DNA from: Gordonia crocea
Lineage (GTDB): Bacteria; Actinomycetota; Actinomycetes; Mycobacteriales; Mycobacteriaceae
Assembly (NCBI RefSeq): GCF_009932435.1
Contig: NZ_BJOU01000018.1
Location: 1 to 41,962 of the forward strand
Direction: 5' to 3'
DNA length: 41,962 bases
Program-made: the position numbers and the translations under genes
Part shown: positions 1-41,962 of the stretch, one piece after another
How positions within the stretch are numbered: the first letter of the stretch is position 1
Layout: the number at the start of each line of letters is the position of its first letter
The notes under the pieces: generated by a model
Databases searched by the model: none
What the model was told of the DNA's origin: nothing
Seen by the model: the letters and a program-made list of their open reading frames with translations, nothing else

Positions 1-120
1 TCATGATCCCGGTGCTCATGCTCGAGTCGCAGTTTGCGCCCGCAGACGATCCTCATCGACCCCCGCCATCCCAGCTACGTCAACCTGCCGGTCAGCCGCC
101 CGATGCCGACGGCGCGGTAA
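1..120 (+). pseudogene. Possible 3' end of an upstream gene, frame-disrupted
   Basis: This is a weak call based on codon texture only. From base 3 to about 41 the third frame has G or C in nearly every third position and reads like protein (MIPVLMLESQFAP). From about 43 to the TAA at 118-120 the first frame takes over with almost perfect GC3 and a plausible tail (TILIDPRHPSYVNLPVSRP). The first frame is closed by a TGA at 4-6, so the two halves join only through a frameshift near 36-45. It may be a decayed gene end, a sequencing error, or chance. A minus-strand gene start could also lie here (an ATG at 56 or 19), but neither has convincing codon use. Product unknown. Confidence 0.3.
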
Positions 121-192
121 CCGTCCGCCGGGGCCGGTGGAAAGCGGTAACGTGCGCCACAGGAGCAGACCGGTCGCGAGGAGTTGATGGGC

Positions 193-1785
193 ATGGCGCA
201 GGGGAACGAGAAGTCCGACGGGCAGAACCGGACCCTGGCGCGCCAACACGCGCTCGGCGACCTGCCTCGTCGAACCGCGTTGCGCGTGCCGGACAAGGTG
301 GCGATCGTCGACGGCGACACCCGCCTGACCTTCGCCGAGTTCGACGACTGCATCGAGCGCACCGCGGGCGCGTTGGCGGCCGCGGGATTGGTCAAGGGCG
401 ATCGGCTGGCCCTGCTCAGCCACAACTGTTGGCAGTTCGCGGTGCTCAACTTCGCCGCCGCCCGGGCCGGGGTGGTGCTGGTGCCGATCAACTTCATGCT
501 CGGCGCCGACGAGATCGCCTTCATCGTCGACCACAGCGGCGCGGTGGGTTTCGTCGCCGAGGACGCCCTGGTGCCGACCGCCGACGCGGCGCTGGCCGCC
601 GCGGGTGACGCGCAGGTCCGGGTGCGCGCGGTCATCGGAGCGGGGGCCGAGGGTTGGACCGACATCGCCGACTGGCTCGACTACGACGGCCCGGCGTTCA
701 CCGTCGCGGTCGGCGACGACGACCCGGTCCGGATGATGTTCACCTCCGGCACCGAGTCGCGCCCGAAGGGGGCCTTGCTGAGCGGCCGCTCGTTGATGTG
801 GCAGTACGTCTCCTGCGTGATCGACGGGTCGATGAGCGCCGACGACGTCGAGCTGCACACCCTGCCGCTCTACCACTGCGCGCAGCTGGACTGCTTCCTC
901 GGCGTCGACGTCTATCTCGGTGCGACCAGCATCCTGCTGCCCGGGCCCGACCCGGCGACGGTGCTGCGCGCCATCGCCGAGCACCGCGTCACCAAATTCT
1001 TCGCCCCGCCGACGGTGTGGATCGGCCTGCTGCGCCACCCCGACTTCGACGGCGCGGACCTCTCCAGCCTCCGCAAGGGCTATTACGGAGCGTCGCCGAT
1101 GCCGGTCGAGGTGCTCAAAGAACTGCAGGAGCGACTGCCCGACGTGCAACTGTGGAACTTCTACGGGCAGACCGAGATGGCGCCGCTGGCGACCATCCTC
1201 GGACCCGAGGAACAACTGCTCCGGCCCGGATCGGCCGGGCGGCCGGCGATCAACGTCGAAACCCGGATCGTCGACGACGCCGACGAACCCGTCGCGCCCG
1301 GCGCCGTCGGGGAGATCGTGCACCGCAGCCCACATGCCACCCTCGGCTACTACAACGACCCGGCGAAGACCGACGAGGCTTTCCGCGCCGGCTGGTTCCA
1401 CTCCGGCGATCTCGGCTACTTCGACGACGACGGCGTGCTCTACGTCGTCGACCGCAAGAAAGACATGATCAAGACCGGCGGGGAGAACGTCGCCAGTCGG
1501 GAGGTGGAGGAGGCCATCTACACCCACCCCGACGTCGCAGAGGTCTCCGTCTTCGGCATCAGCCATCCGCGCTGGGTGGAGGCCGTCGCGGCCGCGGTGG
1601 TGGCCCGCGAAGGCGTCGAGCTGACCGCCGAGGACGTCATCGCCCATGCCCGCGAGAAGCTCGCCGGCTACAAGGCGCCGAAGTACGTGGTCGTCGTCGA
1701 CGCACTGCCCAAGAACCCGAGCGGCAAGATCCTCAAACGCCAGTTGCGCGACACCCACGCCGACCTCGCCGCGGGGGATTCCTGA
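193..1785 (+). CDS. Acyl-CoA synthetase (FadD-type AMP-forming ligase)
   Basis: Activates a carboxylic acid, probably a fatty or sterol-side-chain acid, to its CoA thioester through an acyl-adenylate. The ANL-superfamily motifs are complete: phosphate-binding loop TSGTESRPKGA, the adenine-pocket YGQTEM, then GWFHSGDLGYFDDDG, the hinge DRKKDMIKTGGEN, and a C-terminal lysine in PSGKILKR. Length of about 530 residues is normal for the family. Three starts are possible (TTG 184, ATG 187, ATG 193); GAGGAG at 178-183 is best spaced for ATG 193. The TetR gene follows 66 bp downstream on the same strand. Substrate cannot be told from sequence; a cyclohexane-carboxylate or short-chain substrate is as possible as a long-chain one. 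Confidence 0.9.
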   Translation: MAQGNEKSDGQNRTLARQHALGDLPRRTALRVPDKVAIVDGDTRLTFAEFDDCIERTAGALAAAGLVKGDRLALLSHNCWQFAVLNFAAARAGVVLVPINFMLGADEIAFIVDHSGAVGFVAEDALVPTADAALAAAGDAQVRVRAVIGAGAEGWTDIADWLDYDGPAFTVAVGDDDPVRMMFTSGTESRPKGALLSGRSLMWQYVSCVIDGSMSADDVELHTLPLYHCAQLDCFLGVDVYLGATSILLPGPDPATVLRAIAEHRVTKFFAPPTVWIGLLRHPDFDGADLSSLRKGYYGASPMPVEVLKELQERLPDVQLWNFYGQTEMAPLATILGPEEQLLRPGSAGRPAINVETRIVDDADEPVAPGAVGEIVHRSPHATLGYYNDPAKTDEAFRAGWFHSGDLGYFDDDGVLYVVDRKKDMIKTGGENVASREVEEAIYTHPDVAEVSVFGISHPRWVEAVAAAVVAREGVELTAEDVIAHAREKLAGYKAPKYVVVVDALPKNPSGKILKRQLRDTHADLAAGDS

Positions 1786-1815
1786 CCCCTATCCCGCGGC
1801 CGTGACAAGTAATCC

Positions 1816-1852
1816 TTCACATCCGTAGGAAAATGGTTTACCGTTGTCGGTA
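1816..1852 (+). promoter_or_regulatory. Predicted leaderless promoter with overlapping operator for the TetR gene
   Basis: TTCACA at 1816-1821 and TACCGT at 1839-1844 are separated by 17 bp, a normal -35/-10 spacing. Transcription would start at about 1852, the A of the ATG, so the mRNA would lack a leader; no Shine-Dalgarno sequence sits at the right distance. An inverted repeat TACCG-TTGT-CGGTA (1839-1852) covers the -10 element and start codon, a natural place for autorepression by the encoded TetR protein. The -10 match is only moderate. Confidence 0.45.
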
Positions 1853-2481
1853 TGAGCGTCGATACCGCTGCGCGACGAGAACGCGCCGCACACCTCGGGC
1901 CCGACCGTCGCCGTCCGCTGGTCCTCGACACCGCGCTGAAGATCGCGGTGGACAAGGGGCTGTCCGCGGTCAGTATCGCCGCCATTGCCGCCAACATGGG
2001 GGTGACGCGCCCGGTGGTCTACTCCTGCTATCCCGATCGCGTGGTGCTGCTGCAGGCGCTGATGGAGCGCGAATCGTCGCTGCTGCTCGAATCCACCCTC
2101 GCCGCCCTGCACACCGCCTCCGGCGACGACCCGGACCAGGCCTTCGTCGACGGCTACGCCGCGCTGCTCGCCACGGTGGCCAGCCGCCCCGAGTCCTGGC
2201 GCCTGGTCTTCGACGGCCGGCCCGACGTCGAACTGGCCAAGCCGGTCGCCGACGTGCGCCACATCATCTCCGAAGCGTCGACCCGCTGGATCGTGCCCGC
2301 GCTCCAACGATGGTGGGGCACTGAGGATTTGGAGCGCAAGACACCGGCGCTGATCGAACTGTTCGTCTCGTCGTGCGAGGCGGCCGTGCGCGTCATGCTC
2401 GACCCGGCCAACGACCTCACCGCCGAGGACCTCGCGCCGCTCTACGGCGCCATGATGTCTGCCGCGTACCGCGCGGCCTAA
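1852..2481 (+). CDS. TetR/AcrR-family transcriptional regulator
   Basis: A 209-residue one-component repressor. The N-terminal DNA-binding domain occupies about residues 20-70, with the helix-turn-helix in VSIAAIAANMGVTRPVVYSCYPDR, which matches the TetR pattern of helix, GV-T-x-x-x-Y, F/Y-x-x-K/R. The rest is the ligand-binding/dimer domain, with no assignable ligand. The ATG at 1852 has no good ribosome site and sits on the predicted transcription start. It lies between an acyl-CoA ligase and an oxygenase on the same strand; the next gene starts 12 bp after its stop, so regulator and oxygenase are probably co-transcribed and the regulator likely controls that pair. Confidence 0.9.
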   Translation: MSVDTAARRERAAHLGPDRRRPLVLDTALKIAVDKGLSAVSIAAIAANMGVTRPVVYSCYPDRVVLLQALMERESSLLLESTLAALHTASGDDPDQAFVDGYAALLATVASRPESWRLVFDGRPDVELAKPVADVRHIISEASTRWIVPALQRWWGTEDLERKTPALIELFVSSCEAAVRVMLDPANDLTAEDLAPLYGAMMSAAYRAA

Positions 2482-2493
2482 GGAGGACCAGCC

Positions 2494-3420
2494 TTGTTCG
2501 ACCTCGCCGACTACCGAAGCACCGACTACGGGTTCTTCGGGCCCGACTCTATCTCCTGGAAGCTGTGGACCGCCCCGACCGCGCTGCTCGCCTTCCAGCG
2601 CTCGGTGGTGTTGGAGCACTTCGACCCGATCCTGACCGCGGCCGTCGCCGACATGGGCGGCATCTACGACGATCCGCAGCGCCGCCTCGACGCCACGCTG
2701 GCGTACTTCGTCACCGTGGCCACGGCCGACTCGCGCACGGCCATCGCCGCCTCCGAACACCTGATGGGGGTGCACGCCAAGGCCACCGGGATCGAGCCGA
2801 TCACCGGACGCCGCTACAGCGCCAACAACCCCGCATCGCAGCTGTGGATCCACGTCACCGGCTGGCACTCGATCCTCAAGTGCTACGAGATGTACGGCCC
2901 CGGCCGCCTCTCCGACGAGGAGGTCGCGAGGTACTGGGCCGAGTCGCGCATCGCCGCCGAACTGCAGACCTGCGACCCGGCCGACATCCCGGCCGACCGC
3001 GACGAGGTGCGCGCCTATTTCGAGCGCGTGCGCCCCGGACTGTGCGTCACCGAGCGGGCCTTCCGCGGCATGCACTATCTCCTTCGCTCCGACGGCAACG
3101 CCAACCTGCGGCTGCGCATCGGGAGCCGGCTCATGGCCCCGGCGGTGATTGCCACGCTGCCGCGGTGGATGCGCGAGGTCGGCGGGTTCGACCAGCCCGG
3201 GCTCGTCGACGCCGCGTGGAAACCGATGGTGAAGGCGGCGGTGCGTGCCACGGCACACCCGGCGGTCGCGCAGCGGGCGATCCTGCCGCTCTCACCGATG
3301 ACCTCGGCCGCCCTGGCCGCCCACCGTGCGGCGGGCGTGCCGGACAACCCGGTCGTCGTGACGCCGTCGCAGGGCCGCGAGCGCTACGGGACGGTCAACC
3401 GCCGCGTCGCCGTCGGCTGA
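2494..3420 (+). CDS. DUF2236 (MpaB/latex-clearing-protein-like) oxygenase family protein
   Basis: A 308-residue protein resembling the DUF2236 family, now linked to fungal MpaB and rubber oxygenase Lcp, haem-dependent enzymes. Family hallmarks visible are an early WKLW/FQRSVVLEHFDP segment, the central MGVHAKATGIEPITGRRYSANNP stretch with a histidine, and the WIHVTGWHSILKCYEMYG segment, where conserved His residues are candidate haem ligands. Start is TTG 2494, supported by AAGGAGG at 2480-2486 that overlaps the TetR stop. It is the distal gene of the short ligase/TetR/oxygenase group and faces a membrane-protein gene tail to tail with 18 bp between. Substrate unknown; lipid or isoprenoid oxidation fits the neighbourhood. 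Confidence 0.75.
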   Translation: MFDLADYRSTDYGFFGPDSISWKLWTAPTALLAFQRSVVLEHFDPILTAAVADMGGIYDDPQRRLDATLAYFVTVATADSRTAIAASEHLMGVHAKATGIEPITGRRYSANNPASQLWIHVTGWHSILKCYEMYGPGRLSDEEVARYWAESRIAAELQTCDPADIPADRDEVRAYFERVRPGLCVTERAFRGMHYLLRSDGNANLRLRIGSRLMAPAVIATLPRWMREVGGFDQPGLVDAAWKPMVKAAVRATAHPAVAQRAILPLSPMTSAALAAHRAAGVPDNPVVVTPSQGRERYGTVNRRVAVG

Positions 3421-3438
3421 TCGTCGTCGTCGCGCGGG

Positions 3439-4179
3439 TCAGCCGTTGACGTAGGCTCCGAGGACGCGCTGGAGTTCGTCGAAGTCCGGCTTGGTGTGCA
3501 GCCGGTTGTCCTTGACGTCGCCCTGGATCATCGTGATCATCGGGCAATCCTTGGTCCGGTTGCCGTCGACCTGCACGTCGGCGACCTTCTTGCCGGTGCG
3601 TGCCTCGACGACCCGGCCCTTGTAGCGGCCCTGGTAGACCGGCACGTTGCCCTTGTCGAACTCGCATTCATCGACCTTCTCGCCCGACGACACGTCGTCG
3701 AGGCAGGCGACCAGCTGCACCTGGTGCTCGTCTCGGGTGCGCCACGCCTCCGGCGCGGTGTACGGCGCGCTCACCTGCTGCAGACTGGAGCCGGTGCCGC
3801 TGCGGGTGAAGATGATGATCGGGTGCGGGCCGGAACCGGTGTGCTCGGCCGCCTGCGGGAAGTAGGTCTTGTCGCAGACCTTGGACAGGTCGCCGGTGTA
3901 CTTGAGTTCCTTGGCGGGCTTGGTCGACCAGAAGGTCCAGTACACCGAGTAGGCGAGGGCGGCGACGAGGACGACGCTGACCGCGGAGAGGATGCCCTTG
4001 GCCGCGCCGTTCAGCGGCTGCGACGCATTCCGGCCGCGCAGCGCGAACGCGATCCATCCGGCAATCGGCGCGAGTGCGCAGACGGCGAACACGATGCCGG
4101 GGAACACCCCGCCGTTCTTGAACGCGAGGAGAGAGAGGACCCCGCACGCGACGGTGACCAAAAGGGCGAGACGGATCAT
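3439..4179 (-). CDS. Membrane protein with extracytoplasmic Cys-containing domain
   Basis: A 246-residue protein of no family I recognise. Three hydrophobic segments are clear: about residues 3-20, 25-47 and 62-83. After them comes a soluble domain of about 160 residues with four cysteines (in KVCDKTY, VACLDDV, DECEFD and DCPMI), which suggests two disulfides outside the membrane. A YQGRYKGRVVEARTGKKV stretch is probably beta structure. The start ATG at 4179 is preceded by a GGGGG ribosome-site-like run. It is the last gene on the minus strand before a convergent oxygenase gene; a 63-bp gap separates it from the gene upstream, so it may have its own promoter. Confidence 0.7.
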   Translation of the reverse strand: MIRLALLVTVACGVLSLLAFKNGGVFPGIVFAVCALAPIAGWIAFALRGRNASQPLNGAAKGILSAVSVVLVAALAYSVYWTFWSTKPAKELKYTGDLSKVCDKTYFPQAAEHTGSGPHPIIIFTRSGTGSSLQQVSAPYTAPEAWRTRDEHQVQLVACLDDVSSGEKVDECEFDKGNVPVYQGRYKGRVVEARTGKKVADVQVDGNRTKDCPMITMIQGDVKDNRLHTKPDFDELQRVLGAYVNG

Positions 4180-4242
4180 GGCGAACCCCCGGTGTATTGG
4201 CTGCTAGAACGCGGAAAAGCGTAGCACCGCACCGTCGCCCGG

Positions 4243-5322
4243 TCAGTCCGTCACGCGCATGTCGATCCACTCCAGGTAGCCGATGCCGGAGACCTCGCGC
4301 CCGTCGTAGGTCCCCGAGTAGTCGTAGGACCCGACGTAGCCGTTGCCGTGTCCGTAGCGCAGGGTGTCGTCGACGTGGCACTCCAGTCGCAAGACCTCGC
4401 GGCCGTCGCGGCGCGCGATCCAGGTGAAGCCGGCGGGCACCCGCATCGCGTTGCCATCGGGGTCCAACCGGGGTACGGCGGCCAGCTCGACGTCGCAGGT
4501 CACGTCCTCGAAGACGTCGGCGCGGCCGCCGACGGTCCGCACGTGCACCGTCCGGGCGGCCACCGCGCCGCGGGCGGTCACGTCGGTCAGCAGCAGTTGG
4601 GTCACCTCGTCGAGTTGGATGATCTGGTAGGTGAAGAAGTCGACCGGGAGGCGCAGGAGGCGCCCGACCGGGCGGCGCAACAACGACTGCGGACCCGCGC
4701 AGCGCGCGTACTCGACGGTGCCCAACCCGCTGATCGTCGTCGTCGTGTCGTCTACCAGGTCGGTGATGGCCCCGCGATACGGCGCCAGCAGGCTCAGATG
4801 TTGATAGACCGGGGTGTGGGTGAAGTAGGAGACCTGGTCGGTCAGGCTCAGGTCCAGTTCGATCTCGAAGGTGTCGTACCGGCCGGCCACCGACACCCGG
4901 TTGCCCGACCGCTCGACCGCCAGGTCCGTGGCCCAGCGCAGGCTCGACCCGTCGTCGGCGAACGACCCGTCGGCGGCGGCGTCGTATCCGGCGTAGTGGT
5001 GCTGGGCGGCGTGCGCCGTCGAGGACAGCACCGTCGTCGCGAGGCGCGCGTCGGCGCTGGCGTTGGCGCTGACGGTGTTGTCGAAGAGCTCGGTCCCGGT
5101 GGCGCCGATCAGCGTCATGACGTTCAGAAACCGGTGCGGCGCAGGCAGACTCGGGATGAAGACGCCGTAGTGCGTCCAGGCCCACCGGTTGGCGCCGACG
5201 TGCGGGCGCATCGCCGGGGTGCCGGTGTATGGCTCGCGCGACGCGGTGATGCGGCGGTCGAGCCGCGGGGCCACCCCGTCGACGATGAGTCGTGCGGCGG
5301 CGGTCGACATCGGTTTAGCCAT
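4243..5322 (-). CDS. Uncharacterised conserved protein downstream of mmpL (DUF6670-like)
   Basis: A 359-residue protein that I place only tentatively, as resembling the uncharacterised actinobacterial DUF6670 group. The sequence is rich in short beta-type segments and Trp/Tyr (RWAWTHYGVFIPSLPAPH near the N-terminus; GYVGSYDYSGTYDGREVSGIGYLEWIDMR at the end), giving the look of a lipocalin or AttH/CrtC-like beta-barrel that could bind a hydrophobic ligand. No signal peptide is evident. Its ATG at 5322 overlaps the mmpL stop by 8 bp, so it is translationally coupled to the exporter; a second ATG at 5310 is possible. Context suggests a lipid or hydroxylated-lipid enzyme serving the MmpL system, but this is inference. 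Confidence 0.7.
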   Translation of the reverse strand: MAKPMSTAAARLIVDGVAPRLDRRITASREPYTGTPAMRPHVGANRWAWTHYGVFIPSLPAPHRFLNVMTLIGATGTELFDNTVSANASADARLATTVLSSTAHAAQHHYAGYDAAADGSFADDGSSLRWATDLAVERSGNRVSVAGRYDTFEIELDLSLTDQVSYFTHTPVYQHLSLLAPYRGAITDLVDDTTTTISGLGTVEYARCAGPQSLLRRPVGRLLRLPVDFFTYQIIQLDEVTQLLLTDVTARGAVAARTVHVRTVGGRADVFEDVTCDVELAAVPRLDPDGNAMRVPAGFTWIARRDGREVLRLECHVDDTLRYGHGNGYVGSYDYSGTYDGREVSGIGYLEWIDMRVTD

Positions 5323-8161
5323 TGCTCGTCCTGCTTTCCATGGTGAAGAACTTGGTCGGCCACCAGAACCAGCGGCCGCAGAGTCGGGCGACCGCCGGCA
5401 TCACCAGCGAACGGATGATCAGGGTGTCGATCAGCAGGCCGAGCGCCACCGTCGTGCCGATCTGGCCGACGTTGCGCGCATCGCTGGCCAACATGGCCAG
5501 CATCGTCACGCCGAAGGTGATGCCAGCGGTGGTGACCACGCTGCCGGTGCCGACCATCGCGCGGATCAGCCCGGTGCCGCCACCGCCGCCGTACTCCTCG
5601 CGGAACCGGCTCACCAACAGCATGTTGTAGTCGGCACCGACGGCGACGAGGAAGCTGAACGCGATCGGTGTGACCGACCAGTGCAGCGGGTGGCCCAGCA
5701 GGCCCTGCCACACCGCCACCGAGACGCCCATCGCCGCCAGGTAGGACAGCGTGACCGTGCCGATGACCGCGATCGCGGCGACTAGGCTGCGCAACAACAG
5801 CAGCACCACGCAGAACACGAAGGCGAAAGCGGCGACGACGATCGCGATGAAGTCCTCGTGCGCGAAGGACTCGATGTTGAGCAGCGTCCCGCCCGGGCCG
5901 CCGATGCTGACCGTCGAGCCGGCGAGCGAGGTGCCCTTGAGCGACGAGGTCGCGGCCGGGATGACCTCGGCGCTGATGTCCATCGCCTCGCGGCTGAAAC
6001 CCTCGACCTCCGGCGTCACGACCATGCGGGTGACCTTGCCGTCGGCGGAGAAGAAGTAGGGCATGCCCGACTTGAACAGGGGGCTCTCCAACGCCTGGCT
6101 GGGCAGGAAGAAGAAGCTGCCCGGCGAGCCGGCGGCGAAGGACTTGCTGACCTCGTCGATGAAGTCGGTGATCTCGGTGGTCTGCGGCAACAGCGCCGAC
6201 AGCGTTCCCTTCAACGGCTTGATCACCGCCCGCGCCTGGCCGAGCGCCGAGCGCAGGACCGGGATCTGCTGCGACGCGGTGGGCAGGGCGCGGCTCACCG
6301 AACCGGCGCCGGCGGAGAGTTCGGCGATGGCCGACCGCAGCGCGGGCAGGTCGTCGAGGGCCGACAACCCGGCCAGCGCCTGGCGGCAGTCGCGGTTCTG
6401 CCGGCACTGGGGCGTGGCGCCGAGGGCCTTACGCGTCGGCGCGATCGACCGGGACAGGCCGTCGACCTTCCTCATCGTCGTATCGGTGGTCGTCGAGAGT
6501 CGTTGCGAGGCGCTGGCGAGTTGTGCGGCGCCGGCGTTGCCCTGGGCCAGGGCGTCGGCGAGGCCGTCGACCGCGGTGTTGAGCTCGTCGAGGGAGGTGG
6601 AGATCGAGTCGAGGTCGGCGATCCGGTGTTTGAGCAGGGTGGTCATCTGTGTGAACCGGTTGCCGATGTAGCCGATCTGGTTGGTCAGCGTGCCCTGGTC
6701 GAGCGGGCGGGCCAGCGGGCGGGTGATGCCCTGCACGGCGTCGATGCCGCGGATCGACGCGACCGAGTCGGTCATTTTGGCCAACGCGATGAGGTCGGCC
6801 GGGTTGCGCATGTCGTGGTCGGATTCAACGATCAACACGCTGGGCGCCATCACGTTGGGCGCGAGGTGGCGGTCGGCGGCGGTGAAGCCGAGGTTGGCCG
6901 GCGAGTCCGACGGTTGCGCCTTGCGCTCGTTGTAGCTCGGCGCATAGAAGGCCAGCGGGGCGATGGCGACGGCGAGAACGGCCAGCGACGCGGCGAGCAC
7001 CGGCACCGGCCAGCGCACGACGGAGGTTCCGATGCGGTGCCAGCGGCGCAGGGACTTCTCGTCGCCGCGCGGTTCGGCGTAGCCGCGGCGGCTCAGTAGG
7101 GCCAACACCGCGGGTCCCAGCGTCAGCGCCGCCACCAGGGTGACGATGATCGCGATGGTGCACGGCAATCCGGCGGTGCTGAACATCGAGAGTCGGGTGG
7201 CCGTCAGGCAGGCCATCGCGCCGGCGACGGTGAGCGCCGAGGCGATGATGATGTGCTGCACGCCGGCCAGCGCCGCATAGTACGAATCCTCCGGGGACAG
7301 GCCCTTGCGGCGGTTCTCCTGATAGCGGCCGAGGAGGAAGATGCCGTAGTTGGTGCCCGCGCCCAAGACCACCACCGCAGAGAGGGCGGCGGCGAAGATC
7401 GACACGTCGAGCAGGTTCAGCTCGGCGAGCACCGCGATGGTGGAGCGGGCCACGGCCAGCCCGGCGCCGACCGTCAGCAGCGGGACGGCCGCGGTGATCG
7501 GTGAGCGGTAGACGATGAGCAGGATCACCGTCACCAGCAACGCGCTCAGTGCCACCAGGAGGAACATCGAGTCGGCGATGGCGATCATCTCGTCGTTGAC
7601 GACGGCCGACGGGCCGGTCAGGTGCACCTGCACGCCCGGCGGCGGGGAGGTGGCGGCGATGGTCTCGCGGGCGACGCGGGTGGACTCCATCGCCAGTGCG
7701 GTGCCCATGTTCCCGTGCAGGTTCACCAGCGCATATGCGACCTTGCCGTCGTTGCTCTCGGCGACCGGCGCCAGATCGGGATCGGACCACAGGTCCATCG
7801 CCGAGCTCACGTGCGTCGTGTCCGACGTCAGCTTCTGCAGGACGTTTTGGTAGTAGACCTTGGCGTCGGAGCCGAGCCGGTCCTGGCCTTCGAGGAGCAG
7901 GTAGACGAAGTTGTTGGAGCCGCCGCCGTTGCGCTCCCCGCTGCCGAAATAGGTGCCCATCTTGGTCAGCGCCTGCACCGACGACGCGGAGTCGGGCAGG
8001 AAGGACTGGGCCTTGCGTATCACGACTGATTCCAATTGCGGCACAGCAAGATTGAGTACGACGATCAGCAGCAGCCAGGCTCCGATGACCGGCGCCGAGA
8101 AGCGGTAGAGGAAGCGCGCGAAGCGCGGGCGAGCGGCGGGGGCGTCGGCTGTTGTGGTCAT
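5315..8161 (-). CDS. MmpL-family RND transporter
   Basis: A 948-residue inner-membrane lipid exporter of the mycobacterial MmpL type. It has an N-terminal membrane anchor (residues about 20-40), a first periplasmic domain, a bundle of about five spans, a second periplasmic domain of about 300 residues rich in alpha helix (LDSISTSLDELNTAVDGLADAL), and a second membrane bundle. The proton-relay positions are visible: GAGTNYGIFLLGRYQE in the first bundle and GADYNMLLVSRFREE in the second. The first has Asn where MmpL3 has Asp. A longer reading frame exists, but ATG 8161 is preferred because AGGA lies just upstream and the mmpS stop is at 8170. It forms an operon with mmpS (upstream) and the unknown gene at 4243-5322. 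Cargo unknown. Confidence 0.93.
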   Translation of the reverse strand: MTTTADAPAARPRFARFLYRFSAPVIGAWLLLIVVLNLAVPQLESVVIRKAQSFLPDSASSVQALTKMGTYFGSGERNGGGSNNFVYLLLEGQDRLGSDAKVYYQNVLQKLTSDTTHVSSAMDLWSDPDLAPVAESNDGKVAYALVNLHGNMGTALAMESTRVARETIAATSPPPGVQVHLTGPSAVVNDEMIAIADSMFLLVALSALLVTVILLIVYRSPITAAVPLLTVGAGLAVARSTIAVLAELNLLDVSIFAAALSAVVVLGAGTNYGIFLLGRYQENRRKGLSPEDSYYAALAGVQHIIIASALTVAGAMACLTATRLSMFSTAGLPCTIAIIVTLVAALTLGPAVLALLSRRGYAEPRGDEKSLRRWHRIGTSVVRWPVPVLAASLAVLAVAIAPLAFYAPSYNERKAQPSDSPANLGFTAADRHLAPNVMAPSVLIVESDHDMRNPADLIALAKMTDSVASIRGIDAVQGITRPLARPLDQGTLTNQIGYIGNRFTQMTTLLKHRIADLDSISTSLDELNTAVDGLADALAQGNAGAAQLASASQRLSTTTDTTMRKVDGLSRSIAPTRKALGATPQCRQNRDCRQALAGLSALDDLPALRSAIAELSAGAGSVSRALPTASQQIPVLRSALGQARAVIKPLKGTLSALLPQTTEITDFIDEVSKSFAAGSPGSFFFLPSQALESPLFKSGMPYFFSADGKVTRMVVTPEVEGFSREAMDISAEVIPAATSSLKGTSLAGSTVSIGGPGGTLLNIESFAHEDFIAIVVAAFAFVFCVVLLLLRSLVAAIAVIGTVTLSYLAAMGVSVAVWQGLLGHPLHWSVTPIAFSFLVAVGADYNMLLVSRFREEYGGGGGTGLIRAMVGTGSVVTTAGITFGVTMLAMLASDARNVGQIGTTVALGLLIDTLIIRSLVMPAVARLCGRWFWWPTKFFTMESRTSNG

Positions 8162-8169
8162 CGGGGGTC

Positions 8170-8613
8170 CTAGGCGGTGGGGACGGCGCAATTGACGACG
8201 GGTTCGCTGTTGCCGTTCCGTTCGACGTCCCGGTCGGTGCCGTTGACGCGGATGGCGCAGGAGGCGTCGCCGGTCGCGTGGACCTGGGCGAGGACGCCGA
8301 CGGCGACGGTGAAGTCCTGTGTGGTCAGGGTGGTCCGCCAGGGGAGGGTGACTTGTTCGTCGGTCACCCCGGAGCCTGGGACGAGGTAGGAGACGGTGGC
8401 GCGGGCGCCGGCGGGGCCGGTGACGCGGTACTCGATGGTCTTGGTCCGGGGTACGCCGACCTGAGGGGCGGTGGGGGCGTGACCGATGGCCCGGTCGGGG
8501 ATGTGGCTGAGGCGGAGGCGGCCGACATACAGCGCAGACACGGCGAGCACTGCGATGACGACGATCATCATCCAGCGGGTGCGCGGCTTGGCGCGCGGGG
8601 TCGGCTGCTGCAC
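8170..8613 (-). CDS. MmpS-family accessory protein
   Basis: A 147-residue partner of MmpL. A short cytoplasmic tail (QQPTPRAKPRTR) is followed by one membrane span (MMIVVIAVLAVSALYVG) and a periplasmic beta-sandwich domain with the typical MmpS ending, including KTIEYRVTGPAGARATVSY and two cysteines (in ASCAIRVNG and VVNCAV) that probably pair. GTG 8613 is chosen as the start because GGAGG at 8619-8623 is 5 bp upstream; the longer TTG frame at 8625 would bury that ribosome site. MmpS proteins help the paired MmpL export siderophores or lipids. It is the first gene of the three-gene operon behind the promoter at 8637-8671. Confidence 0.88.
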   Translation of the reverse strand: MQQPTPRAKPRTRWMMIVVIAVLAVSALYVGRLRLSHIPDRAIGHAPTAPQVGVPRTKTIEYRVTGPAGARATVSYLVPGSGVTDEQVTLPWRTTLTTQDFTVAVGVLAQVHATGDASCAIRVNGTDRDVERNGNSEPVVNCAVPTA

Positions 8614-8636
8614 GGACACCTCCAAAGTTGGTACGG

Positions 8637-8671
8637 ATTATGTATCGATGACATTGAACGTTGTCAACGTT
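8637..8671 (-). promoter_or_regulatory. mmpS-mmpL promoter with palindromic operator over the -35
   Basis: A perfect palindrome AACGTTG-T-CAACGTT lies at 8657-8671. Read on the minus strand it contains a perfect -35 hexamer TTGACA (8662-8667). CATAAT at 8637-8642 is a -10 candidate at 19 bp; TACATA two bases earlier gives 17 bp. Transcription would begin near 8630, just before the GGAGG that serves GTG 8613. A repressor bound to the palindrome would block the -35. The regulator is probably a dimer of the divergent HxlR protein or an unlinked TetR protein. Confidence 0.7.
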
Positions 8672-8779
8672 TTCCGGCGAAGGTGGTGGCCGTCATTCAC
8701 TGGTGTAGGAAGTAGTGTGGATCACAGTGCCGTCCTCGGCGATGGCGGGCGGTTGCGTGGGTGGCGATACCATTGCTGC

Positions 8780-9121
8780 ATGTCAGAGCAACCAGCAATC
8801 CCCGGGCGCCCGGTCCGCGGGTCGGACAGCGGGCGGCCGGTCATGGCCGCGTTCGACCTACTCGGCCGGCGTTGGATGCTCCGGATGCTGTGGGAAATGC
8901 GGTTGGGGTCGGTCCGCTTTTCCGAGTTCCGAAACCGGATTCCAGAGGCATCGCCGACGACGATCTCCCAGCGCCTCGACGAGTTACTCGAGGCGCGCAT
9001 CATCAGCCGGACGAAGTCGGGCTATCGGCTGACCAAGCATGGTGCCGCGCTCTTGCTCGCCCTCGGACCGTTGGAGTTGTGGGCTCAATCGTGGGGGGCG
9101 CGCTTCGGCGACGACGGGTGA
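8780..9121 (+). CDS. HxlR-family winged-helix regulator
   Basis: A 113-residue DNA-binding protein of the HxlR (MarR-like) family. The family pattern is present: MAAFDLLGRRWMLRMLWEM opening the winged helix, VRFSEFRNRIPEASPTTISQRLDELLEARI as the recognition helices, and SGYRLTKHG as the wing. There is no N-terminal CxxC-type sensor, although one Cys may exist only in the untranslated upstream frame. ATG 8780 gives the normal family length. It is divergent from mmpS-mmpL with 166 bp between start codons, which makes it the first candidate for control of that operon. Its TGA stop directly touches the repeat array at 9122. Confidence 0.87.
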   Translation: MSEQPAIPGRPVRGSDSGRPVMAAFDLLGRRWMLRMLWEMRLGSVRFSEFRNRIPEASPTTISQRLDELLEARIISRTKSGYRLTKHGAALLLALGPLELWAQSWGARFGDDG

Positions 9122-9198
9122 GGGCCCAGTCGGCGAGATCGAGGGCCCAGTCGGCGGGAATGAGGGCCCAGTCGGCGGGAATGAGGGCCCAGTCGGCG
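9122..9198 (-). repeat. Stop-codon-proximal 21-bp repeat array A (4 copies)
   Basis: Four copies of the 14-bp core CGCCGACTGGGCCC (minus-strand sense) at 9122-9135, 9143-9156, 9164-9177 and 9185-9198. The 7-bp spacers read TCATTCC, TCATTCC and TCGATCT. The array begins one base after the TAA of the minus-strand thioesterase gene and, on its other side, abuts the TGA of the HxlR gene. It fills the entire gap between these convergent genes. Same family as arrays at 14888, 30891 and 34406. Confidence 0.95.
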
Positions 9199-9199
9199 A

Positions 9200-10018
9200 T
9201 TAGGAGGTCGGGAGGGGGCCGAGCCAGATCGTCGCCGCGACGATCGGATCAGCGTCGGGCTTGTGCAGGAGCAGCCAGAGCGTCAGTTCATCGCCCTCGC
9301 GCACCCGGCGAATGGTCAGCCGGGCGCCCGGCTCGATCGGGCGCAGATACTCGATGACCAGCCGGTGCGGACCCTCGATCAACTCCGGATGGGCGAGGAT
9401 CTCGTCCTCCAACACCGCCAGGTAGGCGGCGTTGTTGAGGTGCTTGAACGGGTCGTAGTCCACCGCGCGCAGGATGTGCTCGCGGTCCGGCTCGGTACCC
9501 GCCGCCGGCGCCTTCTCCGGGTTCATCGACTTCCACCGCAGCCGGTGCTCGGTGTTCATCGAGCTCAACATCTCGAAGGCCGCGTCGGACAGCCGCGTCG
9601 GCATGCCCTGGTCGTTGACCAGGATCCAGAACGCCTCGGTCTCGACGAGGCCGTCCTCGCGCGGTTCCGGGTTGAACAGATTGGTCTCGTGCTGGGCGGT
9701 CATCCGGACCCGCATGTTCGTCCACCGCGTCGAGAGGGCACCGCACCAGCGCTGCGCGGTCACCGTCGCCGGCCACGAGATCGGGCGGATCACGTCGACG
9801 ATGGTGCGGCGCACGATCCAGAACGGATCGGACTGCCAGAATTCGGTCGCCTCGATGTTGTCGTTGGCGATGTCCTGCAGATATCGCGCGATCGAATCGA
9901 GCCGGACGCGCATGTCCTGATCGATGTCACCGGTCCGCACCCGGTACTGCGCTTCGAAGTACTGCGCGGTGTCGAGCCGGTCGCCGAGGGGCTGGTGTGG
10001 GGCGGGGTTGCTGGTCAC
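9200..10018 (-). CDS. Acyl-ACP thioesterase-like double hot-dog protein
   Basis: A 272-residue protein resembling the FatA/FatB-type acyl-ACP thioesterase family, which hydrolyses acyl thioesters and consists of two tandem hot-dog domains. The first domain (about residues 15-150) has the YRVRTGDIDQDMRVRLDSIARYLQDIA opening and the IVRRTIVDVIRPISWP strand-turn region. The second (about 170-270) carries DYDPFKHLNNAAYLAVLED, the D-x-x-x-H-x-N-N active-site helix pattern. ATG 10018 is the start. It is divergent from the fprB-like gene, with a KstR-type box between them at 10070, so it may be co-regulated with sterol-linked functions. Acyl-CoA rather than acyl-ACP could be the true substrate. Confidence 0.8.
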   Translation of the reverse strand: MTSNPAPHQPLGDRLDTAQYFEAQYRVRTGDIDQDMRVRLDSIARYLQDIANDNIEATEFWQSDPFWIVRRTIVDVIRPISWPATVTAQRWCGALSTRWTNMRVRMTAQHETNLFNPEPREDGLVETEAFWILVNDQGMPTRLSDAAFEMLSSMNTEHRLRWKSMNPEKAPAAGTEPDREHILRAVDYDPFKHLNNAAYLAVLEDEILAHPELIEGPHRLVIEYLRPIEPGARLTIRRVREGDELTLWLLLHKPDADPIVAATIWLGPLPTS

Positions 10019-10069
10019 GATCTCCCTTGTGGATTGGGCGCGGATTGGTGCGCTAGAGTTGTTCTCAAA

Positions 10070-10083
10070 TAGAACAGGTTCTA
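10070..10083. promoter_or_regulatory. KstR-type operator between thioesterase and fprB-like genes
   Basis: TAGAACAGGTTCTA matches the KstR consensus TNNAACNNGTTNNA and is a perfect inverted repeat with AG at the centre. It lies 26 bp before the ATG of the ferredoxin/reductase gene and 51 bp from the start of the divergent thioesterase gene, so it could act on both. Confidence 0.7.
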
Positions 10084-10109
10084 CCTGACGATCCGCGAGG
10101 TATCACCAG

Positions 10110-11774
10110 ATGGCGCACGTTATCACCCGGCCGTGTTGCAACGATGGCAGCTGCGTAAGCGTTTGCCCGGTCAACTGTATCCACCCGACGCCGGATGAGC
10201 CGGAGTTTCTGACGGCCGAGCAGCTCTACATCGACCCGGAAACCTGCATCGATTGCGGTGCCTGCATCGATGAGTGCCCGGTCGAGGCGATCCTCCCCGA
10301 CGACCAGCTCGAGGAAAAAGACGAGCCCTACCTGCAGATCAACGCCGACTACTACAAGGACCACGAGGTGGACGGCGGACTCGTCCCGCCGAAGAAGGCC
10401 CCGCCGCTGCCGGACAAGCCGCTGCACGTCGCCATCGTCGGCGCCGGCCCGGCCGCGCTCTATGCCGCCGAGGTCCTCGTCCGCAAGCCGTCGATCACCG
10501 TCGACGTCTTCGACCGCCTGCCCACCCCGCACGGCCTGGTGCGCTTCGGCGTCGCCCCCGACCACGCGGCCACCAAGCTCGTCGAACGCGGCTACCTGTC
10601 CACCGCCAACAAGAAGAACTTCAACTACTTCCTCAACGTGCGCGTAGGCGAGCACATCAAGCACGACGAGCTCGCGCAGCGCTACCACGCGGTCATCTAC
10701 GCGGTGGGTGCGGCGACCGACAAGCGCCTGGGCATCGCGGGTGAGGACCTGTCCGGCTCGATCTCGGCCACCGAGTTCGTCGCCTGGTACAACGGCCACC
10801 CCGACTATGTCGACCTCGACGTTGACCTGTCCGCCGAGCGCGCCGTGGTCGTCGGGAACGGCAACGTCGCCCTGGACGTGGCGCGCATCCTGGCCACCGA
10901 CCCCGACGTGCTCGCCAAGACCGACATCGCCGAGCACGCGCTGGCCAAGCTGCGTGAGTCCAACATCCGCGAGGTCATCGTGCTGGGCCGCCGCGGTGTC
11001 GCGCAGGGCGCCTACACCAACAGCGAGTTCCTGGCGCTCGGCGACGTGGAGGGCCTCGACATCGTCATCGAGTCCGACGAACTGGGTCTCGACCCGATCT
11101 CGGCGGCCGCCGGCGACGAGCTGGACTCGACCATCGCCACCAAAGTCCGCCTGGCGAACGAGTTTTCGGAGCGGTCGGCCGACGGCGACCGCCGCATCGT
11201 CTTCCGCTTCCTGGCCTCGCCGGTGTCCATCAACGGCGACGACAAGGTCGAATCGGTCACCATCGTTAAGAACGCCTACGGCGACGACACCGACCGGGTG
11301 ACCGTGCACGCCACCGACGAGACGACCACCGTCGACGCCGGGCTGGTGCTGCGGTCCATCGGCTACAAGGGCCACGCCGACGCGGTGCCCGACCTGCCCT
11401 TCGATGACGAGCGCGGCATCGTCCCCAACGACGCCGGCCGGGTCCTCGACGACGGCGAGCAGATGACCGGCGTCTACGTCACCGGCTGGATCAAGCGCGG
11501 CGCCACCGGCGGCATCGGCCGCAACCGGCTGTGCGGCGAGGAGACCGCCGAAGCCGTCATCGCCGACTTCATCGAGGACAAGCTCGTCGACCCGCAGGCA
11601 TCGCGCGAGGAAATCGAGCAGCTCGTCGTGGAGCGCGGGGCACACCTCATCGACCTGGACGGATGGAAGAACATCGACGCCGCGGAGAAGGCGGCCGGAC
11701 GCGAATCCGGACGCCCGCGGATCAAGCTCACCGACGTCTCGGCGCTCGAGGCCGCAGCCGGATCGGCAGAATAG
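10110..11774 (+). CDS. fprB: Ferredoxin / ferredoxin-NADP(+) reductase fusion (FprB type)
   Basis: A 554-residue flavoprotein joining a bacterial 7Fe-type ferredoxin to an adrenodoxin-reductase-like FNR, as in mycobacterial FprB. Ferredoxin part: Cys9, Cys10, Cys15, Cys19 and Cys23 region, followed by the CIDCGACIDECP cluster motif. Reductase part: FAD-binding VAIVGAGPAALYAAE near residue 110, the family signature PTPHGLVRFGVAPDH, NADPH-binding VVVGNGNVALDVARIL near residue 247, and a C-terminal GWIKRGATGGIGRNR. It would pass electrons from NADPH to ferredoxins and P450s. The KstR-type box just upstream suggests that it supplies sterol-oxidising P450s such as those at 36702 and 38748. A glycosyltransferase gene begins 4 bp after its stop, so read-through transcription is likely. 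Confidence 0.92.
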   Translation: MAHVITRPCCNDGSCVSVCPVNCIHPTPDEPEFLTAEQLYIDPETCIDCGACIDECPVEAILPDDQLEEKDEPYLQINADYYKDHEVDGGLVPPKKAPPLPDKPLHVAIVGAGPAALYAAEVLVRKPSITVDVFDRLPTPHGLVRFGVAPDHAATKLVERGYLSTANKKNFNYFLNVRVGEHIKHDELAQRYHAVIYAVGAATDKRLGIAGEDLSGSISATEFVAWYNGHPDYVDLDVDLSAERAVVVGNGNVALDVARILATDPDVLAKTDIAEHALAKLRESNIREVIVLGRRGVAQGAYTNSEFLALGDVEGLDIVIESDELGLDPISAAAGDELDSTIATKVRLANEFSERSADGDRRIVFRFLASPVSINGDDKVESVTIVKNAYGDDTDRVTVHATDETTTVDAGLVLRSIGYKGHADAVPDLPFDDERGIVPNDAGRVLDDGEQMTGVYVTGWIKRGATGGIGRNRLCGEETAEAVIADFIEDKLVDPQASREEIEQLVVERGAHLIDLDGWKNIDAAEKAAGRESGRPRIKLTDVSALEAAAGSAE

Positions 11775-11778
11775 GCGC

Positions 11779-13077
11779 ATGCCGACCACCAGCGCCTCGG
11801 GCGCACTGCGCATCGCACTGCTGTCTTACCGGAGCAAGCCGCACTGTGGCGGGCAGGGTGTCTATGTGCGCCACCTCTCGCGCGAGCTCGCCCTGCTGGG
11901 CCACGACGTGGAGATCTTCTCCGGCCAGCCCTACCCCGAGCTCGACCAGGTGGCCATCGACGCCGGCGTGCGGATCACCAAGGTGCCCAGCCTCGACCTG
12001 TACGGCGAGCCGGAACCGTTCCGCAACCCGCGCCTGAGCGAATACCGCGACTGGATCGACGCGATCGAGGTCGCCCAGATGTGGACCGCCGCCTTCGGTG
12101 AGCCGCTCACGTTCAGCCTGCGCGTGGCGCGGCTGCTGGAGCAGCGGCGCGACGACTTCGACGTGGTGCACGACAACCAGTCCCTGGGCTACGGCCTGCT
12201 GCGGCTGCCGACGATGGGCTTCCCGCTCGTCGCGACGATCCACCACCCGATCACCCGCGACCGCGCCCTGGCCATCAAGGCGGCCAAGGGCTGGCGCAAG
12301 ATCACCGCGGCTCGCTGGCACTCGTTTTTGGCCATGCAGGGCCGGGTCGCGCGTCGGATCCCGGTGCTGCTCACCGTGTCCCGCAGCAGCGAGGTGGACA
12401 CCCGCAAAGCCTTCAAGATCCCGGTCGGGCGGATCGCGACGATCCCGCTCGGCGTCGACACCGAACTGTTCGCCCCGCCCGGGCAGGCGCAGCGAGAGTC
12501 GGCCGTCACGTCGCGCGTCCCCGGTCGGGTGGTGTGCGTCGCCAGCGCCGATGCCCCGCTCAAGGGTGTCTCCTACCTGCTGGAGGCCATCGCCAAGGTG
12601 GCCGCCGAACGCCCCGTCGACCTGACCCTGGTGTCCAAGCTCGACCCCACCGGACCGTCGGCCCGGCTCATCGAGCAGTTGTCGATCGGCGAGAGCGTCC
12701 GCGTCGTCAACGGCATCGACGACGAGGAGTTGGCCGACCTGCTGGCCAGCGCCGAGGTCGCCGTCGTGCCGTCGCTGTACGAGGGCTTCTCGTTGCCGGC
12801 GGTGGAGGCCATGAGCTGTGGCACCCCGCTGATCGCGACGCGCGCCGGGGCCATCCCGGAGGTCGTCGGTGAGGGCGACGGGGCCGGCGCCGTGCTGGTG
12901 CCGCCGCGCGACTCGGGGGCCATCGCCCAACAGTTGCTCAGGCTGCTCGACGACGAGCAGGCGCGCACCGACCTCGGGGCCGCCGCCCGGCGCCGCGTCG
13001 AGGAGAACTTCAGCTGGGCGGCGGTGGCCGCCAAGACCGTCGAGCAGTACCGCACCGCGATTGAGGGGGAGAAGTAA
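11779..13077 (+). CDS. Glycosyltransferase family 4 (GT-B fold)
   Basis: A 432-residue retaining glycosyltransferase of the GT4 type. The acceptor-domain loop CGGQGVYVRHLSREL sits near residue 20. The donor domain has VSRSSEVDTRKAFKIP followed by the IPLGVDTELF strand-loop, and EGFSLPAVEAMSCGTPLIATRAGAIPEVV, which contains the E-x7-E catalytic/donor motif. The nucleotide sugar is not predictable. ATG 11779 follows the fprB stop by 4 bp. Its TAA overlaps the ATG of the methyltransferase by one base (TAATG), so translation is coupled. The trio of glycosyltransferase, methyltransferase and toroid protein suggests synthesis of a methylated glycoconjugate or glycolipid, which is inference. Confidence 0.92.
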   Translation: MPTTSASGALRIALLSYRSKPHCGGQGVYVRHLSRELALLGHDVEIFSGQPYPELDQVAIDAGVRITKVPSLDLYGEPEPFRNPRLSEYRDWIDAIEVAQMWTAAFGEPLTFSLRVARLLEQRRDDFDVVHDNQSLGYGLLRLPTMGFPLVATIHHPITRDRALAIKAAKGWRKITAARWHSFLAMQGRVARRIPVLLTVSRSSEVDTRKAFKIPVGRIATIPLGVDTELFAPPGQAQRESAVTSRVPGRVVCVASADAPLKGVSYLLEAIAKVAAERPVDLTLVSKLDPTGPSARLIEQLSIGESVRVVNGIDDEELADLLASAEVAVVPSLYEGFSLPAVEAMSCGTPLIATRAGAIPEVVGEGDGAGAVLVPPRDSGAIAQQLLRLLDDEQARTDLGAAARRRVEENFSWAAVAAKTVEQYRTAIEGEK

Positions 13078-13790
13078 TGCTGACCGTGGATTTCGATCGG
13101 CTCGCCGTCGGGCCGGAGACCCAGGCCATCGACATCGGCGCCGGGCAGGGACGGCACTCGTTTGAGATGTTCCGCCGCGGTGCCGACGTCATCGCCTTCG
13201 ACCAGTCCGAGTCCGACATGGCCGACGTCGGCGAGATGTTCGACGCCATGATGGCCGAGAACCAGGTCCCCGCGTCGGCGAAGGCGCGCGCCGAGGTCGG
13301 TGATGCGCTGCACCTGCCGTATGCCGACGACACCTTCGACGTGGTGTTGATGTCGGAGATCCTCGAGCACGTCCCGGCCGACGAGGCCGCGATCGCCGAG
13401 ATGGTCCGCATCCTCAAGCCCGGCGGCAAGGCCGCGGTGACCGTGCCGCGGTACTGGCCGGAGAAGGTGTGCTGGGCGCTGTCGGACGAGTACCACGAGG
13501 TCGAGGGCGGGCACGTCCGCATCTACCGGGCCTCGGAGTTGGCGGCCAAGCTCGAGGCGGCGGGCCTGCTCGTCACCGGGACCGGCCACGCGCACGCGCT
13601 GCACGCGCCGTACTGGTGGATCAAGTGCGCCGTCGGCGTGGAGAACGACCGCAACCCGCTGGTCCGCGGCTACCACCAGCTGCTGGTGTGGGACATGATG
13701 TCGGCCCCGACGGTGACCCGCACCGCGGAGAAGCTGCTGAACCCGGTGATCGGCAAGTCGGTCATCCTGTACCTGGAAAAGCCTGCATAA
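13077..13790 (+). CDS. Class I SAM-dependent methyltransferase
   Basis: A 237-residue Rossmann-fold methyltransferase (methyltransferase-11/25 type). Motif I is AIDIGAGQGRHSFEM near residue 17. The acidic ribose-binding end of strand 2 is VIAFDQSE, motif II is LHLPYADDTFDVVLMSEILEHVP, and the post-motif is ILKPGGKAAVTVPRYWPEKVCW. No membrane segment. It overlaps the glycosyltransferase stop by one base and is followed 2 bp later by the next gene, so all three are one translational unit. Probably methylates a sugar or lipid acceptor made by the adjacent glycosyltransferase; a ubiquinone/menaquinone-type substrate cannot be excluded. Confidence 0.9.
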   Translation: MLTVDFDRLAVGPETQAIDIGAGQGRHSFEMFRRGADVIAFDQSESDMADVGEMFDAMMAENQVPASAKARAEVGDALHLPYADDTFDVVLMSEILEHVPADEAAIAEMVRILKPGGKAAVTVPRYWPEKVCWALSDEYHEVEGGHVRIYRASELAAKLEAAGLLVTGTGHAHALHAPYWWIKCAVGVENDRNPLVRGYHQLLVWDMMSAPTVTRTAEKLLNPVIGKSVILYLEKPA

Positions 13791-13792
13791 CG

Positions 13793-14878
13793 GTGGGCTC
13801 CCTCCCCGAGTTGCCCGGTGTCCTGAGCGCGGCACAGGTCGGCGCCACCGGTGCCGCGATCGCCGCGATGCAGGAGCGCTCCGGTGCGCTGCCGTGGTTC
13901 CCGGGCGGCAAGACCGATCCGTGGGACCACGTCGAATCGGCGATGGCGCTCTCGGTGACCGGGTTCGACGAGCAGGCCCGGGCGGCGTACCGGTGGTCGG
14001 CGCGCACGCAGCGCCCCGACGGGTCGTGGCCGATCGAGTTCCGCGGCGGCACCGTCGTCGACCCGAACATCGACAGCAACTTCTGCGCCTACCTCGCCGT
14101 CGGGGTGTGGCACCACTACCGCACCAGCGGTGACCTCGACTTCCTCGCCGAGATGTGGCCGACGGTGCGCGCCGCCATCGACCTGGTCTGCCGGTTCCAG
14201 CGCGACGACGGGGCATTCCGATGGGCCGCCGACGCGACGAGTCTCGCCATGTTCGACGAGGCGCTGCTCACCGGTAACGCCAGCATCCTGCATTCGCTGG
14301 ACTGTGCCGGGCGGATCGCCGAGACGATGGACGACGCGGACAGCGCCGAGCGCTGGGCGTCGGCGCAGGCGCGGTTGGCGCGGGCTTTCGCGTCGGCCTT
14401 CGCCGACGTCGACGGGGCGCCGGCTGGCGTCGTGCCCGGCGTCTTCGTCGCACCGTCGTCGCACTCGATGGACTGGTACTACCCGGTGCTCGGCGGTGCG
14501 GTGCGCGACGAGCGGGCGCACGCTCTGATCGACCGGCGGTGGGACGAGTTCGTCGTCGCCGGCAAGGGGATCCACTGCATCGACCACCGGCCGTGGGTGA
14601 CCGGCGCCGAGACGAGCGAACTGGCCCTGGCGCTGGAGTCGATCGGCCGCGTCGACGAGGCGGTGGCGTTGATCGACGACATCGGGCACCTGCGCGATCC
14701 CGACGGGTCGTACTGGACCGGCCTGGTCTACGCCGACGGGAAGCGCTGGCCGGTGGAGAAGAGCTGCTGGACCTCGGCCGCCGTCGTGCTCGCCGCCGAC
14801 GCGATCAGCCGCGCCTCGGCGGGCAACGGAATCTTCCGCGATGTCCGCGCGGCCGCCGAGCCCGTCGCCGCCCGCTAA
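13793..14878 (+). CDS. Alpha/alpha-toroid protein, prenyltransferase/glucoamylase-like
   Basis: A 361-residue protein that databases usually label prenyltransferase, but whose sequence is equally reminiscent of (alpha/alpha)6 glycosidases. Aromatic and acidic helix-repeat elements recur: WFPGGKTDPWDHVESAMAL, RTQRPDGSWPIEF, FCAYLAVGVWHHYRT, FQRDDGAFRWA, MDWYYPVLGG, DPDGSYWTG and EKSCWTSAAVVLAADA. There is no DDxxD prenyl-diphosphate motif, so prenyl transfer is doubtful. GTG 13793 is taken as the start because it is 2 bp after the methyltransferase stop and in frame; an ATG at 13469 would overlap that gene by over 300 bp. Linked to glycosyltransferase and methyltransferase, a glycan-processing role is a reasonable guess. 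Its stop is followed within 9 bp by repeat array B. Confidence 0.82.
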   Translation: MGSLPELPGVLSAAQVGATGAAIAAMQERSGALPWFPGGKTDPWDHVESAMALSVTGFDEQARAAYRWSARTQRPDGSWPIEFRGGTVVDPNIDSNFCAYLAVGVWHHYRTSGDLDFLAEMWPTVRAAIDLVCRFQRDDGAFRWAADATSLAMFDEALLTGNASILHSLDCAGRIAETMDDADSAERWASAQARLARAFASAFADVDGAPAGVVPGVFVAPSSHSMDWYYPVLGGAVRDERAHALIDRRWDEFVVAGKGIHCIDHRPWVTGAETSELALALESIGRVDEAVALIDDIGHLRDPDGSYWTGLVYADGKRWPVEKSCWTSAAVVLAADAISRASAGNGIFRDVRAAAEPVAAR

Positions 14879-14887
14879 CCCCGCCTT

Positions 14888-15027
14888 CGCCGACTGGGCC
14901 CGTTTTCCCGCCGACTGGGCCCTCATTCGTGCCGACTGGGCCCTCTTTCCCGTCGACTGGGCCCTCATTCCTGCCGACTGGGCCCTCATTCCTGCCGACT
15001 GGGCCCTCATTCCTGCCGACTGGGCCC
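14888..15027 (+). repeat. Stop-codon-proximal 21-bp repeat array B (7 copies)
   Basis: Seven copies of the core CGCCGACTGGGCCC starting at 14888, 14909, 14930, 14951, 14972, 14993 and 15014. First base is C or T, and copy 4 has GTCGAC in place of GCCGAC. Spacers are GTTTTCC, TCATTCG, TCTTTCC and then TCATTCC three times, so the downstream end is the most uniform. The first copy starts 9 bp after the TAA of the toroid gene and is in sense orientation. The array ends 14 bp before the KstR-type box of the next gene. Confidence 0.95.
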
Positions 15028-15041
15028 TCGCGCCGCCGGAT

Positions 15042-15055
15042 TAGAACGTGTTACA
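15042..15055. promoter_or_regulatory. KstR-type operator upstream of LLM oxidoreductase
   Basis: TAGAACGTGTTACA fits TNNAACNNGTTNNA in all eight fixed positions, though the outer arms are less symmetric than at 10070 or 25714. A wider inverted repeat, AGAAC (15043-15047) and GTTCT (15056-15060), surrounds it. It lies about 39 bp before the ATG at 15094 and 11 bp before the second operator. Confidence 0.6.
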
Positions 15056-15065
15056 GTTCTCTCAA

Positions 15066-15081
15066 CTAGACACCTGTCCAG
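15066..15081. promoter_or_regulatory. Second operator, matching the cyp51-locus TetR site
   Basis: CTAGACA-CC-TGTCCAG, an inverted repeat with one mismatch. Apart from the two central bases it is identical over 14 positions to the reverse complement of the centre of the palindrome at 36016-36037. It overlaps the first base of the ribosome site (GGAGG, 15081-15085) of the LLM oxidoreductase, so binding would block transcription near its start. Confidence 0.6.
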
Positions 15082-15093
15082 GAGGGGCGTCCG

Positions 15094-15951
15094 ATGGAAT
15101 TCGGAATCGTGCAGTTCACCAGCGACCGCGGCTTGCCGCCGCAGGTCTTGGCGCCGTTGATCGAGCAAGCCGGCTTCGCGTCGTACTACGTCCCCGAGCA
15201 CGGCCACATCCCGACGAGGCGCGACGCCGCGCACCCGGGGACCGGTACCTCGGAGCTGCCCGACGACCGGTACATGCGCACCCTCGACCCGTGGACGACG
15301 CTGGCCGCGGCCGCCGCGGTTACCGAGCGCATCCGCCTCGCGACGGCCGTCGCCCTGCCGGTGCAGTCCGACCCGATCACCCTGGCGAAGACCATCGCCA
15401 CCCTCGACCACCTGTCGCAGGGGCGGGTGACGCTCGGCGTCGGGTTCGGATGGAACCTCGACGAGCTGGCCGACCACAAGGTTCCGCCGAAGCGCCGTCG
15501 CACCATGCTGCGCGAGTACCTCGAGGCGATGCGCGCCCTGTGGACGCAGGAGGAGGCCGAGTACGACGGCGAGTTCGTGCAGTTCGGCCCCAGCTGGGCA
15601 TGGCCCAAGTCGACTCAAGACCACATCCCGGTGCTCGTCGGCGCGGCCGGCAACGAGAAGAACTTCAAGTGGATCGCGCGCAGTGCCGACGGCTGGATCA
15701 CGACGCCGGGCGAGGCCGACATCGAAGGCTCGGTGGGCCTGCTCAAGCAGATCTGGTCCGACGCCGGGCGCGAAGGCGATCCGCAGATCGTCGTCCTAGA
15801 CTTCAAGCCGGTGCCGGAGAAGCTGGAGAAGTGGCGCGAACTCGGCGTCACCACGGTGCTGTACGGCCTTCCCGACGACACGGTCGAGCGGGCCTCCGGC
15901 TACCTCGCGAAGCTCGCCGGGAAGCTGGGCCTGGCCCCTGCCACGGTCTGA
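15094..15951 (+). CDS. LLM-class F420-dependent oxidoreductase
   Basis: A 285-residue TIM-barrel oxidoreductase of the luciferase-like (LLM) family, which in mycolate bacteria normally uses coenzyme F420. Visible family features are the N-terminal strand MEFGIVQF, the YYVPEHGHIPTRRD loop, LDPWTTLAAAAAVTERIRLATAV, the phosphate-binding region DHLSQGRVTLGVGFGWNLDEL, and WPKSTQDHIPVLVGAAGNEKNFKWIARSADGWI. It resembles the oxidoreductase class found in mycobacterial sterol-catabolism clusters such as Rv3520c. ATG 15094 has a strong ribosome site, GGAGGGG at 15081. Two different operators stand in its leader, a KstR-type box and the site shared with the TetR gene at 36068, so it is probably controlled by both. 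Substrate unknown. Confidence 0.9.
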   Translation: MEFGIVQFTSDRGLPPQVLAPLIEQAGFASYYVPEHGHIPTRRDAAHPGTGTSELPDDRYMRTLDPWTTLAAAAAVTERIRLATAVALPVQSDPITLAKTIATLDHLSQGRVTLGVGFGWNLDELADHKVPPKRRRTMLREYLEAMRALWTQEEAEYDGEFVQFGPSWAWPKSTQDHIPVLVGAAGNEKNFKWIARSADGWITTPGEADIEGSVGLLKQIWSDAGREGDPQIVVLDFKPVPEKLEKWRELGVTTVLYGLPDDTVERASGYLAKLAGKLGLAPATV

Positions 15952-15981
15952 CCGCGACCCGCCGCCCTGAGAACGCGAACA

Positions 15982-16010
15982 GCGCGCCGAGCCCCCCGGA
16001 CTCGGCGCGC
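15982..16010. terminator. Strong hairpin between convergent genes, no U tract
   Basis: A perfect 10-bp GC stem, GCGCGCCGAG (15982-15991) and CTCGGCGCGC (16001-16010), with a 9-nt loop. It lies between the stops of the LLM oxidoreductase (15951) and the MspA-type porin (16040). There is no T run on either side, as is common in high-GC actinobacteria, and it could serve both strands. Confidence 0.7.
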
Positions 16011-16039
16011 CGTCTCACACCAGATCTCGATGACCTCTC

Positions 16040-16738
16040 TCAGACCTGGCGAGCATTCCCCAATGAGGCGAGCTGGTAGACACCCGTCGTCGTGGTGACG
16101 ATGATCCGGGCGTAGGGGCGAACAGACACCGGTCCGACCGCGTTGGTCACCGACAGGTGGATCGCATCCCAGAAGACCTCGAACACCGGCGCGGTCATCT
16201 CCACCTTCGTCACGTCGACCTCGTGGATCTTTCCGGGGGCGACGGTGAAGCTCAGGTCGACGGGCGGGAGGACGGTGGCCTCGGCGCCGCTCTCGACACC
16301 GGCTTCACCGGCCTTCAGGCCGACGCCGTCGGCGCCGCCCTTCACCTCGGGAGCGACCTTGGCAACGATGCCGCCCTGGAGCTTGAGGTCGGGGGTGTGC
16401 AGGGTGATCGCGACCCCGTCGGGGGCGACCGCCACCGGGTAGCCGAACTGGTAGCCCAACACGACCGTGGCCTTGATGACCTTGCCGTCGAGCCCGGTGA
16501 CCGCGGCCTTGGAGTCGACGGTGAAGAACGTCTCCTTGGTGAACGGGTTCGAGTCGAGGGGGGCGGTCGGCTTGGTGTTGGTGATCGCCGAGGCAAGGGT
16601 GATGGCGTGGCCGTCGGCGGTCGTCTTGTGCGACACCGCAGCATCGGCCGGGCTCGGCACGGCGCCGAGGATGGCGGCCGCGGCGACGATCGCCAGGGAC
16701 AGCGGACCCGCGACGCGGGAAGCGATTGCGTGGAACAT
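16040..16738 (-). CDS. MspA-family outer-membrane porin
   Basis: A 232-residue exported protein. The N-terminus is a signal peptide: charged start, hydrophobic LSLAIVAAAAILGAV, and a cleavage site after ADA near residue 33. The mature part follows the MspA pattern: LDSNPFTKETFFTVDSKAAVTGLDGKVIKATVVLGYQFGYPV, then TLHTPDLKLQGGIVAKVAPEVKGG, a constriction/loop region, a strand ending in ISLSV-like HLSVTNAVGPVSVRPYARII, and a short tail. MspA proteins form octameric goblet pores in the mycolate outer membrane for small hydrophilic solutes, so the host has a mycolic-acid envelope. ATG 16738 is preceded by GGAAGGGAAGAAAG. It is divergent from the STAND NTPase gene with 212 bp between. Confidence 0.88.
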   Translation of the reverse strand: MFHAIASRVAGPLSLAIVAAAAILGAVPSPADAAVSHKTTADGHAITLASAITNTKPTAPLDSNPFTKETFFTVDSKAAVTGLDGKVIKATVVLGYQFGYPVAVAPDGVAITLHTPDLKLQGGIVAKVAPEVKGGADGVGLKAGEAGVESGAEATVLPPVDLSFTVAPGKIHEVDVTKVEMTAPVFEVFWDAIHLSVTNAVGPVSVRPYARIIVTTTTGVYQLASLGNARQV

Positions 16739-16891
16739 GGGCTGTACTTTCTTCCCTTCCCCGTTGGGTGATCCTTGCTGATCGGCACTGGTGCGCCGGT
16801 CGTGTCACCACTGTGCGGCGCGCCGCCGGCCCACCCCAATCCGCCGGCCTTCCGGCGCGGCATCCGCGCAGGTCAACCGGTATGCAGGGGT

Positions 16892-16922
16892 TTTCCGGAC
16901 CGGATCGCACAGAATCCGGAAA
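16892..16922. promoter_or_regulatory. 8-bp inverted repeat in the porin/STAND divergent region
   Basis: TTTCCGGA (16892-16899) and TCCGGAAA (16915-16922) are perfect inverted copies 15 bp apart. They sit 17-48 bp before the GTG of the STAND gene, which appears to have a -10 TAACGT (16939-16944) and no leader. An operator for the STAND gene or for both divergent genes is the simplest reading; the rest of the 212-bp gap shows nothing else clear. Confidence 0.45.
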
Positions 16923-16950
16923 TCGCCGTCACCTGCGGTAACGTTTCGAT

Positions 16951-19900
16951 GTGACCCCGGCCCCCGACGACGCGACGACGAGGTTCGGCGACCAACTCGC
17001 CGCGTTGTTCGACGCGGCCGGATCGCCGACGTTGGAGACCGTCTCGCGCGGGGCGGCCAAGCTCGCGCCGGGACGGTCGAAGGCCTCGGTGCAGCGCATC
17101 AGCGATTGGCGCCGCGGCCGCCACCTGCCCGCCTCCTTCGACTCCCTCGAGCCGGTCATCACGTGGCTGATCCTGCGGGCGCAGATGCGCAACCCCGATC
17201 ACCCGGTACCGCCGCTGCCGCGCTGGCGCCAATGGTGGAGCAGTGCGCGCGAGGACGGTTCGGCGGCCATCCCACCGCCCGGTCCGCCGGTCGAACAGCC
17301 ATACGCCGGGCTCGCCCCGATGACGGCCGAGCAGCGCGACGTCTTCTTCGGCCGCGACGAGGTGCTGGCCGACCTGGCCGGGCTCATCGCCGACGCGGCC
17401 GGACAGGATTCGTTGCGCGATCGCATCGTCGTCGTCACCGGGGTCTCCGGCGCGGGCAAGTCGTCGCTCCTCGGCGCGGGCCTCGCTCGGTTGACCGCTG
17501 ATCGCGCGGCCGGCGGCCGCTGGCGGGTCGACCGCCGGTTCGCCGTCGAGCTCGTCGACGAGACCGACGAGCCTGGCGAGACCGGCGAGACCGGCGACAG
17601 CGCCGAGGATCAGCCCGGCGTCGCCATCCACGTCGTCGACCAGTGCGAGGGGCTGCTCGTCGGTGGCGGATACGACGCCGCGCAGGTCGATGCCGCCGTC
17701 GCGCAGATCCTGGCGCTGGCCGCCGCCCCGGGCGGCGTCGTCGTGCTCGGCATCCGGGCCGATATGTACGAGCGCGCCGCCGAGATCGACGTCCTGGCCC
17801 ACGCCTGGCAGCGGCGGTCGCTGATCGTCGGGGCGATGACCGAGGACCAGCTCGCCGACGTCATCGCCAAGCCGGCCAAGCTCGCCGGACTGCGCGTGGA
17901 ACCCGGACTGGCCGCGCGGATGATCGCCGACCTGCGCGTCGCCTCGTTCTCCGACGCGGAGAACCGGGCCGGTCAGTTGCCGCTGCTGGCCCACGTCCTG
18001 GCCGAACTGGCGCGCCAACGCCGCGGCGAATCGCTCACGCTGGCCGGCTACCGGGCGATCGGCGGGGTCGGGTCGGCGATCGCCGCCACCGCCGAGGACG
18101 CCTATACCGGGTTGTCCGACGCCGACCGCCCCGTCGCCGATCGGCTGTTGCTGGCCCTGGTGCACGTGGCCGCCGACCGGATCGTGGTCCGGGTGCGCCT
18201 CGACCCGCTGTCCATCGCCGCCGTCGACCCCGACCACGACGCGCTGACCCGTGTCGTCGAACAACTGGCCGCCGCGCGTCTGCTGACCGTCAGCAGTACC
18301 GGCATCATCCTCATCCACGACGCGGTGCTCACCCAGTGGCCGCGGTTGGTCGAGTTGATCGAGCGCTCCCGCGTCCTCAAACCGGTCTTGCAGCGGATCA
18401 GCGTCGACGCGGGGGAGTGGGAGGGCAGCGGCCGGGACGACGCCCAGCTCTACGACGAGGCCCGCTATCACCGCAGCGCCATCGTCGCCGACGACCCGCT
18501 GCTGCCCGCGCGCGCCCGGACCTTCCTCACCGCCAGCGGCGAGCACCTCGAACGGGTTACCCGCCGACGGCGGATGCGCCAGACCGCCACCGCTCTGCTC
18601 GCGGTCGCGGCCCTGATCGCCGCGGTCGTCGCCATCGGCGGCAACGTGGCGCTCGGCCACCAGCGCGACGACGCGCGGTTCGCCGAACTGCTCTCCACCG
18701 CCGAGCAGACCCGCGCCACCGACCCCGGGTTGGCCGCCCAACTCTCCGTCGCGGCGTGGCGGCTGCGGCCCGACGACCCGGCGGCGCGTTTCGGCGTCCT
18801 GCGCACCCAGGATCTGCCGCTGCCCCGCACGGGCGAGGAACTGCACGGCGGTTCGATTTACGACCTGGTCGTCGCCCGGTCGCGCGGCCTCGTCGCCACC
18901 GCCAGCTATGACCGCACCGTGCGCCTGTGGCACGCCCCGGACCTGCGTCCCTATCCGACGCCGCTGTACGCCGGCGCCTATGTCACCTCGGTGGCGTTCA
19001 CCCCCGACGGGCAGCGCCTGGCGATGGCCGCGGGCGACGGGTCGGTCACCGTCTACGACGTCGCCGACCCGGCGCGCCCGACGCTGCTGAACCGCCTCGC
19101 GGTGCCCGCCAACGCCGGGACCGCCTACATCCTGACGTTCAACCGCGACGGCAGCGTGCTGGCCACCAGCCACGACAACGGCACCGTGGCACTGTGGGAC
19201 GCGCGACGGGGATTCGCCCCGCTCGGCAGCGCCGACGGCGGGTCCGGGCCGGTCCGCAGCGTGGCGTTCAGCCCGACCGCGCCGGTGCTCACCGCGGCCA
19301 CCACCGGCGGGACGGTCCTCGTCGTCGACGTGGCCGACACCCGTGCGCCTCGCGTCGTGGCGAAGCTCGGCGACGGCCGCGATATCGGCTGGCACTCGGT
19401 GGCGGTCTCCCCCGACGGCCGGCTCCTCGCCGGGGGGCGCGACAACGGGACGATCGGCATCTGGGACCTCGCCGACCCGGCCGCGCCGGGCGCCGTCGGG
19501 TTCACCATCGCCGCCCACCCCGACGCCATCTGGTCGTTGGATTTCTCCGCCGACGGGAAGACCCTCATCTCCGGCGGGCTCGACGGGGCGGCCCGCCGGT
19601 GGGCCGTCGGCGACGTGTTGGACCCGCGGATGCAGCGCCAACCGTTGCAGCAGATCGGCCGGGAGATGCGGTCGGGGCGCGGCGGGATCATGGCGGCGGA
19701 CTTCCTGGCCGACGGCACCCTGTTGACCGCCGGCGGACCGCGCTCGATCAGCGCGTGGGATCTGCCCGCCTCGCCGATGCCGGGCCACCGTTCACCCATC
19801 CGGCGGCCCGCCGCCGATGCGGCCGGCAGCGTCGTCGTCACCGCGGGCGCCCTGCGGATGATCGTGTGGCGGATCGAGCACGGTCTGCCGTCACTCGCGT

Positions 19901-20793
19901 CGACGATCCTGCTGCCGGGGAACCGGTCGGCGCGCGATGTCTCGGTCAGCCCGGACGGCCGGCTGCTCGCCGCGGCCGCCGACGGCGGGGGAGCGGTCTT
20001 CGTCTACGACATTGCGGCGCGGGAGGCGCCCACGCTGGTCGCGACGCTGCCGGTGCGCACGCGCCACCTCGGGCTGGTCGCCTTTGCGCCGCGCGGGTCG
20101 GTGCTGGCCGCCGCCGACACCGACTCGTCGATGCGGCTCTGGTCGCTCGCGGACCCCGCCTCGCCGCGCCAACTCGGCGCGTTGAACGGGTCGGACGGCT
20201 TTGTGCAGACCGTGGCGTTCAGCCCCGACGGCACGACGATCGTCGTCGGGTCGGCGGACTGGCGCGCGTACCGGTGGTCGATCACCGATCCCGCCCACCC
20301 CGTCGGACCGGTTGTCGAGAGCGCCCACCAGGGGATGGTGCTCAGCGCGGAGTTCAGCGCCGACGGCCACTACCTCTACACCGGTTCAGACGACTCGACG
20401 CTCGTCGTGCGGCGCATCGACGGCACCTCGTCGACGGTGGTGAGCCGGATCGGGCGGCCGTCGCGGGTCACGTCGCTGTCCCGCTCGGCCGACGGGCGCT
20501 GGCTGGCGGCGGGGACCGACCGCGGCACCGAGTTGTGGTCGCTGGGGAATCCCGCCCAGCCGCGGCTGGAGGGCGTCGGGTTCGGCGGCCACTCGGATGC
20601 CTTGCTGATGCGCACGGTGGCCTTCGGCGGGTCGTCGCAGGTGTTCGTCGGCGGCCACCAACTGCTCTCCTGGTGGCTGATCGATGTCGACCAGCAGGCC
20701 CGACGGGTGTGTTCGGCCACCGGCGGCGGGCTCACCAAAACGCAGTGGCGCAGCGCGGCCCACTCGCTCCCGTTCCGCGGCGTGTGCGCCTGA
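16951..20793 (+). CDS. STAND NTPase with HTH-like N-terminus, membrane span and 14 WD40 blades
   Basis: A 1280-residue signalling-type ATPase. Residues about 1-80 resemble the helical, HTH-like N-domain common on actinobacterial NTPase/WD40 proteins (TLETVSRGAAKLAPGRSKASVQRISDWRRGRHLP, given here in part). The NTPase has a Walker A GVSGAGKSS near residue 165 and a Walker B-like VAIHVVDQCEG near 230, followed by helical STAND domains. RRRRMRQ then one hydrophobic segment (ALLAVAALIAAVVAIGG, about 549-567) suggests the C-terminus lies outside the membrane. From about residue 630 to 1247 I count 14 WD40-like blades, enough for two seven-bladed propellers. The tail ends CSATGGGLTKTQW...FRGVCA, typical of this class. 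GTG 16951 lacks a ribosome site and may be leaderless. Role unknown: stress sensing or defence signalling. Confidence 0.88.
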   Translation: MTPAPDDATTRFGDQLAALFDAAGSPTLETVSRGAAKLAPGRSKASVQRISDWRRGRHLPASFDSLEPVITWLILRAQMRNPDHPVPPLPRWRQWWSSAREDGSAAIPPPGPPVEQPYAGLAPMTAEQRDVFFGRDEVLADLAGLIADAAGQDSLRDRIVVVTGVSGAGKSSLLGAGLARLTADRAAGGRWRVDRRFAVELVDETDEPGETGETGDSAEDQPGVAIHVVDQCEGLLVGGGYDAAQVDAAVAQILALAAAPGGVVVLGIRADMYERAAEIDVLAHAWQRRSLIVGAMTEDQLADVIAKPAKLAGLRVEPGLAARMIADLRVASFSDAENRAGQLPLLAHVLAELARQRRGESLTLAGYRAIGGVGSAIAATAEDAYTGLSDADRPVADRLLLALVHVAADRIVVRVRLDPLSIAAVDPDHDALTRVVEQLAAARLLTVSSTGIILIHDAVLTQWPRLVELIERSRVLKPVLQRISVDAGEWEGSGRDDAQLYDEARYHRSAIVADDPLLPARARTFLTASGEHLERVTRRRRMRQTATALLAVAALIAAVVAIGGNVALGHQRDDARFAELLSTAEQTRATDPGLAAQLSVAAWRLRPDDPAARFGVLRTQDLPLPRTGEELHGGSIYDLVVARSRGLVATASYDRTVRLWHAPDLRPYPTPLYAGAYVTSVAFTPDGQRLAMAAGDGSVTVYDVADPARPTLLNRLAVPANAGTAYILTFNRDGSVLATSHDNGTVALWDARRGFAPLGSADGGSGPVRSVAFSPTAPVLTAATTGGTVLVVDVADTRAPRVVAKLGDGRDIGWHSVAVSPDGRLLAGGRDNGTIGIWDLADPAAPGAVGFTIAAHPDAIWSLDFSADGKTLISGGLDGAARRWAVGDVLDPRMQRQPLQQIGREMRSGRGGIMAADFLADGTLLTAGGPRSISAWDLPASPMPGHRSPIRRPAADAAGSVVVTAGALRMIVWRIEHGLPSLASTILLPGNRSARDVSVSPDGRLLAAAADGGGAVFVYDIAAREAPTLVATLPVRTRHLGLVAFAPRGSVLAAADTDSSMRLWSLADPASPRQLGALNGSDGFVQTVAFSPDGTTIVVGSADWRAYRWSITDPAHPVGPVVESAHQGMVLSAEFSADGHYLYTGSDDSTLVVRRIDGTSSTVVSRIGRPSRVTSLSRSADGRWLAAGTDRGTELWSLGNPAQPRLEGVGFGGHSDALLMRTVAFGGSSQVFVGGHQLLSWWLIDVDQQARRVCSATGGGLTKTQWRSAAHSLPFRGVCA

Positions 20794-20823
20794 CCCGGTT
20801 CCGACCTCGAAGCGGTGGTCGGC

Positions 20824-20850
20824 TGGTCGGCGATGTGGTGGTCGGCGATG
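20824..20850. repeat. 12-bp direct repeat after the methyltransferase stop
   Basis: TGGTCGGCGATG occurs at 20824-20835 and 20839-20850, between the convergent stops of the STAND and methyltransferase genes. In the sense of the minus-strand gene the repeats read CATCGCCGACCA and start 2 bp after its TAA. They share CGCCGAC with the 21-bp arrays but lack GGGCCC, so kinship is uncertain. Confidence 0.6.
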
Positions 20851-20852
20851 CG

Positions 20853-21518
20853 TTACGCGCCGACGCGGCGCAGGACCCGCAGCGAGCCGTGCGCCGACAC
20901 CTCCTCGAAGCGGCCCGAGTCGAGGGCTTGGCGGTAGATCTCGTAGGGCGGGCGACCACCGTCGGCGGGGTCGGGGAAGACGTCGTGGATGAGCAGGCCG
21001 CCACCGCGGCGGACCCACGGTGACCAGCCGTCGAAGTCGGCCTGCGCGGCGGCCATCGAGTGGCCGCCGTCGATGAAGACGAAGTCCACCTCGCGGCCCC
21101 ACATCCGGGCGCCCATCGTCGACGAGGCGATCACGCCGACGACGGTCTGCTCGAGGCCGGCGTCGAACATCGTCCGGCGAAAACGTGCCGAGGTGTCCAG
21201 GGTGCCTGTGTGCGGATCGACCAAAGCGGTGTCGTGGTACTCCCAGCCGGGCTGGTGCTCCTCGGATCCGCGGTGGTGGTCGACGGTGGCCAGCAGAGCG
21301 CCGTGGGCCGCGGCGATCGCCCCGAGGAACACCGTCGACTTGCCGCAGTAGGTGCCGATCTCGACGCCGATCCCGACCGAATCCGGTTGTCCGAGAAAGA
21401 CTCCCGCCGCCTCGTGCAGGGCCAGCGCCTCGTCGAGGGGGAGAAATCCGGGGGCCGCCAGCGCCACGTCGAGGCGCTCTTGGCTCAGGGTCGGCGGAAG
21501 GGTCGTCGCAGCATCCAT
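20853..21518 (-). CDS. Class I SAM-dependent methyltransferase (methyltransferase-24 type)
   Basis: A 221-residue O-methyltransferase-like protein. Motif I is VGIGVEIGTYCGKSTVFLGAIAA near residue 50. It is followed by LLATVDHHRGSEEHQPGWEYHD, a region that holds the acidic end of strand 2 and a His-rich patch, then VDFVFIDGGHSMAAAQADFDGW, where DGGH is the usual metal-assisted site of the methyltransferase-24 group, and GGLLIHDVF. ATG 21518 is used because the much longer open frame has no coding character upstream. A KstR-type box lies 22 bp before the start and also faces the divergent oxidoreductase gene. Substrate unknown. Confidence 0.85.
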   Translation of the reverse strand: MDAATTLPPTLSQERLDVALAAPGFLPLDEALALHEAAGVFLGQPDSVGIGVEIGTYCGKSTVFLGAIAAAHGALLATVDHHRGSEEHQPGWEYHDTALVDPHTGTLDTSARFRRTMFDAGLEQTVVGVIASSTMGARMWGREVDFVFIDGGHSMAAAQADFDGWSPWVRRGGGLLIHDVFPDPADGGRPPYEIYRQALDSGRFEEVSAHGSLRVLRRVGA

Positions 21519-21539
21519 GCGGTTGATCGTAGCCAAAGT

Positions 21540-21553
21540 TGAAACACGTTCCA
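21540..21553. promoter_or_regulatory. KstR-type operator in a divergent promoter
   Basis: TGAAACACGTTCCA fits TNNAACNNGTTNNA in all fixed positions. The outer arms GA/CC are not symmetric, so it is weaker than the sites at 10070 and 25714. It lies 22 bp from the methyltransferase start and 41 bp from the oxidoreductase start. Confidence 0.55.
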
Positions 21554-21593
21554 CCCCGCCCACTGCGGTACCCGCCACCTGTAGGGTGAGGCT

Positions 21594-22562
21594 ATGAAGG
21601 CTCAGGTGCTGCGTGAAGAATCCGGTCCGGACGGGCTCGAGCTCGTCGACGTCGACGATCCCCGGCCCGGACCAGGGCAGTACCTCGTCGACATCAAGGC
21701 GTGCGGCGTCTGTTTCCCCGACGTCCTGATGAGCCACGGCAAGTACCAGATGCGCCCGCCGCTGCCGTTCACGCCGGGCACCGAGGTCGCCGGCGTGGTG
21801 CGCGAGGCGCCCGAGGGCGGTCAGTACCGGGTGGGCGACAAGGTGCTCGTGTTCGCCGGGATCGGCGGGTTCTCCGAGCAGATGGTCGCGGTCCCCGAGC
21901 AGATGCTGCCCCAACCCGAGGGCCTCAGTTTCGCCGAGGGCGCGGCCATGGGCATCAACTTCCAGACCGCGATCTTCGCGCTGAAGCTGCGCGCGCACAC
22001 CGCCCCGGGCGAGGTGGTCGGCGTCCTCGGCGCGGCCGGCGGCGTCGGCGCGGCGTCGATCCGCGTCGCCAAGGCGATGGGCGCCAAGGTCATCGCCATC
22101 GTGCACCGCACCGGGGCCGAGCAGATGCTGCGCGACGCCGGTGCCGACGAGGTCGTGCAACTCACCGAGGGCTGGGGCGAGAAGGTCAAGGATCTCTCCG
22201 ACGGCGGCGTCGACGTCATGATCGACCCGGTCGGCGGCGAGGTCTTCGACGACGCGCTGCGGACCGTCGCCCCCGACGGCCGCTACGTCGTCATCGGATT
22301 CGCCGCGGGCGGGATCCCGACGGTCAAGCTCAACCGGGTGCTGTTCCGCAACATCGACATCGTCGGCGCCGCGTGGGGCGAGTACATCCGCACCCACCCC
22401 GGCGTCCCGGCGATGCTGCATGACGAGCTCACCGAGATGATCGCCGACGGCCTGCGCCCGCCGGTCGACACCACCTATCCGCTCGCCGAACTGCCGCAGG
22501 CCCTGCGCGACCTCGAAGGCGGCAAGGTCTTCGGCAAGGCCGTCGTCGTGGTCGCGGACTGA
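21594..22562 (+). CDS. NADPH:quinone oxidoreductase / zinc-free MDR family enzyme
   Basis: A 322-residue medium-chain reductase of the quinone-oxidoreductase branch. The catalytic-domain pattern VDIKACGVCFPDVLMSHGKYQMRPPLPFTPGTEVAGVV is complete (quoted as separate family pieces: VCFPDVL, PFTPGTEVAG). The nucleotide-binding loop is GVLGAAGGVGAASIRVAKAMGAK near residue 142. The cysteine and histidine ligands of zinc alcohol dehydrogenases are absent, as expected. It follows a KstR-type box and is 5 bp before the acyl-CoA dehydrogenase gene, so the pair probably acts on the same acyl or enoyl intermediates. An acrylyl- or enoyl-CoA reductase role is also possible. Confidence 0.9.
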   Translation: MKAQVLREESGPDGLELVDVDDPRPGPGQYLVDIKACGVCFPDVLMSHGKYQMRPPLPFTPGTEVAGVVREAPEGGQYRVGDKVLVFAGIGGFSEQMVAVPEQMLPQPEGLSFAEGAAMGINFQTAIFALKLRAHTAPGEVVGVLGAAGGVGAASIRVAKAMGAKVIAIVHRTGAEQMLRDAGADEVVQLTEGWGEKVKDLSDGGVDVMIDPVGGEVFDDALRTVAPDGRYVVIGFAAGGIPTVKLNRVLFRNIDIVGAAWGEYIRTHPGVPAMLHDELTEMIADGLRPPVDTTYPLAELPQALRDLEGGKVFGKAVVVVAD

Positions 22563-22567
22563 GCACG

Positions 22568-23710
22568 ATGCCGGTCGACCGCCTCCTGCCCACCGACGAG
22601 GCCCACGACCTCATCGCGCTGACCCGCGAGATCGCCGACAAGGCCCTGCTGCCGATCGTCGACGACTACGAGAAGACCGAGACGTACCCGGCGCAGGCCT
22701 TCGCCACCCTGGGCGAGGCCGGGCTGTTGAGCCTGCCGTACCCATCGGAGTGGGGCGGTGGCGATCAGCCGTACGAGGTGTACCTGCAGGTCCTCGAGGA
22801 GATCGCGGCGCGCTGGGCGGCGGTCGCGGTCGCGGTCAGCGTGCACAGCCTCGCCTGTCACCCGCTGATGGCCTTCGGTTCCGACGAGCAGAAGCAACGC
22901 TGGCTGCCCGACATGCTCGGCGGTGCCACCATCGGCGCCTACAGCCTCTCCGAGCCACAGGCCGGATCGGATGCCGCGGCGTTGGTGTGCAAGGCCGAAC
23001 CGGTCGACGGCGGCTACTCGCTCACCGGCACCAAGGCGTGGGTCACCCACGGCGGGGTCGCCGACTTCTACAACGTCTTCGCGCGCACCGGCGAGGGATC
23101 CAAGGGTATTTCGTGCTTCCTGGTCCCCAAGGACACCGAGGGCCTGGCCTTCGGGCAACCCGAGGAGAAGATGGGGCTGACCGCGGTCCCGACGACGGCC
23201 GTGTTCTACGACGCGGCGTTCGTTCCCGCCGAGCGGCGGATCGGCGACGAGGGGCAAGGATTGTCGATTGCGTTCAGCGCACTGGACTCCGGTCGGCTCG
23301 GCATTGCGGCGGTGGCCGTCGGTATTGCGCAGGCAGCTCTCGACGAGGCGGCCGCCTACGCCAACGAGCGGACCGCGTTCGGCTCGGCGATCATCGAACA
23401 TCAGGGGCTGGCGTTCCTGCTGGCCGATATGGCTGCGGCCGTCGACTCGGCCCGGGCGACCTATCTCGACGCCGCCCGTCGACGCGACGCCGGGCTGCCG
23501 TATTCCCGACAGGCGTCGGTCGCCAAGCTCATTGCCACCGACGCCGCGATGAAGGTCACCACCGACGCGGTCCAGGTCTTCGGGGGTTACGGCTATACCC
23601 GCGACTACCGCGTGGAGCGGCTGATGCGCGAAGCCAAGATCACCCAGATCTTCGAGGGCACCAACCAGATTCAGCGCCTGGTGATCGGCCGCACGCTCGT
23701 CCAGAAGTAG
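22568..23710 (+). CDS. Acyl-CoA dehydrogenase (FadE type)
   Basis: A 380-residue flavoenzyme that introduces an alpha-beta double bond into acyl-CoA. It has the helical N-domain (LTREIADKALLPIVDDYEK), FAD-contact strands GAYSLSEPQAGSDAA and TKAWVTHGG, and the C-terminal helical domain with QVFGGYGYTRDYRVERLMREAK. The catalytic glutamate is in FEGTNQIQR, as in short- and medium-chain enzymes. It is a single-chain enzyme, unlike the alpha2beta2 FadE pairs used on the sterol nucleus side chain. ATG 22568 lies 5 bp after the oxidoreductase stop. It ends 6 bp from a convergent amidohydrolase gene. Confidence 0.93.
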   Translation: MPVDRLLPTDEAHDLIALTREIADKALLPIVDDYEKTETYPAQAFATLGEAGLLSLPYPSEWGGGDQPYEVYLQVLEEIAARWAAVAVAVSVHSLACHPLMAFGSDEQKQRWLPDMLGGATIGAYSLSEPQAGSDAAALVCKAEPVDGGYSLTGTKAWVTHGGVADFYNVFARTGEGSKGISCFLVPKDTEGLAFGQPEEKMGLTAVPTTAVFYDAAFVPAERRIGDEGQGLSIAFSALDSGRLGIAAVAVGIAQAALDEAAAYANERTAFGSAIIEHQGLAFLLADMAAAVDSARATYLDAARRRDAGLPYSRQASVAKLIATDAAMKVTTDAVQVFGGYGYTRDYRVERLMREAKITQIFEGTNQIQRLVIGRTLVQK

Positions 23711-23716
23711 CCCGGC

Positions 23717-24625
23717 TCAGAGCCCGAACAACTGCGCGGCGTTGTCGTGCAGGACGCGGCGCAGCCAGTCGTCGCCGAGGTCGAGCCGGATCAGCGCCTC
23801 GATGCCGTGGGCGTAGCGGTAGGGGATGTTGGGGTAGTCTGATCCCCAGAAAACCTTGGCGCCCAAGGCTCTCACTCGGGGCAGTGCCTCGCGGGGGTAC
23901 GGCGCATCCGCTTCGGCGAAGTCGGTGAAGCTCATCGTCGTGTCCAACCCGATGTTCTCGTAGCGCTCCGCGAGGTCGAGGAAGTCGAGGTACTCAACGG
24001 TCCCCATGTGCGCGATGATCAACCGCAGTCCGGGGAACCGGGACAACACGTCGGCGACCGGCCCGGGGCCGGTGTGCCGACCCGGCGCCGGACCCGAGCC
24101 GCAGTGGATGATGACCGGCAGGCCGGCGTCGGCGACGAGTCCCCAGACAGGGTCGAGCAGCGGGTCGGACGGGGAGAAGTCGCCGACCTGCACGTGCACT
24201 TTGAAAATGCGCGTCCCCGCCTCGATCGCCGCCGCGGTGTACTGCGCCGCGCCGGGCTCCGGGTAGAAGGTCGAGGTGTGCAGGCAGCGCGGCTCGCGGG
24301 CGGCGAAGTCGACGGCCCACGAGTTCAACCACGCGGCCATGTCGGGTTTGTGGGCGTAGATCATCGACGTGAACGCGCGCACCCCGAACGCCTCGAGACC
24401 GTCGACGCGGGCCTGCTCGTCGGCGCGGTAGGTGATCGGCCAATCCCGGCCCAGCAGCGGGCCGGCCGAGTCGAAGTAGGCCCAGACCTTGTCCATCACA
24501 TTGCCCGGCATGAAGTGGGTGTGGATGTCGATCACCCCGGGCAGCCCGAGCGGCTCCCACAACGCTCGGACAGCAGCGGCGTCGGCCGGGGAGAACGGTG
24601 TCGTCACGTCATCGTCGGAACACAC
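23717..24625 (-). CDS. Amidohydrolase-2 family hydrolase
   Basis: A 302-residue TIM-barrel metal hydrolase or decarboxylase of the amidohydrolase-2 (ACMSD-related) family. The metal-binding motif DIHTHF is near residue 33, with later ligands in IIHCGSG and IIAHMG and the family's final acidic residue in FWGSDYPNIPYRYAHG. The mid-region KVHVQVGDFSPSDP contains the Lys/His pair often seen here. The start could be GTG 24625 or GTG 24607; neither has a strong ribosome site. It lies 37 bp downstream of the epimerase-type gene on the same strand and may share its transcript. Substrate unknown; ring-cleavage products or CoA-free acids are plausible. Confidence 0.87.
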   Translation of the reverse strand: MCSDDDVTTPFSPADAAAVRALWEPLGLPGVIDIHTHFMPGNVMDKVWAYFDSAGPLLGRDWPITYRADEQARVDGLEAFGVRAFTSMIYAHKPDMAAWLNSWAVDFAAREPRCLHTSTFYPEPGAAQYTAAAIEAGTRIFKVHVQVGDFSPSDPLLDPVWGLVADAGLPVIIHCGSGPAPGRHTGPGPVADVLSRFPGLRLIIAHMGTVEYLDFLDLAERYENIGLDTTMSFTDFAEADAPYPREALPRVRALGAKVFWGSDYPNIPYRYAHGIEALIRLDLGDDWLRRVLHDNAAQLFGL

Positions 24626-24662
24626 GGACCCAGACTAACCCCGCCCCGGCGGGCGGGTCGGA

Positions 24663-25640
24663 TCAGTCGTCGTCGAACACCGCGTCGATCGTCTCGGTCG
24701 CCGGCCGGAAGGTGGCGCCGAGCGACGCCGCGGCGCTGTTGTCGGGGATCGGCGGGTAGAGCAGGTACTGGGCGGCGGATTCGCTGAGTTGGTCGACGCC
24801 GGCCGGGACCAGCGAGCGGAAGCGGTCGGCGAGCCGGCCGATCCCGAGCAGCGCGCGGTTGGGGATCGGCACGTAGCGGGTGTGCCGCCCCGAGGCGTGG
24901 CGCAGCGCCCGGGCGAGGTCGGCGCCGATGATCCGGTGCCCGCCGGCCAGGATGCGGCGCGGGCCGTGCCCGGGTTCGAGCAGGCGGACGTGCAGGTCGG
25001 CCAGGTCGCGGACGTCGACGAGGGTCAGCCCGGCGGTGCGGCCCAGCACCCCGACGCCGGCGAGGGTGCGCACGCCGTCGCCGGCCTCCCCGCGGTGCCC
25101 GGCGGCCGACGGGCCGGCGACGCCGGTGGGGTAGACGATGGCGACGGGTGCTCCCTCGTCCTGCAGCGAGCGGACGTAGACCTCCACCGCGGTCTTGGCC
25201 TGCCCGTAGGCGCCGGCGCCCCCGGTGACCGGCAGGTCGCCGTGCATGACCGCCGTCGTCGGGGTCCACAGCGCGGCGATGCTCGACACGTGCACGACCG
25301 GGTCGATGCCCGCCCGCACGGCCCCGCCGATCACGTTGCGCGCGCCCGCGAGATTGCGCTGCACCAGGGCCCGCTCCCCGTCGGCGTCGGTGCCGTGCAG
25401 GGCGACCTCGGCGGCCGCGTGCACCACGGCGTCGCAGCCCTGCAGGGCCCGGGCGACGCCGGCCTCGTCGGTGATGTCGCCGACCACGGCGTCGTCGGCG
25501 TCGAACCCGAAAAAGGCTGCGGCGCGGGCCAGCTTGTCGGGGTTGCGCACGAGGAAGCGGATCTGGTGGCCGCGGCGGGCGATCGCGTCGGCGGTCCAGC
25601 CGCCGACGAATCCGGTGGCACCGGTGATCAGGACGCGCAC
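24663..25640 (-). CDS. NAD(P)-dependent epimerase/dehydratase-type reductase (extended SDR)
   Basis: A 325-residue extended short-chain reductase. The N-terminal VRVLITGATGFVGGWTADAIARRG is the TGxxGxxG nucleotide-binding fold. Later come VVGDITDEAGV, VVHAAAEVA, VSSIAALW, and the catalytic tyrosine/lysine in GAYGQAKTAVE (YxxxK). GTG 25640 is chosen because GAGGAG lies 6 bp upstream and residue 2 onward begins the Rossmann fold; a longer frame to 25859 would cross the KstR-type operator. The family includes 3-beta-hydroxysteroid dehydrogenase and dihydroflavonol reductase relatives, which suits the sterol/lipid setting. Divergent from the acyltransferase operon. Confidence 0.88.
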   Translation of the reverse strand: MRVLITGATGFVGGWTADAIARRGHQIRFLVRNPDKLARAAAFFGFDADDAVVGDITDEAGVARALQGCDAVVHAAAEVALHGTDADGERALVQRNLAGARNVIGGAVRAGIDPVVHVSSIAALWTPTTAVMHGDLPVTGGAGAYGQAKTAVEVYVRSLQDEGAPVAIVYPTGVAGPSAAGHRGEAGDGVRTLAGVGVLGRTAGLTLVDVRDLADLHVRLLEPGHGPRRILAGGHRIIGADLARALRHASGRHTRYVPIPNRALLGIGRLADRFRSLVPAGVDQLSESAAQYLLYPPIPDNSAAASLGATFRPATETIDAVFDDD

Positions 25641-25713
25641 GGCGGTCTCCTCTGCGGTGGGCGGAACGGCTGGTGGTCTCGGATGGCGGATCCGGGAAAC
25701 GTGCTCTATTCTA

Positions 25714-25735
25714 AAACTAGAACACGTTCTAGTTT
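25714..25735. promoter_or_regulatory. Perfect KstR-type palindrome in a divergent promoter
   Basis: A perfect palindrome with arms AAACTAGAAC (25714-25723) and GTTCTAGTTT (25726-25735) around AC. The core TAGAACACGTTCTA (25718-25731) fits TNNAACNNGTTNNA exactly. It stands between the epimerase-type gene (start 25640) and the acyltransferase-FadD12-WS/DGAT-hydrolase operon (start 25815). The 174-bp gap holds no other clear feature. Confidence 0.85.
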
Positions 25736-25814
25736 CCTCGATGGCCCGCGGGCCGCCGATGGTGAAACGACAATAAAGAGCAGGGAGTCGATCGATACGA
25801 AGGGGGTGGCGACC

Positions 25815-26633
25815 GTGGCCGAAGACAAGTCGCAGCCGGTGCCGGAGAAGGGCTCGCAAGCCCGCTGGGACCCCGAGTGGGTGGCCCGCGTCCTACCGCT
25901 GCTCAAGACCATCGCCAAGGTCTACTTCCGCTCCGAGGTGCGCGGGATGGACAAGGTGCCCGACGGGGGAGTGTTGCTGGTCAGCAACCACTCCGGCGGC
26001 ATGGTCGCCTACGACGTCCCGCTCATCGCGGTCGCCTTCGCCGACGAGTTCGGCGCCGACCGACCGTTGTGCACGCTGGCCCACGACCTGGTGTTCCTGG
26101 GGGCGGGAGACACCATCTTCGGCAAGTTCGGCTTCCTGCGCGCCCATCCGCGCAACGCCGTCGCCGCGCTGCGCGAGGGCATGGCGACGCTGGTGTTCCC
26201 CGGCGGTGTCTGGGACGCGATGCGGCCCACCTCGGCGTCGGCGAAGATCAACTTCAACGGCCAACAGGGTTACGTGCGCACCGCCATCATAGCAGGGGTG
26301 CCGATCGTCCCCATCGTCACCATCGGCGGCCAGGAGACCCAGCTGTTCCTCAACGACGGCGCGGGCCTGGCCAAACTGTTGCGGCTGGACAAGCTGATCC
26401 GGGCCACCCGGGCGCCGCTGACCTTCGGCTTCCCCTTCGGGCTCACGCTGGGCATGCCGCCCAACGTGCCGCTGCCGTCGAAGATGGTGACCCAGGTGCT
26501 CGACCCCATCGACATCACCGCCGAGTTCGGCGAGGACCCCGACATCGACGCCGTCGACGAGGAGATCCGGTCGCGGATGCAGGCCGCCCTCGACGAACTC
26601 GACCGCGACCGTCGATTCCCGATCATCGGGTGA
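25815..26633 (+). CDS. Lysophospholipid/diacylglycerol acyltransferase-like protein (PlsC family)
   Basis: A 272-residue membrane-associated acyltransferase. The catalytic motif is a variant, VSNHSGGMVAYD, in place of NHxxxxD, followed by the substrate motif LVFPGGVWDAMRP in place of FPEGTR; both variants are usual in the actinobacterial branch of the family. The central GYVRTAIIAGVPIVPIVTIGG is the hydrophobic GVPIVPV-like strand. It probably transfers an acyl group from CoA to a glycerol- or lysolipid. GTG 25815 is favoured because AGGGGG ends 8 bp upstream; GTG 25806 is an alternative. It is the first gene of a four-gene operon corresponding to Rv1428c next to fadD12 in M. tuberculosis, as I remember that map. 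Confidence 0.87.
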   Translation: MAEDKSQPVPEKGSQARWDPEWVARVLPLLKTIAKVYFRSEVRGMDKVPDGGVLLVSNHSGGMVAYDVPLIAVAFADEFGADRPLCTLAHDLVFLGAGDTIFGKFGFLRAHPRNAVAALREGMATLVFPGGVWDAMRPTSASAKINFNGQQGYVRTAIIAGVPIVPIVTIGGQETQLFLNDGAGLAKLLRLDKLIRATRAPLTFGFPFGLTLGMPPNVPLPSKMVTQVLDPIDITAEFGEDPDIDAVDEEIRSRMQAALDELDRDRRFPIIG

Positions 26634-26637
26634 GGCC

Positions 26638-28278
26638 ATGACCGCGTTGCGCAACCGACTCAGCCACTACGCGTGGATCGTCCGCGTCTTGGTGTCCAGC
26701 GGATTCCTCACCCTGCTGCGCCCCGACCGCTACCTGCGGATGGGGTTGTCGTTGCGCCGCCAGGGCGGGACGAACGCGGTCAGCGGCATCGGCCTCGCCG
26801 CCGCCCAATACCCCGACGCCGTCGCCCTGCACGACGAGGCCGGCTCGCTGACCTGGGCGCAACTCGACGCCCGGGCCGACGCGCTGGCCGTCGGGCTCAG
26901 TGAGTCGACCGTCCGGCCGCCGCGCACCGTCGCGATCATGTGCCGCAACCACCGCGGCATCGTCGAGGCGATCGCCGCGACGATCCGGTTGGGCGCCGAC
27001 GCGGTCCTGCTCAACACCGGGTTCGCCGGGCCGCAGCTCGCCGACGTCCTCAAGCGCGAACAGGCCGACATCCTCATCGCCGACGACGAGTTCGCCGGCC
27101 TCATCGACCATGCCCGCCAATCTGATTCGGGCCTGCGGTGCCTGTGGTCGTGGCAGGAGGGGATCGGCCTGCGCGCCGATCCCGGCACCGTCGAGCACCT
27201 CATCTCCTCCCGGATGGGGCAGCGCCCGGCGCCGCCGCGCAAACCCGGCCGGATCATCCTGCTGACCTCGGGCACCACCGGCACCCCCAAGGGCGCCAAG
27301 CGCGGCGCCAGCGGATCGGACGTCTCGTCGCTCGCGGCGATGCTCGACCGCATCCCGTGGCGCGGCGGGGAGACGACGGTCATCGCGGCCCCGATCTTCC
27401 ACGCCTGGGGCTTCGGCCAGATGGCCATCTCGTCGACGATGCACGCGACGATGGTCATGCGTCGCCGGTTCGACCCGCAAGGCACGCTCGACCTCGTGCG
27501 CGACCACGGTGCGAGCGGGCTCGCCGTCGTCCCGGTGATGCTCGAACGGATCATGGACCTGCCCGTCGATGTGCTCGACGCCAAGCCGATGCCGACGCTG
27601 CGGTTCGCCACCGCCAGCGGGTCGCGGATGCGCGCGGAATCGCTCACCGCCTTCATGGACCGCTTCGGCGACGTGGTTTACAACAGCTACAACGCCACCG
27701 AGGCCGGTCTGATCAGCACCGCGACCCCGGCCGACCTGCGGATCGCCCCGGACACCGCCGGGCGGCCCATCGCCGGCACCCGGGTGCGGATTCTCGACGA
27801 CGATCGGCGCCCGCTCCCGGTCGGCGAGATCGGCGTCATCGCGGTGGCCAACGAGTCGGCCTTCGACGGATACACCGGCACCGAGACCAAGGACTACGCC
27901 GACGGCTACATGCTCTCCGGCGACGTCGGGCGGATCGACGGGAACGGCCTGCTCTACGTCGTCGGACGCGACGACGAGATGATCGTCTCCGGCGGCGAGA
28001 ACGTCTACCCGCTGGAGGTCGAGCTGGTCCTCGACGCCCACCCGGGGGTGGCCGAGGTCGCGGTGATCGGCGTCGACGACGAGAAGTTCGGCCAGCGGCT
28101 CGCCGCCTTCGTCGTGCGGTCCGGCGGTTCCGACGTCGATGCCGACGCGTTGAAGGCGCACGTGAAGAGCCAGCTCGCCGGGTACAAGGTGCCGCGCGAC
28201 ATCCATTTCATCGAACTGTTGCCCCGCAACGCCACCGGCAAGGTGCTCAAGCGCGACCTCACCGAGGAGGGACGATGA
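26638..28278 (+). CDS. fadD12: FadD12-like acyl-CoA ligase
   Basis: A 546-residue AMP-forming ligase. It has an N-terminal extension of about 40 residues before the core (AQYPDAVALHDEAGSLTW), the phosphate loop LLTSGTTGTPKGAKRG, the YNSYNATEAGL adenine motif, YMLSGDVGRIDGNGLLYVVGRDDEMIVSGGENVYP hinge region pieces, and the catalytic lysine in NATGKVLKR. It would make acyl-CoA for the flanking acyltransferases. The gene lies between a PlsC-type acyltransferase and a WS/DGAT gene, the same company that fadD12 (Rv1427c) keeps in M. tuberculosis, which supports the name. ATG 26638 is 4 bp after the preceding stop. Its TGA overlaps the next ATG by 4 bp (ATGA). Confidence 0.88.
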   Translation: MTALRNRLSHYAWIVRVLVSSGFLTLLRPDRYLRMGLSLRRQGGTNAVSGIGLAAAQYPDAVALHDEAGSLTWAQLDARADALAVGLSESTVRPPRTVAIMCRNHRGIVEAIAATIRLGADAVLLNTGFAGPQLADVLKREQADILIADDEFAGLIDHARQSDSGLRCLWSWQEGIGLRADPGTVEHLISSRMGQRPAPPRKPGRIILLTSGTTGTPKGAKRGASGSDVSSLAAMLDRIPWRGGETTVIAAPIFHAWGFGQMAISSTMHATMVMRRRFDPQGTLDLVRDHGASGLAVVPVMLERIMDLPVDVLDAKPMPTLRFATASGSRMRAESLTAFMDRFGDVVYNSYNATEAGLISTATPADLRIAPDTAGRPIAGTRVRILDDDRRPLPVGEIGVIAVANESAFDGYTGTETKDYADGYMLSGDVGRIDGNGLLYVVGRDDEMIVSGGENVYPLEVELVLDAHPGVAEVAVIGVDDEKFGQRLAAFVVRSGGSDVDADALKAHVKSQLAGYKVPRDIHFIELLPRNATGKVLKRDLTEEGR

Positions 28279-29735
28279 CCGGACTGCAGCGACTGTCGGG
28301 CAACGACGCCCTGATGCTCAACATGGAGAATCCGACGACGCCGATGCACACCCTCAAGGTGGCCATCGTCGACCCGTCGCGGCGCGGCCGCCCGATCACC
28401 CTGGACGAGCTCGTCGACGTACTGCCCCACTACCTCGGACACTTCCCGCGTGCGACACAGCGCGTGGAGGCGGCATCGGCGACCTACTCGGCGCGCCCGT
28501 TCTGGGTGGCCGACGAGAACTTCGACGTCAGCGCCCACCTCGACGAGCGGACCGCAGCCGCCCCCGGCGATCGTCGGGCGCTCGACACAATCCTGACCGA
28601 GCTGTCCGTCGAACAACTCGACCGGTCGCGGCCGCTGTGGGCGCTGACCCTCGTGAACGGCCTCGCCGACGGCCAGCAGGCCATCGTCGTGCGGGTCCAC
28701 CACGCCGTCGCCGACGGCTTGGCCGCCCTCAACACGTTCATGACCGCCACCGCCGAGCGGGGCGGCACGGTGGCGCCCGCCCCGGTCGGCGACATCGAGG
28801 CGGTGCAGCGCGAAGAACTGCTGCGCACTGCGCGCGCCGAGTCCAAGAAGCTCTTCCGGGAGGTGCCCAAGGCCACCGGCCGGCTGGTCAAGGGCATCGT
28901 CACCTCGCGGCGGTTCGAGAACCGGCACCTGGTGCCCAAGCCGATGGAGTCGTCGCGCAACAGCTTCTCCGCACCCAGCGGCGGCGAACGGCGTTGTGCC
29001 AGTGCGAGTCTGCCGCTCGCGCAATTCCAGCAGATCGCCGTCGCCACCGGGACCACCGTCAACGGCGCCCTGCACGGGGTGATCGCCGGGGCCAAGCGCG
29101 CCGAGATGATCGCCCGCAGCGAGGACCTGCGCTCGCCGGCGGTGACGGTGTTCGGGGTGGCCGCCGACATGGCGTCGACGCGCACCGCGGGCAATGAGAT
29201 CTCCACCGCGCTGGCCTATCTGCGCACCGACATCGCCGACCCGGTGCAGCGGCTGACCGCGACCGCGCAGAGCTGTGCCGCGGCGGTCACCAAGCGGCGC
29301 AGCATCGGCTTCGAGCTGACCGACCAGATCGCGGTCTACACCGGCCGCACCGGCCCGGTGTTCCGCAAGCTGGCGGCCCCGGTCACGCCGCGCGTCGTCA
29401 ACAACATCACCACGGCCAACCTGCCGGGTCCCCGTGAGACCCGCTGGGTGGGCGACATCGAGGTGGTGGACTGGATCTCGTTCGCGCTGGCGATCGCGCC
29501 GGCCGACGTGAACCTCACCGCCTACAGCTATGCCGGCCGGATCAGCATGGGGCTCATCACGACGCCGGAGTCGATGCCCGATCCGGAGGGTTTCCTCGAC
29601 CGCGTGCGCGAGTCGCTGCACGAAGTGCGCACGGCGTTGGTCGAGCGGGGGATGTTGGCGGCGCAGGACGCCGACCAATCAGCGGCCAAGCCGCCCACCA
29701 ATCCCGCGGCGAAGCCGCCCAAGAGAGTCGAGTAG
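28275..29735 (+). CDS. Wax ester synthase / diacylglycerol acyltransferase (WS/DGAT)
   Basis: A 486-residue acyltransferase that esterifies acyl-CoA onto diacylglycerol or a fatty alcohol, giving storage triacylglycerol or wax. The catalytic motif HHAVADGLAAL (HHxxxDG) is near residue 142. The N-terminal LSGNDALMLNMENPTTPMHTL is the usual family start, and the second-half motifs NGALHGVIAGAKR and NNITTANLPGPRE (the NVPGP-like strand) are both present. Members are peripheral membrane proteins on lipid bodies. It is coupled to the upstream ligase by an ATGA overlap. The C-terminal tail is a low-complexity KPP/NPAAKPP stretch with no counterpart in the core family. Confidence 0.93.
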   Translation: MTGLQRLSGNDALMLNMENPTTPMHTLKVAIVDPSRRGRPITLDELVDVLPHYLGHFPRATQRVEAASATYSARPFWVADENFDVSAHLDERTAAAPGDRRALDTILTELSVEQLDRSRPLWALTLVNGLADGQQAIVVRVHHAVADGLAALNTFMTATAERGGTVAPAPVGDIEAVQREELLRTARAESKKLFREVPKATGRLVKGIVTSRRFENRHLVPKPMESSRNSFSAPSGGERRCASASLPLAQFQQIAVATGTTVNGALHGVIAGAKRAEMIARSEDLRSPAVTVFGVAADMASTRTAGNEISTALAYLRTDIADPVQRLTATAQSCAAAVTKRRSIGFELTDQIAVYTGRTGPVFRKLAAPVTPRVVNNITTANLPGPRETRWVGDIEVVDWISFALAIAPADVNLTAYSYAGRISMGLITTPESMPDPEGFLDRVRESLHEVRTALVERGMLAAQDADQSAAKPPTNPAAKPPKRVE

Positions 29736-29740
29736 CCATC

Positions 29741-30889
29741 GTGGGTCTGACCATCTGGGATACGACTGTGGCCCGCGTGGGTCTGTTCGCCAACGTCGTG
29801 CCGCGGGCCGTCGCCAGTGCGCGCGCGGCGAAGAACGGCGATGAGCGCCTGGGCATTCCGCCGTCGAAGGTCGGCGCGCGCACGGTGGGCGAGTCGGCCG
29901 TCGACGAGCTGTTCGTCGCCCTCAACTCGGTGCTGCGCGACGTGTCGGAGATCGACGACCTCGCCGCCGCGGTGCAGCGTTGCGACGCGGCCGCGCCGGT
30001 GCTCACCGAGCTCGGGGTCACCGGGGTCAACCGCCCCCAGCCGGTGCCGACGATCTTGCGGCGCAGCCGCAAGCGCTTCACCACGACGGTCTACGACCAC
30101 GTCGACTTCAAGCTGGACGTCGACCTGCCCGAGCCGATGGCCGCCTATGCGCCCTACCTCGACGGAGTGTCGTCGGCGCGGGTGCTGGCCCACGAGGAGC
30201 CGGGCCGGCGCTGGATCATCTGGGTGCACGGTGCCGGGCAGGGCCGTCCCGACGACATGTTCTCGTTCCGGGCCGCCCACCTGCACGAGAAGCTGGGATA
30301 CAACGTGGTGCTGCCGGTGCTGCCGGCGCACGGCGCACGGCGGCACCCCAACGTCGCCTTCCCGGGTTTCGACCCGTTGGAGAACATCGCGGTGACGATT
30401 CGGGCGGTCGCCGAGATCCGGGCGCTGGTGTCTTGGATCGGCGCGCAGGATCCGGCCGAGGTGACCATTGCCGGGACGTCGCTGGGCGGACCGTTGGCCG
30501 GACTCGTCGCCGGGTTGGAGCCGTTGGTGTCCTCGGTGTTGGCGTTGGTGCCGATGCTCGGCGTGCACACGACGCTGGCCCACCACATGGACCGGGTCGG
30601 CAAGATCGGCCGGGAGGCGGCCGCGCTGCTGCGCTCGGACAGTGTCCGAGCCGTCTCGTCGGTCGTCGACCCGCTGGCGGTGACGCCCTATGCGGAGCCG
30701 GACCGGAGGTTGGTGATCGCCGCGCTCAACGACCGGGTGACCTGGGTGACCGCGGCCCAGAAACTGCACCACCACTGGGGTGGCCGGATCGAGTGGTACG
30801 CCGGCGGGCATGTCGGCCACGTGTTCTCTGGCCGAGTCCGCGAACTCACCGACGAGTTCTTGGCCGAGGCCGCCGCTGCGACCCCCTAA
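29741..30889 (+). CDS. Alpha/beta-hydrolase fold protein, LipO-like position
   Basis: A 382-residue alpha/beta hydrolase. The oxyanion region IIWVHGAGQGRPDDM is near residue 160. The nucleophile elbow is VTIAGTSLGGPLAGL (G-x-S-x-G), with a later acid in AALNDRVTWV and histidine in GGHVGHVFSGR. About 140 residues precede the catalytic domain, with no signal peptide. It is the last gene of the acyltransferase/FadD12/WS-DGAT operon and starts at GTG 29741, 5 bp after the previous stop. In M. tuberculosis a lipase gene (lipO) is found beside fadD12, so an acylglycerol or ester hydrolase role is likely. Repeat array C begins one base after its TAA. Confidence 0.83.
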   Translation: MGLTIWDTTVARVGLFANVVPRAVASARAAKNGDERLGIPPSKVGARTVGESAVDELFVALNSVLRDVSEIDDLAAAVQRCDAAAPVLTELGVTGVNRPQPVPTILRRSRKRFTTTVYDHVDFKLDVDLPEPMAAYAPYLDGVSSARVLAHEEPGRRWIIWVHGAGQGRPDDMFSFRAAHLHEKLGYNVVLPVLPAHGARRHPNVAFPGFDPLENIAVTIRAVAEIRALVSWIGAQDPAEVTIAGTSLGGPLAGLVAGLEPLVSSVLALVPMLGVHTTLAHHMDRVGKIGREAAALLRSDSVRAVSSVVDPLAVTPYAEPDRRLVIAALNDRVTWVTAAQKLHHHWGGRIEWYAGGHVGHVFSGRVRELTDEFLAEAAAATP

Positions 30890-30890
30890 T

Positions 30891-31009
30891 CGCCGACTGG
30901 GCCCTCTTTCCCGCCGACTGGGCCCTGATCTTCGTCGACTGGGCCCTCATCTTCGTCGACTGGGCCCTCTTTTCCGCCGACTGGGCCCTCGATCTCGTCG
31001 ACTGGGCCC
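30891..31009 (+). repeat. Stop-codon-proximal 21-bp repeat array C (6 copies)
   Basis: Six cores at 30891, 30912, 30933, 30954, 30975 and 30996. Copies 3, 4 and 6 read CGTCGACTGGGCCC and the rest CGCCGACTGGGCCC. Spacers are TCTTTCC, TGATCTT, TCATCTT, TCTTTTC and TCGATCT. The array starts one base after the TAA of the hydrolase gene in sense orientation, and ends before a small GAGCG-A-CGCTC palindrome (31015-31025) that touches the stop of the convergent gene. Confidence 0.95.
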
Positions 31010-31023
31010 TCGATGAGCGACGC

Positions 31024-32355
31024 TCAAGCGTCTTTGACGGTCTCGGTTGCTTCGACGACAAGGTCGGGTGTGGCCTCGCCAAGAACCTCGTCGCGGTCCT
31101 CGGGCACGATGAATCCGGCCGCGATCGCGGCGTCGGTGGCGTCGGCGTAGCTGCGCAGGTAGTCCGACGACGAGCGGTAGCGCTGGGCGAGCACCTCGTC
31201 GGGAATCGGGTGGGTTGACCCGAACAGCAAACAGATCCGCGAAACGGGTTCGGGCACAATGCCGCTCAACACCTGGGTCGGCACCTCGACACACGGGGTG
31301 CGGACCCCGCCGCGAACGTTGCCCACCTCGTCGGGAACGAACGCCGGGTCGTCAGATCCATTGAGCTGCAACGGCTCTGCGGAAGGCGGCGGGTCGCCGC
31401 CGCGGGCCCAGCGATCCAAATGTCGCAGTGCCGCGCGCAGCACGAACCGCTGTTGGCTGCGGTTCACCGGATCCGGGCAGCCGAGGAATTCTTCGAATGG
31501 TCCGATCTGTGCCAGGTCGGCATGGGCGGCCCCGGCCACCTCCCACACCCGCAACGAATCCGAATCTGATTGTCGCGCAAGGTAGTAGCGGAAGTTGGTG
31601 AGCAGATCGGTCTCGGTTTGCACGACGAGGACCGGCGCCCCGACGTCGGGGATGCTCGTCGGGTCTCCGGAGAACGCGACGGAGATGTCGGCCGGGCCGC
31701 CGATATCCCCGAGGGGGAGTCCGGCAACCGCCCGACTGTGGACCAGGTAGCCGTCGAAGACTTTGTGCACCGGCGCGAAGGCCGACACGTAGGTCGTCAG
31801 GGCCATCGCCGACTGCGATTCGCCGACCGCGAGGATGCGGTCGACGATCAGCCCACCCAGCGGCCCGCCCGGCCCCCGCAGCGCGGCGGCTACCGCGGCG
31901 AACAGGTCGTAGCAGTACGCGTCGCCCGGGTGCTTCATCTGGGCGTACCGCTGCGGGTCCTTCGCGGCAAGGCCGCTCGGACCGGCATCGACCTCGACCG
32001 ACCCGGTGCCGCCCTCGACGCCGGTGTACTGCGCGGACACCCCGGCCCACGCGTGGCCGGCCCGGACCAGTTCCTCTGCGACGTAGGTGTATTCCGGTGC
32101 CGCGTCGGCTCCGCTGCTCACATTGAGCCATTCGACGACGAGGGTGCCGCTGAACGACTCCGGCGTGCTCGGCCGGCGGACGAGGACGCGAGTGGTGAAC
32201 TCGGCCGGCGGGGCCTCGCCGTCCCGCGTGAGCCCGGACACGACGCCGGTAGCGGCGTACTCGGTCTCGGTGTAGCCGTGCGCGGCCAGGTCGGGGCCCG
32301 GCGTTGCGCTCATGAGGGAATGTCCGGCACCGCCGGTGAGTTCGACGAAATCCAC
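31024..32355 (-). CDS. Alpha/beta-hydrolase-domain protein (Abhydrolase_10 type)
   Basis: A 443-residue protein resembling the family whose members carry an alpha/beta-hydrolase domain with a GxSxS-type elbow. The nucleophile is in ILAVGESQSAMAL near residue 190. There is an aspartate in VVQTETDLL and a histidine in VAGAAHADLAQIG, which complete a plausible triad. The early LVVEWLNVSSGADAAPEYTYVAEELVRAGHAWAGVSAQYTGVEG is the family's conserved strand/helix region. GTG 32355 is 2 bp after the stop of the preceding gene; a longer frame to 32436 would overlap it. It is the last gene of the leftward half of the cyp51 locus. Substrate unknown, perhaps an ester or lactone made upstream. Confidence 0.83.
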   Translation of the reverse strand: MDFVELTGGAGHSLMSATPGPDLAAHGYTETEYAATGVVSGLTRDGEAPPAEFTTRVLVRRPSTPESFSGTLVVEWLNVSSGADAAPEYTYVAEELVRAGHAWAGVSAQYTGVEGGTGSVEVDAGPSGLAAKDPQRYAQMKHPGDAYCYDLFAAVAAALRGPGGPLGGLIVDRILAVGESQSAMALTTYVSAFAPVHKVFDGYLVHSRAVAGLPLGDIGGPADISVAFSGDPTSIPDVGAPVLVVQTETDLLTNFRYYLARQSDSDSLRVWEVAGAAHADLAQIGPFEEFLGCPDPVNRSQQRFVLRAALRHLDRWARGGDPPPSAEPLQLNGSDDPAFVPDEVGNVRGGVRTPCVEVPTQVLSGIVPEPVSRICLLFGSTHPIPDEVLAQRYRSSSDYLRSYADATDAAIAAGFIVPEDRDEVLGEATPDLVVEATETVKDA

Positions 32356-32357
32356 GG

Positions 32358-32756
32358 TCAGTCCTGCTTCTGCGCCTTGCGCCAATTCTTGATGGCGGTG
32401 CCGAAGACGGTGTTCATCTTGGTGCCGACCGGCCAACCGGCGTAGTAACAGAGGAACAGGGCGATCTCCTCGAGCTGCTCGGGGGTCAGCTCCTCTTTGC
32501 CCAGTGCCGCCCCGGCTTGGATCTCCGCGACGTCGACGTGGCCGTTTCCGGCCAACAGGCCCAGGAGCAGCAGCCGACGATCACGGTCGGTGAGTGCGTC
32601 ACGCGTCCACACCTCGGCGAACAGCTGATCGGCGGTGTGCGCGAAATGCAGTCCGGGACCGTCGGACATGTCCCAGCCGTACACCTCCGACATCTTCGCC
32701 ACACCGCGCTTGCGGTGCTCGGTGCCCTCGCCGCCTACGGCGGTTCCTGAACTCAT
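32358..32756 (-). CDS. Carboxymuconolactone decarboxylase/AhpD-family protein
   Basis: A 132-residue helical protein resembling the carboxymuconolactone decarboxylase family (Rv0771-type by position). The family pattern is seen in LFAEVWTRDALTDRDRRLLLLGLLAGNGH and LEEIALFLCYYAGWPVGTKM. There is one cysteine at the usual active-site helix but no CxxC pair, so peroxidase activity of the AhpD type is unlikely. Its ATG overlaps the TGA of the preceding dehydrogenase gene by 4 bp, so it is translationally coupled. The locus suggests that it acts on an oxidised lipid or lactone intermediate; this is inference. Confidence 0.88.
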   Translation of the reverse strand: MSSGTAVGGEGTEHRKRGVAKMSEVYGWDMSDGPGLHFAHTADQLFAEVWTRDALTDRDRRLLLLGLLAGNGHVDVAEIQAGAALGKEELTPEQLEEIALFLCYYAGWPVGTKMNTVFGTAIKNWRKAQKQD

Positions 32757-33622
32757 GCGTTGACTCCTTTGTCTTCGGCATCGGGAACACCGAATCCCGA
32801 CGCGAGGTTGGCGCGGGCGATGGTGCCCAGGGGAAGGTCGACGTCGAGCTGGCGGCCCAAGGCCAAGGCCAGATCGAGATCCTTGCTGCCCAAGTTCACC
32901 ACGTGGGTGAATACGCCGTACCAGAAGTCGTCGGGATCGATCGGTGCGGTGGTGTTGCGCAGCATGATTGCCCCGGCACCGCCGGTGATGGCGTCGGTGT
33001 GGCGCACCACTTTGCCGAGTTTCTCGATGTCGATCCCGGCGGCCTCGGCCAGGCGCTGTGCCTCCGACGCCGCATTGAATGAGATGAAATGCAGGAGATT
33101 GCGCGCCAGCTTCATCCTGGTGCCCGCGCCGACCTCGTCGCCCGCGTGGACGAGCATGTCGCCGGCCAACTTGAACGGCGGCTTGATCTGCTCATAGGCC
33201 TCCCGCGGTCCGCCGACCATGATGGCCAGCCGACCCTGCTCGGCGCCGGGTGCGCCGCCGGAGATGGGAGCATCCATCAGGTGGACACCCTGCTCCGCGC
33301 AGGTTGCCGACAGCTCAATCGCTGTCTCCGGGCTGATCGTCGAATGGACGGTGATCACCGTGCCCGACTTGGCCGTCGTGAGCAGGTCGCCGACCACCGA
33401 GCGCACCTGCGCGTCGTTGACGACGCAGATCCCGATGACGTCGGCCTGTTCGCCGAGCGCGGCCAGCGAGTCGGCCTTGGCTGCACCCTTCTCGACCAGC
33501 TTGGCGACGGCCTCGTCGGACAGGTCGAAGACGGTCAGGCCGCCCGGCCAGGCGGCGAGCCGCCCGGCCATCGGGCCGCCGATGTTGCCCAGGCCGACAT
33601 ATCCCAGACGAACGTCGCTCAT
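32753..33622 (-). CDS. HIBADH-like NAD(P)-dependent beta-hydroxyacid dehydrogenase
   Basis: A 289-residue dehydrogenase of the 3-hydroxyisobutyrate dehydrogenase/6-phosphogluconate family (Rv0770-type by position). The Rossmann motif GYVGLGNIGGPMA is at residues 6-18. The substrate-binding motif is DAPISGGAPGAEQGRLAIMVGG, and the catalytic lysine and partner are in GAGTRMKLARNLLHF (G-xx-K-xx-N). ATG 33622 overlaps the upstream SDR stop (ATGA). It probably oxidises a short beta-hydroxy acid or aldehyde derivative made by the neighbouring SDR and aldehyde dehydrogenase. Confidence 0.92.
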   Translation of the reverse strand: MSDVRLGYVGLGNIGGPMAGRLAAWPGGLTVFDLSDEAVAKLVEKGAAKADSLAALGEQADVIGICVVNDAQVRSVVGDLLTTAKSGTVITVHSTISPETAIELSATCAEQGVHLMDAPISGGAPGAEQGRLAIMVGGPREAYEQIKPPFKLAGDMLVHAGDEVGAGTRMKLARNLLHFISFNAASEAQRLAEAAGIDIEKLGKVVRHTDAITGGAGAIMLRNTTAPIDPDDFWYGVFTHVVNLGSKDLDLALALGRQLDVDLPLGTIARANLASGFGVPDAEDKGVNA

Positions 33623-34356
33623 GGTCGGTAGACCTGCCCGCCGTCGACGTTGAAGATCTGGCCGGTGATCCAGTTGGCCTCGTCGGAGAGGAGGAACTTG
33701 CACATGCCGACGTGGTCCTCCGGCTTGCCGAATCGCTTGAGCGGCAACTGCTTGACCATGTCCTCGACCATTTCGATCGGGGTGGTGGTGCGGGTCGCCT
33801 CGGTGTCGGTGGGCCCGGGGGCAATCGCGTTCACGCGGATGTTGTTGCCGCCCAGTTCGGTGGCGAGCTGGAAGGTGAGGTTGTTGATGCCCGCCTTGGC
33901 GAGGCCGTAGAAGCCGCTGTAAAGGTAAGCGGCGGTGGAGGACTGGTTGACGATCGAGCCGCCGTCCTTCATGTGCGGGTAGACCGCGCGGGTCACCGCC
34001 AGCGCCCCGTCGAGGTTCACGCTCATGAACTTCTTGTAGTAGTCCCACGGCACGGTGATCAGGAAGTCCAGCTTCATCCCGCCGTAGATGGCGGCGTTGT
34101 TGACCAGGCCGTTGATGTTGCCGTAGCGCTCGACGGCGGCTGCGGCGAGTGCCTCGGCGGATTCCGGGTCGGAGACGTCGGTGTGCACGTACAGACCGCC
34201 GATGTCGGCGGCGACCTTCTCGCCGGCCTCGTCGTTGAGGTCGGCGACGACGACGTTGGCGCCCTCTTCGGCCAGGCCTCGGGCGTAACCCTCGCCGATG
34301 CCGCCGGCGGCGCCGGTCACGATGATGGTCTTGTTGTCGAAGCGTCCTGAACTCAT
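33619..34356 (-). CDS. Short-chain dehydrogenase/reductase
   Basis: A 245-residue classical SDR (Rv0769-type by position). The cofactor motif IIVTGAAGGIGEG is at residues 11-23, followed by an acidic VVVADLND that favours NAD. LVNNAAIYGG is the NNAG-type motif, the catalytic serine is in IVNQSSTAAY, and the tyrosine/lysine pair is in FYGLAKAG. VNAIAPGPTDTEA is the usual loop after the active site. ATG 34356 has AGGA upstream. Its leader contains the TTGGG-rich repeat at 34373-34390, and array D lies between it and the aldehyde dehydrogenase gene upstream. Confidence 0.92.
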   Translation of the reverse strand: MSSGRFDNKTIIVTGAAGGIGEGYARGLAEEGANVVVADLNDEAGEKVAADIGGLYVHTDVSDPESAEALAAAAVERYGNINGLVNNAAIYGGMKLDFLITVPWDYYKKFMSVNLDGALAVTRAVYPHMKDGGSIVNQSSTAAYLYSGFYGLAKAGINNLTFQLATELGGNNIRVNAIAPGPTDTEATRTTTPIEMVEDMVKQLPLKRFGKPEDHVGMCKFLLSDEANWITGQIFNVDGGQVYRP

Positions 34357-34372
34357 TGGGTTGTCCTATCTA

Positions 34373-34390
34373 TTGGGTTGGTTGGGTTGG
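34373..34390. repeat. TTGGGTTGG tandem pair in an SDR leader
   Basis: TTGGGTTGG occurs twice in tandem, followed by TGTGG. The plus strand, which is the template for the SDR gene, has four short G runs that could form a two-layer G-quadruplex. It lies 17 bp from the SDR start codon. Confidence 0.7.
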
Positions 34391-34405
34391 TGTGGATGGG
34401 ATTGA

Positions 34406-34503
34406 GGGCCCACTCGACGAGATCGAGGGCCCAGTCGACGAGATTGAGGGCCCAGTCGGCGGGAATGAGGGCCCACTCGGCGGGAATGAGGGCCCAGTCG
34501 GCG
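34406..34503 (-). repeat. Stop-codon-proximal 21-bp repeat array D (5 copies)
   Basis: Five cores (minus-strand sense CGCCGACTGGGCCC and variants) at 34406-34419, 34427-34440, 34448-34461, 34469-34482 and 34490-34503. Two copies have GAGTGGGCCC instead of GACTGGGCCC, and two have CGTCGA. The copy at 34490-34503 directly abuts the TGA of the aldehyde dehydrogenase gene, with no base between, and reads in that gene's sense. Confidence 0.95.
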
Positions 34504-35970
34504 TCATGCCGGCCTCGCGACGGCCTTGGACTCGAGGTATTCCTCGAAGCCGGCGACGCCCATCTCGCGGCCGATGCCCGACTGCTTGTATCCGCCGAAC
34601 GGGACGTCGGCGGCGTACCAGATGCCGCCGTTGACTCCCATCGTCCCGGTGCGAACCCCGTTGACGACGTGGTTGATCCGCGTCTCGTCGGTGCCGTAGA
34701 CCATGCCCGACAACCCGTACGGGGAGTCGTTGGCGATGCGGATCGCGTCGTCGTCGCCGTCGTGGGGGATGATCACGAGGACCGGGCCGAAGATCTCCTC
34801 CTGGGCCACCCGGGCGGAGTTGTCCAGGCCGGAGATCAGCGTCGGTTCGACGAAGTAGCCCTTTTCCTTGCTCGCGGGCCGACCGCCGCCGATCTCGACG
34901 GTGCCACCCTCGTCGACGGCGAGCTTGATGTAGCTCTCGACGCGCTCGCGCTGCTTGGCCGAGATGAGCGGACCGCAGATGGTGCCCGGCTTGGCCGGGT
35001 CGTCGGCGGGCAGGCCGGCCATCGCGTCGCGCGTGGCGGTGATGGCCTCGTCGAGCTTCTCGCGCGGAACCAGCAGGCGGGTGGTGATCGCGCAGCCCTG
35101 GCCGGCGTGGGTGACGACGTTGAACGCCGCCATCGAGCAGGCGCCTCGCAGGTCGGCGTCGTCGAGGACGATGAACGCGGACTTGCCGCCGAGCTCGAGG
35201 AACACCTTGGTCAGGGTTTCCGACGCGGCCACCATGACCTTGCGGCCGGTGGCGGTGGACCCGGTGAACGACACGATGTCGACGCGGGGGTCGCGCACCA
35301 GCTGCTCGCCCAGCGCGTGATCCGACGAGGTCACGATGTTCACGACGCCTGGCGGGAAGTCGGTCTCCTCGGCGATCACCTTGCCGACCAACGCCGCGGC
35401 CCACGGGGTGTCCGGGGCGGGCTTGAGGACGACGGTGCAGCCGGCCGCGAGGGCCGGGCCGATCTTGGCGAAGTTGATCTGGTGCGGGAAGTTCCACGGC
35501 GTGATCGCCCCGACGACGCCGGCCGCCTCGTAGCGGATCTCGCGCACGTTGGGGATCCCCATCGGCTTGGCCTCACCGAGGTCTTGGGTCCACTGGTAGT
35601 TGTCGGCGAGATCGGCGAAGTAGCCGAGGTCGTTGACCGGGCCCTCGAACTGCGGCCCGCCGGTGAGGAAGCTCGGGCAGCCGATCTCTTCGGTGGCCAG
35701 CGCGCGGAACTCCTCGGAGTGGGCGAGCAAGGCGTCGCGCAGCTGGCGCAGACAGGTGGCGCGGAAGGCGTGGTCGCGCGACCAGTCGGTGGTGTCGAAG
35801 GCGCGGCGGGCGGCGTCGATGGCGGCGTCGAGATCGTCGGCGCCGGCGTCGGCGGCCTGGCCGATCACCGCCTCCGTCGCAGGATTGACGATGTCGAAGG
35901 CGCCAGCCGATCCGGGGACGAGTTTTCCATCAATGAGCAGTTCGGAGCTGGTTTCCGGGCGCAAGGCCAT
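34504..35970 (-). CDS. aldA: Aldehyde dehydrogenase (AldA-like)
   Basis: A 488-residue NAD(P)-dependent aldehyde dehydrogenase. It begins MALRPETSSELLIDGKLVPGSAGAFDIVNPATE, close to the M. tuberculosis AldA opening. Visible family sites are the GVVGAITPWNFPHQ strand, FTGSTATGRKVM cofactor loop, the general-base glutamate in LELGGKSAF, the catalytic cysteine in HAGQGCAITTR, and FGPVLVI near the C-terminus. ATG 35970 is preferred over the longer frame because AGGGAGA sits just upstream. It is divergent from the TetR gene, and both share the palindromic operator at 36016-36037. It would oxidise an aldehyde released by the neighbouring P450 or dehydrogenase steps. Confidence 0.92.
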   Translation of the reverse strand: MALRPETSSELLIDGKLVPGSAGAFDIVNPATEAVIGQAADAGADDLDAAIDAARRAFDTTDWSRDHAFRATCLRQLRDALLAHSEEFRALATEEIGCPSFLTGGPQFEGPVNDLGYFADLADNYQWTQDLGEAKPMGIPNVREIRYEAAGVVGAITPWNFPHQINFAKIGPALAAGCTVVLKPAPDTPWAAALVGKVIAEETDFPPGVVNIVTSSDHALGEQLVRDPRVDIVSFTGSTATGRKVMVAASETLTKVFLELGGKSAFIVLDDADLRGACSMAAFNVVTHAGQGCAITTRLLVPREKLDEAITATRDAMAGLPADDPAKPGTICGPLISAKQRERVESYIKLAVDEGGTVEIGGGRPASKEKGYFVEPTLISGLDNSARVAQEEIFGPVLVIIPHDGDDDAIRIANDSPYGLSGMVYGTDETRINHVVNGVRTGTMGVNGGIWYAADVPFGGYKQSGIGREMGVAGFEEYLESKAVARPA

Positions 35971-36015
35971 GGGTTTCTCCCTTGTCGGAGGTCTGGATAA
36001 CACTGTCTGGTCCAT

Positions 36016-36060
36016 CGTCTGGACACCTGTCTAGACGTGAGTACGAATGTAGTGTAGCGT
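36016..36060. promoter_or_regulatory. Divergent promoter with palindromic operator, TetR/aldA
   Basis: A near-perfect palindrome spans 36016-36037: arms CGTCTGGACA and TGTCTAGACG around CC, one mismatch. For the TetR gene, TAGACG (36032-36037) is a -35 and TAGCGT (36055-36060) a -10 at 17 bp. The predicted start falls on the ATG at 36068, giving a leaderless mRNA. The -35 lies inside the palindrome. An extra half-site TGTCT is at 36004-36008 toward aldA. Confidence 0.62.
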
Positions 36061-36067
36061 GGCTCAC

Positions 36068-36667
36068 ATGTCCACTCCTGCACCCACCTCGGTTTCTCAG
36101 GAATCCACTCGTCGCCGGCTCTCGGCCCAGCAGGCCGAGACGGTCGCCAAGCTGACCGACGCGGCCGTCGAGGTACTGCGCACCGAGGGCTTCGACGGCC
36201 TCACGGTCCGCGCGGTCGCCAAGCTCGCCGGCGTCGCCCCGGCCACCGCGTACACGTACTTCAGCTCCAAGAGCCACCTCGTGGCCGAGGTGTTCTGGCG
36301 CCGCCTGGCCGAGGGAGTCCCCGAACCCGATCCGGAGCTGTCGACCACCGACCGCGTCGTCGCGCTGCTGCGCTCGGTCGCGCTCATCGTCACCGGCGAC
36401 GGCGACCTCGGCGGCGCGGTCACCGTCGCCCTGCTGGGCACCGACCCCGACGTCGAGCACCTGCGCCTGCGCATCGGCGGATTCATCCGCCGCCAGCTCG
36501 CCGCGGCGCTCGAGGTCGACCCCGAGAACCCCGGCCCCGTCGTCGAAGCGCTCGAAATGCTTTATGCCGGCGGCCTGGTCCATGCCGGTATGGGCCACAT
36601 GTCCTACGAGGACACCGCCGACCGCCTCACCGAGGCAGCGCTACTCATCATGCGCGACAAGCGATAA
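36068..36667 (+). CDS. TetR-family regulator of the cyp51 locus
   Basis: A 199-residue repressor (Rv0767c-type by position). The DNA-binding domain is residues about 20-65: TVAKLTDAAVEVLRTEGF then LTVRAVAKLAGVAPATAYTYFSSKSHL, a typical TetR helix-turn-helix. The C-terminal domain has no assignable ligand. The start is ATG 36068; GTG 36059 is possible, but the predicted transcription start falls at 36068. It likely represses itself, the divergent aldA, the downstream P450 operon, and, because of an almost identical site at 15066-15081, the LLM oxidoreductase. The P450 gene follows 34 bp after its stop. Confidence 0.9.
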   Translation: MSTPAPTSVSQESTRRRLSAQQAETVAKLTDAAVEVLRTEGFDGLTVRAVAKLAGVAPATAYTYFSSKSHLVAEVFWRRLAEGVPEPDPELSTTDRVVALLRSVALIVTGDGDLGGAVTVALLGTDPDVEHLRLRIGGFIRRQLAAALEVDPENPGPVVEALEMLYAGGLVHAGMGHMSYEDTADRLTEAALLIMRDKR

Positions 36668-36701
36668 CCCGACCCACCCATTCCCAGCCCAAGGAGAATC
36701 C

Positions 36702-37937
36702 GTGAGCACGACCATCGCGGGGATGCAGCACCAGCTGCCATTCGACCCGTACGCCTATGACTTCCACGAGGATCCGTACCCGACCTATGCCCGGCTGCGC
36801 GCCGAGGCGCCGGTCTACTACAACTCGGACCTCGATTTCTGGGCCCTGTCGCGGCACGAAGACGTGCGCAACGCCTTCCGCAACAACATCGCGCTGTCCA
36901 ACGCGTGGGGCGTCTCGATGGACCCGAGTGCCTATGGACCGGATGCATCGAAGTCGATGTCCTTCCTGGCCATGGACGACCCCAAGCACATGCGCATCCG
37001 CAAACTGGTGTCCAAGGGCTTCACCCCGCGGCGCGTCAACGAACTCGCCGACAACATCCGTGCGCTGACCAAGCAGCACTGGGACAAGTGCCTGGAGGCA
37101 GGCGAATTCGACTACGTCACAGACTTCGCCGCCAAGCTGCCGATGGACGTGGTCAGCGAACTGCTCGACGTCCCCCTCGCCGACCGCGCTTACCTGCGCG
37201 AGCAGTCCGACCTGCTGATCCACCGCGAAGAGGGTGTCCTCGACATCCCGGAGGCCGCCGTCCACGCCTTCCTGGGCCTCTACACCTACTACACGAATCT
37301 GCTCGCCGACCGTCGCAAGAGCCCCGGCGAGGACCTGCTGTCGGCGCTGCTCGACGCGGAGGTCGTCGACGAAACTTCCGGCGAGAACGTCAAGCTCACC
37401 GACGAGGAGATCGTCGGGTTCATGTTCCTGATGGTCGTCGCGGGCAACGAGACGACGACGAAGCTGTTGGCCAACGCCGTCTACTGGGGCTTCCGCAACC
37501 GCAGTCAGCTCGACCGCGTGCTCGCTGACCCCGACATCGTCCCGCTGTGGACCGAGGAGACCCTGCGCTTCGACAACTCGACGCAGATGGTGCTGCGCCG
37601 CGTCGTGGAAGACGTCGACTTCGGCGGCACCGTCATCCCGGCCGAGCACCGCGTACTGCTCCTCGTCGGGTCGGCCAACCGCGACACCGATGTGTTCGGC
37701 GACGACGCCGACCAATACATCCTCGGGCGCGACGTCGCGCAGAACCTGATGAGCTTCGGCCTGGGCACCCACTTCTGCCTCGGTGCCCACCTGGCCCGGC
37801 TCGAGAGCAACATCGGCCTCGACGGGGTGGCCCGCAGCGTCCGCGACTACGAACTCGACCTGGACAAGGCGGTGCGCGTGCACTCGGTCAACGTCCGCGG
37901 GTTCGCCAACCTCCCGATGAAAGTGCAGGCCCGCTGA
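36702..37937 (+). CDS. cyp123: Cytochrome P450, CYP123-like
   Basis: A 411-residue soluble bacterial P450. It has the I-helix oxygen-binding motif VVAGNETTTKLL, the K-helix ETLR in TEETLRFD, and the haem loop FGLGTHFCLGAHLARLE, whose cysteine ligates haem. FDPYAYDFHEDPYPTYARLRAEAPVYY at the start, LAMDDPKHMRIRKLVSKGFTPRR and the C-terminal VHSVNVRGFANLPMKVQAR (given in pieces) match CYP123 closely as I recall it. GTG 36702 has AAGGAG 5 bp upstream. Beside CYP51, ferredoxin and SDR as in M. tuberculosis. Substrate is not known in any species I can name. Its TGA overlaps the next ATG by one base. Confidence 0.9.
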   Translation: MSTTIAGMQHQLPFDPYAYDFHEDPYPTYARLRAEAPVYYNSDLDFWALSRHEDVRNAFRNNIALSNAWGVSMDPSAYGPDASKSMSFLAMDDPKHMRIRKLVSKGFTPRRVNELADNIRALTKQHWDKCLEAGEFDYVTDFAAKLPMDVVSELLDVPLADRAYLREQSDLLIHREEGVLDIPEAAVHAFLGLYTYYTNLLADRRKSPGEDLLSALLDAEVVDETSGENVKLTDEEIVGFMFLMVVAGNETTTKLLANAVYWGFRNRSQLDRVLADPDIVPLWTEETLRFDNSTQMVLRRVVEDVDFGGTVIPAEHRVLLLVGSANRDTDVFGDDADQYILGRDVAQNLMSFGLGTHFCLGAHLARLESNIGLDGVARSVRDYELDLDKAVRVHSVNVRGFANLPMKVQAR

Positions 37938-38734
37938 TGCCGAAGTTCCAACCGCACCCGGAGCGGCGGCCGGTGTTCGTCGCCGGCGCCTCGTCAGGCA
38001 TCGGCGAGGCGACCGCGCGCTGGCTCGGCGCCGCGGGATACCCCGTCATCCTCGGTGCGCGCCGCGTCGAGAAGTGCAAGGAGATCGGCGAGTCGATCAT
38101 CGCCGACGGCGGTGAGGCCATGGCGGTCGCGCTCGACGTCACCGACAACGACTCCGTCGTCGAGGCAGTGCGAGAAGCCGAAAGTGCCTGGGGGCCAATC
38201 GAGATCGCGATCTCCGGGGCCGGTGACCTCGGTATCGGCCGCGCCCACGAGATCCCCGTCGAGAAGTGGGCCGAGCAGATCGACATCCACCTCGTCGGCG
38301 CCTTCCGCCTCTACCGGGCGATCGTGCCGGGCATGATCGAGCGGCGCCGCGGCGACTTCGTGTTCATCGGCTCCGACGTCGCGGTCCATCCGCGGCCCTG
38401 GTCGTCGGCCTACGTGGCGGCCAAAACCGGCGTCGACGGCCTGGTCGCGACCGTCCAGATGGAACTTGAGGGCACCGGCGTGCGCGCCAGCATCATCCGC
38501 CCCGGCCAGACCATGACCGGGATGGGCATGAACCTCGACCAGGGCGAGACCGAGGCGATGCTCAACGACTGGATCGCCTTCGGCCTGGCCCGGCACGGCA
38601 ACTTCCTCGCCCCCGACAACCTGGCGCAGGCCATCGGCGCGATCGTGGCCATGCCGCCCGGCGCGCACATGCGCGTCGTCGAGGTCGAAGCCGAGGGCAA
38701 ATTGACCAAACTTCCCCAGCCGCAACAGCAGTGA
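37937..38734 (+). CDS. Short-chain dehydrogenase between the two P450 genes
   Basis: A 265-residue SDR (Rv0765c-type by position). The cofactor motif is VFVAGASSGIGEATARWLG at residues 14-31, and the catalytic Tyr/Lys pair is in SSAYVAAKTG with the serine in FIGSDVAV. The usual NNAG motif is ISGAGDLG here, so the conserved asparagine is a serine. The C-terminal part (GARHGNFLAPDNLAQAIGAIVAMPPGAH-like region) is normal for the group. It is coupled to the P450 gene by a TGATG overlap. Probably oxidises or reduces the hydroxylated P450 product. Confidence 0.9.
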   Translation: MPKFQPHPERRPVFVAGASSGIGEATARWLGAAGYPVILGARRVEKCKEIGESIIADGGEAMAVALDVTDNDSVVEAVREAESAWGPIEIAISGAGDLGIGRAHEIPVEKWAEQIDIHLVGAFRLYRAIVPGMIERRRGDFVFIGSDVAVHPRPWSSAYVAAKTGVDGLVATVQMELEGTGVRASIIRPGQTMTGMGMNLDQGETEAMLNDWIAFGLARHGNFLAPDNLAQAIGAIVAMPPGAHMRVVEVEAEGKLTKLPQPQQQ

Positions 38735-38747
38735 AAGGTGTGAACCG

Positions 38748-40118
38748 ATGACTACCACGACAATCCCCAGGCGGGTCTCCGGCGGCGATGGCGAACACGG
38801 CCACCTCGACGACCTGACCAACGACCCGATCGGCCTGTTCTGGCGCGTCCGCAACGAGTGCGGCGACGTCGGGCTGTTCCAACTGGCCGGTCGCGAGGTC
38901 GTGCTGGTGTCGGGGGCGAGCGCGAACGAGGAGTTCTTCCGCGCCCCCGACGAACTGCTCGACCAGGCCGCCGCCTACCCGTTCATGACCCCGGTGTTCG
39001 GCGAGGGCGTCGTCTTCGACACCAGCCCGGAGGAGCGGTCCAAGGCGCTGCACAACCAGGCGCTCAAGGGCGCCCACATGAAGCAGCACGCGGTGACCAT
39101 CCCGAACGAGGTCGAGCGCATGATCGCCGACTGGGGCGACGAGGGCGAGATCGACCTGCTCGAGTGGTTCGGCGAACTGACCCTGTACACCTCGTCGTCG
39201 TGCCTGATCGGCAAGAAGTTCCGCGAGAGCCTGAACAAGCGGATCTCGGAGATCTACCACGACCTCGAGCGCGGCACCGACCCGTACGCCTACGTCGACT
39301 ACCACGCCGACATCGAGAGCTTCCGCCGTCGTGACGCGGCGCGGGCCGAGCTGGTCAAGTTCATGGCCGGCGTGCTCGACGAGCGGCAGGCGAACCCGGA
39401 GACCGACAAGGAGAATCGTGACCTGCTCGACGTGCTCGTCTCGCTGAAGAATGAGGACGGCTCGCCGATGTTCAGCGCCGACACCGTCACCGGCATGTTC
39501 ATCTCGATGATGTTCGCCGGGCACCACACCACCCAGGGCACCTCGGCGTGGACCCTGCTGGAGTTGCTGCGCCACCCCGACTTCATGGCCGAGGTGGTCG
39601 CCGAGCTCGACGACATCTACGAGGACAAGGGGGAGGGCAAGCCCGAGTACTCGTTCGCCGCGATGCGCCAGATCCCGTTGCTGGAGGCGGGGATCAAGGA
39701 GGCGCTGCGCCTGCACCCGCCGCTGATCATCCTGATGCGACTGGTCCGCGAGGACTTCGAGATCGAGGACACCCTGGTGAAGGCCGGGCAGCTGATCGCG
39801 GTCTCGCCGGCGGTGAACAACCGGCTGCCCGAGGACTTCCCGACGCCCGACTCGTTCGACCCCTACCGCTACATCGACCCGCGCCAGGACGACATCATCA
39901 ACCGCTGGACGTGGATCCCGTTCGGCGCCGGCCGGCACCGCTGCGTGGGCGCCCAGTTCGCGATGATGCAGATCAAGGCGATCTTCTCGGTGTTGCTGCA
40001 GAACTACGAGTTCGAGCTGTCGCAGGACCCGGAGTCCTACCACAACGATCACTCGAAAATGGTTGTGCAGCTGGCCCAACCGTGCCGGGTCCGCTACCGC
40101 CGCCGGCAGCGCGACTAG
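38748..40118 (+). CDS. cyp51: Sterol 14-alpha-demethylase, CYP51
   Basis: A 456-residue P450 that matches M. tuberculosis CYP51 along its length: EHGHLDDLTNDPIGLFWRVRNECGDVG near the start, DQAAAYPFMTPVFGEGVVFD for the B'-helix region, ISMMFAGHHTTQGTSAW I helix, KEALRLHPPLIILMR with the ExxR pair, and WIPFGAGRHRCVGAQFA as the haem loop (quoted as separate motifs). The enzyme removes the 14-alpha-methyl group of sterols using three turns of O2 and NADPH. No sterol synthesis genes are visible here, so its natural substrate is uncertain. It follows the SDR gene by 13 bp and is followed by its likely redox partner, the ferredoxin at 40130. Confidence 0.97.
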   Translation: MTTTTIPRRVSGGDGEHGHLDDLTNDPIGLFWRVRNECGDVGLFQLAGREVVLVSGASANEEFFRAPDELLDQAAAYPFMTPVFGEGVVFDTSPEERSKALHNQALKGAHMKQHAVTIPNEVERMIADWGDEGEIDLLEWFGELTLYTSSSCLIGKKFRESLNKRISEIYHDLERGTDPYAYVDYHADIESFRRRDAARAELVKFMAGVLDERQANPETDKENRDLLDVLVSLKNEDGSPMFSADTVTGMFISMMFAGHHTTQGTSAWTLLELLRHPDFMAEVVAELDDIYEDKGEGKPEYSFAAMRQIPLLEAGIKEALRLHPPLIILMRLVREDFEIEDTLVKAGQLIAVSPAVNNRLPEDFPTPDSFDPYRYIDPRQDDIINRWTWIPFGAGRHRCVGAQFAMMQIKAIFSVLLQNYEFELSQDPESYHNDHSKMVVQLAQPCRVRYRRRQRD

Positions 40119-40129
40119 GCGGTTCGACG

Positions 40130-40321
40130 ATGAGAATCGAAGTCGACCTGGACCTGTGCCAGGGGCACGGGATGTGCGAGATGGAGGCTCCCGATGTCTT
40201 CGAAGCCCAGCGCGACCACGTCCTGATCCTCAATCCGACGCCCGACGACAGTGAGCGCCCGGCCATCGAAGCGGCCGTGCGCTATTGCCCGACCCAAGCC
40301 CTGCGGATCGTCGAAGACTGA
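40130..40321 (+). CDS. 3Fe-4S ferredoxin, CYP51 redox partner
   Basis: A 63-residue ferredoxin that starts at ATG 40130, 11 bp after the cyp51 stop. Three cysteines are visible: Cys10, Cys16 and Cys53, with His13 where a fourth cluster cysteine would be (CQGHGMC, then YCPTQAL). This fits a [3Fe-4S] ferredoxin of the Rv0763c type. It should pass electrons from a reductase such as the fprB product to CYP51 and perhaps the CYP123-like enzyme. The rest is acidic, as expected for docking to a basic P450 face. Confidence 0.9.
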   Translation: MRIEVDLDLCQGHGMCEMEAPDVFEAQRDHVLILNPTPDDSERPAIEAAVRYCPTQALRIVED

Positions 40322-40368
40322 TGCACCGGCGACCGCAAACCCCCACCAACAAAAGGAAACGACCGACC

Positions 40369-40944
40369 ATGACCGAGATCAGCGCCTCCACCAGCCTTGG
40401 CCCGTTCGACCGCGCCGAACTGGAGGAGATGAAATCGCGTTGGCTGGCCGCCAACATCGAAGCGGAGAAGGCCGGCGACTGGAAGCCGCTCGCCTCCTAC
40501 TACGCCGAAGACGCCACCTACGGCTGGAACTACGGGCCGAACAAGGACTTCATGGCCGTCGGGCGCGACGAGATCCGCGACCTGGCCTTGGGCCAGGAGA
40601 TGGAAGGCCTGAACGGGTGGACCTACCCGTACCAGACCTGGGTCATCGACGAGAAGACCGGAGACATGATCGGCCTGTGGAAGCAGGTCTACGAGCGGAC
40701 CCGCGAAGACGGCTCGAACTACGCGCTCGAGGGCATCCAGGGCAGCTGGTTCAAGTACGGCGGCAACTTCGAATTCGCCTGGCAGCGCGACTTCTTCGAC
40801 TACGGCAACGTCAGCGCCCTGTTCATCGAGCTGATGACCGATAAGGCGATGAGCGACGAAATGCTTGCGCGCGTGGAAAAGTCGGCACCGGGGAACCTGC
40901 CGGGGTGGTACGACTTCGGCAAGGCGCCGGTCAAGTTCTGGTGA
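40369..40944 (+). CDS. NTF2/SnoaL-like protein of the cyp51 locus
   Basis: A 191-residue protein whose helix then cone-shaped beta sheet resembles the NTF2/SnoaL fold: EEMKSRWLAANIEAEKAGDWKPLASYYAEDATYGWNYGPNK, with the typical aspartate after YYAED, then IRDLALGQEMEGLNGW and FEFAWQRDFFDYGN. It is longer than a steroid isomerase such as Rv0760c and I cannot assign a reaction. ATG 40369 is used because it gives a natural start; AGGAAA lies about 11 bp upstream and is only fair. It is 47 bp after the ferredoxin and overlaps the next start. Locus suggests binding or isomerisation of a sterol intermediate. Confidence 0.78.
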   Translation: MTEISASTSLGPFDRAELEEMKSRWLAANIEAEKAGDWKPLASYYAEDATYGWNYGPNKDFMAVGRDEIRDLALGQEMEGLNGWTYPYQTWVIDEKTGDMIGLWKQVYERTREDGSNYALEGIQGSWFKYGGNFEFAWQRDFFDYGNVSALFIELMTDKAMSDEMLARVEKSAPGNLPGWYDFGKAPVKFW

Positions 40945-41962
40945 CGACGATGACCGACACAGCCCCTCTCGGTCGTTCTGGATACGCCGACTTCACCGCG
41001 CCGCAGCTGGCGACGCTGGTGCCCGAACTGCTCCTCTCCGGGCAGTTGATCGACCGCAGCGGCATGGCACATCTGATCACCGCCTTCGGCCGCGAGGGCA
41101 TGACCCAGGTCGCCATCGAGGAGTGGATGGCGGCCAGCCCGGTCTACACCGGGCGGATGCGTGCGGCGCTGGGGATCGACGGCGACGGCGTCGTCGACAT
41201 GTTCAAGTGCTTGCAACTCGACATCGGCGCGCCGCCGCAGTTCATGGACTTCCGCTACGTGGTGCACGACGAGTACCACGGGGGATTCATCCTCAACCAC
41301 TGCGGCGCGTTGATGGACGTCGAGCCGATGGGCGACGACTACGTGACGTCGATGTGCCACGACATCGAGGACCCGACGTTCGATGCGACGGCGATCGCCA
41401 CCAACCGTCGGGCCCGGATCCGACCGGTGCACCGACCGCCGCGGGTGCCCACCGACCGGCATCCGCACTGCGAGTGGACGGTGACGATCGAGCCGGACCG
41501 CGAGGAACTGCCGCTGCCCGAGTTCACCATCCCGGTACTCGAAACCGCCGCGGCCACCGTCGAACTCAGTCCGATCGATCCGACGGCGACCGACGGCAAG
41601 GTCGACTACCGGGGCGACCTCGTCGAAGACCTGGTCTTCGGTGAGTTCTCCCGGGGCGCGCTGCTGCGCATCGCCGAGGAGGTGGCGCTGCAGCACCACC
41701 TGCTGGCCATCGGGTTCCGGCTGTCGGTGCTGCGCCGGGCCGGGGACGAGACGGCGCGCGAGATCACCGGCAAGCAGTTGATCGGCATTTCCGGGATGAC
41801 CTCGGAGCGGTTGCGCGACGCGCTGTCGATGGGGGACAGTGCGTCCGATCTCGCGACCGTGCTGCGCGCCCATCCCATCCTGGGTCCGCGCCAGTACACC
41901 GGCGTCGTCGTCGAGGAGGTCGACGGTGCGGGGGTGCGGATCCGGATTCCGCAGGATTCGCC
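40941..41962 (+). CDS. Cys/His-rich unknown protein, partial at the window edge
   Basis: An open frame of at least 340 residues with no stop before the end of the window. GTG 40941 overlaps the TGA of the NTF2-like gene by four bases and is in frame with ATG 40950, the other possible start. No family is recognised. A compact stretch holds several potential metal ligands: FKCLQLDIG, VVHDEYHGGFILNHCGALMDVE, TSMCHDIED and HPHCEWT, spread over residues about 85-175. The rest has helical segments and no signal peptide. It continues the cyp51 operon on the same strand, so it is probably part of the pathway, perhaps a metal-dependent enzyme acting on P450 or SDR products. Confidence 0.85.
   Translation, partial: MTTMTDTAPLGRSGYADFTAPQLATLVPELLLSGQLIDRSGMAHLITAFGREGMTQVAIEEWMAASPVYTGRMRAALGIDGDGVVDMFKCLQLDIGAPPQFMDFRYVVHDEYHGGFILNHCGALMDVEPMGDDYVTSMCHDIEDPTFDATAIATNRRARIRPVHRPPRVPTDRHPHCEWTVTIEPDREELPLPEFTIPVLETAAATVELSPIDPTATDGKVDYRGDLVEDLVFGEFSRGALLRIAEEVALQHHLLAIGFRLSVLRRAGDETAREITGKQLIGISGMTSERLRDALSMGDSASDLATVLRAHPILGPRQYTGVVVEEVDGAGVRIRIPQDS

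Follow-up and report, generated by a model that had tools for sequence, protein, structure and literature searches.

Tandem-repeat arrays in Gordonia tend to mark the 3' ends of transcription units, in the sense orientation

Introduction

To our knowledge, the ends of most actinobacterial transcripts are poorly known. The repeats described here lie close to such ends, and they recall several known systems. MIRU are located between operon genes; Supply et al. (1997) are said to have described them in gene-sense orientation, overlapping stop and start codons. MIRU units are given as 40-100 bp long and as present at 41 loci (PMC2734929). REP and BIME sequences are described as abundant, species-specific extragenic repeats linked to RAYT transposases, with a suggested role in termination (PMC2817692). 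For Beggiatoaceae, 169 sets of TAACTGA direct repeats are reported as suggested binding sites (PMC4679880). For Rho-dependent terminators, the RUT rule given for RhoTermPredict is a 78-nt stretch on the sense strand with C over G and a C every 11-13 nt (PMC6407284).

The Gordonia arrays share something with each of these systems. As with MIRU, they are dispersed intergenic tandem repeats of an actinobacterium, with variable copy number and a location at codon boundaries. However, their unit is 21-22 bp long instead of 40-100 bp, none of the 83 distinct arrays that we sampled lies in a tight operon gap, and their place is often kept while the sequence changes. With REP and BIME they share extragenic abundance, species-specificity and a suggested role in termination, but REPs are palindromic and alternate in BIMEs, whereas the Gordonia arrays run head-to-tail in one orientation, with no palindromic alternation. 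The TAACTGA sets are also short direct repeats near codon boundaries; they differ in lying mostly just upstream of start codons and in having a unit of 7 nt. Finally, the arrays resemble Rho-dependent terminators in giving, on the sense strand only, about 80 nt of ribosome-free RNA after the stop with C over G and regularly placed C. In contrast to such terminators, they have a fixed tandem unit of 21 or 22 nt, a nearly invariant core that contains G, and RNA structure that is not low.

Among the matches listed in searches of the open-licence PMC literature, we found no earlier description of these repeats in Gordonia. They form a dispersed tandem-repeat family, so far of Gordonia, that tends to mark the 3' ends of transcription units in sense.

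Results

Four arrays in the window

The window, i.e. the whole stretch of 41,962 nucleotides that was analysed, is contig C18 of a 3.78-Mb Gordonia genome and contains four arrays. Array D (34406..34503, minus strand) has five 14-bp cores and four 7-bp spacers and lies 0 nt from the stop of an aldehyde dehydrogenase gene (PF00171; 34504..35970, minus; TGA at 34504-34506). The start of this gene is uncertain, with an open frame to 36015; alignments with its orthologs in seven other Gordonia genomes extend to 0-6 residues from its C-terminus. The next gene, a codirectional short-chain dehydrogenase (PF13561; 33619..34356, minus), starts 49 nt beyond the last core. Array B (30891..31009, plus; six cores) lies between convergent genes, 1 nt after the TAA of an alpha/beta-hydrolase-like gene (PF09752, PF12697; 29768..30889, plus), and the stop of the convergent gene (PF20091; 31024..32355, minus) is found 14 nt beyond its last core. 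Array A (14888..15027, plus; seven cores) begins 9 nt after the TAA (14876-14878) of a rhamnosidase-like gene (PF17389; 13793..14878, plus), and array C (9122..9198, minus; four cores) 1 nt after the TAA (9200-9202) of an acyl-ACP thioesterase gene (PF01643; 9200..10018, minus).

According to the initial annotation, which was made from the window alone, all four arrays begin 0-9 nt after a stop codon and read in the sense of the gene to which this stop belongs, in a frame that differs between arrays. The measured distances of 0, 1, 1 and 9 nt agree with this, all four arrays read CGCCGACTGGGCCC in the sense of that gene, and the frame relative to the stop does vary. The composition given there for the consensus unit, 10 C, 5 G, 4 T and 2 A per 21, is also correct.

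Two parts of the window (24342-38428 and 5840-11839) recur with 99-100% identity on contigs C3, C4, C8 (1-6000), C9 and C19 (1-6000) of the same assembly. These stretches are duplicated or mixed-strain contigs, and identical array copies from them were left out of the counts.

Core, spacer and base composition

We counted 282 copies of the 13-mer CGACTGGGCCCTC in this genome, compared with 0/1 for a reversed control. Loci were fetched mostly from its exact matches, covering contig C1 almost fully and the remaining contigs in part. They contain 92 arrays, from which 9 identical copies were dropped, leaving 83 distinct ones; locus L067 was omitted as a duplicate of L071, and loci L001-L030 were replaced by longer stretches. 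Genes were called with a purpose-written codon-usage script and not with a standard caller.

In general an array has the form (14-bp core + 7-bp spacer)n + core, which in the window's genome reads, in sense, (CGYCGASTGGGCCC + 7-nt spacer)n + CGYCGASTGGGCCC. For the family as a whole the form is (CGYYGASYGKGCVC + spacer)n + core, with a spacer of 7 or 8 nt that is mostly pyrimidine-rich and G-poor. The array length is 14 modulo 21 in 81 of the 83 arrays, so that both ends of an array fall on a complete core. Judged from 377 units, the core hardly varies at its 14 positions, apart from positions 3 (C/T) and 7 (C/G); position 1 is less variable than these two, with C at a frequency of.91. The spacer of the same units does vary: T, C and A are frequent in it, and G is scarce at all positions but the third. 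The core-to-core spacing is 21 in 282 of 290 steps. Among relatives it is 21 or 22 and rarely 20 or 23, in a detection that admitted spacings of 20-23 and double steps only.

The pooled composition of the 83 arrays is A.10, C.41, G.29 and T.20, and C exceeds G in 79 of them; array-free stretches after stop codons have a mean C-G of about 0.01. C also exceeds G in 46/47 arrays of genome G062, which we take as G. araii (100% match over 2,908 bases to the NBRC 100433 record), and in 12/12 arrays of G005 and 9/9 of G075/G078. The excess is found in 3/5 arrays of G014, is slight in G080 and is absent in the single G063 array. The C-over-G bias, in which the initial annotation saw a feature of Rho sites, therefore holds for nearly all arrays in the well-sampled species, but not for G063 and only in part for G014.

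Placement and polarity

Of the 83 arrays, 53 begin 0-20 nt after a sense stop, compared with 3.6% of 20,000 positions drawn at random from non-coding DNA of these loci (p ~7e-55). With equal cuts of 0-20 nt for sense and antisense, on which the flush counts reported here are based, 38 arrays follow a sense stop only, 5 an antisense stop only, 15 both and 25 neither. The 15 arrays that are flush on both sides lie between convergent genes, and 3 of the 25 without a flush stop are inside ORFs. A lack of preferred orientation genome-wide had been named in the initial annotation as evidence against a 3'-end role; with 38 sense-only against 5 antisense-only arrays, a preference is evident. The junctions are often tight, 42 arrays being 0-4 nt from the sense stop and 27 at exactly 1 nt. 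A first cut with a sense range (-20 to 20 nt) wider than the antisense one gave 57 sense arrays, and 37 versus 4. It is from this first cut that the hairpin, tRNA and RUT analyses below take their sets of 57, 19 and 22 arrays.

By gene context, 33 of the 83 arrays lie between convergent genes, 4 between divergent genes and 3 in ORFs, while 1 has no upstream gene in the fetched stretch. Between codirectional genes there are 30 arrays in sense and 12 in antisense. All 30 of these sense arrays are followed by a gap of at least 30 nt to the next gene, so that none of them lies in a tight operon gap, and for the 26 that are also stop-flush the distance is at least 49 nt (chance ~1e-7). In the sampled loci 113 of 243 codirectional gaps are shorter than 20 nt. 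In G. araii, 10 sense arrays between codirectional genes have gaps of 22-361 nt.

Arrays without a flush stop

By the first cut 22 arrays lack a flush stop, 3 of them within ORFs. Among the other 19, a strong hairpin is present 0-7 nt upstream in 4, compared with 20/600 random sites (p 0.005) and 1/57 stop-flush arrays. By eye, a fifth such case was recognised in the minus-strand array at L051, which has a hairpin and a T run upstream, and one array lies 7 nt after a tRNA-Leu gene, in the sense of the tRNA. The G. araii ortholog of L066 has a closely similar hairpin followed by an array of G. araii type. Of 24 no-flush arrays examined in relatives, 2 have a hairpin of this kind, and these belong to a single G. 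araii locus. The hairpin and tRNA cases indicate that the mark in some cases follows the end of a transcript unit and not a stop codon. About 13 of the 83 arrays (13 of the 19) have no visible transcript end upstream.

Further, hairpins with a stem of 7 are rarer after arrays (8/57) than after array-free unit ends (31/105, p 0.03), a hint that arrays stand in for hairpins.

Seemingly the same large ORF has internal arrays in the window's genome, G. araii and G078 (L045 3076-3131, L184, L164), with units that are species-specific.

Distribution across Gordonia

A sequence-only profile of three cores (E <= 1e-4) detected the family in at least 27 of 59 Gordonia genomes, the window's own included, with 3 to 135 matches each among the matches listed. 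In the other 32 no array was detected under strict filters applied to the best 96 candidates per genome, where a zero is not proof of absence; this indicates that the element is dispensable in the genus. Across 200 genomes of the order, again under strict filters (best 28 candidates, zeros again not being proof), only the window's genome and three single weak hits were obtained. An exact two-unit pattern matched one stretch of the genome_contigs collection, from G. araii, records near the window's genome being possibly omitted from that collection. The 13-mer also matches in G035 (12 times) and G053 (6 times), but by eye the flanks there (12/12 and 4/6 examined) are near-copies, seemingly of one coding family each.

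The unit differs between species. It is of type GGGCCC with 21 nt in the window's genome and GGGCAC with 22 nt in G005 and G014, and G. araii has two types, GTGCCC with 21 nt and GGGCAC with 22 nt. G063 has CGTTGACCGGGCGC, and G011, G008 and G080 have units like CGTCGACTGGGCGC. At three G. araii loci (L142, L143 and L146) two arrays face each other, the 21-nt type on one strand and the 22-nt type on the other.

The loci of G. araii, G005 and the other relatives were picked from high-scoring places and not at random. In these, arrays are sense-flush (0-20 nt) in 24/47 cases in G. araii (2 antisense only), 7/12 in G005 (1 antisense only), 2/5 in G014 (2 antisense only), 1/1 in G063 and 1/2 in G011/G008. 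None is sense-flush among 9 in G075/G078 or 2 in G080. A wider cut of -20 to 25 nt gives 28/47 in G. araii and 10/12 in G005. The stop-flush rule is thus shown in the window's genome and G. araii, is likely in G005, and does not hold in every species.

Orthologous gene ends

For G. araii 30 loci were fetched because of their arrays, and at 8 of these the window's genome also has an array at the orthologous position, with a different unit; for G005 this is the case at 5 of 9 loci. These matches were judged by alignment and eye, and one of the 8 G. araii cases is in an ORF. By chance about 3% of positions would be shared (83 arrays in an estimated 3,400 genes), and on this rough null the p-values are ~2e-6 and 3e-6. 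At the gene end of L036, arrays are found in the window's genome, G. araii, G005 and G074, and their units differ. At L085 and its G. araii ortholog both arrays begin 1 nt after the stop; one stop is TAA and the other TAG, and one array has a period of 21, the other of 22. Copy number varies as well: at one locus G. araii and the window's genome differ by 21 bp, i.e. one unit, and it differs at other orthologous pairs too, in all cases between species and not isolates.

At the end of the gene before array B, G063 also carries an array, with its own unit type; in G074 there is a hairpin instead, and in G. araii a dispersed element of another kind. The site of array D has other repeats or hairpins in G. 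araii, G080 and G072, and in G074, G082, G063 and G061 it is a short plain gap with no striking hairpin or repeat by eye. In G. araii this site (L132 5599-5828) contains a 17-nt tandem repeat as well as another element that looks dispersed (TGGTCTCGATAC...ACTCGACCACC); in G080, where the site (L136 7367-7450) is likewise bounded by the aldehyde dehydrogenase and dehydrogenase genes, it contains a 36-nt tandem repeat.

Orthologous flanks in the window's genome and G. araii are mostly 73-91% identical, with one locus at 97%. At this locus (L069 2225-2280; L087; L110) G. araii has an array of the window's type, in an ORF near its 3' end. The high identity is possibly due to a recent transfer.

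RNA structure and the Rho hypothesis

The RUT rule, applied without the pause-site step of RhoTermPredict, holds at 54/57 array gene ends of the window's genome, 28/28 of G. araii and 10/10 of G005. In the window's genome it holds for 15/57 of the same ends in antisense and for 72/105 array-free unit ends. However, it also holds for 55/57 composition-shuffled copies of the array ends, which shows that the test discriminates little and that composition alone suffices.

The initial annotation expected few secondary structures in the sense RNA, and this is not what we find. The mean folding energy of 34 arrays (every second of 73, followed by a length cut) is -0.397/nt, versus -0.344 for shuffles (mean z -1.7), and is about equal to that of array-free stretches after stops (-0.402/nt, n=182). 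The low structure of Rho-dependent terminators is therefore not seen in these 34 arrays. A conserved RNA hairpin can be rejected, since units fold differently between species: idealised arrays range from -0.13 to -0.52/nt, the 21-nt units of G. araii being the weakly folded ones (-0.13/nt). Nor do the arrays look like intrinsic terminators, as by eye they end on a core, with no U run.

The proposal of a Rho-dependent terminator thus agrees with the C excess and the RUT rule, but shuffled copies do equally well and structure is present. Further, some arrays stand behind seemingly intact intrinsic terminators, where little RNA would be expected, and this speaks against Rho. Judged from sequence, a Rho mechanism would be only consistent with the data. 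The broader proposal of a 3'-end role is well supported in the window's genome: the arrays are stop-flush, sense-polar and outside tight operon gaps, orthologous ends share them in part, and in a few cases a tRNA or terminator hairpin precedes them.

TAA at the junctions

In the window's genome the stop is TAA at 24 of 48 array junctions, compared with 35/318 other genes (p 2e-9). TAA goes with the 1-nt junction (20/25, against 4/22 at other distances); among orthologous array ends, several have TAG or TGA. We read this excess as copying of the left array end together with the stop codon, a process that would keep arrays uniform. Two observations count against this: the excess is not seen in G. 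araii (4/28) or G005 (0/10), and TAAC is present at one gene end both in the window's genome and in G. araii, although the former has no array there.

Several vehicles for such spread were considered. A RAYT-like route was rejected, no Y1 transposase (PF01797) being found in the window's genome. RNA-templated spread by a resident reverse transcriptase was also rejected, none being found in the array-rich genomes G000, G062, G005, G014, G074 and G008. Other genomes, e.g. G075, G036 and G078, do have one, and over the 59 genomes reverse transcriptase and arrays are weakly associated (18/27 versus 11/32, p 0.02). For a phage or plasmid origin there was no exact match in viral contigs and no BLAST match in plasmids or phages, in searches where the low-complexity filter may hide repeats. 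An apparent dependence of orientation on the replichore was an artefact, seen only among the 13-mer matches first listed.

Discussion

Polarity, stop-flush placement, avoidance of tight gaps and retention at part of the orthologous ends together point to a role as 3'-boundary elements. That the arrays act in termination is in our view the best explanation, and we would give it about as much credence as doubt. As polar elements they would keep RNA polymerase from running on into convergent genes or the next promoter. Most probably this would happen through Rho loading on RNA that, from the stop codon onwards, is free of ribosomes and has C over G; alternatively, a sequence-specific factor might act on cores two helical turns apart. 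Copying between arrays would keep the unit uniform within a species. Against the 3'-boundary reading, flush placement fails in G075/G078 and G080, and in G014 it is 2 sense versus 2 antisense only among 5 arrays. The same reading is weakened by the 32 genomes in which no array was detected, the roughly 13 arrays of the window's genome with no transcript end visible upstream, the 3 within ORFs, the arrays behind seemingly intact terminators and the plain gaps at the site of array D in four genomes. The uneven C excess in G063, G014 and G080, a RUT rule that composition alone satisfies and sense RNA as structured as other 3' DNA count against it too.

The main rival is a selfish or neutral repeat with no function of its own, which would be copied ectopically from one gene end to another (gene conversion) and would persist mostly where it is harmless, directly behind the ends of transcripts. 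We consider this possible, though on the unlikely side. It fits the patchy presence in 27 of 59 genomes, the link between TAA and the 1-nt junction, which looks as though TAAY had been copied with the left end, the TAG or TGA at several orthologous array ends, and the three arrays of the window's genome inside ORFs. However, a sense polarity of 38 versus 5, with 42/83 arrays at 0-4 nt, would require a polar mechanism of insertion or copying, and neither Y1 transposase nor reverse transcriptase was found in the window's genome. A nearly invariant core beside variable spacers, with whole-core ends in 81/83 arrays, is not what such a repeat would lead one to expect, and the lack of TAA excess in G. 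araii and G005 and the TAAC at a gene end that lacks the array also count against it.

Composition leaves the invariant core and the spacing unexplained, and both would fit a factor that binds on one face of the helix. The arrays could accordingly be multi-site targets of a putative sequence-specific protein, a polar roadblock or 3'-end factor, with cores 21-22 bp apart and a unit that drifts with the specificity of the protein. A constrained core with a variable spacer, the 21-nt spacing in 282/290 steps, the 21 or 22 with few 20 or 23 in relatives (within the detectable 20-23 and double steps), the position of arrays directly behind terminator-like hairpins, and an RNA structure and C excess not strictly kept between species all agree with it. 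But slippage by whole units likewise preserves spacing, and polar DNA-bound arrays are unusual in bacteria; we regard such a binding array as rather improbable. A translated C-terminal extension or read-through peptide (ADWALIP-like) is far less credible still, indeed close to negligible, even if a period of 21 leaves three sense frames of the consensus unit open and a few arrays are in frame within ORFs. The stop codon precedes the array in the flush cases, the distances to the stop differ in frame, and the 22-nt subfamily shifts frame with every unit. The last point refutes a conserved peptide as a general explanation and, together with the differing stop frames, bears out the statement in the initial annotation that read-through is not conserved.

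A bolder version of the termination reading is that the arrays are a bacterial counterpart of eukaryotic terminator-repeat blocks, with polar 14-bp sites two turns apart, a dedicated factor and satellite-like concerted evolution. We hold this to be doubtful; if true, the same gene ends carry a form of the site that is particular to each Gordonia species.

In general, the arrays give transcript ends a strand-specific mark that can be counted and that can stay in place while its letters are exchanged genome-wide. By comparing sister species of which only some have an array at a given gene end, one can directly test both termination and how dispersed bacterial repeats evolve in concert, and the arrays may also serve as typing markers.
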